From NCBI GenBank assembly GCA_022925895.1, contig JAKSYS010000020.1, forward strand, positions 1 to 64,000: DNA of 64,000 nucleotides, read 5' to 3'. The position numbers were made by a program, and so were the translations under genes. Source of the DNA: Fragilaria crotonensis (Eukaryota; Bacillariophyta; Fragilariophyceae; Fragilariales; Fragilariaceae). Below are positions 1 to 64,000 of the stretch, piece by piece (within the stretch, counting starts at the first letter, position 1; each line of letters starts with the position of its first letter). The notes under the pieces were generated by a model. That model worked only from the letters and a program-made list of their open reading frames with translations. It did no database searches and was not told the origin of the DNA.

Positions 1-598
1 GCTGATATTGTTTCGCCGATGCTTCCAGAAAATGTTCTATGTGCCGAAATATATGTATGAATGTATTCTCTACATACCTGTATATTGTTTCGCCGATGCT
101 TACAGAAAATGTTTTATGTGCCAAATACATATGTAACAATGGAGACGTAACGCACGCATACCATCGGCCTTAGATGACCTGTCATCATTTTTGTTCCCGT
201 GTGGCGAGTTCTCATTTAAAGAAAACACGTTCCTCGACTAGTTGGACGAAGTAATTTCGATGTGGCTAGAGCCAATGGCTTAAGAGCCAATGGCTCAAGA
301 GCCATGGCTCAAGAGCCAGTGGCTCAAGAGCCAATGGCTCAAGAGCCAACGTCTTTTTAAAATATCCCTACATAGTACGAGCTCATCCAAGACATTGAAT
401 CGATGTCGTACTTGTCATAACAAACGATGTTAACAACAGTTCTAATATTGAGCACGGTTTTTATTATAGTGTGTCAACAGAAGATATTCTATCATTTTGG
501 AAACGTGGAATTATTTAGGTGTTTGTCGAACAAATTTCTGGTAGATAATCTGCGTAAAAGGTACGAGACACACTAAAGAGCCGAAATTCCGGAACCTC
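1..598 (-). mobile_element. Partial TIR element, copy cut by window edge
   Basis: This is a truncated copy, in reverse orientation, of the element found whole at 16677-17446. Its right end at 574-598 carries the terminal repeat TAAAGAGCCGAAATTCCGG followed by AACCTC, matching the inverted end of the other copy. The similarity runs from there leftwards to about position 140 and then stops, so the interiors differ. The left end lies outside the window. No coding capacity is visible, so it is probably a non-autonomous DNA transposon. Confidence 0.65.
268..352. repeat. Short tandem palindromic repeat inside the TIR element
   Basis: About five copies of a 15-16 base unit built on GGCTCAAGAGCC are arranged head to tail. 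Each unit is itself an inverted repeat (GGCTC-AA-GAGCC), so the array can fold into a row of small hairpins. The sister element near 16920 has only about two units, so copy number varies between copies. Confidence 0.8.
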
Positions 599-1037
599 CA
601 GACTCCCAGACAATACGAGCATATGCATTTTTCGTGCGTATGCCTTTTCGTGCGTATGCCCTTTCTTACGTTGCCTTCTTATGAGATTGCTACGTACTAC
701 GTACATGAGACCTACTGTAGTAATATGTTCATCGCAAACAGGAGCAGATGGATGAGCCAGGATGTGAGATAGAGTGATAGTCCGCAGTCCGCAGTCCGCA
801 CAGTCGGGATGGTGTCTCTTTTTTCACGTGGTTTGTGGTGTGTTGATTTTCTCCTAAATTTTGCGTTCGCGGTTCGCGGCGCGCGCAGCCCAGTTTCTAC
901 TAAGTTCCTAACCCCATTTTTAGGAGGCCTGGGATAAGGAACAGCCTGAGATAACTTAAACTTTGCAGGGACGCAGGACAGACGAGTCTTTCTGGCATCG
1001 CAGATCGCAGCGGCAACTTGTCTCAGTTCGATGAAGT
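599..1037. other. Intergenic, upstream of the Nudix gene
   Basis: No credible ORF is seen here. A short run of GTCCGCA repeats lies near 780-800. The last part would hold the promoter and leader of the gene at 1038, but no clear core promoter element can be named. Confidence 0.4.
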
Positions 1038-1826
1038 ATGAGGAGGGAAAGTCTGACAATGCGATTAAGGCCGATGATTCCGAAGGTTACCCGCACCAGC
1101 ATGATTGTTTTTGTGATAACAATCTTGTTGATCTGGGTTGCGACATCTTCACTCCAAGTCCAGCAAGAACTAATTGTAACGTACGACCTCTCCGTAGGTG
1201 TAGCGGAACCTGAGCATTTAACCCCAATAAATGCGACTGCCGACCTTACTCTGCGCAGCACCCTGTATTCAATCGACACCGCGCACCGCCAAGGGTTGAT
1301 TCACGTCGGGACCTGGATCTGGATTGAAGATGTCGATGGGAAAGTGTTGGTATTGAAACGGAGCCCTCATCTTGTGACATGCCCAAATAGCTACAGTCTT
1401 GTCGGCGAACATGCGAAGGGATTTGAAGACCCTAATGAAACCTGGCGCAGAGCGATCAGAGAAGAGCTTGGAGAAGCAATGCTGGGGCGTATAAAATCAG
1501 TAAAACAATTACCGGACTCGCCGGTGTACTACTTCCGAGATTACGGAACGCTAAATTCGAACAGAATTGACCGTCAATTAACGTATCTGTGGTGGATCAA
1601 AATGGACATGGTAGGCTCACAATTACCTATCAAACCTGATGCGGAGATTGCATACCACGATTGGATTGAGACAAGAACGCTGCAACAGTGGTTCAACGAA
1701 GCCCACGAAAATTTCGCGAGCACCGGTTCTGTGGGCGATCGACTTTGTCACGAGACGATAGTCACATTGTGGGAAACAGTATTAAAGGGAGTGCACAGAG
1801 TTAACCCGACAAAAACAATCCGTTAA
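1038..1826 (+). CDS. Membrane-anchored Nudix-like hydrolase
   Basis: An intact 262-residue ORF. Residues about 22-39 form a hydrophobic stretch (MIVFVITILLIWVATSSL) that looks like a signal anchor, so the enzyme part would face the lumen or exterior, or be tethered to a membrane. The core contains a Nudix-like box: GEHAKGFED followed by a helix with AIREELGEAM, resembling the consensus G-x5-E-x7-REUxEExGU. The glutamates that hold metal are mostly in place but the end of the box is not canonical. Flanking stretches (GTWIWIEDVDGKVLVLKRS, YLWWIKMDM) fit the Nudix fold and its distant IPP-isomerase relatives. Nudix enzymes cut nucleoside diphosphates linked to another group X; the substrate cannot be told from sequence. 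ATG at 1038 is used; ATG at 1059 would still keep the membrane segment. Confidence 0.7.
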   Translation: MRRESLTMRLRPMIPKVTRTSMIVFVITILLIWVATSSLQVQQELIVTYDLSVGVAEPEHLTPINATADLTLRSTLYSIDTAHRQGLIHVGTWIWIEDVDGKVLVLKRSPHLVTCPNSYSLVGEHAKGFEDPNETWRRAIREELGEAMLGRIKSVKQLPDSPVYYFRDYGTLNSNRIDRQLTYLWWIKMDMVGSQLPIKPDAEIAYHDWIETRTLQQWFNEAHENFASTGSVGDRLCHETIVTLWETVLKGVHRVNPTKTIR

Positions 1827-2070
1827 TTGCTCTACAATGAGCAATTAGAGCGATTCCGCCAGCAGGATTACAAATCAATTCTGTCTCGAGATGCATCAAG
1901 CTGGAGGGTGGCAAGGCGCAATTCCATGTTGAACAAGCAACCAACATCGCTTTTAGCAAGGCGCACGAGGTCACACACAAAATGCTGTCTTCCCATGTTA
2001 ATCCCAGGCTTCCCTTCGGAGACATACGCTAACAACGACAATCAAACAACAGGTATTGCGCAAACAATTC

Positions 2071-4216
2071 TTACGGCATCCCGGCAGGTTTGTCCCACTG
2101 CGTCTCCCCTGTCTTCTCGTTGTAGTAGTAGACCTGCCCATCTGCGGCAGTGGCAGACTTCCACCCAAAAGAAACAGGTACACCCATGCTTTGAGGCGGT
2201 AGGTGTTGCTGCGGTGGAGCACCGTATGCAGGGACAGCATGTTGTGTGTAAACTGGAGTAGATTGATACGGACTCATCCCGTATGGAACAACAGGCTGCG
2301 CGTATTGTTGTGTAGGGGGGTTGTGACCGTATGGCTGAGAGTGTCCACCGTATTGAAGCTGTCCATGTACATGTCCAATCTGTTGATACCCACCGTGCAT
2401 TGGGACTTGGACCTGCTGCTGCATATACTGGTTCAGCTGTCCTTGTTGGAGGTAGTTATGGCTGCTATCTCCTCCGTACTCTGCGAGGAAGAAGATTAGA
2501 ATACGATACACAATGAACCGATAAAATGTGGTACAAGCATGAATCAAACTTACGTCCTCCTCCACCAGCATAAGGATGATTAGGCCCCATTTCAATGATT
2601 TCCCGTAGCATCTGCTTTGCCATCTCAATCTTTTGCCGCGACCCCTTTATTGTGACGATGCAATCCTGACCCGCGGGGACATCCTGGTTGATTTGAATGT
2701 CACATCCCGAGCGTTTTTGTAAATCGTTGATAGTGATTCCCTTCTGCCCGATGATTCTTCCCATGTACATCTTGGCAGCTGGAAAGTATTCCGTTTCGGG
2801 GCCCCTCTCCGAGTATCCACCAAATCCATGTTGCAGAGGCGGAACGCCAAATGCGTGGCCAGGTGGTGGGCCTGCTTGATGGTAGCCACCATACTGCTGG
2901 GGTGGAGGTGGTTGATTGAAACCAGAATCCAAAGGGGTCATATTGTACCCCTGGTTGGGCATATTGACGTAGGGCGGACCGCTCCCCCACCTTCCTCCTC
3001 TCTGCACTTTGTCATCGACCAGCATTCGAATGGCCTTCATCGCGTCCATGAGTGGATTTGCAACCAAGAACATAACCATTTCCTCAGCCTTCACAACCGC
3101 ATCTGGCGTACCTACGATGGATACCAAGCGTGTGTCGGCTTTGTACACCTTCGCTGTGTGGTCAACCTGAATCTTGGCCTGCGATCTCGATTGCAGTTCA
3201 CGCACCATTTCACCAGACCTACCAATTATTTTGCCTACAGATGAAGCGGGAACAACCAAATCCTTTCTCGTTGCTGATCCTAGCGGCAAGGTGGTCTCGT
3301 TACCTTGCGGCGTACAGAGTGTTGAAACCTTTGAAAAAGATGACAAACCATTAAATTAGAAGCTTCCACATAACTTCAATTCGCAGCTTTCACGTACCAT
3401 TTGTTTTGCAAGATCGACCTTCTTTCGGGTCCCGCGGTAAGTCAATATCCTCGGATTTCCGTGTGGAACGTTTTGGTCTACGTCCAGCCTGCACCCTGAA
3501 CGAGCTTGTAGGTCTCTTAGCATTTCCCCTCCTTTTCCAATTACCTTGCCCACGTACTGAGCCGAAATTTCAGCGCGCTCCTCTACGATTGAGTTCGGAT
3601 TTGATAGTGTCGGTGCACTGATTGAATCAGATGGTTTGTGAGGATTGACGTCCAAAACGGGAGGCCCCGATAACGATCTCTCGGTACGATTCAGTCCATA
3701 CGCTGGGTCCATCGAAGGTTCTTCTCCAAACGGAGTAGGTTCCTTCAACGTTTTCTCCTCAACTGGTGTTTGGACGACGTCGGCTCCATTAACTTGAACG
3801 ACGAGCAACGGATCAGGTTCTGCGGCAACAGATGGTGAAGCAACAAGAGTTGGTGATTCTTTGGCTCCATCGTCTCCGGGGATTGCATCCGGAGGCTGCA
3901 TCACGACCACATTCTTAGACGTGATTATGCCTTCAGACTTGATCACGGATTCAGAGTTGATAAAGCCTTCAGACTTGATCACTGACTCAGACTTGATTAT
4001 GCCTTCAGACTTGATTAAGCCTTCAAACTTCATCCCATCTTGGGAAATCGCGATATTTGTTTCAGACGCGTTGTTATTGACGAGTTCCCCATCTTGGATC
4101 GAATTTTGGTCCTCAGTCTTGACTCTCTTAGGCTCTCGATTTCCCGCATCACGATGAACATCTGACGTATCATCCAGTTCATCTCTTTCCCGTTTGAATG
4201 AAATCTCTTCCGACAT
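2071..4216 (-). CDS. Triple-KH RNA-binding protein with C-terminal WW domain
   Basis: Three exons: 4216-3398, 3328-2554 and 2480-2071. The introns are 69 and 73 bases with GT..AG ends, and the joined length of 2004 bases is in frame (667 aa). The start is ATG in MSEEISFKRERDE. Three KH domains each have the GxxG loop: GKGG (about residues 213-275), GRSG (about 292-365) and GQKG (about 450-520). A Gly/Gln/Pro/Tyr-rich linker follows, then a WW domain at the C-terminus (GW...YYYNEKTGETQWDKP). This layout resembles FUBP/KSRP-type regulators of splicing or mRNA fate that bind single-stranded RNA or DNA, while the WW domain binds Pro-rich partners such as splicing factors. The N-terminal third is acidic and contains repeated IKSE motifs. 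It is head-to-head with nothing obvious within 4 kb upstream. The family call is firm; the exact orthologue is not known. Confidence 0.9.
3850..4050 (-). repeat. In-gene repeat encoding tandem IKSE motifs
   Basis: Within exon 1 of the KH gene a short unit is repeated about five times, encoding variants of IKSEGIIKSESVIKSEG. Four copies read [I/V]-K-S-E, which fits the SUMO-attachment consensus (hydrophobic-K-x-E). The DNA repeats as cttcagacttgat-type units on the plus strand. Confidence 0.75.
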
Positions 4217-4640
4217 AGTTTGCACTTGAAGGCAGCGAAAGCAAACCTGAGAGATTAAAACTTCACTTCTACGACTTAACAAAACGAGGTGGTAGTGCAA
4301 GGTTCCCTGAGTTCTCGCAACTGACCTCTTGATGCTGCCTCTGCATCTGTTGTTGACGTTGTCGAAATCGGATGGCTGGAGTGGACGCGACACGCAACAA
4401 GCGTATGATGGGCATTTCATGCGAGTCACGCATTTTAGTATCACACTGGTACTGTACAATGGTAGAATTCTACTATACTGGAGTACTGTCCTCTTTTCGA
4501 CAGTCACGCACACAGCGGGATTTTCCCGCCTGCACCAGTCGCATCAGGGGTGGCTCTCCGCTGTTCATGTAGGCACTGTAGTGTGCTACTGTACAACAGA
4601 AAAACTAGGTTGGTGGATAACGGCGCTCTTACTGATGAGT
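4217..4640. other. Intergenic, upstream of the KH gene
   Basis: No supported gene. This is the probable leader and promoter side of the minus-strand KH gene. Several short ORFs on both strands show no recognisable domain. Confidence 0.35.
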
Positions 4641-4709
4641 GCCACTTAGCCCTGCAACCGCCCCATAATGGCCAAAAAGCCAGAGGCAAAGGAAGGGAGG
4701 GGCGCCGGC

Positions 4710-4898
4710 TCAAGGAGGCGGTGCAAGAAGGGTGGGAAGGTTGCCGCCGGGGGCGAGACGGTACCCGCCACGAAACATGGCGACGGCCACGCCGTTCATC
4801 ACCACCGGCTGGGCTTGGACGTGCAGGTACCTGTACATCTCATCAGAACGCCATCGTCCAATGAGGCGAATTCGGTCGCTATCGATGCCGGCACACAT
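4710..4898 (-). pseudogene. Tyrosine recombinase C-terminal fragment
   Basis: A short minus-strand reading frame encodes DRIRLIGRWRSDEMYRYLHV, which matches the end of tyrosine recombinases of the kind carried by DIRS-like retroelements and related eukaryotic recombinases. The Tyr in RYLHV is the usual position of the catalytic residue. Only the last about 60 residues remain; the fragment abuts the MITE that begins at 4902. It is a fossil piece. Confidence 0.6.
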
Positions 4899-4901
4899 TA
4901 A

Positions 4902-5418
4902 GGCGCGTTCTTAACTCAGCAATTTTCGGGTAGGATGCTGGTAGGATGGTAGGAGGCAACGGAGTTGATAACACCATTATAACGCTCAAATTTTTATCCT
5001 ACTTCTCCATTCTCAACTCAGTTTTCCGTCCTCTCATCCAACTTTATTTACTTAGGAAAACGACCTTGTTTCTACCTAATTAAAAATCTATCATGTGTGA
5101 CGAAGAACTCGTGTTTCATTCTCAAGGTCACCTATGTAAAGTGCGAAGAAGAGTCTGAGCATTGGTACTTCCGCATGTACATCTTCAGATTTGATTTTTT
5201 GAAATAAATAATGCAGGGCAATGTGACGACGTCACGTTGTATGTGGTAGGATGAAAAAAGCCTCCACGCCTGTTTCATCCTACCGTAGGATGCAAAATTG
5301 CCTCCTACCATCTTTTCCGGGTTTTTACGGTCGAATAACGTCAAAAAACGAATTTAACTGAAAAATCATCCTACCCTCCTACCATCCTACCCGAAAATTG
5401 CTGAGTTAAGAACGCCCC
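4902..5418. mobile_element. MITE with TAA target duplication (PIF/Harbinger type)
   Basis: The ends are inverted: GGCGCGTTCTTAACTCAGCA on the left and its near-complement ending AAGAACGCCCC on the right. The inverted arms run for about 60 bases and include repeated GGTAGGATG units. A TAA triplet lies directly outside both ends (4899-4901 and 5419-5421), as expected of PIF/Harbinger insertions. There is no ORF of note inside. Confidence 0.75.
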
Positions 5419-5421
5419 TAA

Positions 5422-8293
5422 GTGTTATATATGGAATTGAAGCTCTTTTTGTCCTCTTTCCGGTCAGGTTGTCCATTCTAGAGAGAACGAAGCACAGCTG
5501 GGTTGGCATGCACATGTCTGGGAAATGACCTTTTTTGGCGGGAGTGGGTCTTATCCTACGAGGGGTCTTAACCAGAGAGTTTTACGGTAGACACTTATGC
5601 ATACCTACTGGTGGGGGTGTGGATGTAACGGTCACGTCCTGATTCTTAACCCGAACCCGATGCCGACCCACGCGTCGAAGGGTTCCGTTTACATGTACCT
5701 GAACTACCGGTATATCATGCTGCTATAGAATGACTGTAGTCCAGTACCAGTACTTGTACTGCCAAATGCCTCCTATTATCATACTGCGGTTTATTCGGCC
5801 AACAACCACTCGTTAAACTAAAACAATTTCCCTCATTTTACACCGACCATTGTGCTGTGATTTCGATTAGAACACTAGAAATGACGACGTCAAGCATGAT
5901 GTCACATTACTGACCCTTTCATGTGCAACCTATGTTGATGCACTTCTCCAGTAAGACAGTAACATCAAGGGAGAGTTTGCCAATCGGTGCAGCTTGACGT
6001 CATTTCCTTGCATTTTAATCTGATCTGGCTCAGACCTTTTCCCCAGCTGCGTGTGTTGTGCCCTACGCGCAAAGTAATCAGTTTTATTTTTGTAGACTAA
6101 TTTGTAGCTAGTTTTAAAGGGTTAATAGTTGTACCTTATTAAAAGTTATGAGACTAGTTTTTAAAACAAGAGAGCAGTCCCATCCTTGGTGGGATTGGAC
6201 TGTTCTCTTTTATTCATCTAGGAGACTCAGTGAATCTCCAAGAGATGTCAAACAGTTCTCATTCTACGGTTGTACGGTTGTACTGTTGTACAGGATCAGT
6301 GTTCTAGTGTTGCACTGTACTATGGTATTACTATTCTACCGGTATATCCAAGTACTATACATGGCCATTGTATTGTAGTACTGGATACTAGTAATTATAG
6401 TATACTGTATTGCTCTATGCTAGGGTGCGGTGTACTGCATGTTGAGCTGTTTGAACATGCTTGACTTGAACACACATGTTTTACTCCAATAGTTCATACA
6501 GGACTGTTATTTTACACTACAGTTTCATGTTTCATGTTTCATATCCACAATCCACAGTCCGGCAGTCAACTCTTTTCAGCCTTGAACTAATCATGCCATC
6601 AAAACACACTCTATACTGTTGCTTTTGTAATTCATATTCTTTTATTCAAGTGTTGCTATTCTTATTGTTAGTAAATGTTAATGAATGGAATCATCAACCA
6701 ATAGTTGCACAGTTGACATTTTCAGACCGTGCTTTAGAGTTGCTGTTGGACAAAAATCTAACCTTTTAAGCCTCTAAATATTAATCACAGGTTGCTGCGG
6801 TATGGCATTCCTGATGTCTGCATCAAAGCCATCATCATCATTGCTTTCCTTTTTCATTGGATGATGGCAATCCCAACTGCTTTGTGTCTTCACCATCCTT
6901 GTCCTTGTCAACTTTGTCACTTTCGTCCTCGTTGTTGTCATTGTTGAAGGTGGCAAGAAGAGCTGGTACCTCCTCTTCTTCTCTTGCAACGTGGCTTTAT
7001 TATCTTGGTGGCAACGGTTCTCCTGTTGATGCTCTCCGCGATTCTGCTCGAACAACGGAGACGTTCCTTGGCGACCGATTCCATGGCGCATGGGAAGGAA
7101 CGACAACCACAATGGACAAAAAGTCTATTGGTGTCTGATCTTTGTTCTCAGAAAAAACACGTACTCCTGGATCTTTTATGTCATACTGATGTTGGCAGGG
7201 GAGCAGCAACTGCTGCTTTGCATTCATCTATCTAGTTGATGGCAATGACAAAAATGCGGATGATATAAACTTTTACATGATGATTTGGTGCACCCGCCCC
7301 AGTGTATCAATTGAGCAGATATACTATGGAGGACTACACATTCACTTTCTTTTGCTGAGAGATTTTTTCTTATGTCAGAATTATCTCAAAAATAGTATCC
7401 CTAATGTAAAAAGGGGGACTTCTGCAACTACACCACCTTAGATACTTCGACCCAGAAATGCTTTTGCAGGTACGTGTATCAGATATGCATCAGTACCAAG
7501 AAAGTTCACAATCACTAGGCACTAGTAGTGATTCTCATAAGCAGAAGAGTACAGGTAATGCACTATGTCAATCCAACAGGGATGTTCTCCCCAACTTGCT
7601 GAATTGGTTCAAATCACTAGAACAATGACATAAGCATCCAGAGACCAGGAGATTTACCAATTTGGCATTTTGCAGGGCTCCACAAACCAACAGCGTCATT
7701 GGTAGAAGATGGACAAGAATCTAGCTGAGGACAACCAGAAGCTCTCCAATGTAGCTGGTAGGCAACGTGGTTAAGGTGAAATGCCCTGGTAGACTTTCAA
7801 CTTTCAACAGCAATTTCTCTCCATGGATGAAAGTGACATGAGTTAGCTACTTGAGCAGAAATTGAGTTCTGAAGAGTAGGAGGAGCATATATTTTAAGCA
7901 TTCAATGAGATAACTGTCAACCAAGTATGTGTTCACCATTCATTAAAAAAAAACCGTGAACATTAGCATGTACCAAGGTGAAAAATCATACCATCAACAG
8001 AAACAGAGGAGGAACCTCCAATATTGTCCACCATCTCTGCGGTAAGGATGGTATGGGTTCGAATCCTGCAAGAAAGTTATTTGACCCAAAGCTATGAAAT
8101 GATATCCCTAATCCTTTGCTCCCTCCATCATTGGGAACGTGACAAGGTAACGCACCTAGCTAGATCTTAAGAAGCATTACCATTAGAGGTGTACAGTTTT
8201 CAGTTGCTCTTGATTCCTCTAATAAAATGCATGCATTCTTCGTGTTGAATACTGTCAATCTAGTAACGTAGCGAAAGAATTTGCTGCTAGGTG
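5422..8293. other. Gene-poor AT-rich stretch
   Basis: Nearly 2.9 kb without a gene I can support. Reading frames of up to about 110 codons exist (for example 6774-7112, minus) but show no domain and no conserved-looking composition. A perfect-looking hairpin lies at 6168-6209. The last few hundred bases are the 3-prime side of the importin-like gene. Confidence 0.4.
6168..6209. repeat. Inverted repeat (hairpin)
   Basis: Arms AAGAGAGCAGTCC and GGACTGTTCTCTT pair with one mismatch across a 16-base centre that itself contains CCCA and TGGG. The purpose is unknown; it may be a small foldback relic. Confidence 0.6.
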
Positions 8294-11200
8294 CTAATCA
8301 TGATTCAGAGTCATCATCCTGGAGTCAATTTGCTGCATGGCAAGCTGAGCACAATGTGGCGGAGCGTCGCTAAGGTCGTGTCCTTCGTTGTAGTCAAGAG
8401 CATCCATAAGCTTTGCGAGCGCAATCATACTTCCTGTCTGTTGAAGGTATAAAACGAAGTCAATTGGGGCCTGTACTTCTTCTTCTGGGTCGTCATCTTC
8501 TTCCTGGGCGTATCTGTCGTCGTCGTCCACGTCGGAGCTAGTTGGACTAGGGCCACCACTCGACTTCAATCCCTCTCCCTCGAAAGCAATGGGCACAGTA
8601 TTGAGTCGATGCCCCGTACTCGTCATGACGGCAAGATTGCTCTCGCCCACGCTATCGTCCAGGGAATTTACAGTTGAGGACCTCGACCGAACTGTACCAC
8701 CACCTTTTTTATCACGGGAGTTCGGAGACGATTCAAGTGTATCAGCAAAGTGAACTTGGTGTGGTTGCGATGCTCTCTTCTGCTTCTGTTTTTCCTTTTT
8801 CTTCGCCTTCTTGCTTTTCTTGGCATTCTTTTTAGCCTCTGTCTGCTCCTCAGTTGCCGCCCACAGCTCCTCTTGATATGAAAGATGATATATCTGACAA
8901 TCGCAACTGGAGCATACGTAACACTTGCATTCCTCGCAAAACGTGGCAACCGTAGTTCGGTGCTTGGAGAAAGATTTGTGGCAAAGCGCACAGGAAACGA
9001 AGTGTTGTTTCCATATCCGCCCAGCACGTTTCGTGACAGCACTACTATTGTGCTTATCGAGCGCCTTTTCTATGAGAGATGCACTGACAAGCGTGGGTGT
9101 CGCCTCGCCGTCGTCGCCATCACTGGCCTCCCTCCTTGCCATTTCCCCTTGCTTCTTCAACTTGAAGAACGCGCTCGAGTCCCTCGAGAGCCATTAGGAC
9201 CATGCTGGCTTCGTTGAGTAGAACACTTAGCACGGATACACAGCCCTCGTCAACCAGCACTTCAATCTGCGAATCGCTACCACAACTCGTTGCATTGAGA
9301 ACGACCCAGCATGCTTCACTTCGTACCTCTTGGTCGGTGCCCTTGTTACTCACTAGTTTGACAAGGGGAGGAATCGCTCCTGAGTCAATTACAGCCTGGA
9401 TCTGGTCAACGGTTCCAGCTGCGATGTTGGATAGTGTCCAGCATGCCTCTTTCTGAATTTCGCGATTGCTGTGTGTCACAAGTTCTCTCAACTTCGGAAC
9501 TGCACTGCAATCCAGAATTACTTCAGTGTAGTCAGTGGTCGCAGCCGCGCTCTGGATGTTGTCGTCACTGCACTCCGCACAAACGATATTCCCAATCGTT
9601 CTGAGCGCCGGCTTCGTCACGCGCCAGCTAGAGTGTCCCAGGAGCTCAACAAGGCGCGGGACGAGGCCCCCCACGCGGCGCCTTCTGGTCTCTTGTAGTA
9701 ACCACTGCAGATATATGCGATGACGGGCCATCGCAAAGATGAGACAACGTCCAGCACGTATAACTCAACACCTCGGCATCTGACATCCACAATAATCGCC
9801 TTAGTACTGGCAGGAGCGTGTGCATCTCAATGGCATCACTACTAGAATAATCGGACTTCGAAGTGGACTTGCTATGGCTTGATTGTTGGAAGATCCCTCT
9901 ACGAGGTTTGATAGAGTCCAGCTTCCGATTCGCTGTAGAGAGGTTCGTAGGGTGTGACTCGAGGCAGCGGAGCATTTGTTTCATGACTCCAGCAGCGAGA
10001 ATTACATCGCGAGCGGCGACAGACTTGTCGCGACCACCGTCAGAAGAACTGCTGGTGGCGACGTTGCTGCTCGTCCGTTTGAGTCTCCAGAAGCAATGCT
10101 TCCAAGAATCCATCGCCTGTTCATACACTTCTCTATTGGGACTTGAAAGCAGCGAAATGAGGGTAGGGATAGCGTCCGCATGACGAAGTAGGAGATGTTG
10201 TGATGACGCGGATAACTGTTGAGGAAACGATGTGGATCCGTGTTCCTGGCTGGACACAGGCGTGGGAGGAGGCAAAAGGAATTTGCTGACAATTGGGGAA
10301 TGCTGCATTAACTTTTGTTGAGGAAGTCGAAGAATTGGTGAAAGTGTCAACAGATCCTGTGGTCGCGCTTGTTCTGGGCCCTTCCGTTTAGACTGCTGGA
10401 TCGTGGATGAGACTCGCATCAAACGCTGCCAGAGCCTCCGGAGAGAGTTTGTGAAAATGAGAGGGAGGAAACGGCACGCTCCCTGCCGTTGGGGGAACCA
10501 GCGCCGGATATGGGTAAGGCAATGAACTGGAACCAGCGACAACGCCATCCCCGGAAGGAAATGAGTAGAACGGAGACACTGACGAGCTGGCGGCAGCTCC
10601 TGCGAAAGGTCAGTCTCGGGATTTTCGTAACAGCAGCCTGAGCTGCTGGTGTGGGGTAGGAGATGAAGAACCGGGGAAGTAGGACTGTTGAGCGCATAGC
10701 TCTGCAATGTTGGTCAGAGTCAGTAAAGCCTCAACGAACGGCCGGTCGATCGTGCAGGTTCAACCATCCGAGGAGTAGCGGAATCCAATTTCTTTCTTGT
10801 AAAAGGTAAAGCAGGTCTCTGTTTGTCGGAAGGAGCTATACGAGGGAAGGAGCCATCAGTTTGAAGTTTTAATCAAAACATGCGCGATGTCCCGTTCTCT
10901 AGAACACTTGCAGGAACCTCAACAACTGAACCCACTCAACAAAACTTTCTCACCTGACGGAGTTTCCGTGCTGTTTGCAATTGGAGGTCTGCGACGGATT
11001 CGCCAAACTGCGGAGGATGATGCGAATTTTTATCTTCAGCAAGTGCAGCATCTAAGCCTTTAGAAACAAATTGGTCGAGTTCGCGCGCCAGGCGATAGGC
11101 GCCATGGGTTACATCCATGTCGTCGTGTTGCGACAGCCTTCCTTTTGCAACCGAAGATTTGGCGACCGATCCGAACTCAAGACTTGCATTTTTGTACTGA

Positions 11201-11340
11201 GACAGCATTTCCGAGGGATGTAATTGAGCTGGAATATGCAACGGTTGATTTACGCCATCTTTGGAGCTTCCTAAGACCCCCTTGGATTCGCGAATTCCAG
11301 CAGAATCTCCAGACCTCTTTTTTGAACCCGAAATCGTCAT
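8294..11340 (-). CDS. Importin-alpha-like ARM-repeat protein with Cys-rich tail
   Basis: Starts at ATG 11340 (MTISGSKKRSGD); exon 1 ends at 10954 at a GTGAG donor. Later blocks encode ARM repeats, including CWTLSNIAAGTVDQIQ and CWVVLNATSCGSDSQ, whose Trp and Asn positions line the cargo-NLS groove of importin-alpha adaptors. These adaptors ferry nuclear proteins together with importin-beta. After the last repeat (LEGLERVL) comes a tail with Cys/His spacing (SCALCHKSFSKH, CEECKCYVCSSCDC), then a Lys-rich and an acidic stretch. No clear importin-beta-binding domain is seen at the N-terminus, though ADLQLQTARKLRQ is a possible end of one. Conserved blocks lie in different frames at about five places, including near 10730, 10100, 9690 and 9160. 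At least one change near 10600 may be a short intron ending TTTCGCAG. It is either a decaying gene or sequence with indel errors. Confidence 0.7.
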
Positions 11341-12539
11341 TCTGAATTACTTGCAGAGGTCTCTCGATCGATTCACAGATGCTGTCGGGCAGCAAGCAGA
11401 GTTCAGTATGCGAGAAAACGAGGCTAAGTTCGAGGGCAGCCACGATACTACCGGTAGCCTATCAGTCGATGAATTCCTCACTTGCATGCGATTTCGCTGA
11501 TGGGTGTGAAGTGTGAAGTGTGAAGTGTAGCGAATTACTCGTATGAAATGTCGTATGTGATATAGACGGTGTACGTGTACGTGTTTGTTTGCTACGGGCT
11601 ACAGGATACAGTAGCGTAGGCATATGTTCAGAGTGCACGACAGTGGACCAGCAAGCCAAATCGGATATGATACAGTAGGAGATAGGAGAGGTATGATGGT
11701 AACATGGTAACCCTACGGGTCGCCGCAGTAGCGTTGGCCGGTGCAGGGTGCAGCACACATGTACTAAGAGCTACGTTAGCGGCAGAGGAAGGTACTGTTC
11801 TATCACAGAAGCAGGAGCGACGGTGTGAGGAGTGCCACTTAAAAATGGCTTCGAACCAATATGGTTTCACAAGAGTTTCAAATCAATATATCCGTTCGAA
11901 TCCAGACGATGTAGTGTGGTTTACGGTACTATACGTCTACATGTGTCTATACGTCCCGAAATGTAGCCTGCATGCTTATAAGTTTTAATACGTGTTGTTT
12001 GCAGTTTGCACCCTGTTGCTTTTCATCTCTGTTTTAACGCTCATCGTTAGACTCTATTTCATAGGTAAGATTCCACATGTCACGTTCATATTTAAACGGT
12101 TTATCAGACCCAAGACTCCTGAGAAGGACCAGTTGACTCCGACAGGAGCTTCATTGCGATCCGGGGCACATGCAGTTGCCGTGCCTCGTCGTCCAAGCGA
12201 GTTGAGAAGAAATCTATCGAAGAAATTATATACGACGTTCTACACGCGTTTGCGTAGAGGCCCCTGTTCTGTGGTTCGGAAAACTGGTGTTCAGCAATTC
12301 GTTGTTCGTAATCACGTGTTGGCCACATGGCGGGCCTCAACGGCTGGCACCTTTCGGCGCACGTACTATAATCGGCCTATGGCCGCCGTGCTGCACACAA
12401 CGCTGAGGTCGGAACTGATCACCCCGCACCGCCCGGAACGCAATCCCGCCTCGCAACCTATTCTATGTAGTATGGTCCAGTACTTTGTACATGGTACACC
12501 CAGACAGACGAGGAATAATGCATCTCATTGAATGGGGAG
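11341..12539. other. Intergenic
   Basis: An open frame at 11992-12531 (plus) begins with a hydrophobic stretch but lacks an ATG at its start and resembles nothing I know. The stretch from 11505 to 11545 has tandem GTGTGAAGT units. No gene is supported. Confidence 0.35.
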
Positions 12540-15500
12540 AGCAGTACCCATGGTTGTTGAAATTGCGCTTAACCCTGTCCACAATGTGCTATCCCTTTGC
12601 GGTGTGACAGCCCCAACTGCCCGCAAGATATTCATCACTGTTGAAGGACTCGACTTTGCTTGTCGATGCATTTGCAACCTTGAGTGGCGACGCCAACGTG
12701 ATTGAAATGGCCAAACAGATGGCGTCTTGTACGGCCAATGCGGGTCGTGTTATTCTTGGGACAATGCAGATTAAGAAGATTCAAGCTTTAGTGTTTTGGG
12801 TCAAGGACCATCACAAAGCTGTTGACCCGGAAATGTGGACCGAGAAAGAAGTGGAGGCAACCCTGGAACAAAAGGAAGCCGATCATTGAACCCGCCCGGT
12901 AAGTGTCAGACCAACTTTGGATGGGAGGACACATGGCAAATTGCCCTTATGAATAAGGTCAGTGTGACCACAGGAGCCGCAAAAGTGCAAAGATGTTGAG
13001 GACGACTATGAGTTTGAAGATGATGATGAGAGAAGGATGTACCAGATGCCACTTGTTGGAGAAAACTTCAAGCAAGATAACTAGCTGGTTTATAGCCTGT
13101 TGAAAGCGGCATGTGTGAAGAGTGACGCATGGACTTGGATTCAGGATCACGACAGGACATCCAACGGTAGGAAAGCATGGCATTCCCTTGTCACACATTA
13201 TGATGGTACTGGTGAGTTGAATAAGCACATTGAGAGATCTAAGGAAGAGTTGCTTGTCAAGGTTGCATTACAAGGATGAGAAGGTGTTCCAATTTGAACA
13301 ATATGTCACCAAGTTGAAAGAAAACTTTTCATATTGTCCAAGGATAAGGACGAGGCATTAACCGGAAAACAGCGTGTTGATTTGATGTTGAAGGGAATAA
13401 AGTCAACGGACACCAGCCTTATTGTGGCAAGCAAAGACAAATGTTGCTTTATAAGGGATATTGTACTGATTTTGATGCAGCAACAAACTTTTTGTCTGGG
13501 CTTATTTCAAACCTCCATTCGGGTGCACAGATTGATTACTATGCAAATCAACATTCCAACAATAAGAGGACAAGGTTCGTTAGTGGTGTTGACTCATATG
13601 ACGGGCGTGGTCGCGGCCGTGCGCGCGGAGGCAGCCGTTATGGTCAACAATATGGTTCGGGCAGAGGTGGTCATGGCCGTGGTGAACAAAGAGGCCGCGG
13701 TGGCGGGCGAGATGACCACAAGATCAAGATAAACAACGTTGACGTTACTGACCCGCACGGCAACTTTACCACAGAGGAGTGGGAGCAACTTGGCCCAGCC
13801 AGGTCTCACGTTTTACAACTTCGCAATGCTTCGAGCGGTCGCGGCGGTCGTGTTGTTGGCGGCCGTGGTGGTGGACGTGGCTCTTCTTCAGGTGGCCAAC
13901 AAAATGCGAGCTCCACCTCGACGACAGCCAGTAACAATGATACTCCTAGTAACCACAGTCAACAGCAGGTAAGCGAACAATCGACCGTGGTCTCGGAACT
14001 TACTGAACGTGGGTCACAGAACGGTCGTGGGTTTGGCCGCAGAGCCTATACCTGACACGAGGTTGAGCCTGGCCAAGGTACCCGTTATTCAATGCCAGTA
14101 ATTTCTGGCAGTCGCCGGCACTTGGCCAGTGCTCATACGATGAACACATATGCACATACCACCACCGGGCCAGGCATAATCGGCAGGAATGAAATCGACA
14201 ACCATGCGGACACGATATGCGCTGGACCGAATTGGAAGCTGCTTGAATTATCTGGTGAATTCTGTAACGTCACACCCTCTTCCCATGAATACAAACCCAA
14301 GGTAAACATGCCAGTGGCCAAATGCACCACCACTTATACTTGTCCCAAATCTGGGCAGTCAGTGATTCTCATTGCCGATCAGGTTTTATGGTTTGGCAAC
14401 GACTTGCACTGTTCTCTAATTAACCCCACCAAATCCGCGCTTTCGGGCACAGCTTGTGTGATGACCCTTGGGACCCGCATCCCTCTCTTGGGCTAGACGT
14501 GGGCTCAATGTTGATCCCGTTTGCGTCGGCTGGACCGAACCTGTGCTTTGAGACTCGTGTTCCAACAGACTGGGAGTTAGATGCCTTGCCCTTGATTGAC
14601 CTCACTTCACCCTGATGGGATCCGTACGACATGACGTTGCCTCCTGCAACCCATTCCGACAATGGTCGGTTGATCAATGCTGTACACACCATGTGCAAAT
14701 TGGCAACACTGCTGTCAACAATATCATCCTCCCTTGACGGTTGTTGTCTGAACTTACTCTATTCATCTGCAATCTCTGTGCCCACCGCGGCTACGGGGAC
14801 CAGTACTAACCCTTGCGGCAGTTGTGTGAATGATTCTTGTAATGCTTGTCACTTTTGTAATCGCCTCCAAATAACCGCGACTGTCACTGGAGAACGGCAT
14901 TTGAGTGTCACACCTGAAAACTTGGCTTGTATGTGGAACATCGGAATTGATACCGCAAAGAAAGCCCTACAGTGATTTTGATTCAAGGTAACACGTGTGC
15001 TCAAATATTTACCAATGGAAATTTTACGACCGTCCACCCCTTGACTTCGAAAGCGAAGGTAGCTCAGGCATTAACGGAATTCGTCGATGACCTTGGTATC
15101 CTGGACTCCTTGCTTACCAATTTCACACGAGAAGTAAACAGGTTAAAGATCAGGCTGAAGCGGTCCGAGGTTGGTCGTTCAAATCAGAACTATGCCGCCG
15201 AGCGCGAGATTGGAGAGTTAAAGAAACGTTGGCATAAATGAATGTTGTGGCGTAAGGTTCCACCACGCCTATGGGATTACCAACTTATTTATGAGGCAAG
15301 TATACTTAATCGAATACCTCGTGGAACACAAGCATGTACCGGAATCGAGATAGTGACAGGTGATACACCCGATCTATCGGAGTGGTTGGACTTTGAGTTC
15401 TATGATTGGGTTCGGTTCTGATCACAAAAAGATTGAAACTGATGGCTCCGGCTGAAGGCTTGCACGATGGCTGGGGGTAGCCCACCGGTGTTACTGGCTG

Positions 15501-15760
15501 CTCCTGGAGTCTGGCAATGTTATTGCTAGAACGACTGTGCAGCATGTGGTTTGGGACGATATCTTGAAAGACAATGTCAAACGTCAAATCAAACAGTTTG
15601 ATTCTGCGGTTGAGGACAGGCTTAATGAACAGGGATTCTTGAACAAAGATGCCAAGATGTCCACATTCTACATAGAAGACAAGCCGAACCTCTCAGACAG
15701 AATCAAAACTGAAATGACGCCCTCAGATGACATTTACGGGGACACGGTGGCCCCTGCTAG
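12540..15760 (+). mobile_element. Ty1/copia retrotransposon fossil (Gag, protease, integrase)
   Basis: Parts in order are a Gag-like region with an Arg/Gly-rich stretch (about 13600-14050), an aspartic protease block with NHADTICAG (about 14200), and integrase-region blocks such as RLWDYQLIYEASILNR and PDLSEWLDFEFYDWVRF (about 15000-15420). No reverse transcriptase block was recognised and no flanking LTR pair was found, so it is incomplete at both ends. It is broken, with well over ten breaks, and looks old. The family resembles the copia lineages common in diatoms. Confidence 0.75.
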
Positions 15761-16139
15761 CTAGACCCGAGGCCATTCATTTGCTAATCCACTACATTTA
15801 TAAATGTGAAGCACTTACAAGCAGCCTTCCTTCTGGAGCAAAAACAATCTGGTTCAGACTTATTGGTGGTCTTGCACCTTTAGAGACCAATTTTGGACAT
15901 ATCCATGGTAGGCTATCTTGTTTCACCGCGCTTGCTTCTCCTAATCTCCAGAAACAAATACTGGGCATGATGTAAAGCAGATTGCAAATTTGAATTTTCC
16001 ACACCTATTGTCATTCATTGTCAATGAGTGTTGTCACCTGCTTCCTGCCACTTCTTCAACTGGCAAGTTTGCTATACCATTGACAACAATGCTGGTATGG
16101 ACATCCAGGGCACATACAGACCCATCCATTACACCACTG

Positions 16140-16360
16140 GTTGGTCAGCTGGTAACTCAACAATTGACAAAGACATGAAGTTCTAAGCTTCAACATATGT
16201 TTTTGTGTTGACAAAATGTGGTAGATGGTGGTTCTGACCACAATGGGTGGTGAGATCTATTGGAAATTGGTCATCTGGTAACTCAACAATTGACAAAGAC
16301 ATGAAGTTCTAAGCTTCAACATATGTTTTTGTGTTGACATAATGTGGCAGATGGTGGTGA
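16140..16360. repeat. Direct duplication of about 90 bases
   Basis: The stretch starting at GTAACTCAACAATTGACAAA at about 16150 recurs at about 16277 with few differences, giving a spacing of about 127 bases. There is no coding role. Confidence 0.75.
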
Positions 16361-16676
16361 GACCTATTGGAAAATGATCTGTGACAGGAGTTTCATGGAG
16401 GGTCGGAAACCTGAAACTTTGTCTCGGACCAGTCAACAATCATGGCAGTCCAACGCCAATGAGTACTATGTTGGCTAGCTCTATACCGCTCTTCACAGTT
16501 ACCACAGCCATTGGATGATGTACAACTGCACCACCACAGAGGCAAAGCCTGACTTCTAGATGAAGCAAAACAAGCTGCTAAAGAAGAAAAGTGTCTTTGA
16601 CAGCAACATGGAACATTCATTGGAATTGCTGTTACATCCCCTGTCAATAATGTTACTACTACCTTGTTGAATGCTG

Positions 16677-17446
16677 GAGGTTCCGGAATTTCGGCTCTTT
16701 TATGTGTCTCGTACCTTTTACGCAGATTATCTACCAGAAATTTGTTCGACAAACATCTAAATAATTCCACGATAGAATATCTTCTGTTGATACACTATAA
16801 TTAAAACCGTGCTTTATTTTGGAACTGTTGTTAACATCATTTGTTATGACAAGTACGACATCGATTCAATGTCTTGGATGAACTAGTACTATGTAGGGAT
16901 ATTCAAAAAAGACGTTGGCTCTTGAGCCACTGGCTCAAGAGCCAATTACCTCGTCCAACTAGTCGAGGAACGTGTTTTCTTTAAATGAGAACTCGCCACA
17001 CGGGGAACGGAAAAAAATGACAGGTCATCTAAGGTCGATGGTATGCGTATACGTTACGTCTCCTAGTGGTATGACATAAAGTGCGAGCACTTTTGAGGAC
17101 GAGCTCTATGACACACACAAAACGTGTGTTCTTGAGTTTGACTTCGCCGGGGGCTGTTGTTCAGTCGTTGGCTCTTGAGACAACGGCTGCCGACACTTCA
17201 AATGTCGAATATCCTTAAGTAGGATTTTCATAAAACGTCGATTCCGTTGTCGCATAGTCTAATCTCAAGTTCTTTAGTTGCAGCTCAAAATTTGTCACGT
17301 CATGAGATTGATGTACCTAATGATCCGGACATTTGAAGTGATGGAACGTGGAATATTTGTCCGGCGTGACGAACGAAGTTATAGAATTAGTATCCGTAGC
17401 CAGTAGTAGACACTTATAGGTAAAAGAGCCGAAATTCCGGAACCTC
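16677..17446 (+). mobile_element. 770-bp non-autonomous TIR element
   Basis: The two ends are a perfect 26-base inverted repeat, GAGGTTCCGGAATTTCGG continuing with CTCTTTTA, and its complement at 17421-17446. CTG lies just outside both ends (16674-16676 and 17447-17449), compatible with a 3-base target duplication. A second, inverted copy lies at the left edge of the window. The interior contains one to two units of the GGCTCAAGAGCC palindrome. No transposase is present. Superfamily is uncertain. Confidence 0.75.
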
Positions 17447-17449
17447 CTG

Positions 17450-18250
17450 GCAACAACAACCTTGACAACAAGAGCATTGAAGTGGAACCTTAACCTGATA
17501 CAACTAAGTGCTGCACATCCTGCTAGTCATATTGGTGTTGTATCTCCGGCTGAGTCTGCCAACAACAGTTAAACAACCTGCCTAATTACACGGTACTATC
17601 ACTATTGAAAGTGTTCTCACCCAGTGAAGCACTGGGGCTTGCTAAGATGACATGTTAAGAATATTCTTAGTTTCTGGCACATGTTGAGAATGAAGCATGG
17701 TTATCAGGTTGGACCAGCAAAGTTTGGCCTTCATCTTGGATATTCAATAAATTTGAGTGCCGTCGTTCGTACCTGCTCAGGAGGGCATTTACACAAACAT
17801 GCATGCAGGACTTTTATTTGAATCCAATGATTGTAGGCTGATTGTTCTATTGCAATGGCGGAATTCCCTGGAGGCAGCACGCCCTTTGCAGCCTGAAATA
17901 GATAAATCAAACAGAGAAAATTATGATTGTTCTTGCACGTAGTAAAGAACCGCTGCAGGACGCGGCCTCCAACCACCATCATGAAAGAATGGAAGCCCTT
18001 CCAGCCAGAATGAAGAGATGCCTTGTCTGATACAGTAGCAGGGGTATTCAATTCCTCCTTCATCTTCCTTCATTACATCTCTTGTGATGGTTACAAGCCA
18101 AAATGACAGCAATATCAAGCAAAGCCTTACCTGAGCTTTGTTGTTCATCCATTTGAGAAAAAAGCACTTTACTGACTTTGTGATATATCTGCGGCATTGA
18201 GGGAAAGCTATGCACCTCAAATCAACCCTTGCATACCTCCTATGGCAACA
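17450..18250. other. No gene recognised
   Basis: Only short ORFs. The longest, on the minus strand (17731-18063, 17921-18220), overlap each other in different frames and carry no motif I recognise. The sequence to either side is repetitive, so this is probably old mobile DNA. Confidence 0.35.
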
Positions 18251-18269
18251 GGGTTGTCACGAAAGAACA

Positions 18270-19400
18270 GGATTTCATCATTTTTGCCTCTGGAGTAACC
18301 CCCTAACCTCAAGGGCAGTGTGTGTTACTTAAGTACAAGACACTGTTAGGGTGTACGAGGGTGAAACCGCAAGAGCCCCCACAAGGTTAAGAGTGTGCAT
18401 TCATCAAGCACACCAGGGCCTCTTGTCACATCACGATTGTCACAAAAGGATTGGAGCTTGCTGTTTTTCCCTCTGGAGTACCCCTAAGCTCAAGCGTTGT
18501 GTGCGTAAATCAAGTACAGGAGTCTGCTAGGGTGTACAACAAGGTTGAAACAACCTCAAGAGTACTCCCTCCGTCCGATTATAGTAGTCCCACTTAAACT
18601 TTCAGTTGAGAAAATTCTGGCATTTCACTGATGTCATTTGGATTGCTCGAAATGAACACTATTGATCCATGTATAACATCAAATGCATGCGTTTCGATCT
18701 GAATGTTCAAAATTGAGTTTTCAGGTCGCAATTTTCTAAATAATTTTTCTTGAAGATGACCTCCCCTGTCCCGAAGCTTCCGTTACGACTTTTTCAACAA
18801 CGCAGGACGAACACAAAAGAACGTACTGGGGGCTAAACAAAATAAATCATTTCCAGAACGCTGTCACATCTGAAAGGTTGCAGTTCTGACAGTAGTTTTT
18901 TTTGCTTGAAGTCATTAACAGTCGTTGTTCATGGCTCTTATGTGCTTACCATATCAATATCATGCCATATAGGAAGCATTAACGGAAAATGTTTAATTAA
19001 AAATCGTGTCTCGAATTCCAAGGACACTTTTCCTCATACAAGGCTATTCAAAACTTTATGTAACTATAAGTGTCATTGGCTTTGAATACTGTTCCATTTC
19101 CATGTGTTTCATTCTACATGACCTAGTATGGAATGTCAATTAGGCGGAATTTTATGTCACAATGCGGAAATTTCTCTAAGTAGTGTCAGTTGAGAGAGCG
19201 CATGCCTCGCCAAATTGTAGAAACATACCAGCAGCCTACGTCAAAATGACTGAAAGACACCGAATGGGAACCCCTTTAAAATATTAGTTGGGACTACTAT
19301 ATTTGGACGGAGGGAGTATTAATCAAGTGCAGGAACTGTTAGAGTATACAAGGTAGAGCGAAAGCTCAAGAGTCTCCCCACACGGTAAAGGTTGCTGATC
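18270..19400. repeat. Diverged repeat units split by a MITE
   Basis: Units sharing CCTCTGGAGTA, CAAGTACAGGA-like stretches and CTAGGGTGTAC occur at about 18280-18410 and 18465-18562, and a third part continues at about 19320-19390. The MITE at 18565-19316 sits inside the second unit, so it inserted after the repeat had formed. Confidence 0.65.
18565..19316. mobile_element. Stowaway-like MITE, 752 bp
   Basis: It begins CTCCCTCCGTCCGATTATAG and ends with the inverse, ...TATATTTGGACGGAGGGAG. The dinucleotide TA flanks both ends (18563-18564 and 19317-19318), the hallmark of Tc1/mariner insertions. The terminal sequence CTCCCTCCGTCC is the one long known from plant Stowaway MITEs. The inner stretch AGTAGTCCCA / TGGGACTACT extends the terminal repeat to about 30 bases. 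There is no ORF. Confidence 0.85.
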
Positions 19401-19906
19401 ATGACGGTCGATGTCAGGTCACCTTACCTGTCAAGATCTACTGTGCTACTGACGCGGGGTCGAGTGCTACTGTATCTGATGGACAGTACACCACGCGCGA
19501 CAGTACCAGTCTCTCTGCTGGTTGTTCTGTTGGTCATAAATTGCAGCATGGCAATGATGTTGATTGGACTGCAGCTGCAACCAAGCTCAAAGGACATTAA
19601 AGAATGAGGTCAGCAATGAAAAAGAAGATAAAAGACTCTTTTGTTGAAGTGTCAAACCAGTGGGATTGAATGGTTGTTCCTGGAAATGGTGGGATTAAGT
19701 ATGTGGTGGATGGGATTGAATTATTACCAGACTCACAAGGATTGCATGATTGAAGGCTACAAATGAGAACTTACCTGCCTTTGCATTGATGTTTATGGAG
19801 CAACAAATCAGTGAGCTCACAATTAAAACAACAAAGATTTAGTACTGGACAAAATAGTACTGAACATTAGTACTATGGTATTTGAATCTGACAATCAGAT
19901 TGGAAA

Positions 19907-22420
19907 TTGGAACCCGGAATTCTTAACACTTACCGGCGGTTGCACCTAAAAGCTAAGACGGCTCTCAAGTCCAGCACCTGCGTTGCTGGCATGTTGCTGG
20001 TGGCCTTGCACATGACGTTCGGAGGGGCGCCTAACCCGTCGCAGTGGAGCCACATCTCGGAGGTGATAGCCGACCTCGCGAATGATCTCGTGAGAAGAAT
20101 CGATTGGGACCTGCTGGGTGGTGCGCCCCCAACAAAAGGTCCTGCGGAGGACCTGGGTGGTGCGCCCCAACAAAAGGTCCTGCGGACAAGTGAAGCAGTA
20201 GACAACAATGAAGGACACATCCTCCCAGGTGAAAATGTGGGAAGGCGTTTGCGATGTCAGTCGAGGATCCAGTGGACGACGGCTTGGTAAAGTTTGAGTG
20301 CTACCTCAACGACCTGTTTGGCGCCTTCCGGGCACGAGATAAGGATAAGGCAGAGGCGGCACTACCTCAAGCCCTGCACCTGGTTGACGCCATGTGGATG
20401 AGCAAGCGCCTGAGTCCTTCCCGAGAGACGACCTGGCGGCTTCGAAGTTTCTCGCCGAAGCTAAGGCGTCAGAGCGGTAAACGATCCTCGGCTGGGATGT
20501 CAATACGCAGTCATTCAAGGTCTCACTCCCGGTGGACAAATGGCTGGCCTGGGCTTCAGAGATTGAGGATGCTGCCCGGGCAAAGGGCCCATGCGAAAGA
20601 ATTGAGACGACGATTGGTCGGTTAACCACGCAGCCTATGTGGTCCCAAACTCACGACCATTCCTCGGACGACTTCTTTATTTGGCTAGTAAACGAGCCCA
20701 AACTTGTGGCGCAGTCAAGCTCTCCGATTCCCAGGTTGCCGATTTGAAATTGTGGGAGGTGTTCTGGACGCGGCGACCGAAGGAATCTTGACAAATTGTC
20801 TCGTTTTCCGTTGGCCAACCCGGACCGTTCGTGTAGACTCTTGCCCCCAAGGGATGGGGGCTATGGCCTTCAGAGCGGAATCGCCTGGCGCCTGCTTCTG
20901 CCGCCGGACTGGATTGGTCGCGGCTCCTGAACTGCCTCAAGTTTCTATCGGCGCTAGTTGGTGTATGGGTGGAGCATCAGGTCGGGAGCCGTGGGTTGAG
21001 GACAACGTCCTTGCTTCTTTGTCAAGGGGACAGCTCATCAGGGACCGGCTGGATTGCCCGATCGAGTTTCGGGGACGAGTGCCCCTCCATCTGGCCATTG
21101 CGCGGACCATGGCACAGCACATGATCAGCCACGAGTTGACGCACTTTTCGCAATGGTTCCCGGGCAAAGAAAATTCGGTCGCTGATGTGTGTCCCGGATT
21201 TCAAATAAGGAGACGCAGAAGTTGTCAAATTGATTAAGCAAGATTGAGCTTACCACATTCCACTGGGTGTTACGGACGTTGGCTCACTGCTGCAGCTGCT
21301 GCCCATGACTGAGCTTTTACCGTTGAGACCCGAGCCCAGCGGGATCACAGCTGGGGGCAGTTCCAGAGTTTCCTTCGCAAGATTGGGCACAGGAATGACC
21401 CCTTCCTTCTCCGCCTCCAGCCCAAGGAGCGAGTCGAAGTCCTGACAGGCTTTGCTGCTGCGATCAGAGAGGGGTGGACAGGAGGCCGGGATGACGGGAA
21501 CGCAGGAAAGCCCGTGACGGGTACCGGACGACCTCATGGATCTGGCGATGGACGGAAGGCGGGCACAGTTTGTGCAAACGGCGTGGTGCAGACCTATCGG
21601 GCTAACAAACTTAGCAGCCCCGCACACGATTCTTGAGGATGACAACTTGACCCACTTTTGGCCGCGAATTGAGAGGCTATGCACTGCTGGACAAACCTAA
21701 GCCCAGTCAGCAGCAAGGGCTTCCGGCAGCTGTAGTCAAGTACTAGTAGCAAAGGTGAAGACGACCGAGACGCATTGGGCGATTGTTGGCCAACTCGTGA
21801 CCGTAGCTTTCCTCTTCCTCTGCGATGCATTCATGCGAGTACTCCGAGGCAAGCTGTTCTCGGGACAAAGACATTGCAGATAGGCAACATCATTTTCCGA
21901 CGCGGTGGCGAGACGATCAAGAGCAACCACGAATCGGTTTTGGTGAAGGCAGATACCGTTTCAGTCACATACCGGACGCAAAAGAATGGAGACCACGGGG
22001 TTACTGCCACGCAGCATCGAACTAAGGCAGAGCCGGAGACTGGGCTGTGTCCCGTTTGCGCCTTAGCTGAACTTGTGTCACGGATATCAGCTTACCATCT
22101 CGTCGCCACCCAGTGGAAAGAAGACTCGACCTATGAACCTGGAGGCAACTTTTGACACGGGGACACAGGTGACAACAATTACAGCAGGGGAGGTGCTATG
22201 GCACCTGCGAATGGCCGCCCTTCAGTATGGAGAGGCACGACTTGGTTTCCCTGCTAGCAGAATTGGGACACATTCACTCAGAGCCGGCGCAGCGATGGTG
22301 ATGTTCCTTGCAGGTGTACCGGTAGAGACTACCTAGGTGGTATCAGCTGATTGGGCGCTGGCGGAGTCAGACGCTCATGCAATATATCCGGATTCAGGTG
22401 CTGCAGAAGACGAGAGGGGT
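19907..22420 (+). mobile_element. DIRS-like tyrosine-recombinase retroelement fossil
   Basis: Going right there are reverse-transcriptase-side remnants, an RNase H block (VDSCPQGMGAMAF, later FSQWFPGKENSVAD near 21150) and a tyrosine recombinase region (about 21700-22340) with GTHSLRAGAAMVMFLAGVPV. That order, RNase H followed by tyrosine recombinase, defines the DIRS order. No end repeats were identified. It is broken, with at least half a dozen breaks, and appears old. Confidence 0.7.
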
Positions 22421-22505
22421 GGCTGACAAAATGACAACAAACCCATGTCGGATTCAGGTGCTGCAGAAGAGGAGGGGTGGCCGACAAAATGACAACAAAC
22501 CCCAA
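22376..22505. repeat. Tandem duplication, unit about 58 bases
   Basis: GGATTCAGGTGCTGCAGAAG and its downstream stretch through GACAAAATGACAACAAACCC occur twice in a row. It lies at the 3-prime end of the DIRS-like fossil and could be part of its terminal structure. Confidence 0.7.
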
Positions 22506-22689
22506 CTTCTTCAAGATCGAGAGGGGGGAGGATTAATCCGACATTCGCGAGACGCCCTAGGTTCATCGGTGACTGCCCGGGCCCCAGTTACCCTCCTGGA
22601 CAGCCTTAGTGCTGTGGGCCACCCAAACCAGGTTGATGAGGCCGGAGCATGGAAAGTGGCGCCCTAGAATTGAGGAAGAGGGAGGGCGA

Positions 22690-23060
22690 CAGCGGGGCTG
22701 AGGAGTGTTCCTAGGACTTGATTACGCCAAATCGGTTAGGAACTACAATAGGAAGTTAGTAGCACGGAAGGAGGATGACACAAACAAACAGAACTTGAAG
22801 GCTCATGGACCATGGTGAGAATTATTTTATTTGTCATACACAGAATTATTTTGAATGACTCTCTGACACGGTACCTGCACCGTCTGATCGGGTGCCTGCA
22901 CCCAAGGGCAACAGTGGGGCTGAAGAGTGTTCCTAGGACTTGATTACGCCAAATCGGTTAGGATCCTAGGACTTGATTACACCAAATCGGTTAGGAACTA
23001 CAATAGGAAGTTAGTAGCACGGAAGGAGGACGACACAAACAAACAGAACTCAAAGGCTCA
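22690..23060 (+). repeat. Dispersed repeat, duplicated locally, second locus near 57 kb
   Basis: A stretch containing TAGGACTTGATTACGCCAAA and GGAAGTTAGTAGCACGGAAG occurs at about 22705-22810 and again at about 22925-23065. A smaller copy of its first part is inserted in the second. Between them lies a segment with GACACGGTACCTGCACCGTC. Both parts recur in reverse orientation at about 57300-57545. The frame in the second copy runs into the relic at 23060, so it may be that gene's own 5-prime coding region. Confidence 0.7.
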
Positions 23061-23947
23061 TGGAACATGGTATGGGATCTCCTTCCCGCTGGTTCACCAG
23101 AATGCCCGATTCATTCGAGGACATGCGACACTTGTACCTCGAAGGTAAAACCTCGTTTATCCCAAACCTACCAAGGCCTAACGTGATTAGACTACAACGT
23201 CATGCCTACGTTTCCGTCATAGACTGCATAGCTGATATACTGGCCCATGGATTGGACCTTGACACAATTAATGCAGGACGTGCTTGCGGACGAGACAATG
23301 ACACTGCTGCAGTTTCATCGCAGTTTTTGGCTTTCGAGAAAAACAGGGAGAGCCAACATTGTAGGGCGATCTATGACAGGGCTCACCGGGATACGATGTC
23401 GACAAATAATGCGCACCATCCCTTGTTGATCTGTTTGTGGATAAATGAATGGTCAGATGGCTTGAGCCAAGCTATTCTGTGACGGCCAATCGAGGTTCTT
23501 CTTGGCTAAAGACAATCACCATATCACCCCAGCAAATAAAGTGCATTCCCTGGAATACACATATCCAATCGCAGTTGGCAGGTCAACATGGCCGCACGAG
23601 GAGGTGGAGAGGAAGTTCGCAGACAAACTAAGGATGCTTGCCAACAACAATACTGAAGGACGACTTTTTATCATGGTGCCATGAAGAAAAATGTTCGGGT
23701 CCATGCAGAATTGAAAGTTTCATTGATGGACCAGCCTGAAAGACGTGGTGCAAACTACATAATGTTGGAGGGGACCTACACTTCGTTGGAGACATACGGC
23801 AAACCTTTCGTACGTAAGTGCTAATCTTCAGGCATGTGATGATTGCGCCGCCAACGTGTTAATGGCGAATCAACGATATCATGCAACAGAATCTGATGCG
23901 CAGGGGATGACGAGGTCGTGTCAACGCTGCACTTGCTGGAGGACACA

Positions 23948-24840
23948 TGGTGCGGCAGCATTCTAGAATTTCCATTCCTGAAAGCTACCCGCCAGACATG
24001 GCACCGCCGTAGGGTACACTGCGTCCGGTTGTTCTCACTTACAAACGACTTAGATTTGCTGCACAAATCTTGCACGAGAAGGTGTTCAACGGATCGTGGA
24101 CGATGAAGGCAGCAAAAGTGTTTCTTCGTGTCGAAGGCATGAACCTGGAGGCTGCGAATGGTATCACAGAGTGTAGTAATGACTGCCGGAAAGTATCTCG
24201 CTCTCAACCAGGAAGACCAGAATTTGTCAAGCTAATGGAATTGAAGTTCATGTCACCTTCTGATTATGCACCGTGGAGGATTCCCGCTCTATGGGCCCAC
24301 CATATTGGTGTTACTTTGGATCAACATGTGGATGTGCCGATGCATTTGCTTTTTCGGGATCACCAAAACTGTTGTCTTGATGGTGCAAGAGTGGATGGTG
24401 CGGCAGCATTCTAGAATTTCCAATTCCTGAAAGCTACCCGCCAGACATGGCACCGCCGTCGGGTACACTGCGTCCGGTTGTTCTCACTTACAAACGACTT
24501 AGATTTGCTGCACAAATCTCGCACGAGAAGGTGTTCAACGGATCGTGGACGATGAAGGCAGCAAAAGTGTTTCTTCGTGTCGAAGGCATGAACCTGGAGG
24601 CTGCGAATGGTATCACAGAGTGCCGGAAAGTATCTCGCTCTCAACCAGGAAGACCAGAATTTGTCAAGCTAATGGAATTGAAGTTCATGTCACCTTCTGA
24701 TTATGCACCGTGGAGGATTCCCGCTCTATGGGCCCACCATGCTGGTGTTACTTTGGATCAACATGTGGATGTGCCGATGCATTTGCTTTTTCGGGATCAC
24801 CAAAACTGTTGTCTTGATGGTGCAAGAGTGGATGTTGGGG
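23948..24840 (+). repeat. Tandem duplication, unit about 446 bases
   Basis: The stretch from GGTGCGGCAGCATTCTAGAA to GATGGTGCAAGAGTGGATG occurs twice in a row with very few differences, one being a short insertion in the first copy near 24175. The near-identity implies a recent event. Confidence 0.85.
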
Positions 24841-25005
24841 AGGAGCAAAAAAGCCGCATTCATACGCTATGCAAATACGGCGATGTTGTTGCCTATTCGA
24901 CTTGGGCTTGATTGGTGTAAGGTTATTCCTTTTGGAGGAGGCAAGTTGGGAGGGTATGTCGCAGAGAATTACTTGGCAGTGGCAAGGTTGAGTAGCTGGT
25001 TCTTT

Positions 25006-25800
25006 TCGCCGAAGCAATTTTGATTGCCCCTTCACCAACCGAAGTCGGAGGAAATGTTGATAATGTTGTCCATGTCATCAGAGCACTGCCAAGTTTGAGT
25101 AGCTGGTTCTTTTCGCCGATCAATTTTGATTGCCCCTTCACCAACCGAAGTCGGAGGAAATGTTGATAATGTTGTCCATGTCATCAGAGCACTGCATGCA
25201 ATGATATCGAGGCTCATGAGGAGGACAATCGACGATGAAAAAATACTTGACTGCGAACGCCATATCCACCTCTTTCTGTCATACTTCAGCAAGTTCGATA
25301 CGGATTTACGATATCGAGGCTCATGAGGAGGACAATCGACGATGAAAAAATACTTGACTGCGAACGCCATATCCACCTCTTTCTGTCATACTTCAGCAAG
25401 TTCGATACGGATTTACGAGGTGAACATAAGCGAACCTGGGTTCGCCGATCAATTTTGATTGCCCCTTCACCAACCGAAGTCGGAGGAAATGTTGATAATG
25501 TTGTCCATGTCATCAGAGCACTGCATGCAATGATATCGAATCAGAGCACTGCATGCAATGATATCGAGGCTCATGAGGAGGACAATCGACGATGAAAAAA
25601 TACTTGACTGCGAACGCCATATCCACCTCTTTCTGTCATACTTCAGCAAGTTCGATACGGATTTACGATATCGAGGCTCATGAGGAGGACAATCGACGAT
25701 GAAAAAATACTTGACTGCGAACGCCATATCCACCTCTTTCTGTCATACTTCAGCAAGTTCGATACGGATTTACGAGGTGAACATAAGCGAACCTGGGTTC
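25006..25800 (+). repeat. Nested tandem duplications, two interleaved units
   Basis: A unit of about 80 bases (TTTTGATTGCCCCTTCACCA ...) appears at about 25018, 25126 and 25452. A unit of about 107 bases (GATATCGAGGCTCATGAGGA to CGATACGGATTTACGA) appears four times, at about 25203, 25310, 25561 and 25668. The copies are almost identical and some junctions cut units short, which indicates repeated rounds of duplication within already duplicated DNA. Confidence 0.85.
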
Positions 25801-26041
25801 GCAGTTATAACTTCATGTCACTCCTAAACCTGCCTGAAGTTCTCAAGAAGTACGGTCCCCTACGGAACCTGTGGGAGGGAGGGGGTCAAGGAGAACATCA
25901 AGTTCGATACGGATTTACGAGGTGAACATAAGCGAACCTGGGTTCGCAGTTATAACTTCATGTCACTCCTAAACCTGCCTGAAGTTCTCAAGAAGTACGG
26001 TCCCCTACGGAACCTGTGGGAGGGAGGGGGTCAAGGAGAAC
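25752..26041 (+). repeat. Tandem duplication, unit about 145 bases
   Basis: The segment starting CAAGTTCGATACGGATTTAC and ending GGGGTCAAGGAGAAC occurs twice in a row without visible change. Confidence 0.85.
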
Positions 26042-26253
26042 GAGTCCTCAGCGTTGTCAAGCCTACGTGGGGTGGATATAGGAAAAACTGGATGCCTAGT
26101 ATGCTCGATAGGATGCTTCGTCAGATGGCAATTGAAAGGATAAAGTCAAAGCAGCAATACGGAAATCTGAAGATTGGTGATGACGCATCCTCCGGAATCG
26201 AGGATGAACATGAATATGCCAATGACGACGAGAACAATACAACAGATGACATT

Positions 26254-26689
26254 GATGATGTTTTGTTGGGTGGAACCGAGGAAAGTGCTAGAGGGCGCTG
26301 ATGTTTTGTTGGGTGGAACCGAGGAAAGTGCTAGAGGGCGCAACTACGTTAGCTACCTCAGCGTCGAAAACGTTCGTCGCGATCATGAGCGGAGACTACC
26401 GTTGTCAGTGTTAAAGGCTGAAAACAGGGGAATTTGTCTGCGTTATTCAGAAGACAACAATTATACAAATCTTGCCAGCAGTTCGAGATGACATTGCAGG
26501 GGTGGAGGAAAGTGCTAGAGGGCGCAACTACGTTAGCTACCTCAGCGTCGAAAACGTTCGTCGCGATCATGAGCGGAGACTACCGTTGTCAGTGTTAAAG
26601 GCTGAAAACAGGGGAATTTGTCTGCGTTATTCAGAAGACAACAATTATACAAATCTTGCCAGCAGTTCGAGATGACATTGCAGGGGTGG
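26254..26689 (+). repeat. Two tandem duplications, units about 43 and 184 bases
   Basis: GATGTTTTGTTGGGTGGAAC with its continuation is doubled at about 26257-26340. The stretch from GAGGAAAGTGCTAGAGGGCG at 26321 is repeated exactly 184 bases later at 26505. Confidence 0.85.
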
Positions 26690-26985
26690 ACGAACATGAC
26701 TCCGGCAACAATTTTTTTTGTTGGACACTATCTGAAGGGTCTCTCCGGGTGTTGAGCAATATTAAAGCGGAAATCAGTAACTTTTGCATCCTACTGCCAA
26801 AGCTCGACCATTTTGGGAAGCCAACATCAGCTGTTTGCCAGACCGAGGAGGGTGACAGACAGCAGATCCACGTTCAATACACTGTGATTGACTCAGCATG
26901 GAGTGTACTGCATCACAATGACAGTCGTTGGATTATGTGTGCCCCCCATTTCCCTGGTGCATGCTATGAAAGTGATCGGAATTAA

Positions 26986-29900
26986 TGGGAAAAGGCGTCA
27001 TCATCATAACTCTCTTTTTCTTGTCTCGTCTGCCTTATAGATAATTATATGTCTTTTATCATTATCTCTCTCGTGTGGTCTCCTCATCGCAATCACTCAT
27101 CATCGGAGATTTTTGTTGCTATGTCGGAAAACCCAATATGGATGTTACAAATTGGTGCTGTTCGATCAACATGTGCATGAAAACCCAATTTGTATCTTAC
27201 AAATTGGTACTCCTGGACCAAATTGAGTTCAACACGTCACCAATAAAATAATGTGCGTTAAGGTGATGTATTTCTCACCAATTTGGGAGTAATATCAGGG
27301 TTGAATTACCAATTTGGATTAATACCCAATTTGGGATGAGAAGCCGGACACAAAAAAACATCAACACCGATTTGGATAGCTATAATGGTGTCTAAAATCT
27401 CCAAATTGGGTACTTCTCGTCTCCTGTGTGACAAAGAAATCATTGGAGAATGGCTTAAATTGCAAATCGGGTGGAATTGTTCTGTGCTCAGAGTTAAATA
27501 CAAGGTGCAGCATGAAGCGAATGCAAATTCCGAAATTCCGATGCACCTTGATTCAGATAGCTAAGAGAATCGAACATTTCACTTTGTGGACTTTCTCCCT
27601 CAACAAAATATGGTCATCCAAGTATCAACGATGAAAAGTGTTCAATGAGATGTCTTAGCTCGTGCATTCAATACAACTGAACTGTTGAATCCTCCGCATA
27701 CAACTGAACTGTTGAATCCTCCGCATACAACTGAACTGTTGAATCCTCCGCAGAACCTAAAGCGTTCGATTCTACAGCGCTTTACCGTACAACTGCAAAG
27801 CAATTACCAGTGAAACGCTTGTGCTTGACTAAACCAATAAAAAGGATACCATAGGAGAAAATCCTCATGAGAATACAGTTAAAAGTCTCTTTTTGGTTGA
27901 CTAGTTCGGCCATGCAAGATTAACAGGTTCGTACTCGCTTCAAAATAACAACCTTGTTCACAATTTTGCAAATTCAATAAACGAAGAGGTATCAAATACA
28001 TTTGGAGGAAATTGTAGGCTTTATTGTGAAAAAACGCTAAAATTCCTGGTATAAATCGAAGTTTCACATTCTTGCATCCGATGTGATGTCCTGATGTTCA
28101 TAGCTCTGATGCTTACTGAGTCCGGGTTCGGTTGACCCAATTAAAATTGGTGGACGGGAGGAAGAGGAAAACGTGATATCTATAACAACTGGGGGAGGGT
28201 TTAAGTATATTGATTGATAAATAAAAGTCTCACATCTCAGGGAATATACCGTAATTTACCCTGCACCGTATCATGCACGTTTTATCCCATGGAATTCATT
28301 GTCACATCACTCAGGAGTTGAACGAATTGTAGATCAAATCTCGCGTTGATATTTGGTTTAAGATCGCTGACAATGAAAATTGATGACATGAGAGGACATC
28401 TTGTTTCGTTTTCAATTGTAGGTATGGATTCTTCTTCTTTTTTTAGTACAATCGACAGTCAAGAGTGTTGTACATGTTGCACCTATACACACAATTTCTC
28501 CGAGGTCGGAATTTGTCATACAAGCGCTGGATCAGTATCGTTCTTTCATTAATCTTTTGACACGTGCATTTACTAGGCCTCTCCCGGAATATATGATAAA
28601 CTATCATGAGCTCCAAACGGTTTCTTGAATATTTTACGAACTCCGGTTTCAACATCAAATGCGTATGTTGCCTTCTCTTCTCGATGTTAATTGTTGAAAA
28701 GCGACTGCCGCATGGTATAATGGAATGTGAGGACATTACGTCACGAATCCTTTGTTTTTGAAGAGAATATGTATTAATGTTTGGCTCCTATGATAATAAT
28801 TGTGAAGTCGGGGTGATTTCCTGATTATTTTACGAACTGCGGATGTTACCTTCTCTTCTCGATATGCAGTGTTGAAAGGCGAATTCCGCATGGTATAATG
28901 GGAAGTGTGGATGGTACCTTTTTGAAGAGGATATGTTTCAATTTTTGGCTCATATTTAGATCATGTAACACAGTTCACCAATTCATGGTTTTTGAAGAAT
29001 ATTTCTCGTTATGTGACATCTGTCGACTGCAGGAACCCTAAGAGCTTAGAGCATTATCTGTCGATGCTCTTGGGAGAGATATGAAAATCTGACACCTTAG
29101 AATCATACCCTTACAACAAAACCCCAAATATGGCATGTCGATGCTCTTGGGAGTTGGGAGAGATATGAAAATCTGACACCTTAGAATCATACCCTTACAA
29201 CAAAACCCCAAAATTGGCATCACTTTCATATACTCGGAGCCCCTCGTTTTCCGTTCACTACGGGTTGTACTAAATATTCGTGTCATCTCGATAACTTGAT
29301 ATCATTGTTGTAGATTGTAGAGACTCGATGAGATTTGTTGACATCCTTGTTACTCGATGACGTTTGTTGACATCCTTGAACAATCAATACCTTTAATGGA
29401 ACGACGTTGTCTAATCAATAGAAACATAAAAATCATTTTATCATGATTTCGTTGCGCAGAATCGATGATGTTTTTCGACATCTTGGCCCCTTCGACAACG
29501 TTAAATCAATAAATACAACACACAAGAAACAATTGACGAGAGCGACTTTCGTTGTCGCCAAATCAACTATGAAAAAGTGCCACTCTCACCTAACGAACAG
29601 CAGGACGTTTGTTGGCATGCTTGAGCAAACGTCGCTGAGTCAATAAAAACCTTAAAATCATACCATCATCCTTGAGTTACGTCGTCGAATCAATATAAAC
29701 CTCAAAATCATTCATTTTCATGATTTCTTTGGTGCACAGACTTTTTGAGACAACGTCGAATCAACGCAATACAAGAAGCAATTGACATGCGTTGTCTCGG
29801 CTTTTGTTGGACGTGTTGGATGCATGTGTTGTCTCGGCTGCGTTGTCTCAGCCGTGTGAGTTGAAGTGATGGATGCACGCGTTGTCTCAGCTGTCACCAA

Positions 29901-30354
29901 ATAAATTATGAAAAAGTGCCACGCTTACTTAACCTCACCAACCGCATGACGTTTGTTGACATGCTCGAACGCATGATGTATCGTTGTATCATCGTCCAAC
30001 AAACAAACACTGGTTTAAAGATGTCCCACACGTGCACACGTACCTACAACTTTTTAGTCTAGAGGGTCTGACTTAAAACGTACGATCACGATATGAAAAC
30101 GAGATTACGATAAAGAAGACGTAACTTCGTGTTCAATCGCACATCAGTCGCACATCAGTCGCACATCATGATCGTTCGTACGGTGGCTCGCGTACCGTAC
30201 CCAATTCCTACCGTATGCACAATAGTTTTATGTTTTATCGTGCCCCATTAATCAGTCCCCTTGAGCGCACTAGGTTCGAACATTATTAGGTCGCCCATCG
30301 ATTCACATATATATTTAGTTGTCACAAGTAACAACAAGGGAACCCATAGTAACC
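26986..30354. other. Gene-free, repeat-bearing stretch
   Basis: No gene is supported over 3.4 kb. The part at 27130-27420 is unusually rich in CAATTTGG/CCAATTT words. A 27-base unit (ACAACTGAACTGTTGAATCC ...) is repeated three times at about 27670-27752. A segment of about 150 bases with TTGCCTTCTCTTCTCGAT-like sequence is duplicated at about 28615-28770 and 28825-28960. Another of about 85 bases (GAGATATGAAAATCTGACAC ...) is duplicated at 29059-29220. The area 29340-29990 repeats GTTGTCTCGGC and GTCGAATCAAT words. Confidence 0.5.
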
Positions 30355-30815
30355 TGCGAACCTCTAGGAGGGGGTTATCAATTGTGGTCGGCAATGTCAT
30401 ATAAGATCAGCCCCACCAGATGGTCACGAAACTGAGAACCTCTAGGAGGGGGTTATCAATTGTGATCGGCAACGTCATAATAAGATCAGCCCCACCATGA
30501 TGGTCACGTTTCTGTCCACCAGGAATTAGCTTCGTACAGACGGTCACGAAACTGAGAACCTCTAGGAACCAGATGGTCACGAAACTGAGAACCTCTAGGA
30601 GGGGGTTATCAATTGTGATCGGCAACGTCATAATAAGATCAGCCCCACCATGATGGTCACGTTTCTGTCCACCAGGAATTAGCTTCGTACAGACGGTCAC
30701 GAAACTGAGAACCTCTAGGAGGGGGTTATCAATTGTGATCGGCAACGTCATAATAAGATCAGCCCCACCATGATGGTCACGTTTCTGTCCACCAGGAATT
30801 AGCTTCGTACAGACC
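30355..30815. repeat. Minisatellite, unit about 125 bases
   Basis: About three to four copies of a unit with GAACCTCTAGGAGGGGGTTA, CAGCCCCACCATGATGGTCA and CCACCAGGAATTAGCTTCGT lie head to tail, some shortened. The long minus-strand frame across it is a by-product of the repeat. Confidence 0.85.
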
Positions 30816-30985
30816 AGTCTGACGGGCGGCCGTTGGCCGCAAATGTTGTAGAGGGGGTCTGGTTCGTTTTGTTCTGAATTTCTTTTTCCTACAGTACAAT
30901 AGTAGGTCTAGATGTGAAGAGAATATTTTAGACTGGTATCTGTGATGTACGGAATCCTGTGACCTTCCGGGAGTCTAAACGCCCG

Positions 30986-31010
30986 GGGGGGGGGGGGTTG
31001 CTTAAATTAA
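30986..31010. repeat. Left flanking direct repeat of the 12.8-kb element
   Basis: A G-run followed by TTGCTTAAATTAA ends exactly where the terminal inverted repeat starts. The same sequence follows the right end at 43844-43868, matching at 23 of 25 bases. This is a candidate long target-site duplication. Confidence 0.7.
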
Positions 31011-31420
31011 GGGGAAATTACAATATCACGCATTTTTTTGCCACTTTGCAATATAGTACAATGACTTACTATCCACAAATTCGTATTTTACTATATACTA
31101 CATTTACAATTGTATTTTACAATATCACGCATTTTGAAAAGAGACATTTACAATATCACGCATTGTTTTGCCCCTTTTTACTATATCGCGCTTTTGTCGC
31201 CTGCCATGCCCGACCTCCACGGACGTCATGGTACACCATCTCGTAACATTCATCAAAGATGGTTCACACTCATCGCTCCACCATGTCGTACATACGCAAC
31301 GAACGTCATCATCACTCACTTCTCATCTGTCGTTCGTTTACTAAGCATCATACTTTGAGTGTGGTCATAATTCTTCTCTGCTCTTTTGTTTCAGAACTAC
31401 AACTCAATCTTCATCTATAT
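31011..31420 (+). repeat. Left terminal inverted repeat
   Basis: Begins GGGGAAATTACAATATCACG. The motif ACAATATCACGCATT recurs three times within the first 165 bases (about 31020, 31129, 31158) with a weaker fourth copy (ACTATATCGCGCTTT near 31180). Such iterated subterminal words are typical transposase-binding sites. Confidence 0.9.
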
Positions 31421-31637
31421 GGTCAACGAAATGGCACCAAATCTGAGATCAACAGTAGTCCCATACACAATCTGCGTCACGGTACTGTACCACAAACAAC
31501 CTACTGACGTAGCGAAGCCCATGAAGGGCAACATGCCATTATCTTACCAGTGTGTTCACTGCTTTTTGCTGTTAACTCACTTTGCTACCATTATACTTCG
31601 CACTTGATGTGCAAGTTAGTTATCATTAACATCAACA

Positions 31638-34037
31638 TCAATTGTCTTCATCGTTGTCATCAGTATCTTTTGAACAGCATTCTTTATCGTCGTCAGGTCT
31701 GTACAAATCCAGACCCAACAAACGATTACGCATTGCCTGCCTCCTCCGTGCCTGCACTCTAGGACAGTCTTCGTCACTTGTCATTTCCAAGTCAGACTGG
31801 AATTGACGTGCCATCCCTTCCTCCTCCCGCATCCCTCTTGCAGTAGCGATTACAACGTCGTCGTCATCGTTGTAACGACAACCATGCTGAATACAACGAC
31901 GAATGTATGTTTCTGCCTCGTCATTGCTGTCATCACGGTCATGTGATCCAGAGGTGATCTTCTTCATTTCGTCGTCCTTCTCATTCACCTCGTGGAATAG
32001 TCTCTTCGGGCGCCTTGTATTTGATTGTGCCACATTCGTGACGACATCTGCTGCCGCACTACTTCCTGAAGCACGACGTCGACCTGCCGCCACAACTTTT
32101 TCCTTGGCTGCCGTGAAGGTGCCATATAAGTGATTGTTGCCATTCCAACAACCCGAGCGTACTGGTGCTGTACCTTGCCCATCCGGTCGAGACACCGACG
32201 TGCAATGTCTCACAGCACGTCCGTCCCAGCTTATGGCTGTCCCATGATAAAGCTTGACGGCAATGCCATTGTACTCCGTTCCGCATGGCCTCCTTCCGTG
32301 CAAATTGGGGAAGATCAAGTACCAGTTTGATGCACAACCGGGCATTTCCTCTGTCCACACACTAAAGCCCTGCGACGCGTCGTTTACGTCGAAATGCGAC
32401 GCATTTCCTAGGTCAACGCTCATATCAATCGTGTAGCCCACCCGGATCCCATTGCAGTCATTTTCACCCATCGGAGCAATGGGTGGAAGAGATGAATCGG
32501 CTTCCATGTGTTGAACAACAGACAGCACATCGGGAAAACAGCACATACCGATAGTTGCGAACGCCGCAATAAACCTTTTCAGTACTGTTTGCGGCACCTT
32601 ATAGTTAGCGGCGTATCCAACAGTACCCGATCCGTCAAGGAGCACTCGTGTCCCAATGGCATGCATTGTCCCAACATCTCCTTTGTTCTGTCTCGCCGTG
32701 CCAACAGGTACATTCCGACGCAGAAGTGAGTTGTGTTCCACAATTGCGTCTAGGCAACCGACAACGTCATATTGTTGCTTCAGATGACAATACCGCGACT
32801 TGAGTGATGCGTCAAGAACGCTTCGGACCATGATGACAGACTTCCTCCCAATTGTGCTTGACACTGGTGGTGCAATGTCGACTATGATGTCAACGAATGG
32901 GCGTTCCCCAGGATCAACAATCCAGCAAGTATCGGGGATGTTAAGATGCAAGCACCCAGGAGCGTAATGACGACCACCCACCCTTGTGGAATTAGAGTTG
33001 ACAAGGCGGCGGTTGTATTCCTGAGCTCGGTCAGGAACTGGCCACGCACCCACATCGTGGCCAGAGATAAGATCTGGTGGCATCCTTGGGCCTTCGTGAT
33101 CCGCGCATTGTGTTGACGTGAACACTTCACGCGGAAAATTTATTGTGGCGGGATGGTACGCAACTTTCCACGCAGACACAAAAGTAGACTGTGGCGACCC
33201 CTTTGTCGTAATGCTGGCAAACCTTTTAACGTAGCCATCCCCACCAAATTGCAAGTCCGACTGCGGCGACTGCTCCATGCCAGTCTTTAGACGAAACCAA
33301 CTCATGTCCATGGCAATCCTGGAACCTTCTACACCTTCTGACTTTCTTCGCCAGTCCCTTACAGCGTAAAATACACCCGCCCCCGGGAGGAACGCAAGGA
33401 GAGTCCTGTACTTGAAGTCGTTGACATCATCCAGGTCTTTTTCTTCAGACGCAGGTGCCATAATGACGTCGTCTTCACCCAAGTTACCATAACTTGAGTC
33501 ACTTATACCCAATGCCGCGGCAGCCGTCGGGGTAATCCTCCGATTACAGATGACATCCATTAGGATGAATTCCGAAAGGAATTCGGAGGATGATCCGTGC
33601 TTCATGAACATGTCATCCAGAGACCGCAATTGCGTGATGGCAGTACTACGATCGGAATCGTTGTTGATACCGAATGAACAAGCAAGCGCATACGCTATCC
33701 ATCGCAAGGGTGTCCCACATATCTCGACCTCGCCCTTCATCGTCCCTGTTTTTGTTGCATCGCGAAACGCAGTCGCAAATTCCCGACCTTCACTGAAATT
33801 ACCGCCGTTCAAGGGGAAGCACTTTAGTAGAAGCGCCAACACCTTTGGACTGGAAGGAAAGTAATTCCTCTGCTTGCGTTTTTTTGGCATCTTGTTACTT
33901 AACCGTTTTATTGAAGGATCCACCACTACCACACGTGGATTTTCGTTTCCAAAGTTGAGCATAGTTGACCGACAAATGGACGTCCGACATCGCGCCTTCA
34001 ACGTTTCGTTGTCTTCGTTTGGTATCAAGTCCGACAT
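31638..34037 (-). CDS. Transposon-borne protein with 2OG-Fe(II) dioxygenase-like core
   Basis: An intact 799-residue ORF using ATG at 34037 (MSDLIPNEDN). The most conserved region, judged against the paralogue at 49530-51990, reads GYTIDMS..LGNASHFDV.DAS.G.SVWTEE, then NW....PN.HG, then GIAV.L.HG.AISWDGR..RHCTSVS. His548-x-Asp550 followed 61 residues later by His611 matches the metal triad of the double-stranded beta-helix dioxygenases. TET/JBP enzymes, the DNA-base oxidising branch of that superfamily, are known cargo of some DNA transposons in fungi. The usual 2OG-binding Arg after the distal His is not clear, since the nearest Arg is His in the paralogue. The N-terminal half has no known domain; the C-terminus is acidic. 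It diverges from the transposase gene with about 600 bases between the starts. Dioxygenase identity is an inference. Confidence 0.55.
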   Translation of the reverse strand: MSDLIPNEDNETLKARCRTSICRSTMLNFGNENPRVVVVDPSIKRLSNKMPKKRKQRNYFPSSPKVLALLLKCFPLNGGNFSEGREFATAFRDATKTGTMKGEVEICGTPLRWIAYALACSFGINNDSDRSTAITQLRSLDDMFMKHGSSSEFLSEFILMDVICNRRITPTAAAALGISDSSYGNLGEDDVIMAPASEEKDLDDVNDFKYRTLLAFLPGAGVFYAVRDWRRKSEGVEGSRIAMDMSWFRLKTGMEQSPQSDLQFGGDGYVKRFASITTKGSPQSTFVSAWKVAYHPATINFPREVFTSTQCADHEGPRMPPDLISGHDVGAWPVPDRAQEYNRRLVNSNSTRVGGRHYAPGCLHLNIPDTCWIVDPGERPFVDIIVDIAPPVSSTIGRKSVIMVRSVLDASLKSRYCHLKQQYDVVGCLDAIVEHNSLLRRNVPVGTARQNKGDVGTMHAIGTRVLLDGSGTVGYAANYKVPQTVLKRFIAAFATIGMCCFPDVLSVVQHMEADSSLPPIAPMGENDCNGIRVGYTIDMSVDLGNASHFDVNDASQGFSVWTEEMPGCASNWYLIFPNLHGRRPCGTEYNGIAVKLYHGTAISWDGRAVRHCTSVSRPDGQGTAPVRSGCWNGNNHLYGTFTAAKEKVVAAGRRRASGSSAAADVVTNVAQSNTRRPKRLFHEVNEKDDEMKKITSGSHDRDDSNDEAETYIRRCIQHGCRYNDDDDVVIATARGMREEEGMARQFQSDLEMTSDEDCPRVQARRRQAMRNRLLGLDLYRPDDDKECCSKDTDDNDEDN

Positions 34038-34069
34038 GGCAAATGGTTTGCCAATACTATACACTCACA

Positions 34070-34640
34070 GCTAAATGGCAGGGAGAGTACAGTAAACTTG
34101 TTGACAGTGAAACGAACTCCGTCGGCTAGATGGCAGATGGAATTTGTTTCAGTGGAAACGGCTCTAACCCTACGTCAAGGACACCTCGTTCTACTAAGGT
34201 GACCAAATACTTAGAGCTCCAAGCTAAATGGCAGGGAGAGAAAGTACTCTGTCGACGCAACAAGCGTTCCCGGCTAGATGGCAGGGAAATGATGATGCGC
34301 TCCTGGTAGTGAGGTGGCCTCAGGTTAAGAGGTGAATGCGAAGATTGTTCGGAATGATTTTAGAAGACGAAGAAGAAGTAAACTTGACTTGAGAAGTAAT
34401 GCCGGAGTGAAACGTGTTGGACATAGAACTCCGCGCGCAATTCTTTGGTTAGTACATGTTTTACGTTGAAATTTGCGTGAATTTGAATCATGGACTACTA
34501 ATTAGCCTACCAGCGCGCGAAAGTACTACTAATTAGCCAACAAACGCGCCAAAGACAGCAAAATTTTGATATTTATCTCTAGTCATGTAGGCTTAGGTAT
34601 TTTACTTAGACGTAACACTTAAGCGTTGCACTTAGACGTA
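34070..34640. promoter_or_regulatory. Putative bidirectional promoter with iterated motifs
   Basis: Between two divergent ORFs, the word GCTA[A/G]ATGGCAG occurs four times on the plus strand, at about 34070, 34125, 34223 and 34273. Further on, ACTAATTAGCC followed by a CGCGC word occurs twice (about 34496, 34531), and ACTTAGACGTAA occurs twice (about 34606, 34630). Repeated words between divergent starts fit binding sites for a shared regulator, possibly the element's own transposase. Confidence 0.55.
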
Positions 34641-37600
34641 ATGCTACGGATGCGTACAAGTACCACTTTTACATCGAATTCTCAAGCCACCATCGGTTGT
34701 CATCTTCCTCTTTTGAGGGTGTCTTTGGAGTTGTGTTGTGATCACCACAAACATACCATGAAGGAGGCACGTTTCCCGGGAGATCCTCGCTTTTCTGGAT
34801 GGATATCACCCAGCAGTGAGGACACTTCTGCGCTGTCAACGAATGCTTGGCTGAGCACTTTGTTATTGGACTGTATATTGCAGCGATCTGTCCCTCCCCA
34901 GGAGGTAATTTCCACGAATGTATCTCACATAGGAAGCCTTGGCACCTATGAGTACTTCAATTCATGTAATGACTTGATCAATGATAATCCAGAACTCGTG
35001 GAAGACGAGACGACGAGAGGACGTAAACTTGCTCGTAGTCGGAACGTCGCTCGTATTCGGCAACAAATGAAAGCTTGTTTTGGATCGCCGCGTACTCTCA
35101 ACAGGCTGCTTATCCCGATTGTGTTGGGAAATCATTTTTTTGTGCTATGCCTGGACTGTTCGATCTCAACGCCGGAGTTCGTAAATGACATGACGTTTTA
35201 TGATTCCCTGGTACGCCGCACACGTCAGGTTCACCCCGATGTACTTTGCATTGTAAAGGTTGTGAATTTATTCATTCACAATTTCATTCTACACGAGAAA
35301 AAACATGCACACCTAAGGGAAAGTGACGCGGCGCTGATTGGCAGGGTGCATTATTGCGATTGTCCCATCCAGAAAAATGGGTTTGACTGCGGCTTGTTTG
35401 CAGTGGGTGTTGTATTACACCTCATCGAGGGCATTGATGTCACGAGAGAAACGTTTCGGCAACAAGACGTCACCAAACTGCGAAGTAGGCTGGTGACAGT
35501 ATTTGGGGGGGATGGTGCTGACTTGGGAACAACAAGTCAGGTTGTGCGTGATTGCTTTCCTAAGTTGCGCGGAAGTAGCATCTTAGACAGTTTTGGGCTG
35601 GAGGTAATTCATAAAGAACCAAAGAAGGAACGAAGGCTCAGTTCCGACAGTGATGTGAGTGCTGCTGTCCTGGTGTTGACAACGTTGCAGGCTGAGGAGG
35701 CAGATCGTCCTGCCAGGGTGAGTAACGTTTTATCGGCAAAAACAGCAGACAGAGCGCAGGCGAGGATAGAGAAGAGGAATGAGAATCACGACGATGACGA
35801 CGACGACGACAGGGCTGAGGGAGATGATGATGATGATGACTACGTCACCTGCGACAGCAGTGACGAGTACAGTTTGCAATCCGATGGCGTCGGCACTTCC
35901 ACCCTGACAGGAGAGGAAGTCGACAGAAAGCAGGGAAATTCAGTGGCTACTACAAAGGATTATGTATTGTATGACATCCTTGATGACGCGAACGTTGACT
36001 GCTTCTCAACCTTGGAAGAGGTGGTACCGTTTATTGAAAAGTATGAGGTCAGATCGGGTAATCGTTTGAGAGTGCAACGTTCCATTTGCGACCGTTTCAA
36101 ACAATTTCAATGTATGGAGCACGTCGACTGTCCGTTTCGTGTGTTGATATCTAGGCGGCGATCCGACGGTATGTTCTGCGTCCGAAAGATTACGGGTATG
36201 CACAGTGAGGTGTGCCGACCTAAACAGGCAGCTGATGGGAGAAAGTGGAAGAAGAGGCGAAATGCAGTGCTTGATGATGTTATCGATCAGATAGTTCGCA
36301 CGAAGAAGGGAGCTCCAACACCGGCGGACGTTGTGAAGACAGCTGCGACGAAGTCGGGGGTTGTCGTTTCATACATGACAGCGTACAGGGCGCTACGCTT
36401 TCAAACCAGTAGCATGAGAAATGCTTCCGTGAAAAACTTCGAAATGGTCATCCCATTTTTGGAGGGCTTGAAGAAAACGAATCCTGGTTCTGTGATTGGG
36501 TATGCTAGGGATGAGGAGAAGAGACTTGTCGATCTTCATGTATTTCCTGGTATCATGAATGGGTTGCTGAAGTTTGTTCGACCAGTAGTGTCGTTGGATG
36601 CGACACATTTGAGGAGCGAACACAAGGGAACTCTGTACGTAGCATCAGTTCTCAGTGGGTGCAATGACATCTTCCCCATTGGGTTTATGATCTCCGCCGG
36701 AAACGAGGATGGAGCAACGTGGAAAAAGATGCTTGAATTGTTGAAAAAGCGTGTCCAATCATTGATGATCAGGGCTATGGCGACACTGACACGGATGGCG
36801 TTGTTAGGCCGCCGTTTCTTTTCATTTCAGACAGAGACAAAGGCCTGAAGGAGGCATTGAAATCGGTGTTCCCGAATAAGTACGAAATGAGCTGTGCTAG
36901 ACACATCGAAGCGAATGTAACGCAGAAGTATGGAAAGCAGTGTTCGAAGTTTGTGTGTTCAATAGCCAAATCATTCTCAACACGAAATGCAAGCCTGTTG
37001 CTAGATGAGATTGAAAGGTCAAGCCAGAGGCCGCCACATATTTGGAAGGCATAACGGCATCGGTGTTCTGTGGCAGAGTACTCAGTGGTACTCAGATTCA
37101 CCGTCACCGTCACCTGCTCAGTTGCCTCCAAGGTATGGGATTGTAACTTCGAACACTTCCGAGTCGGCGAACAGTATGTTATCGGAAGCAAGGAATCTTG
37201 GATGGCTGGAGGCTGTGAACAAAATTCTTGACATAATGACGACGAGTGTGTGCTTGCCGAAAGAAGTATGCTGAACGAGATGGATCGGAGGTGGTGCCTA
37301 GAGTTGCCCAGATTCTAAAACGTAGGTGGATGCCGCTGCGTCTATGACGGTCGATGAGTTGGAGGTGGGGTGTGGTGACTTCAAGGTGGTGGAACCAATA
37401 TCGATAGTTGATGAAAATGGCGATGACAATGTGCAACGGATGGCACGATCCTATGGAGATCCAGACCGTGTCCTTGTTGTCAAACCATACTTGGAGTGGT
37501 GCAGCTGCGGGGTATGGCAAGACTTCCTGTACCCGTGTCGACATGCATGTGCAGTCTTCAGGAAATGGCAGGAAAAGGAATTCAGTTATGTTCTGAGAAG

Positions 37601-37877
37601 TTTGGTCCATCCATTCTACACATTTGAGTTCGTGCACAATACTTTCAAGAAGAACGTTTTCCCTGTATGCTTGGAGACGACTGTATATGATGGTGAAACA
37701 AAGGAACCAAACGTGCCAAAACGGCAATCTGGACGACCGAAAACAAAACGAATTCGCAAACGCAGTAAGTTCATTGAAAGCGAGGATTCTCCTGTGAAAT
37801 GTTCCATTTGTGGAAGAAGAGGGCACAACCGAAGAACTTGTCCTAGTGCAGTAGTTGGTAACAATGACAATAAGTAG
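34641..37877 (+). CDS. Ulp1 protease - MULE transposase fusion with SWIM and CCHC motifs
   Basis: The first frame (34641-36848, 735 aa) holds a Ulp1/C48 cysteine protease with catalytic His165 (NHFFVLCLD), Asp188 (FYDSL), Gln244 and Cys250 (QKNGFDCGLF). An acidic linker follows, then a FLYWCH/MuDR-like DNA-binding block (about 36000-36210) and the MULE transposase with its first Asp at residue 653 (VSLDATHLRSEHKGTLYV). The second Asp (FISDRDKGLKEAL, near 36830) and a TSNTSESANSML block (near 37150, supplying the Glu) follow in shifted frames. Then come a SWIM finger (WCSCGVWQDFLYPCRHACAV) and a zinc knuckle (CSICGRRGHNRRTCPS). Ulp1 domains joined to MULE transposases are known from plants. 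About four frame changes (near 36775, 37050, 37260, 37330) mean it is not one clean ORF; short introns do not obviously explain them. Confidence 0.85.
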
Positions 37878-37934
37878 AAGAAACGAGAACGGGTACATCA
37901 TGAAGCATGCCACGATGAGATCATTGTTTATGTA

Positions 37935-38100
37935 AGATTGGAAATTTGCTTCAATAGGTGGTACAGTACCGTGATGCAGATTGTGTATGGGAATACCGTT
38001 GATCTCAGATTTGGTGCCATTTCGTTGACCATATTCATCGTAGCCCTAAGGCTAATTTCGGTGCGCGAGCATTTGGAAAAAGTTATTTTTTTTAGGTTAG
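37935..38100 (-). repeat. Internal relic of the terminal-repeat inner edge
   Basis: Read on the minus strand, this joins a stretch found just inside the right TIR (AATTAGCCTTAGGGCTACGA, at about 43410) to a stretch found just inside the left TIR (GGTCAACGAAATGGCACCAA, at about 31421). It lies exactly between the transposase gene and the 1098-aa gene. It looks like a leftover of an ancestral element end. Confidence 0.75.
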
Positions 38101-38231
38101 AGCTAATTCTACATTCCCTCACTTTCAACTCTTGACAATCGAAATTTGAATCACAGCACACTGAAATTCAAATTATGAATCGACCGCTCTGCTGGTGACA
38201 AAAGGGTTGACCTCTTGTCAACTCTGCAGCT

Positions 38232-41200
38232 ATGAGTCTCAAGGTCTTCTGTGAGAAATGTTTGGAACCAGTTGTTGACACACCATTCTTTGAGCTACTA
38301 TCTACAAGTGATGACCCACTTGATGCCTCGAATGTCACGCATTTTGTTTGTGGAGCATGTTTTGGACTCCTACATGCCGCTCGTGGCTGTGCACCGTTCT
38401 TTAAATGCCCGAATGAAAATTGCGATTGTCTGGTAGTAGGCCATCGTTATCACTCCACCGTTGTCACTGTAACGCGGCAGGGCATCAAGAAATCTCGGGC
38501 ATATCTGCCTGGACCGGAAACATACATTGAAAGCCCGAAACTCGAGAAGGATCCCGTTCGTTTTTTCCAAAACCAACCAACGGAGGCAAAGTTAGAGACT
38601 GTGGTACTTAATGTTGCCTTTGCCGAGACAAAAGAAGATGGTAGTCTCAAGAATGAAAGGTCACTCTCAATCCATGTCCCTATGACCAAGTCAAGCGATG
38701 AATACAGCATCGCGACCAGGAAGAAGTTGATCAACTTTGCCAAACTACTCTACCACGTGTACGTGTTTCCCTTGGCGTCCGCCCCATCAAAGCTGAACTT
38801 TGCATCAATGGAAGACCTCGACGGGCATGCATTTTCGGATTCCTGTTTTTTGGTTGAGACTCTTGTTGGTATTGGAACAGGAAAAGGCATCAATGATATT
38901 CTTCCGCTCGGATCTGAGTCAAATGCATATCAGAGGAGCTCATTTCTTTCATTTTGGACGGCCGCAGAAATGATGAGGCGTGGAATCTCCACAAAGCCTG
39001 GAATCCTACAAGACATCCTGCAGAAGCATTTGTCAACATATCAGGCACCACAAGCTGTATCGGATTTATTGACAAGGTATCGTATTGCAGCATCGCGGGA
39101 ACGTACACGTCTAAAAGACATTGAGGCGGTCAATCGAAAGATTGAAGAGGGTTGGAAAATCGACAGGATGCGCTACGGTCTTGTGTTCATCATCTATGAC
39201 AATCTCGGATTTCGTATTCTTGGAGCTAGAGCGGGCTACGACCAATACACAATGATCCTTGTGTTCTTTATCACTCCAGAGCAACTCAAGGAACTAGGCT
39301 TTTATCGACCCCGCGGCTCTCTACAGCCGCCAATTTCCCGCGATCGGTTGGTTTGGAATGACATTAGATCAACAGTGAAGAAAGAAGACATCTTGCCTTG
39401 CACTGAGCACTATACCTACATGTCGGAGCAGATTCTTGCCGAGATTGATAGTCTGTTATGCATGTGCGACCGGATACCCTCATTAGCAGACATAAAGGAC
39501 TTTCTTGTGGAGGGCAGTGCATTTGTGGCTGACACAAGGCTCGTGACTTCGCATGGCACGCAACACAGAAGGGAAGTCTCAGCCAGAGTTGAGGTCGAAG
39601 TAGAAGAAGAGGAGCAAGGAGATCCGGAGGAAGACACGATGCGACTATTGGATCCATGCATACATGATGCTCCAACAATGTATGAATGCAAAGGTCAGCG
39701 GGTGGAGATTGATCTTCCTATGAGGGCGGATCTAAACAAAAAAGACACATGCAAGGGCCTTGCCCAAGGGGCGTTGCACACGAGGGAGCGCATTCTTGAT
39801 TCGGGCGGAGAGTTGGATACTGATGAGCCGCCGGTGATGGAAACCTGCGGCATTGCTACGGGGGGAGATGGATCGCCGTCTTACACATTCGACGTTATGG
39901 CCGCAGCTGATCCGATGGCGTACGAGCACCTCAAGAACCACACTGGCGGGTTCCACCAGTGTCTGAATACACATCAATCTATTGGCGCTAGATTTGCCGA
40001 TACACACCTTCGCGACTTCATCCATCCATTTCGTAACACCGACCCCAAAAAAGAATGGTTCCTTTTTCCCGGAGATCCTGGGCAGACTCAGCAAGAGCTT
40101 CCTGAAATGACCGCGGCTCACTATGTGACGGCAGCAAGGCACCTTTCCAAGAAGGAGAACGGAGAAGCAGTGTCGGCCGTCGATGTTCACAACCACATGC
40201 TCGAGAGATCAGCAGAGCACGATATTTGCATGGTCACCTTAATGTGGCTACACTTTGTGGCTGTAGCCGATATGATCCGGGATTCTGAGAAAGAGAATGA
40301 TCCAGAACTGTATCGAGCTGGTGCGCGACTTGCTCTCCTCCTGTATGTCAAGACCCATTCGACAAAATATGTCCGTCTTGGCGTCTCATTCTGGATATAT
40401 TGGAGTTGCGCTTCGGATGCTGATAAAGTGCTTTACAATTCCTTTTACTTCACCAAGAAGACAGCAAATGGCAAGTTCATTTGGGTTGACCGGTTTGAAG
40501 AATGGTTTAACTTGGATGTTCGGTCGTACCTCGGAAAGTACGCAAAACCAAATCAAGAGTTGCTCCTCCAACGGACGGCTCTGATGACGAAGGAGAGGCG
40601 GCGTTGGAAAGCTACAGCGGCTGCGAAACGACGCGGTGACAAGAGTGGCGGTCAAGATAATGTTGACAAGTCGTTGGCAGTATCTCCAATATTCTGCCAT
40701 CAAATGATCCTGATCGATCAATGGAATCTGTGGGGCACAGGTCCAATCCTTGTTGGATCAGGCGAGAACCTTGAGGAACCGAAAGGATTCTGCGATCCTT
40801 CCGGGAAGAACTTTTTATATCCCAACATCCTCTTTGATGTCTCGTCAGCTCAAGATACTCTGATGGCGTATCTTGAACACAACCACCTACAGGAGGATTC
40901 GAACACAGTGCATCGCTCCGAAAAAGCTGTGAGTTTACGCATGACGCCCGCGCTACTTAAGGATGTCAAGCAAGCTCGACTCGATGAATTTGAGCGGCTT
41001 ACATCTACTGACAAAGACAAGCTTGTGACGCTGACAACTGTGGAGTATTTGAAGACACAACTTGTTCAACTCAGAGCACGGTATCCGTTTCTTCGTCGTC
41101 TTGCAGAGCCCACGTGGGGCGGTCGGAAACCAGAGTTAGCAGAAGATCTGGCAAAGCATCACAAGTGCCTTATTTCAAAGGAAAGGGGGTACAAAAATAG

Positions 41201-41528
41201 AGTTAAGACGCAACTGCGCACTGCTGAGCTCGGAACTGGCTTCGCCTGTCCCAATAAGAAGAGGGAAGAGCTGAAGCTTGAGTTCTATACTTTAACTGAT
41301 GAGGTAAAGCAGCACTTTATTGGCAAGAAGTACAAGGTTGAGTCGAACTCCTCAGATCGAAATGATGGACGCACCGATTCTGATGACGAGGAGGACGGGC
41401 CAGGCACTGATATCGAACTGGTGGACGAAGAATCAAACGTTGTCCACCAAACGCCGGATCGAGGTCAGCGGAATAGTACTATGGTGGCCACTCCCTTCAT
41501 GAAAAGACCGCCACGTATGAGCCTTTGA
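38232..41528 (+). CDS. 1098-aa transposon-borne Cys-rich protein, DUF6589-like at best
   Basis: An intact ORF starting at ATG 38232. The N-terminus has paired cysteines (FCEKC, VCGAC, KCPNENCDC) that suggest a zinc-binding module in residues 5-75. The middle includes GLVFIIYDNLGFRILGAR (near residue 320), and later PGDPGQTQQE and a helix-rich part with YVKTHSTKYVRLGVSFW. The YDN motif and the late conserved helical block recall the uncharacterised DUF6589 proteins found in transposon-rich genomes, but I hold this loosely. The C-terminus is acidic. It follows the Ulp1-MULE gene on the same strand and converges with the 515-aa gene, their stops being about 90 bases apart. A large intact frame in a mobile element suggests it is kept for movement. 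Confidence 0.6.
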   Translation: MSLKVFCEKCLEPVVDTPFFELLSTSDDPLDASNVTHFVCGACFGLLHAARGCAPFFKCPNENCDCLVVGHRYHSTVVTVTRQGIKKSRAYLPGPETYIESPKLEKDPVRFFQNQPTEAKLETVVLNVAFAETKEDGSLKNERSLSIHVPMTKSSDEYSIATRKKLINFAKLLYHVYVFPLASAPSKLNFASMEDLDGHAFSDSCFLVETLVGIGTGKGINDILPLGSESNAYQRSSFLSFWTAAEMMRRGISTKPGILQDILQKHLSTYQAPQAVSDLLTRYRIAASRERTRLKDIEAVNRKIEEGWKIDRMRYGLVFIIYDNLGFRILGARAGYDQYTMILVFFITPEQLKELGFYRPRGSLQPPISRDRLVWNDIRSTVKKEDILPCTEHYTYMSEQILAEIDSLLCMCDRIPSLADIKDFLVEGSAFVADTRLVTSHGTQHRREVSARVEVEVEEEEQGDPEEDTMRLLDPCIHDAPTMYECKGQRVEIDLPMRADLNKKDTCKGLAQGALHTRERILDSGGELDTDEPPVMETCGIATGGDGSPSYTFDVMAAADPMAYEHLKNHTGGFHQCLNTHQSIGARFADTHLRDFIHPFRNTDPKKEWFLFPGDPGQTQQELPEMTAAHYVTAARHLSKKENGEAVSAVDVHNHMLERSAEHDICMVTLMWLHFVAVADMIRDSEKENDPELYRAGARLALLLYVKTHSTKYVRLGVSFWIYWSCASDADKVLYNSFYFTKKTANGKFIWVDRFEEWFNLDVRSYLGKYAKPNQELLLQRTALMTKERRRWKATAAAKRRGDKSGGQDNVDKSLAVSPIFCHQMILIDQWNLWGTGPILVGSGENLEEPKGFCDPSGKNFLYPNILFDVSSAQDTLMAYLEHNHLQEDSNTVHRSEKAVSLRMTPALLKDVKQARLDEFERLTSTDKDKLVTLTTVEYLKTQLVQLRARYPFLRRLAEPTWGGRKPELAEDLAKHHKCLISKERGYKNRVKTQLRTAELGTGFACPNKKREELKLEFYTLTDEVKQHFIGKKYKVESNSSDRNDGRTDSDDEEDGPGTDIELVDEESNVVHQTPDRGQRNSTMVATPFMKRPPRMSL

Positions 41529-41615
41529 TTGTCCTAGTACTAATCTAATGCTGTTCAAAGTAATGCTGCTAGTACATTTAGAAACTTGTTAAGGCTCAGG
41601 CTCTCAGTCTCTACT

Positions 41616-43163
41616 TTATATTGCTGGGGCGTCCTCCCTCGAGATACCAGCTTGAGTGTCTTGGAGTGATTTCGAAGTAATGTTCCTAGCGCGCTTTCTC
41701 TTCCGTTTTGTTATAAACTCATCCAGATGGCTCATCGCCTCTTCGCCAGTGCCAAAGAACTTTGTCTTCTCATAATTCTCATTGTCGCCTGCAGCAAGTG
41801 TAATTGTCTCAAGGATGGCTTGGAGGTCTTCTGGACACGTCGAAACATAATGAATTTGCGTCTTTGGACGTCGCAGCCTATCTGCTGGGAGTTGACCACC
41901 ATATTCAGGAGTCTCCTGAACCTCATTGACAACAAAAAGACCAATCCTCAACCGAGGTATCTCCTTGCGCTGTTCATAGACTAGTTGCCCCTTTGCATTC
42001 AATCTTGGTGGTAGACTGCTGAATGTGGCGGCTCGGATGGTGGCTCTGACAGCATTGTAGACCTCTGTGAGGGATAACTCACTACCTTGGTCTTGAGTAT
42101 TCCGAGCATGATCAAGATTCTTAATCCTTCGATGCTTCCACTTCTTCACCTTCTGTTTCTTGGTTTGTCTACTTCTCCGCGCGTCCGAGTGAGCTAAGCT
42201 TACATACTCACAGACTTCGTTTGTTGAAGGTATTTCTCCAGCCACCCGCTTTGATCGCCGTCTCGATGCTTTGTTTGGGCCTCGCTTCATGCCCTTGTCT
42301 TTTCGTTGCGATTGTTGGCAGCACGTGCACGAACGACCACGGATTTCGAAGAAAAAGGATTGTTTTGTTGCACTGGACATCTTTTGAAAAGCCGTTCGTG
42401 CAGCCCATTTCTCTGGATGAGTCAGATTTACAAACTCTTTAAGCTTGTCAAGAGATGTACGGTAGCTCCATGGGGGCTGGAGCAATTTGGGAAAAGCCCG
42501 CTTGATCGACTTCATGCATTTGAGGTTGATTGAATCCATGACGTCAGATTTGTCACCTCCGCTGGCGGGAGAATTTGTTTCTCTAGTACTAGGCGACTCG
42601 CATTCACTCTCAAGATCGTCTTCTTGGCAATCAAAACGAACGTGCTTTTTGCTTTGGAGAAAAGGTGCAGTCGAGGCAAATGCGCTCTCTGGGCGAGCAG
42701 ATTGCTTTTTGTCATGAACGAGGATGGAACAGAGCTCTCTTCTTTTGTCCCCTGAGGATGAGTCTTCTAAGCTAGCCGCTTTGATCCTCTCAAAAGCGGA
42801 ATGTGCAATGTGTTGTCCTTGGTATGCAAGGCTTTCATCGGAAGACTCCTGATCACCATCATCATCGTCAGAGGGCGTTTTCTTGTTACTTTTCAAACTG
42901 GCATTGATAAATCTACGTGCAGGAGGCTTCTGGAGCTCATCGTCTGCCTGCTCTTCTTCATCTTCTTCAGAAGATGCCTCCTCGTCAGATGAATCCTTCG
43001 ACAAGAAAGCCCGGCATGTGTTGAACTCCTGGGTGGAGATTAGATGAGGGGCCTGTGATGACAAATTGGTGAAAGGGCTCCGACAGGTAGGCAACTGTTG
43101 CTCTTGAAGGTTGGTCTTGTTGCGCAAGGGGAGATCTCGTCCTCGTCGATGGCGGGTCAGCAT
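41616..43163 (-). CDS. 515-aa charged protein of unknown function
   Basis: The open frame extends up to 43220 but its first ATG is at 43163 (MLTRHRRGRDLP), giving 515 residues. It has strongly acidic Ser/Asp/Glu tracts in the first third (SSDEEASSEEDEEEQADDE) and a basic centre with CTCCQQSQRKDKGMKRGPNK and several RRRSKR-type clusters that could serve as nuclear signals. The C-terminal third (LRIGLFVVNEVQETPEYGG...) is more globular. No family is recognised. It lies just inside the right TIR, reading away from it into the element. Alternating acidic and basic regions fit a chromatin- or DNA-associated accessory protein, but that is only a guess. Confidence 0.6.
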   Translation of the reverse strand: MLTRHRRGRDLPLRNKTNLQEQQLPTCRSPFTNLSSQAPHLISTQEFNTCRAFLSKDSSDEEASSEEDEEEQADDELQKPPARRFINASLKSNKKTPSDDDDGDQESSDESLAYQGQHIAHSAFERIKAASLEDSSSGDKRRELCSILVHDKKQSARPESAFASTAPFLQSKKHVRFDCQEDDLESECESPSTRETNSPASGGDKSDVMDSINLKCMKSIKRAFPKLLQPPWSYRTSLDKLKEFVNLTHPEKWAARTAFQKMSSATKQSFFFEIRGRSCTCCQQSQRKDKGMKRGPNKASRRRSKRVAGEIPSTNEVCEYVSLAHSDARRSRQTKKQKVKKWKHRRIKNLDHARNTQDQGSELSLTEVYNAVRATIRAATFSSLPPRLNAKGQLVYEQRKEIPRLRIGLFVVNEVQETPEYGGQLPADRLRRPKTQIHYVSTCPEDLQAILETITLAAGDNENYEKTKFFGTGEEAMSHLDEFITKRKRKRARNITSKSLQDTQAGISREDAPAI

Positions 43164-43431
43164 GGTGGAGAATCTCCAATTGAAGATGTTGCATGTTCGA
43201 ATGCCACCCCCCAAAACCACGGTGAGTGCATGAAAGCGGGTACGTGAAAGCCGATCTCATCGTGCCGCTTTCTTTACCCAGTCGTCGATTTGAATTTCGA
43301 TCTGTAAGTTAATTACACATGACACATGAACATCGGCAGGCTCAGCTTCTGATGGGAATGCAGAACTGGAATTCAAAAAATAACTTTTTCCAAGAGCTCG
43401 CGCACTGAAATTAGCCTTAGGGCTACGATGA

Positions 43432-43843
43432 ATATAGATGAAGATTGAGTTGTTGTTCTGAAACAAAAGAGCAGGGAGAAGAATTATGACCACACTCAAA
43501 GTATGACGCTTAGTAAACGAACGACAGATGAGAAGTGAGTGATGATGATGTTCGTTGCGTATGTATGACATGGTGGAGCGATGAGTGTGAACCATCTTTG
43601 ATGAATGTTACGAGACGGTGTACCATGACGTCCGTGGAGGTCGGGCATGGCAGGCGACAAAAGCGCGATATAGTAAAAAGGGGCAAAACAATGCGTGATA
43701 TTGTAAATGTCTCTTTTCAAAATGCGTGATATTGTAAAATACAATTGTAAATGTAGTATATAGTAAAATACGAATTTGTGGATAGAAAGTCATTGTACTA
43801 TATTGCAAAGTGGCAAAAAAATGCGTGATATTGTAATTTCCCC
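43432..43843 (-). repeat. Right terminal inverted repeat
   Basis: Ends ...CAATATTACGC-complement and TTGTAATTTCCCC at 43843. It mirrors the left repeat over about 410 bases with about eight substitutions and a short indel, including the three ATGCGTGATATTGTA words. Confidence 0.9.
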
Positions 43844-43868
43844 AAGGGGGGGGGGTTGCTTAAATTAA
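43844..43868. repeat. Right flanking direct repeat of the 12.8-kb element
   Basis: AA, then a run of ten G, then TTGCTTAAATTAA. It matches the left flank at 30986-31010 in 23 of 25 bases. Confidence 0.7.
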
Positions 43869-44508
43869 TGACAAACCTGTCGTTTTTTAAAGATGGCCAT
43901 TTTTGCACGTTTTGTAAGACCGTCGATGTATATTCTGTACCGTCCACAACACAATATTTGACATTGACAATGGCCAAATTGCCGCATGAATAGCATCATA
44001 CATCTATTCTAAGACTCATGAAGTAACAATTGACATCTACTCATTATTACCCATAGCAGCAGGACTCAAGGTGTGCAGAAAAGCGTAACTTTCCTTTAGG
44101 AGTGTCAATTCCATTCTGTTGCAGTGCACTCCAAAGCATTGTTGCACAGAGAGCACATGCATCAAGTCAAGCACTTTCAGGCTCAGTATTGGCACCGATG
44201 AAGACTAAAGGAAGTGATACAATCATGTTTGGTTCTCTTCTTCCACCTTGTTGGGATGAGGCGACCTGATAGTCCATCTCTTGGATTGCAGATTGTTCAA
44301 TAATGAATAGAGTCAGCCATGCCATTGGCATGATAGGCAACATTGAACATTCACCGAGGACATATGCAATGGAACTCAGAGTACAGAACTCCGTACTGTT
44401 GTACTGTTCGTGTTGCACAGCGTGCAGTATACGTATGTTACTCCAGCTCCTATTGGAAGTAGTATCAGTATATACTGCAGCTATTGGACATTGGACATAC
44501 TGCAGTAT
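43869..44508. other. Intergenic, no gene recognised
   Basis: Only short frames of no known family. Sequence from about 44390 on is rich in TACTGTACTGC and ACTGCAG words that also occur beyond 44645. Confidence 0.35.
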
Positions 44509-44643
44509 CAATAGCGACCAAGGGAATTATGACCGAGGATGACCCAAAGTTAGAAACGGCCCTCTAGAGTAGTTTTGCACCCAGCCGAGTTGACTGTTAA
44601 CCGTTGTAATGGTGGCTTCCCATAATTCCCTTGGTCGCTATTG
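44509..44643. repeat. Perfect 23-base inverted repeat, 89-base loop
   Basis: The arm at 44509-44531 (CAATAGCGACCAAGGGAATT continuing ATG) is the exact reverse complement of 44621-44643. Looser complementarity rich in TGCAG and TACTG words continues outwards. It resembles a foldback element or a MITE centre. Confidence 0.8.
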
Positions 44644-44883
44644 TGTACTGCAGCTCGTAGACATACTACAGTACATACTGCTGCTCTGGGACACTTCAGT
44701 ACTGTACTGCAGCTCCGTAAAATGTACATACTGGTATTCTGTACAGGAAGGTCCGGCAATACGGGCGAAGTCCTGAATAAAGGAAGTATGCGCGCCCGCC
44801 GGGAGGGAAACAAGTTCCGATCAATGTCTGGCTGGCGCAAAATTGGATGTGCCGGCGTGGTGGTGACACGGCTGACGTCTGCA

Positions 44884-45225
44884 AGAAAATTTGCTTACAG
44901 CGAAAAAAATTTGCTTACGGAATGAAATTGCTTACGGAATTTGCTTACCATAAGCAAATTTATTGTAAGCAGAAATTTGCTTACAAAATTTGCTTACTGG
45001 GAGATTAAATTTGCTTACGGGGACTGTCTTTTCTACGTAAAAACATACCAATTTTCAAACACCTAAATAAAATTTACTTACAGCAAAGAAGAATTTGCTT
45101 ACGAAAATCAAATTTGCTTACGAAAATCAAATTTGCTTACAGAAAAAATTTGCTTACAAAATTTGCTTACCGGCATAATTTGCTTACTGATTTTGCTTAC
45201 TGTCAAGAAAAATTTGCTTACGATG
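44884..45225. repeat. Degenerate AT-rich array of AAATTTGCTTAC
   Basis: The word AATTTGCTTAC occurs at least fifteen times with irregular spacing and intervening A-rich bases. The array is on one strand throughout. Confidence 0.85.
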
Positions 45226-45371
45226 CAGCAACCTTGCCGGCTCGGATGGATCATTACGATTGCTAAAATTCTCGCATCATGCAGATCGGAGCAAGGCTGG
45301 CGCGCAAACTCAACTGCCCCTAACGGTACGGCTGGAACGTGCATGGGCCGGACCTTCCTGGAGTATTATTT

Positions 45372-46080
45372 TTATGCTTAGACGTGGTCTTGCTGAGCCG
45401 TGCACGGTACTGGCACACGGCTTTCAGTATGAAAAATCTTCCGTTCAATACTTTCGTGGTCTTGCCGAGCCGTGCACTGTACTGGCATACTGGCACACGG
45501 CTTTCAGTATGAAAAATGCATCGTTCGGTCAGGAACAATCGCCTGGCCGAGCATACCGTTCATGCCTACGGCAATCAGTACAAATAGTTTCGTCCGCCAA
45601 CAAAAACGTTATATAACCGGCGTGAGGATACGACAAAAGTCTGGCGGGGATTTCGGTATCTGGGCTACGCCAAGATTTCGTCCGGACGTACTGTATACAT
45701 ATTTTTGATGTCCGGACGTACATCCGGGGCGGCAAGACGATTTGGTCCGGACGTACGTACATCCGGGGCGGACGGAAACGTCCCGTGGGAGCTCAATTGC
45801 AGGTACTGTACTGTATGCATATTTTTGATGTCCGGACGTACATCCGGGGCGGACTGAAACGGCCCATGGGAGCCCAATTTCAGGTATGGATATGTATTGT
45901 GCATCCGAGCCCAATCGCAGGTATGGATATTTTTGTACATCCGGTTCTCCATGCGGAAACGGTCCATGCGGAAACGGCCCATGCGGAAACGGCCCATGGG
46001 AGCCCAATTTCAGGTATGGATATTATTGATAAAGACGTCTGGCCGGGGCTTGCACGGTACTGGTACACAGCGTTCCGTAT
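45372..46080. repeat. Two interspersed repeat families
   Basis: A unit with GAGCCGTGCACGGTACTGGC and GGCTTTCAGTATGAAAAAT occurs about twice at 45380-45525, with a diverged third near 46040. A second family, with TGTCCGGACGTACATCCGGG, GAAACGGCCCATGGGAGCCC and CAGGTATGGATAT words, occurs about four times in 45690-46030. No protein signal. Confidence 0.75.
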
Positions 46081-46444
46081 ACATGTACGCCATCGTTGTC
46101 TTCATCTATTTCGTCCGGTTCTTCATGTCTGTCGATTTTTTTATCTTACCGGACACAAGACAATCTTATTACTTAAAAAATATCAGCTGGGTTGGCATGT
46201 GTCGAAACATGCCCAGTTAAGCACTTGCCCATAGCAACCGTTTCACGCACAGCATGATAACAAACAGCAGCATTCAATTTCTTCTTTAAAACCGATTCTG
46301 GTCACTGGGTATGAATAGCAATGTGTGGGTTTCGGCACTGGCACTAGGCCACCGGGACCGTGCCTCGATCACTTCACAAAATGACCGCGTGTGTGAATGA
46401 GCAGGATTCAACTGACACTCGAACACACAAACCACTATGTGTGA

Positions 46445-49400
46445 ATGATGGGTTTTAACTGGTACGAACAGGCATGGGCAAGTAAGGGAACGATTCCCAT
46501 TGGTAGGGACAACCGCATTCGGGCTCGTAAGGTCGTCAACGACGAGCCTACACAATCGACACACAGTTGCATACAAACCATGCACAAGTTCTACAGGAGA
46601 GACATTGAGGGATCCATGAGTCGACCTCTTAAATTAGTTCACAATTTATTCCTCAAGTATTTTGCAAACCTTCGCCCCGTGCTAAGTTCACGTATCGTTG
46701 TCTCCATCTTTGCTCCGACAAAGAAGGCACCAACACACCGCTCAGTCATATCGATAGCTCCGGTTGTATCATACGAGACTAACCCTTTTCCTAATCTCTG
46801 CTTTTGAGGTCGAGATCACAGGAACCCACACGCTTCCTCTGCGCAGAAAACCACATCTGCACTCTCCAGACATTCAACATGTCTTCCGTCATTGATCCCA
46901 CGGGTGCCATTGGACTACCTTCCTTACTCACAGAGGACGGTGTCAGTTGTGTACTTCGATGCCAGTGACGTTTTTGCTTCACTACTCTCATGTCCCACAC
47001 TTAATCAAGATGAAAATTTTTTGTTTGATAGTGCAAAGGATCCATTTGTCGCACCATTGGGAAAAGCATCCCATGTTGGTGACATCAACACAGGTCGTGG
47101 TTACAGAAAGACATACAAGGCCTTGGTAAAGGATATCGGTGTCGACATACTTCTACCTTGCATTATGGCTATGGATAAGACCCACATTGATATGGCAGGT
47201 CGGCTCCAGATGGAGCCAATAACACTCTCCCACGGTCTTTGAAGCACACTGTGTCGCCTTCCAATTGCCATGCGCATCCTTGGGTACATAAATCATAGCG
47301 CCCCTGCCCACCTCCCCACCATATCCGAATTGGATATCAACTTCAATGCACCTTCAGGCCTACCACATGGAACTGTGGTTTGTGACGCCCCACTCAGGCG
47401 CATCAAAGATGTGACTTGGCCGACATATCTCCTGAATGAGCTCCACATACAGATCCAGTTTATTCTTGAGGAATCTGGTTTTTTGCGATTACAGAGGAAG
47501 GGATTCCGATGGAATCTACACTACAATAGAACAATCCATCCCGTTGTGTTCCGTCTGTACGTGCCCTTCATCATAGGGGACACAGAGGGTCACGACCGTC
47601 TTTGTGGGCACTACACCGCACGCTTCTCAAAGATACAACAACTTTGTCGCATCTGTGAATGTCCAACATACTTGACTGGTTACTCAAAGTCAAAGTTTCC
47701 CATCGTATGCAAAAGGTATCAATAAACTTGTCAGGAATGGCAACACCATGCAGCTCAAGATGCTGTCGCAAACTATCTCAAGAACGGTTTTGATGAAGTC
47801 CGGTTTGGTCAACACAATCAGCGAGGTATTTTTGGTGCCTGTCCGGGTGAAATGCTGCACCTGATTTCCTTGGCTGGTTCAAGTACTGCATCGAGGCCTT
47901 CGTCCCAAGCCGGTGGTACCAATTCTGTGGCGTTGAAACAGTACGATCGACTCTGTGCAACGTTGGGCAGTAGATTGTCAAGACAGAGTGACCGCGACAT
48001 CCCACGCAAACTTCCCAAAGGATTCTCCTCCGGATCAAATCTGATGGGACATGAGATGGCGGGGTGTCTCCTGGTTAAGTTATTTGCACTACATACCACT
48101 TATTTCCACAGTATCTTCTCTGTTGGGAACAAACGTAAAGCAGCTGCACTCCTGAAGAGCAAAGGCTGAGGAATGAAGCCCATGTTTCAGATTGGATTCT
48201 GGTCATCTCGTCCCTCTTAACATGGCACCAATGGATGAAGCAACCGTCCATCGCAAAGAAGCAGGTGAAGGCTTCACATGTTGCTGTGCAGTGGCTGATG
48301 CGCCTAGTGGCCACAGTTGCACCTCGCACCACTGGAATGACAAACAATACAATCAAAAAACACTTGGTCTTGCATCTTTGCGAAGACATCCTTGACCATG
48401 GTGTTCCCGACAACGTGAATAGTGCATTTGCTGAGTCGGCCCACATTCCCCTCGCAAAGATGACATCACGTAACACACAGAAACGTGCCATTTCCTTCAC
48501 AAAACAAGCGGCTCATCGTTACGTGGAGAACATTGTTGTATCACTTGCATCTGCAGATGTGGTGAATGATCGCAAACTGAAGGGCCACAGGTCCATAAGA
48601 ACCCAATCCATGCCAATGGCAGCACCCAACATCTCAGAAGCCGGTGCGACCGGCAAGATGTCCGGCCGTAAATTCACCCTGTCATGGTTCAATGGTGATG
48701 AATCTGCCACATTTGAGTGGTACCGAAAGGGGCCCTCTGATGATCCAGAGAAATCCCACTTGTCACACGTAGTCACAGAGTACCTGGCTAATTTCTGCCT
48801 GCCGCACATGCCCGACAGCCGGCTTCCATGCTTCACTGAGTTTATTACCATCAACAACGATCTGTTTTGTGCCCATCCCTGTTATGACGGCAGACAGTGG
48901 AATGATCATGCGATGGTGAAGTGGTTCAAGCTTGATGCTCATCTCCCCGCGCTCATCCACACATTTGTCGATCTGCGTGGTCTTCCAAAAGGAAAATCAA
49001 TAAGTATTCGTTCAACCGGGCAGAAGGAAATTAGGGCCGGGTTGTATGCGCTTGTCCATTCCTTCGATGCTGTCGATGAAAAGGAAATCGACAGCGAGAA
49101 CACTCTGATAGGGCGTTATACTCTGCATCGCCAGTCACCAAGTGAAAAGCCAACATTGTACCTGGTGGACGTCGAGTCACTCAGGTCGCCAACAGTTGGC
49201 ATTCCAGATGTCGGATGCGCTTTAGAGAACATACCGAAACACAAACGTCATCATCTCTTCCTGATCCGTCGCAAAGTTGCATGGCCCCAGGTCTGGGATT
49301 CCATCATAAATAGTTCTTATGATACAGATGACATAGCGTTGGAGAAGGAGTATGAGAACGTAGCCACATTGGCTAATGGCACAGAAGTCCTAACGGTCAA

Positions 49401-49473
49401 GACTGCCGAAGAGGTAGCCGCCGACGCTGCTGCACGAGATGCTGCTCTTGATACCACAGGTAGGACCAGGTAG
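46445..49473 (+). pseudogene. Plavaka-like DDE transposase relic
   Basis: Conserved blocks run in one frame from 46445 to about 48169 and then in another to 49473. They include GDINTGRGYRKTYKALVKDI then ILLPCIMAMDKTHIDMAGRL (near 47080-47200), RILGYINHSAP, PFIIGDTEGHDRLCGHY, CRICECP and FGACPGEMLHLISLAG. The TG-x3-Y ... Pxxx-x-DKT pattern, the GD-x-EGHD motif and the GEMLH block fit Plavaka-type transposases of the CACTA-like branch. The first frame is interrupted by TGA near 46805 and 47240 and TAA near 47723, and the phase changes near 48170. Its last part (48235-49473, 412 codons) is still open. It converges with the dioxygenase-like relic, with 57 bases between their ends. Confidence 0.6.
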
Positions 49474-49529
49474 CAAGAAGAAAAGGAAGAAGTAGAGAGA
49501 CCGATCATTTTGACAAGGAAGTACTTGTA

Positions 49530-51990
49530 TTAGTAGTTACTTGTCCCACTGTATCCTCTCCTTTTCTTTGGTATCTTGTACCCCCCACCAACATCCAAGT
49601 CTCCCGCCTGCACCTGGCGAATTACAGGGCAATCGGGGTGCACAGCTCTGCGTTTTCGTTCATCATTGTCAGGTTGAGCACATCCGTCTGCTCGTGATCT
49701 CCAATCGGTCGTCAATTGAACATCGATCGACGACATCACGCGACGGTGACAGAGGACAACCGACGACTCGACATCGTCCCCGCTCGTGCTGACATCCACG
49801 TTTGGCTCCGCAGCATCAACTTCATCAACTTGCCGCCCTCGTCCGCTTCTCTTGCGCCTGTTTTTCTTTTTCTTCTTCTTCTTCTTCTTTATTTGAGGCA
49901 GCACGTCAGAGTCGTCCTTTTCAGAAGAAGTCGGCACACAGTACTTGGCAGCAGACAGTACCCTTCCCGCCTGCACAATTCGTTCCTTTGCAGCAGTAAA
50001 CGTTCCGTAGAGATGATTATGAAAATGGGAATCAACCGCACCACCAACCCTCCCATTCTCCATCCCATCCGGATGGGAAACGGATGTACAATGACGGATC
50101 ACGCGGCCATCCCAGCTGATGGCCACGCCATGGCCAAGCCTCACCGCCATGCCACGGAAAGTGCTCCGCCCATCAGGTTTTGTTCCATGTACATTTGGAA
50201 GGACAAAAAACCAGTTGGCACCACGGCCAGGCACCTCCTCAGTCCACACACTGTAGCCTGGGGACGCGTCATGCACATCGAAGTGCGACGCGTTACCGAG
50301 GTTGATACTCATGTCGATGGTGTACCCGACCCTTCGGCAACGCTCAACTTTCGCCCGAGCCTTCTCATGGACGATTGATTCGTCGTCATCAAGCTCCACA
50401 TCATGCCCATCCATCGCCTCGTCAGCATCCTCGGTATCAGTGAGAGCCTCACCGCCCATTGGCACAACTGGAAGCACGCCGGAGTCCCCCTCCACGTCCC
50501 TAACAACGGAGTACACCGTCGGGAAGCAGCGACTCCCAAGGCTCGCCAAGTCAACAACTAAATCACGAAGGGCATCCCCGGAACCTTCCCATTTGCAGAG
50601 TACGGAGCCGGCGTGCCCACCCCTCCAAGTGGTATTCTTGTTCCGATGGCATGCATCGTCCCAAGATCCTCACACTTATTGCGTGCATGTCCCTTACCCT
50701 CCACCTTCCGAAGCTCCGCGTTGTGCGACGTGATACGCTCAAGCAATCCGATGTGGTCATCGTCAGTGTCGATCTTAGTGACATTCCGGATCATGACAAC
50801 AGACTGGCGATTCCGCATCCCATTACCAACCGTGTCGACATCAACCATCACATCAACAAAGTGGTTGTCCATGGGATTGATGATCCAACAAGAATCAGGC
50901 AGCTGGTAGTGAAGATACCCGGCAACATAGTGCCGTCCATCTTTCCTAGCACTGGAAGAAGAAGCAAGCCGCTGTTGGTACTCGGCAGCCAGATAGTCGC
51001 GAGGGCAGGTGCCAAAGTCGTAGCCCTGTAATAAATCAGGCGCCAACTTGGGACCATCCACATCGTGGCATTGAACAGCCCTGTAGATGACTCGGTTCTG
51101 CTGGGAATGGTGCGTTCTCCCAGTGGAAATCCTCCACGCCGACACGCGGTGATTCTCATCAAGGAAGTGCCAACCAGAGCTGAAGTCATGCTCATCTCGA
51201 TAGACAGGATGGCCCGTATGCTCAGTATAAAATCGCTTCACAAAGCTGTCGCTGCCAAACTTGTAAGACACCTCACGACCACCACACGTCAGCTCACGTT
51301 GCAGGCGTAGCCAGCTCATGTCATGGGCTATGAACGAGCCCGGCACACCAACATCTCCCCTACGACGCTCCCTATGACAGTAGAACACGCCACACTGGGG
51401 TAAGAAAAGGATAGCAGCCCTATAACAATAATCCTTCTCAGGTAGAGCATCATCCGGCTGGTACAATCGAAACGGTCGGACCACGTCACATCAACAACAG
51501 GTTGTTTCCTGTGATCAGATGGAGCCCCTGTCACTGCTGCTGATGAAGGCGCCCGGTTCAGAATGACATCCATAATATAAAATTCATTAAGGAACTCCGA
51601 TTCAATCCGCGCCTCGGGAACATGTCGCCCGCCCGTCGTAGCTGGAACGGCTCGCATTGAAAAGCTTTGGCGATCCAACTCATCGGAACGTGGCACAGAT
51701 TGCTTTGTTCTGATTTGCATGCTTCTTTTCATCCTGCTTGCCTGCCGGAACCGTCGCCTGAAAGCACTCCTCTCCTCAGGAATAACCGCCATCGACAACA
51801 GCCTCATAATCCTCCTATTTGTCGGGAGACTCTCCTCTCGTTGCGCTTTGCTGGGAGTTGTTTATTTGCGTCCTTCTTCTCGTCCACATCATGCGATCCT
51901 GGCACTTGCGGTGTCTTCCCCAAATTCAGCACCGACGTCTTGCATGGGGAAGTCTTATTTCATGCCCGCGACCCTATCACCACCACGTCG
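49530..51990 (-). pseudogene. Second copy of the dioxygenase-like transposon protein
   Basis: This is a paralogue of the 799-aa protein at 31638-34037. Shared blocks include FLNEFYIMDVILNR, GRHYVAGYLHYQLPDSCWI, GTMHAIGTRIPL, NASHFDVHDASPGYSVWTEE, AISWDGRVIRHCTSVSHPDG and HLYGTFTAAKE. The HxD and distal His are kept. Compared with the first copy, a Lys-rich run follows the core and an acidic insert precedes it. The reading frame changes twice (near 50555 and 51480), so it is broken. Its 5-prime end is unclear and may extend to about 52000. Confidence 0.75.
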
Positions 51991-52205
51991 ATTATGCGAC
52001 ATCGGGCCCTCTCTTGCTTTCTGGCAAGTAAAGGCCGCACGATGTCAGTTCAGTTCCTCGCAACGACCACCACTGGTGGCAATGCGAGCGCGTCTTCGAC
52101 AACTCAGTGGCAACTCTCCCTGCTTTCTGGCGGGGAATGAGCCTCTGATTGTCAAATTGGCGAGAACGATCCGACAGCAATGGTGACAATCGCGAAACAA
52201 ACGAA

Positions 52206-52268
52206 TGCACAATTGCTTCTGAGAAGCAATTGTGCACTTGTTTGTGGTGTCATACATGACACCACAAA
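52206..52268. repeat. Two adjacent perfect hairpins
   Basis: GCACAATTGCTTCT and its exact complement (52206-52219 / 52221-52234) are separated by one base. Four bases later, GTTTGTGGTGTCAT and its exact complement (52239-52252 / 52255-52268) are separated by two bases. They lie between the divergent dioxygenase-like relic and the ORF at 53049. Confidence 0.9.
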
Positions 52269-52269
52269 C

Positions 52270-53048
52270 GCATAACGCACGAAACAGGGATTACATTGTT
52301 ACTATGCAAAAAAGAGGCAACTTCGCACCTGGGACTTGAGTACAGGAACTCAAAATACTTAGGAAATGCTTGTATATGTGGTGTATTAACACATGACGCA
52401 TATAAGTATACATATATGAATTTTTTAATATATATATTAACTATGTACATGTATGCTATATTGCTTTCATGGGAACAGGCTAAAAAATGGAACGCGCAGT
52501 TTCTACTACATGGTACGTAGCAATTGGAAATCAATATTTTATGATTCTTATATAACTACCAGAACTCTCTATGTAAATCTAATTTTTGATCGATACAAAC
52601 TCTGAAGTAGTATGAATTACCATTAATAGTTGTGAATATAGAACATAATACTGTACCTAAGTAAAACAAGTAGTGGTAAAAATACACGCTAGAATATGTA
52701 TACATGCAATGCTACGGCACAACTGCAGGAATGCGGGAATGTCAACAATAGATATGACTAAACTCAACGTATGACTTACGTAGTAACGGAAAACTCAGCT
52801 GTTGAGTACTGACCATCAACCTGCATTCAAACACAACACATGATACAACATACGCATGTATGTTGATTTTGTACTATAAAATTATGATTCAATCATGTCA
52901 CGGTATATATTAAACAAACATGGCGAACTGCTTCTCATTCAAAAACCCTATCTGATTCAAAAGCATGGCGTAATATACGTGGATCCTACAAATTGTTGCC
53001 TTTCTCACACTTTCTTTTCACACTTGCTTGTTTAAAGATACATGCATC
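52270..53048. other. AT-rich intergenic stretch before the accessory ORF
   Basis: No ORF of note; strongly AT-rich with TATATA runs near 52420-52440. It probably holds the promoter of the gene starting at 53049. Confidence 0.4.
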
Positions 53049-54763
53049 ATGGCCAGAGGAGCAGCCAAAGCAGCTTGGACATCACCACGCAAGAAGCAGG
53101 CACGCACCCGTAAAGGCGGAGCTGCACAACTACAGCAGCATGTAACGAAAGGCGGAGGATCAAAGACTACAAAAACAACAAATAACAAACGAAAGAAGGT
53201 AAATGAAAGTGCTGCTGCTGCAAATCATAAGCGTACAAAAACAATGAATGATCCGGCGGATGGTGACAAGGGCAAACCTGATGGTGACGAATCCAATGCT
53301 GTCGACAGTGTGACCACCAAGAACAAAAAGAAACGTGTTGCTGGTGCTGGTAAGAAGAGAAAGTCAATTAAACCAAGAAAATCGGTGGTACAGAAGTTGA
53401 TACTTGATGACATTGAAAGCACATCCGAATCAGAGGAGTATGTTGATGAGGAGAACGATGACAAGGAGGATGATGAAGAGGAGGTGTACGAGGATGCTGT
53501 GCAGGACGAATCAAGTGATGACGACGGGGGCAGAAGGAACTCGCCAACAACAACGACGCTGAAAATAAGGAAGAGCATGGCTGGTCGTCAACTTCATCAG
53601 ATGAGGATGACAGCAGGGGACATCGACAGAGATACAATGGGTATCGAAGGGAAATGGAGGATGAGGCAGAAGCCGCAGCAATGAAGGCTGAGGTTCGTCG
53701 CAAGGAGTTGAACCGCAGTACCCAGCAAGGTGCAGCGGATCCTCCAAACAATGCAAATCCTAATGTCATGTTGCCGTCACGTCAGATTATTGATGTTGGC
53801 ATTTCGGTTTGTGGCTTGTCAAAGGCTGAATCTATTCAGAAACAAGAGAAGCATGTGGCAGATCGTGTTACTCAATTTGTCAAATCAGATGTATTCCGCC
53901 GAATCAAGTTCATTAATAACAACGCAATGTTTCAAAGAGCATTCCAGTTGGTGATGAATCATGAAAAAGTGGAGCCTAACAAGCGTGTAAGTTTTCAAAT
54001 GCTGTACGAAAGTTGTTTTAATCATGCATTGAATACGAAGAGGAGTTCGTGCGAACAAACAGGTGGGGCACTTGCAAGGAAAGCAATTGCCGAGTTCAAA
54101 CAACGTGGTGAAGAGCGAGTTTTACAGTTTTGACGAATTCTGTAAGCTCAGGAGAGCAACAACAGAAAGGGAGAAGAATGCATTCTTCTGGTTCTTTGAC
54201 ACGTTCTTGGAATGTGTATGCGGGGCGAGGCAATGGAGAAATGCAAAGAAGACCACGTTGGTGTCAAAAGCCGGAGATGGGCGTGGTGGAAAACTTGTAA
54301 CTAAAAGTGATGAAGCGTTTGGTTTGTTGCTCATCGATAATTATATGGAAAAGTGGGTTACCGTTCTGGCAGAGGAGGAAAAGGCACGCGCTAATGAAGT
54401 TGCTAACAATCATGACGTCGACAATACAGCGAGACAGGTGGGAACCAACGGCAACAGGCAAAAGAAGAAGGCGGCGGCAAAAATCCCAGGAAGGTATACA
54501 GCAAAAAAAATGGGCACTGCAAGTATGGTGGGTGGAGCCGTGATGGAACTGCACGTTTCAATGAACTATACAATCTTGTTCAAGACGACCGAGCAAGCGC
54601 GCAATCGGAACAAATGGAAAGGGAGTTGATGGCATTTTGCAGGGCTCAGGCGGGAATAGATGACAACAATGCACAACACGAACAGGAGGGTCATGGTAAC
54701 AACAATGCGGCGGAAGGAACTGAAGCACTGCCGGTCGAGGCAGCATGGGACTTGGACGACTAA
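53049..54763 (+). pseudogene. Transposon accessory protein relic with GGWS..G..RFNEL block
   Basis: Starts at ATG 53049 (MARGAAKAAWTSPRKKQART). The first 180 residues are Lys-rich then acidic, suggesting a nuclear DNA-associated protein. Helical blocks follow (ESIQKQEKHVADRVTQFVKS, EREKNAFFWFFDTFLE), then KSDEAFGLLLIDNYMEKW, and finally CKYGGWSRDGTARFNELYNL with VQDDRA. I recall the last block from uncharacterised accessory ORFs of algal and fungal transposons, but no named family is certain. The phase changes about three times (near 53545, 54110, 54510). It diverges from the dioxygenase-like relic, mirroring the layout in the 12.8-kb element. Confidence 0.5.
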
Positions 54764-55189
54764 GCAAATGGACTTGAGAGACTAGTTTAAACATTTCTTC
54801 TAGCACTACGATGAGCCAATATGCAAAGAAAATAGCTGTATATTTGTAGAATGAAATGCTTACAGGATACAACGTCTGGTGAAAAGCAACATCTGTTTGG
54901 TTACTGAACAACAAATTAATGAACAAAACTTGCAAGGAGCAACCATAAAACAGTGATCAAGACAAACAAATATAGTTGCTAAAAAGGTCATATCTAGCAA
55001 TATATGTTGATTTACAACAACAGATGGTAATTAATTTGGTGAAAGACAACATTTTATGGTTATATCAACAAAATAGTCATAGTAACCATTTATAGTTGAG
55101 ATGTTACAGATCGAGGTCATTACTCGGTAACTCTTACCAAGTAAAAATAAAGTAAACATTTTGCACCTTCTGATGTATGTGGGTGGCCC
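54764..55189. other. Intergenic, AT-rich
   Basis: Downstream of the accessory ORF. No gene and no clear terminal repeat of an element is visible. Confidence 0.35.
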
Positions 55190-57090
55190 TGAGCTAGCTA
55201 TTTGGGTGGCCCTGGACTCAGTCATAGTGAGACATTGCTTCAATGAGCTATGAGCTATGTTCAAACAATGAGCTATTATAGGTGGCTGTTCAAATGATGA
55301 GCTATGAGCTAGCTATGTGTGTGGCCCTGAGCTAGCTATTTGGGTGGCCCGTTCAAACGATGAGCTAAAAAGCTAGCTATTTTGAAGGTGGCTGTTCAAA
55401 CAATGAGCTATGAGCTAGCTATGTGGGTGGCCCTGAGCTAGCTATTTGGGTGGCCCTGACTCAGTCATAGTAAGACATTGCTTCAATGAGCTATGAGCTA
55501 TGTTCAAACAATGAGCTATAAGCGATTTTGGGTGGCTGTTCAAACAATGAGCTATGAGCTAGCAAGCTAGCTATTTTGGGTGGCTGTTCAAACAATGAGC
55601 TATGAGCTAGCTATGTGGTGGGTGGCCCTGAGCTAGCTATTTGGGTGGCCCTGGACTCAGTCATAGTGAGACATTGCGTCAACCCTGAAGCTATGTGGGT
55701 GGCCCTGAGCTAATGAGCTATGAGCTATGTTCAAACAATGAGCTTTAAGCTAGCTATTTTGGGTGGCTGTTCAAATGATGAGCTATGAGCTAGCAAGCTA
55801 GCTATTTTGGGTGGCTGTTCAAACAATGAGCTATGAGCTAGCTATGTGGGTGGCCCTGAGCTAGCTATTTGGGTGGCCCTGGACTCAGTCATAGTGAGAC
55901 ATTGCGTCAATGTGCTATGAGCTATGTTCAAACAATGAGCAATAAGCTAGCTATTTTGGGTGACTGTTCAAACGATGAGCTATGAGCTAGCTATGTGGGT
56001 GGCCCTGAGCTAGCTATTTGGGTGGCCCTGACTCAGTCATAGTGAGACATTGCGTCAACCCTGAGCTAGCTATTTGGGTGGCCCTGGATGGGTGGCCCTG
56101 GACTCAGTCATAGTGAGACATTGCATCAATGAGCTATGAGCTAGCTACTACAAGTCATAGTGAGACATTGCATCAACCCTGAGCTAGCTATTTGGGTGGC
56201 CCTGGACTCAGTCATAGTGAGACATTGCATCAATGAGCTATGAGCTAGCTACTAGTGGGTGGCATAGTGAGAGACATTGCATCATGAGCTATGAGCTAGC
56301 TATTTGGGCTATTTGGGTGGCATAGTGAGACATAATGAGAGACACTGCATCAATGAGCTATTAGCTAGCTATTTGGGCTATTTGGGTGGCATAGTGAGAC
56401 ATTGTGTCAATGAGCTATGAGCTAGCTATTTGGGTGGCCGTTCAAACGATGAGCTATGAGCTACCTATTTGGGCCAGCCAGAGCTAGTTATTTGGGTGGC
56501 CATTTGTCAATGAGCTATGCTATTTGGGTGGCTGTTCAAACAATGAGCTATGCTATTTGGGTGGCTGTTCAAACAATGAGCTATGAGCTAGCTATTTGGG
56601 CCAGAGCTACCGTATTTCTTGGTGTTTTGTAACACCCAAATGTACATCAAAAATGTCCGAAGGGTACAGGTCACCGAGGAAAAAAAACAATGGGCAAACC
56701 AGTGAAAAACTTGAAAACAAACATTTAAACTTATCACTTGATCATTGAAGTTATACATGTAAAAATAGGTTTTGGCACAAAGAATTCAAATGACTTGACA
56801 TTTCAGCAAAATGCCAGAATTTGCTCTGCAAAAGGATCTAAAAAGGGCTCACTTTTTTGAGTCGAGTGGGTCAAAAATGTACATCGATTTTCGGCAAAGG
56901 GTACAGGAATCCGTGGGGTACAAAATTCCGAGAAATACGGTAGCTATATTTGGGTGGCCATTCTTGGGTGGCCGTTCAAATGATGAGCTATGAGCTAGCT
57001 ATTTGGGCCAGAGCTAGCTAGTATTTGGGTGGCCGTTCAAATGATGAGCTACGAGCTAGCTATTTGGGTGGCCCTGGACTCAGTCATAGT
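55190..57090. repeat. Satellite-like array built on GAGCTAGCTATTTGGGTGGC
   Basis: About 1.9 kb of short words (ATGAGCTATGAGCTAGCTA, GGGTGGCCCTGGACTCAGTC, ATAGTGAGACATTGC, TGTTCAAACAATGAGC) shuffled into higher-order units of roughly 130-230 bases. GAGCTAGCTA is close to palindromic (AGCT and CTAG). The array is interrupted by the MITE at 56610-56940. Confidence 0.9.
56610..56940. mobile_element. Mariner-type MITE, 331 bp, inside the satellite
   Basis: Begins CCGTATTTCTTGG and ends CCGAGAAATACGG. TA flanks both ends (56608-56609 and 56941-56942), as for Tc1/mariner insertions. The interior repeats AAATGTACATC and GGGTACAGG words in both halves. The satellite resumes directly after it. Confidence 0.85.
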
Positions 57091-57119
57091 GAGACATTGC
57101 GTGACGCAATCTTAATGAC

Positions 57120-57560
57120 ATTCCGTCACTGAGTTAAGGGTTCCCTGGGGGGATAACAACACACCCGGACCAGGGTCCACAGAATGGATAGCAGAATGGA
57201 TAGCAGGCCGGATCAGCAGACTCAAAACCAGGGTCCACAGAATGGATAGCAGGCCGGATCAGACTCAAAATCATTTGGCACTGGGTGCAGGCCGGATCAG
57301 ACGGTGCAGGTGCCGTGTCAGAGAGACATTCAAAATAATTTGGCACTGGGTGCAGGCACCAGATCAGACGGTGCAGGTATGACCGTGTCGGAGAGACATT
57401 CAAATAGGTAGGCAAATAAAATAATTCTCACCAGGTCCACAGGAAGGCTCTGCCTTCAAGTTCTGTTCATTTGTGTTGTCCTCTTCCGTGCTAACTTCCA
57501 ATTGTAGTCCCTAACCAATTTGGCGTCGGAATCAGTCCTAGGAACACTCCTGCCTCTCCC
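57120..57560 (-). repeat. Dispersed repeat, reverse copy of the one near 22.7 kb
   Basis: AGGGTCCACAGAATGGATAG and GATCAGACGGTGCAGGT occur in tandem at 57165-57375. The following stretch to 57545 is the reverse complement, with divergence, of 22690-22900. It encodes a fragment like the start of the relic at 23060 (RDYNWKLARK). Confidence 0.7.
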
Positions 57561-59750
57561 CGCTGTCGCCACCTTGGAACACTTCTCTCCCCGCTGTTGC
57601 CACATGAAAGTAGTACATAGGACCACATCTGCCATAAACACCTGCCCACATCCCTGCCATACAACACCTGCCATCCTTTGTTCCACACATTTCTTGCCCT
57701 TCTTTGCACTGTCTTCACTGTCCTTCTTCATCTAAGGAATAAATACGCCATTACATAGGACCACATCTGTCATAAACACCTGCCCACATCCGCCATACAA
57801 CACCTGCCATCCTTTGTTCCGCACATTTCTTGCCCTTCTTTGCACTGTCTTCACTGTCCTCCATCATCTAAGGAATAAAATACGCCACCAGCTGTGCTTC
57901 AATCTAAGGAATAAATAGACCACACCTGCCATCCTTTTGTTCCACACATTATCTCACCCTTCTTTGCATCCGCCAAAAACTCCTGCCCACATCTGCCATA
58001 CAACACCTGCCATCCTTTGTTCAACACATTTCTCACCCTTCTTTGCAACTGTCTTCTTGCCCTTTTTTGCACTGTCTTCTTGCCCTTCTTTGCACTGTCT
58101 TCACTGCTGTCCTCCTTCATCTAAGGAATAAATATGCCACCAGCTTTGGTGATTGGACTAATACACCACACCTGCCATCCTTATCCTGTTGTTCCACACA
58201 TAAGCCCTTCCTTGCACTGTCTTCACTGTCGTCCTTCATCTAAGGAATAAATACGCCACCAGCTGTGCTTCAACCTAAAAATAAATACACCAGCCTTGCT
58301 GATGTATTACATAGGACCACATCTGCCATACAACACCTGCCATCCTTTGTTCCACACATATCTTGCCCTTCTTTGCACTGTCTTCACTGTCCTCCTTTGT
58401 CTAAGGAGTAAACACGCCACCACCAGCTGTGCTTCAATCTAAGAATAAATACGCCACCAGCCTCAAATCTAAGGAATGAACATGCCACCAGCTTCCATTG
58501 ACCAGCCTTGTGACCAGCCTTGCTGACGTATTACATAGGACCACATCCGCCATAAACACCTGCCCATATCCGCCATACAACACCTGCCATCCTTTGTTCC
58601 ACAAATCTTGCCCTTCTTTGCACTGTCCTCCTTGCCAGTTTCCACACATATCCTTGCCCTTCTTTGCACTGTCCTGATGCCATACAACACTTCTGCCACT
58701 TTGTTCCACACATATCCTCGTCCTTCTTTGCACTGTCCTCCTTGCCAGCAGTGCCCTTCTTGTTCCACACATATCCTCGCCCTTCTTTGCACTGTCCTCC
58801 TTGCCAGTGCCCTTCTTCTCCTCACCTTTCTCATGTTGTCCATTTTTCACCATTCCCTCTACGTTCCTCACTCTCCATGGCAAACAAGGAATTGAGAACA
58901 ATGGTAACATGTTGGTTGGTTTGTCGACGTGACAAGATCGAAGATGTAAGGAATAAATACTCCACCAGCTTCCATCAACCAGCCTTGCTGACGACGTCAC
59001 ATCTCCGTGGCAAACAAGGAATTGAGAACAATGGTAATATGTTGGTTGGTTTGTGGAAGTGACAACAACAAAGATGTAAGGCATCGATCAGCCTCGTCGC
59101 TGACATCACATAGGACCACATCCGCCATACAGCCAACACTTCTGCTTCCACCAACCACCGTTGACGTCACATAGGACCACATCCGCCATACAACACTTCT
59201 GCTTCCATCGACCAGCCTTGCTGACATCACATAAGACCACATCCGCCATACAACACTTCTGCCATCCTTTGTTCCAAACATCCTTGCCCTTCTTTGCACT
59301 CCTGTCCTCCTTGCCAGTGCCCTTCACCTCCTCACCTTTCCTACTCATGTTGTCCATTTTTCACCATTAACACTACCTTTCTTTTCCTTGCCATAACTGT
59401 CCTCACTCTCCATGGCAAACAAGGAATTGAGAACAATGGTAAATGTTGGTTGGTTTGTCGATGTGACAAGAACGAAGATGTTTTGACATCTTTTCCTTGC
59501 CATGGCTGTCCTCACTCTCCATGGCAAACAAGGAATTGCGAACCTCACTCTCCATGGCAATCTTTTCCTTGCCAGGGCTGTCCTCACTGCTCCATGGCAA
59601 ACAAGGAATTGAGAACCTCACTCTCCATGGCAATCTTTTCCTTGCCATGGCTGTCCTCACTCTCCATGGCAAACAAGGAATTGAGAACAATGGTACATGT
59701 TGGTCGGTTTGTCGACGTGACACGAACGAAGATGTTACAACAGTTACGAC
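57561..59750. repeat. Complex minisatellite region
   Basis: Units containing CACCTGCCATCCTTTGTTCC, CTTGCCCTTCTTTGCACTGT and CTAAGGAATAAATACGCCAC recur about ten times from 57590 to 58840. A second set with CTCCATGGCAAACAAGGAAT and ATGTTGGTTGGTTTGTCGAC recurs about seven times from 58870 to 59750. Minus-strand frames of repeated KEDSAKKGK peptides are products of the repeat. Confidence 0.85.
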
Positions 59751-62100
59751 AGTAAAAAACTAGCAAGTATGCCAGTAGAAGCATGCAACCATGCAGACCA
59801 ATTCAGTAAACAAGGGTGTACAAGTACTTACTATCAGTGAGCTCACCTTGTGTTGCTCGATGCTGGACGGTGCATGGAATAGTATGGCTAGGTTGTACAT
59901 GGTGTGTCCCCGGATGTACAAAGCTCACACCAGGCATTGTAAATGGTATCTTGCGTCATAATGCTGGCACTCATGTGTGCAGCTGACAACCAGATTGGGA
60001 AATAATTGTTATGCACACTTTCCTGGTGGATGAAGTTGCTGCACTGCCCATTCTTTTGGTTCTCCAAAATGAGCACCACCAAAGATGCGGCTGCAAGGAT
60101 GATGCATTGCTGCTGGTGGCCTTGTCAAAAGTGGATGTTGCAGGTACAATAGTGCACAGTGAGGAATGTAGGACGCTCCAGTGGGAGTGTATCTCTGCTG
60201 ACACACAAAAGAAAATGAAACAACATAGCTGTAAGGTGGGCTGTAGCCGTGCAATGTTTAAGGGTCATTATGCTGGGCGGCAGCCTTTACTAGGGCTACA
60301 AAATGAACAGCAGGAATGCTCCTTGAGGTTTTGGTGCAGGATTCAATCTCAGGATTTAAGGACAAGCAAGGTGGGTAAAGGACAGCCAAGGTGGATCCAG
60401 TACCAGCTTATTGGGGTACTAGGTATCCCTCCAACTCAAGAGGCGTGTGCCATGTCACATTGCCTTTCAATTGGGCTCCAACTTGCCTGCCTTTCCCAAT
60501 GAATCCTGCAATCATTCCCAAGAGAACTGGTTTTGGATCAGCACACAAGTAGTATCGCCCAGCCATGGATCCATTCCACAATCAGTGCAGTATATCTGCC
60601 ACCAACTGGAGCCGGTCGTGATCCTTAAAGCTGTTGTGTCCACCTAGTATGCTGTGCCAAGTGGTGGTGCCTACATGACATTGAAATCACAATGGACGAT
60701 AGCTACATGGACAGCCCTGGTCTGGCACATAGCCAAAATCTCTCCTGTAAGAAGGGGAACGAGCAATTTATCAAAGTGCAGGAGGAAAGCATGGTGGGTG
60801 CAATGTAATACCTCCTGCTGTGCTGTTATCAAATCCTGTGACGTGCATGATGCTCACACAGTGAAATGCAACATGTGTTGTTAAAGCACCAGTTGAAGAA
60901 TGAGACAGTCTGCACCATCTGAGTTTGCTCTTTTGGTGACCATCTTGGTCTTCCAGGCTACACTGGGGATCATGCTGTTTCAGCAATTGAGTCAGCTTAT
61001 GGTGCATTCAAGACACCAGTGAGTGTAGGACATTTAAGTGCAACACCAAAGCCGCCTTCTCCAGGTCTAAATTTGTGAGGGTCCTGGTCAGGTTAATGCT
61101 CTCAGATATGATGGCTGGTGCTGTGATATCCAGTGGTCACTTCAGTCACCAGACTGTTTTGGGCAGGAGACACAGTGCCTATTGAACCACACCAGCTGGC
61201 TCCAAAAGTACCATTGTCACAATAGGTACTACTAGCCGAGGAGAATTTCCTTGACATGGGTCGGTTTTGTGGCGGGGGTTCTTGTGACCATCTGCCATAG
61301 GTCCAAAAGGGCCGCTCGGACTTTGCCAGAGAGAAAGAGGAAGCAGTGGAGGGATTGCGGCATACTGCCCATTCTATGGGGGTGAATGAGGAGCAATGCG
61401 GATAGGAGGAATGTGGGAACATGCTGCATCTTCCCAACTGAACATTGGAAGTTCTTCATGGCGGCCCGCATCTACACAGTAAGCGGGTCGTGATTGCTTC
61501 GGCGATACCAAGTGCTTTGCGCTTGGTGAGGTGCACCATGGCCGCCAAAACTTCAAGCGCAGTGTCTCTTCTGAGATCCACCAAGTGTGAAACCAGCCAT
61601 TCCACGAGAGGCGGAAGGTGCCCGGGTTAGCAGCACATGGGTGCTGAAGGGTGACAGGGAGGTTCATGCAAACCTGGATCCATCCAGCTGCAGCGAATGC
61701 AAGGTCAGCCATCGTTCCAGTCCTTACTCTTGCACTTTTTTCATTCTCAACGACAACGGTACAACGCAAGCTGAGTCAAGCAATGATACGTACTCCGAGT
61801 AGAGTTTAGATTCCGTCCTCCACGTGGATACAGTAACAGTGCCTCGAAGGCGTTGAGACCGTTCGTCGACCGGAGACGTACGCCGAACATATGGCTGCCG
61901 TCCATGTATTCGCAGGTCGCAGGTCGCAGGTGGCTGGCAGTGTTGACTCCCAACCAGTCTTTCTCAACGCTTAAAATGTGCCATGCGTCTTCCAATGAGA
62001 GACTTCTCATTTCATTATTGATTGGACAGTCGGAAGCGTTTCTGATCGGAAAATCAGTTTCCGTAACGAGAGAACTGTTTGAAGTGCCGACAGTTGAATC
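59751..62100. other. Unassigned, probably degraded mobile DNA
   Basis: Over 2.3 kb with ORFs of at most about 160 codons (60011-60502, plus; 61374-61769, minus), none resembling a known family. Both strands show fragments of similar quality, so orientation is unclear. The last about 150 bases should hold the promoter of the NOL12-like gene. Confidence 0.35.
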
Positions 62101-62791
62101 ATGTCGGGAAGTAACTTAATTGCAAGCTACCCAACGAAACGCAAAATCGTGGTAAAGAAATCGTCTTTGACCCAGAAGAGAAGGAAGTACTTACAAGGTT
62201 TCTCTGAACGAAAGCAACAAAGAAGGGCGTTTGGTTTGGCGATGCAAAGGTCAAAGACCGACAGGCTCGGTTGTATGATAGACGAGAGCACAAAAATCGG
62301 AGCTGGAACGCATCGAAGAAGCCGAGCGACAGAAATCGACGTTGCAAGAAGATGCCCTCATTGGAAGAGTCGACGAAGTCGACGATGTTGTGAACACTGT
62401 CTCGATCGAAAAGGGGAAAATAGCTACTTATCAAGACGAGACGTCGACTGAGAAGTGGGGTGGGCAGGTGATAGTTACTACGACACTAGCTTCGATGTCA
62501 GATGCGAGCGATGAGGAGCTGCAAATTGTGAAGGTCAAACAGTCCGTGGACAAGCGACAGAGGTACGCAGGAGATGTGTCTAAATTCATCAACCGAATGA
62601 AAGGCTCTCTACCCGCTAAGAAGAAGACAACTCGTAGCCAACCGCGCAAAGGCAACCACGGCGCGGCCAACATGAGCGGCATCGGAGGTGCCGCGAATCT
62701 CAAGCTTGCGAAAAAGGCGTTGTCAAAGGTGCAGGCGAAAGTAGGAGTACCAGAAGGAGGCAAAGGACGAGGTAAGAGACGAAGGAAGTAA
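62101..62791 (+). CDS. NOL12/Nop25-like nucleolar protein
   Basis: The start is ATG 62101 (MSGSNLIASYPTKRK). The diagnostic block of NOL12/Nop25 (yeast Rrp17), IVFD...E..+YL.GF.+RK..R+, is present as KEIVFDPEEK and KYLQGFSERKQQRR, but in different frames. Next come VKDRQARLYDRREHKN and ELERIEEAERQKSTLQEDAL, again in different frames, then an open frame to the stop at 62791 ending in a basic Gly/Lys/Arg tail (GKGRGKRRRK). The family acts in ribosomal RNA processing in the nucleolus and binds RNA. About four phase changes fall within 62150-62300, so it is either a pseudogene or a patch of poor sequence. The stop lies about 10 bases from that of the next, convergent gene. Confidence 0.6.
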
Positions 62792-62801
62792 AATAGTTTC
62801 G

Positions 62802-64000
62802 CTAATCAATTGTGTACCGCGGCGAGCCGTTATCGCTGCACGAGAGCGGGTCGTCGCTACATCCCTTCATTTCCACATCACCATGGCCTGGTTCGTCGGA
62901 GTAGGGCTCGTTAGACCAGCTGCCGTCCTCCTCGTCCGTATCGGCGCGAATTCTGTACTCATGAGGTCCGCATTTGAATGATACGAAAAGAGCAAGAGCG
63001 AGCAGACAAACCACTACACCGACAGCAAGGAAACTGAGATGAAAGGAGGAGTATTTAGGGGCACGAACGGCGAGGCACCCCGGACCGGTTGTTTGTCCGA
63101 ACCGATTGCTCACTTCGATAGTTGTTATTTCACGACCGGCTTGATTTTGGCCAACATTGTCGTCGTAGTCACCGACCACAATGCTTACGGGAATAGAGAA
63201 CCAATCGAGTCGTCCTTTTACGCGCTTTCCTGCGCTTTCGAAATTCCAATCCGGATTTGTCCTCGCGTTGACGACATGCGATTGGGGAGGAACGTCAGGT
63301 TTAACGTCCGAATTCGGCCTCATAGCCCACGATCGATCAACTCTAGAACTCGCAATGATGCTCAGCGTTTCACCTGCTCTTAGTGACGAAACATCAACAA
63401 CAGCGCTGAATATCGGACCCAAGCATGGTTCCACGTCGGCATTGGAGACCCGAGGATGTGGGTAGGCCCACTTGCAGAGAAGTATCCTGAACCGCCAGTC
63501 GGCCCTTTTGGTAGGGCCTGAACGAACGAGGCCTCAATGTCGGCTCGCGACGGCTGGGAGTGACAGTCAATCACTCCTAGTGGGAAGCTCTTGGCAATCC
63601 AAAGAGTTGTTTCATCGATGTCCAATGACCCCGACAGTCCACTCAACTGTTATTCTATCGATATTTTGAGGAATCATTACGTTTCGAAGCAGTCGTGCAA
63701 TTCCTCTCAATCAACGGTACGATATCGTCAGACAAGGCCAGGTTGTTGACTGCAACAATGGAGACATATGGCTCAACCAAGTCGGCCGAAAGCAATGCGA
63801 GCCGAATATTTCTTGAAATGTGGCCGTTCCCGTCTGTTTCCTTGCTCAAAACGTCCTTGGAATTTCCAAGCATACTCGTTGGAGGGATCTTCTGGTGACT
63901 TGTCTCAACCAACATGTTGAATGCTCGTAGCGTGGCGTTATTGTAAATCGTCTTCGCCTTGGGATATTCGTCGTAAGTCAATGGCTCGCACTCAATAACC
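62802..64000 (-). CDS. Single-pass membrane protein, partial
   Basis: The 3-prime part of a gene that starts beyond the window. Open blocks at 63981-63655, 63646-63380 and 63434-62802 lie in different frames and may be exons or frame changes. The last block contains one strong membrane segment (FLAVGVVVCLLALALFVSF) followed by an acidic cytoplasmic-looking tail of about 60 residues with YRIRADTDEEDGS and ending SPRYTID. The part before the membrane segment looks extracellular with beta-strand-like sequence (VVDVSSLRAGETLSIIASS). This is a type I topology, with no family recognised. The stop is about 10 bases from that of the NOL12-like gene, so their transcripts must overlap or share a boundary. 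Confidence 0.5.

Follow-up and report, generated by a model that had tools for sequence, protein, structure and literature searches.

The interval 31011-43843 of the window, by which we mean the whole 64,000-nucleotide stretch of Fragilaria crotonensis DNA that was analysed, consists of two nested and unrelated DNA transposons: a 7.5-kb Mutator-like element (MULE) as the host and a 5.4-kb insert. The MULE has two genes, an architecture that recurs in many copies, and both genes are under purifying selection. One of them (ORF2) encodes the transposase, the other (ORF1) a dioxygenase with a predicted TET/JBP-like fold. Taken as a whole, the explanation that we consider probable is that a 7.5-kb two-gene MULE equipped with a TET/JBP-like dioxygenase was later hit by a 5.4-kb transposon of another family. 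The features are collected in Table 1.

Table 1. Features of the two nested transposons, in positions of the window
Feature	Position	Strand	Remarks
MULE left TIR	31011-31420	+	in other copies extends to about 31490-31511
ORF1, 799 aa from first ATG; TET/JBP-like 2OG-Fe(II) dioxygenase (predicted)	31641-34037	-	stop-to-stop 808 codons, 31638-34064
ORF2 region: Ulp1 (Peptidase_C48), Mutator DNA-binding, MULE DDE, SWIM, CCHC zinc knuckle	34623-37877	+	
MULE right TIR, inner part severed by the insertion	37958-38034	-	pairs with 31417-31493 inverted, 96%
ATAT target site duplication of nested transposon, left copy	38031-38034	.	
Nested second transposon, 5397 bp, start TCATCGTAGCCC	38035-43431	+	1 copy found in assembly
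Nested transposon left TIR, 57 bp	38035-38091	+	95% complementary to 43375-43431
ORF3, 1098 aa, putative DDE transposase, N-terminal Cys/His cluster	38232-41525	+	stop-to-stop 1105 codons, 38211-41528
ORF4, 546 aa stop to stop, charged-residue-rich	41619-43256	-	stop-to-stop from 41616
Nested transposon right TIR, 57 bp	43375-43431	-	
ATAT target site duplication of nested transposon, right copy	43432-43435	.	
MULE right TIR, outer 412 bp	43432-43843	-	

The host element

The ends of the MULE are formed by an inverted repeat of 368 nt with 99% identity (31011-31378 and 43476-43843) and its continuation of 46 nt with 96% identity (31375-31420 and 43432-43477). The original prediction, made from the letters alone, had described ends of about 410 bases at about 98% identity that enclose four large ORF regions, a Ulp1-MULE transposase and a dioxygenase-like protein among them, and all of this proved to be real: the ends measure about 410 bp, and the ORFs between them have stop-to-stop lengths of 808, 741, 1105 and 546 codons, the second being continued in two more pieces. 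In the 62-Mb assembly we found at least 44 matches of the MULE repeat (40 of 87 candidates scored), and ten other copies bounded by TIRs, on contigs C401, C87, C334, C532, C32, C765, C707, C305, C65 and C16, formed the comparison set. Minus the insert, the MULE of the window has a length of 7.43 kb; nine of the other copies span 7.48-8.27 kb, and one is a deletion copy of 4.2 kb.

The search for target duplications took the best match among lengths of 7-11, allowed the ends to shift by as much as 3 nt, and left out C765, which ends with its contig. Perfect duplications of 8-9 bp were found in eight of the nine other copies with both flanks, and the ninth has one mismatch. The same scan gave no target duplication for the window copy, where the best match is 7 nt with 2 mismatches. 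The sequence TTAAATTAA stands immediately before the left end of this copy and again 16 nt past its right end, inside a 23-nt duplication of the flank.

In ORF2, Peptidase_C48 (E 1.3e-8) and SWIM (E 2.9e-6) match above the Pfam cut-off, and DBD_Tnp_Mut (E 0.0087) and the zinc knuckle (E 5.3e-4) match below it. The MULE domain is spread over two frames, with fragments (E 0.077 and 6.7e-6) that lie just below or well below the Pfam cut-off. With long TIRs, a target duplication of the 8-10 bp class and a MULE DDE together with a SWIM domain, the 7.5-kb host element is Mutator-like. Its transposase frame falls into one piece of 741 codons on the plus strand (34623-36848) and two in other frames (36737-37054 and 37326-37877). 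Several losses of 1-2 nt at about 36.7-37.3 kb break the frame in the window, two of them relative to all ten copies and the others relative to fewer; an intron is a possible alternative explanation for this break. The prediction that the ORFs are intact thus stands for ORF1, ORF3 and ORF4 and falls for the transposase. Frame-breaking small indels relative to the window were also seen in the other copies, for ORF1 in eight of ten and for ORF2 in nine of ten, and six of the ten contain 1-3 in-frame stops in the compared stretch of ORF2. These indels and stops may be sequencing errors or decay.

ORF1 is present in all ten copies, partly deleted in C32, and read in the frame of the window, with gapped codons left out, it contains no stop codon in any of them. 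In pairs with the window, L022, L027 or L030 as one partner, dN/dS between the 98% and the 90% subfamilies amounts to 0.22-0.32 in ORF1 and, over the first 705 codons of ORF2, to 0.20-0.25. The comparison of C707 with C16, 90% copies that differ enough from each other, furnished values of 0.25 (ORF1) and 0.29 (ORF2), and the window against five close copies gave 0.26-0.52 for ORF1, on 12-16 changes each. It had been suggested that the extra ORFs are functional parts of the element and that dN/dS between copies should be compared; for ORF1 this was correct, and the gene belongs to the MULE and is under purifying selection.

ORF1, a predicted TET/JBP-like dioxygenase

Narrowing down the dioxygenase assignment, we compared an ORF1 model of medium confidence (mean pLDDT 65) with solved structures. 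TET/JBP chains score 2-6 Z units higher than every other row; their alignments cover 234-302 residues and begin at about model residue 73-145. The rows of ALKBH3 and FTO begin at about 368-381, though those of PHD2 begin already at about 152. The model thereby places the predicted fold of ORF1 closest to the solved TET/JBP enzymes. TET2, NgTET1, CcTet and CMD1 have in common with ORF1 the predicted fold and the HxD...H...R arrangement; they differ from it in that the structural alignments show only 6-14% identity and that Pfam Tet_JBP misses ORF1. The motif comprises HxD at residues 548/550, H598, R607 and R610. In an alignment of 22 rows, 4-5 of which are gapped at these sites, H548 is found in 18 of 18 rows with a letter, D550 in 17 of 17, H598 in 16 of 17, and R607 and R610 each in 17 of 17. 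Judged from this pattern, these residues would be the metal and cofactor ligands; the TET-like fold and the conserved metal site are both predictions. Because the Pfam profile Tet_JBP (PF12851) gave no match at E 1 to ORF1 or any of its 21 homologues, and 0 candidates when the genome was searched with it, we call ORF1 TET/JBP-like and not a member of the family.

ORF1 and ORF2 are divergently transcribed from a common central region of 585 bp. We propose that the transposase would bind and cut the long MULE ends, and that the TET/JBP-like ORF1 would oxidise methylated cytosine or other methylated bases in the element, so that its promoter and ends stay active and the element remains expressed and mobile despite host methylation. 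The Ulp1 protease could possibly counter SUMO-dependent silencing. As for the methylation setting, the genome gave 13 rows of matches to the DNA_methylase domain. Among singleton changes, the six close copies show 17 CpG transitions (816 CpG positions) against 15 other C-to-T changes (2670 positions), and the five far copies 80 against 56; the window copy served for counting the positions. This excess, which refers to element copies only, would fit methylated CpG. Against this stands that CpG is not depleted, with an observed/expected ratio of 0.98 in the element and 1.31-1.35 in its ends.

Two other activities have to be weighed. ORF1 may make a hypermodified base, as JBP and CMD1 do, by which the element would be marked or protected or the transposase guided; we regard this as rather unlikely, given that Pfam reveals no glycosyltransferase-type partner gene among the ORFs of the element. 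ORF1 may also be a 2OG-Fe(II) oxygenase that does not act on DNA bases at all, such as a hydroxylase of proteins or small molecules. The PHD2 rows also begin early, but the lead and the long, early-beginning alignments of the TET/JBP chains, together with the late start of the ALKBH3 and FTO rows, speak against it. Carriage by a transposon under selection moreover agrees with a role in DNA modification, which PMC12730594 proposes for fungi, and we consider the non-DNA oxygenase improbable. Oxidation of methylated bases by ORF1 stays our preferred proposal.

The nested transposon

Apart from the MULE ends, the window contains two extra pairs of inverted repeats. In one, 31417-31493 pairs with 37958-38034 and belongs to the MULE's own repeat as its inner part; in the other, 38031-38091 pairs with 43375-43435. 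The insert 38035-43431, which starts with TCATCGTAGCCC and ends with CTACGATGA, interrupts the right MULE repeat in its inner part and has ATAT on either side. If one more T/A is counted into the nested repeat, the duplication becomes TA. None of the ten other copies fetched from the Fragilaria crotonensis assembly contains the insert: in eight of them, window positions 38034 and 43432 are adjacent and have exactly 4 nt (ATAT) in common, and in C765 and C16 the alignment ends 18 and 145 nt before the junction, which leaves no space for an insert. ORF3, ORF4 and both insert ends have only self-matches in the 62-Mb assembly. Since the insert is missing from the other copies, possesses its own TIRs and ATAT duplication and matches once, we conclude that it is an independent transposon which inserted into the right-hand repeat of the MULE.

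The original prediction of one 12.8-kb element, to be checked by looking for the same four ORFs in other copies, has to be given up, and with it the idea that ORF3 and ORF4 are parts of the MULE. A single four-gene Mutator element with ORF3 and ORF4 as cargo or functional parts is extremely improbable: all four ORFs do lie inside near-identical repeats of about 410 bp and ORF3 and ORF4 are open, but both are missing from ten of ten copies, each occurs once in the assembly, and the insert brings its own TIRs and 4-bp duplication and cuts the MULE repeat. As a fixed architecture, the four-gene unit is ruled out by these ten copies.

ORF3 is probably the transposase of the nested element. Its residues D323, D546 and E757 occur in every one of the 11 sequences compared. 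The protein collection has ten relatives, the closest of them 93% identical over 91%; six of the ten sit on contigs of 5.8-6.8 kb. DUF6589 (PF20231) matches three of the 11 sequences of the ORF3 alignment weakly (best E 2.4e-4) and ORF3 itself not at E 1, and this domain is not mentioned in openly licensed PubMed Central papers. With a pLDDT of 54 the ORF3 model is poor, its fold search gave nothing above chance, and no match was found in viral contigs. ORF4, which has no Pfam match above the cut-off and no nuclease or helicase match, may be an accessory protein of the nested transposon.

For CMCT and AcademX, duplications of 2-5 bp and 3-4 bp are given in the literature, and the 4 bp of the nested element fall within both ranges. 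Its termini TCATCG..CGATGA, however, differ from the 5'-CA..TG-3' of most CMCT and the CATCA..TGATG of PlavakaB (PMC12730594). AcademX has a nuclease beside its transposase, whereas ORF4 of the nested element gave no Pfam nuclease match.

Related loci in the genome

At least 45 ORF1-like loci, the window included, were obtained from 64 rows (56 of 531 candidates scored). An ORF2 match lies head-to-head with the ORF1-like gene at 21 of the 45, within 2.2 kb at 20 of them and at 3.1 kb at one, and the lowest ORF1 identity at these paired loci is about 65%, except that part of the C798 locus has 59%. For the ORF2 matches, 60 of 231 candidates were scored; the numbers of repeat, ORF1 and ORF2 matches are all lower bounds, and a neighbour missing among them is therefore no evidence of its absence.

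Two of the other 24 loci, C511 and C482:135621, lie inside MULE ends. Four of the 24 were inspected for neighbours. At C137, C109:130957 and C529 a different large ORF stands beside the TET-like gene, and C592 has no large neighbour ORF within 7 kb. The neighbour ORFs of C109 and C529 are 55% identical, those of C137 and C529 30% over 86 residues (E 3e-8), and none of those scanned matches a Pfam transposase at E 1. By their motifs, these neighbours may be CMC/Plavaka-like transposases. We lean slightly toward the view that at least two unrelated diatom families, Ulp1-MULEs and CMC/Plavaka-like elements, carry a shared, divergent TET/JBP-like anti-silencing module. It would be an arms-race device whose origin or spread in stramenopiles was independent of the TET+ transposons of fungi. 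Earlier TET/JBP surveys, such as that of Iyer and colleagues (2014), may already include stramenopile members.

Comparison with known systems

In fungi, TET/JBP genes are described on Dileera, Kyakuja and Zisupton (together KDZ), Plavaka, EnSpm, ESTA, hAT, Harbinger, IS3EU and Helitron elements, and escape from methylation is proposed as their role (Kojima 2025, PMC12730594). The diatom system resembles these fungal transposons in that a TET/JBP-type dioxygenase stands beside a transposase, in many copies and in more than one transposon lineage. What sets it apart is the diatom host, the Ulp1 domain of its Mutator-like element and a dioxygenase so divergent that the Tet_JBP profile does not match it. 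The abstract of PMC12730594 names no MuDR/Mutator carrier of TET, and the word diatom is absent from the paper's text.

Extra genes are known from other Mutator-like elements, namely mudrB in maize, vanB and vanC of VANDAL/Hiun in Arabidopsis and a SET methyltransferase on MuDR of Phytophthora (PMC6446971 and PMC12730594). The MULEs of maize, Arabidopsis and Phytophthora thus likewise have an extra gene, some with an anti-silencing or chromatin role in these accounts; in the diatom MULE the extra gene is TET/JBP-like. The survey PMC6446971 includes a group MULE-Diatoms, which has a '1' in the column that we take as the ORF number, a SWIM domain and TIRs 123-124 bp long. The whole words TET and JBP have 0 occurrences in PMC9998398, and among the titles and abstract openings listed from the openly licensed literature there was neither a TET-carrying Mutator element nor a TET-carrying diatom transposon.

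Conclusion

In summary, no family model clearly fits the putative transposase that the nested element contributes, and its MULE host offers a system in which the proposed counter-defence can be tested: Fragilaria crotonensis, a diatom studied in culture (PMC9732472), has cytosine-methyltransferase domains as well as the many ORF1-like loci described above. If our proposal is true, algae would be predicted to have an as yet unnamed class of enzymes that modify DNA, and TET/JBP counter-defence would be wider than fungi and able to ride another transposase superfamily.

At the ends of the MULE copy in the window, the flanks (30960-31010 and 43844-43870) contain no 9-bp duplication. Instead of it, the 23-nt flank G(10)TTGCTTAAATTAA is present twice around the element, and TTAAATTAA on the right side is shifted by 16 nt. 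The CpG observed/expected ratio in the MULE ends is above expectation, with 1.31 at 31011-31424 and 1.35 at 43432-43843, compared to only 0.84 and 0.73 in the window flanks. To the left of the element, at 23947-26694 and 30415-30814, we also saw a run of tandem duplications with two copies each, which are 99-100% identical and have units of 43, 107, 145, 184, 153 and 120 bp, together with further duplications of 437 bp (96%) and 106 bp (95%). They could reflect slippage that happened very recently, or else an error of the assembly.

Elsewhere in the host assembly, contig C592 carries a long TET/JBP-like ORF (Table). We saw no transposase match in the 7-kb stretch that holds it, and after it comes a dense array whose repeats recur about every 43 bp; the ORF is either a solo gene or a remnant.

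Table. TET/JBP-like ORF on contig C592.
Feature	Location	Strand
TET/JBP-like ORF, 754 codons	L056 (fetched stretch C592:60000-67000), 1838-4102	minus

On contig C482 (G000:C482:134705-155932), MULE ends in opposite orientation lie 21 kb apart. Among the matches listed, the interval between them has TET-like genes at two loci and a single match to the transposase, and it perhaps represents two elements or another nested insertion.

Finally, the DNA_methylase matches in the host genome include two open frames of 479 and 493 aa on separate contigs (G000:C826:11753-12919 and C541:2533-3699), which cover the identical range of the profile. These repeated methyltransferase genes may be mobile themselves.
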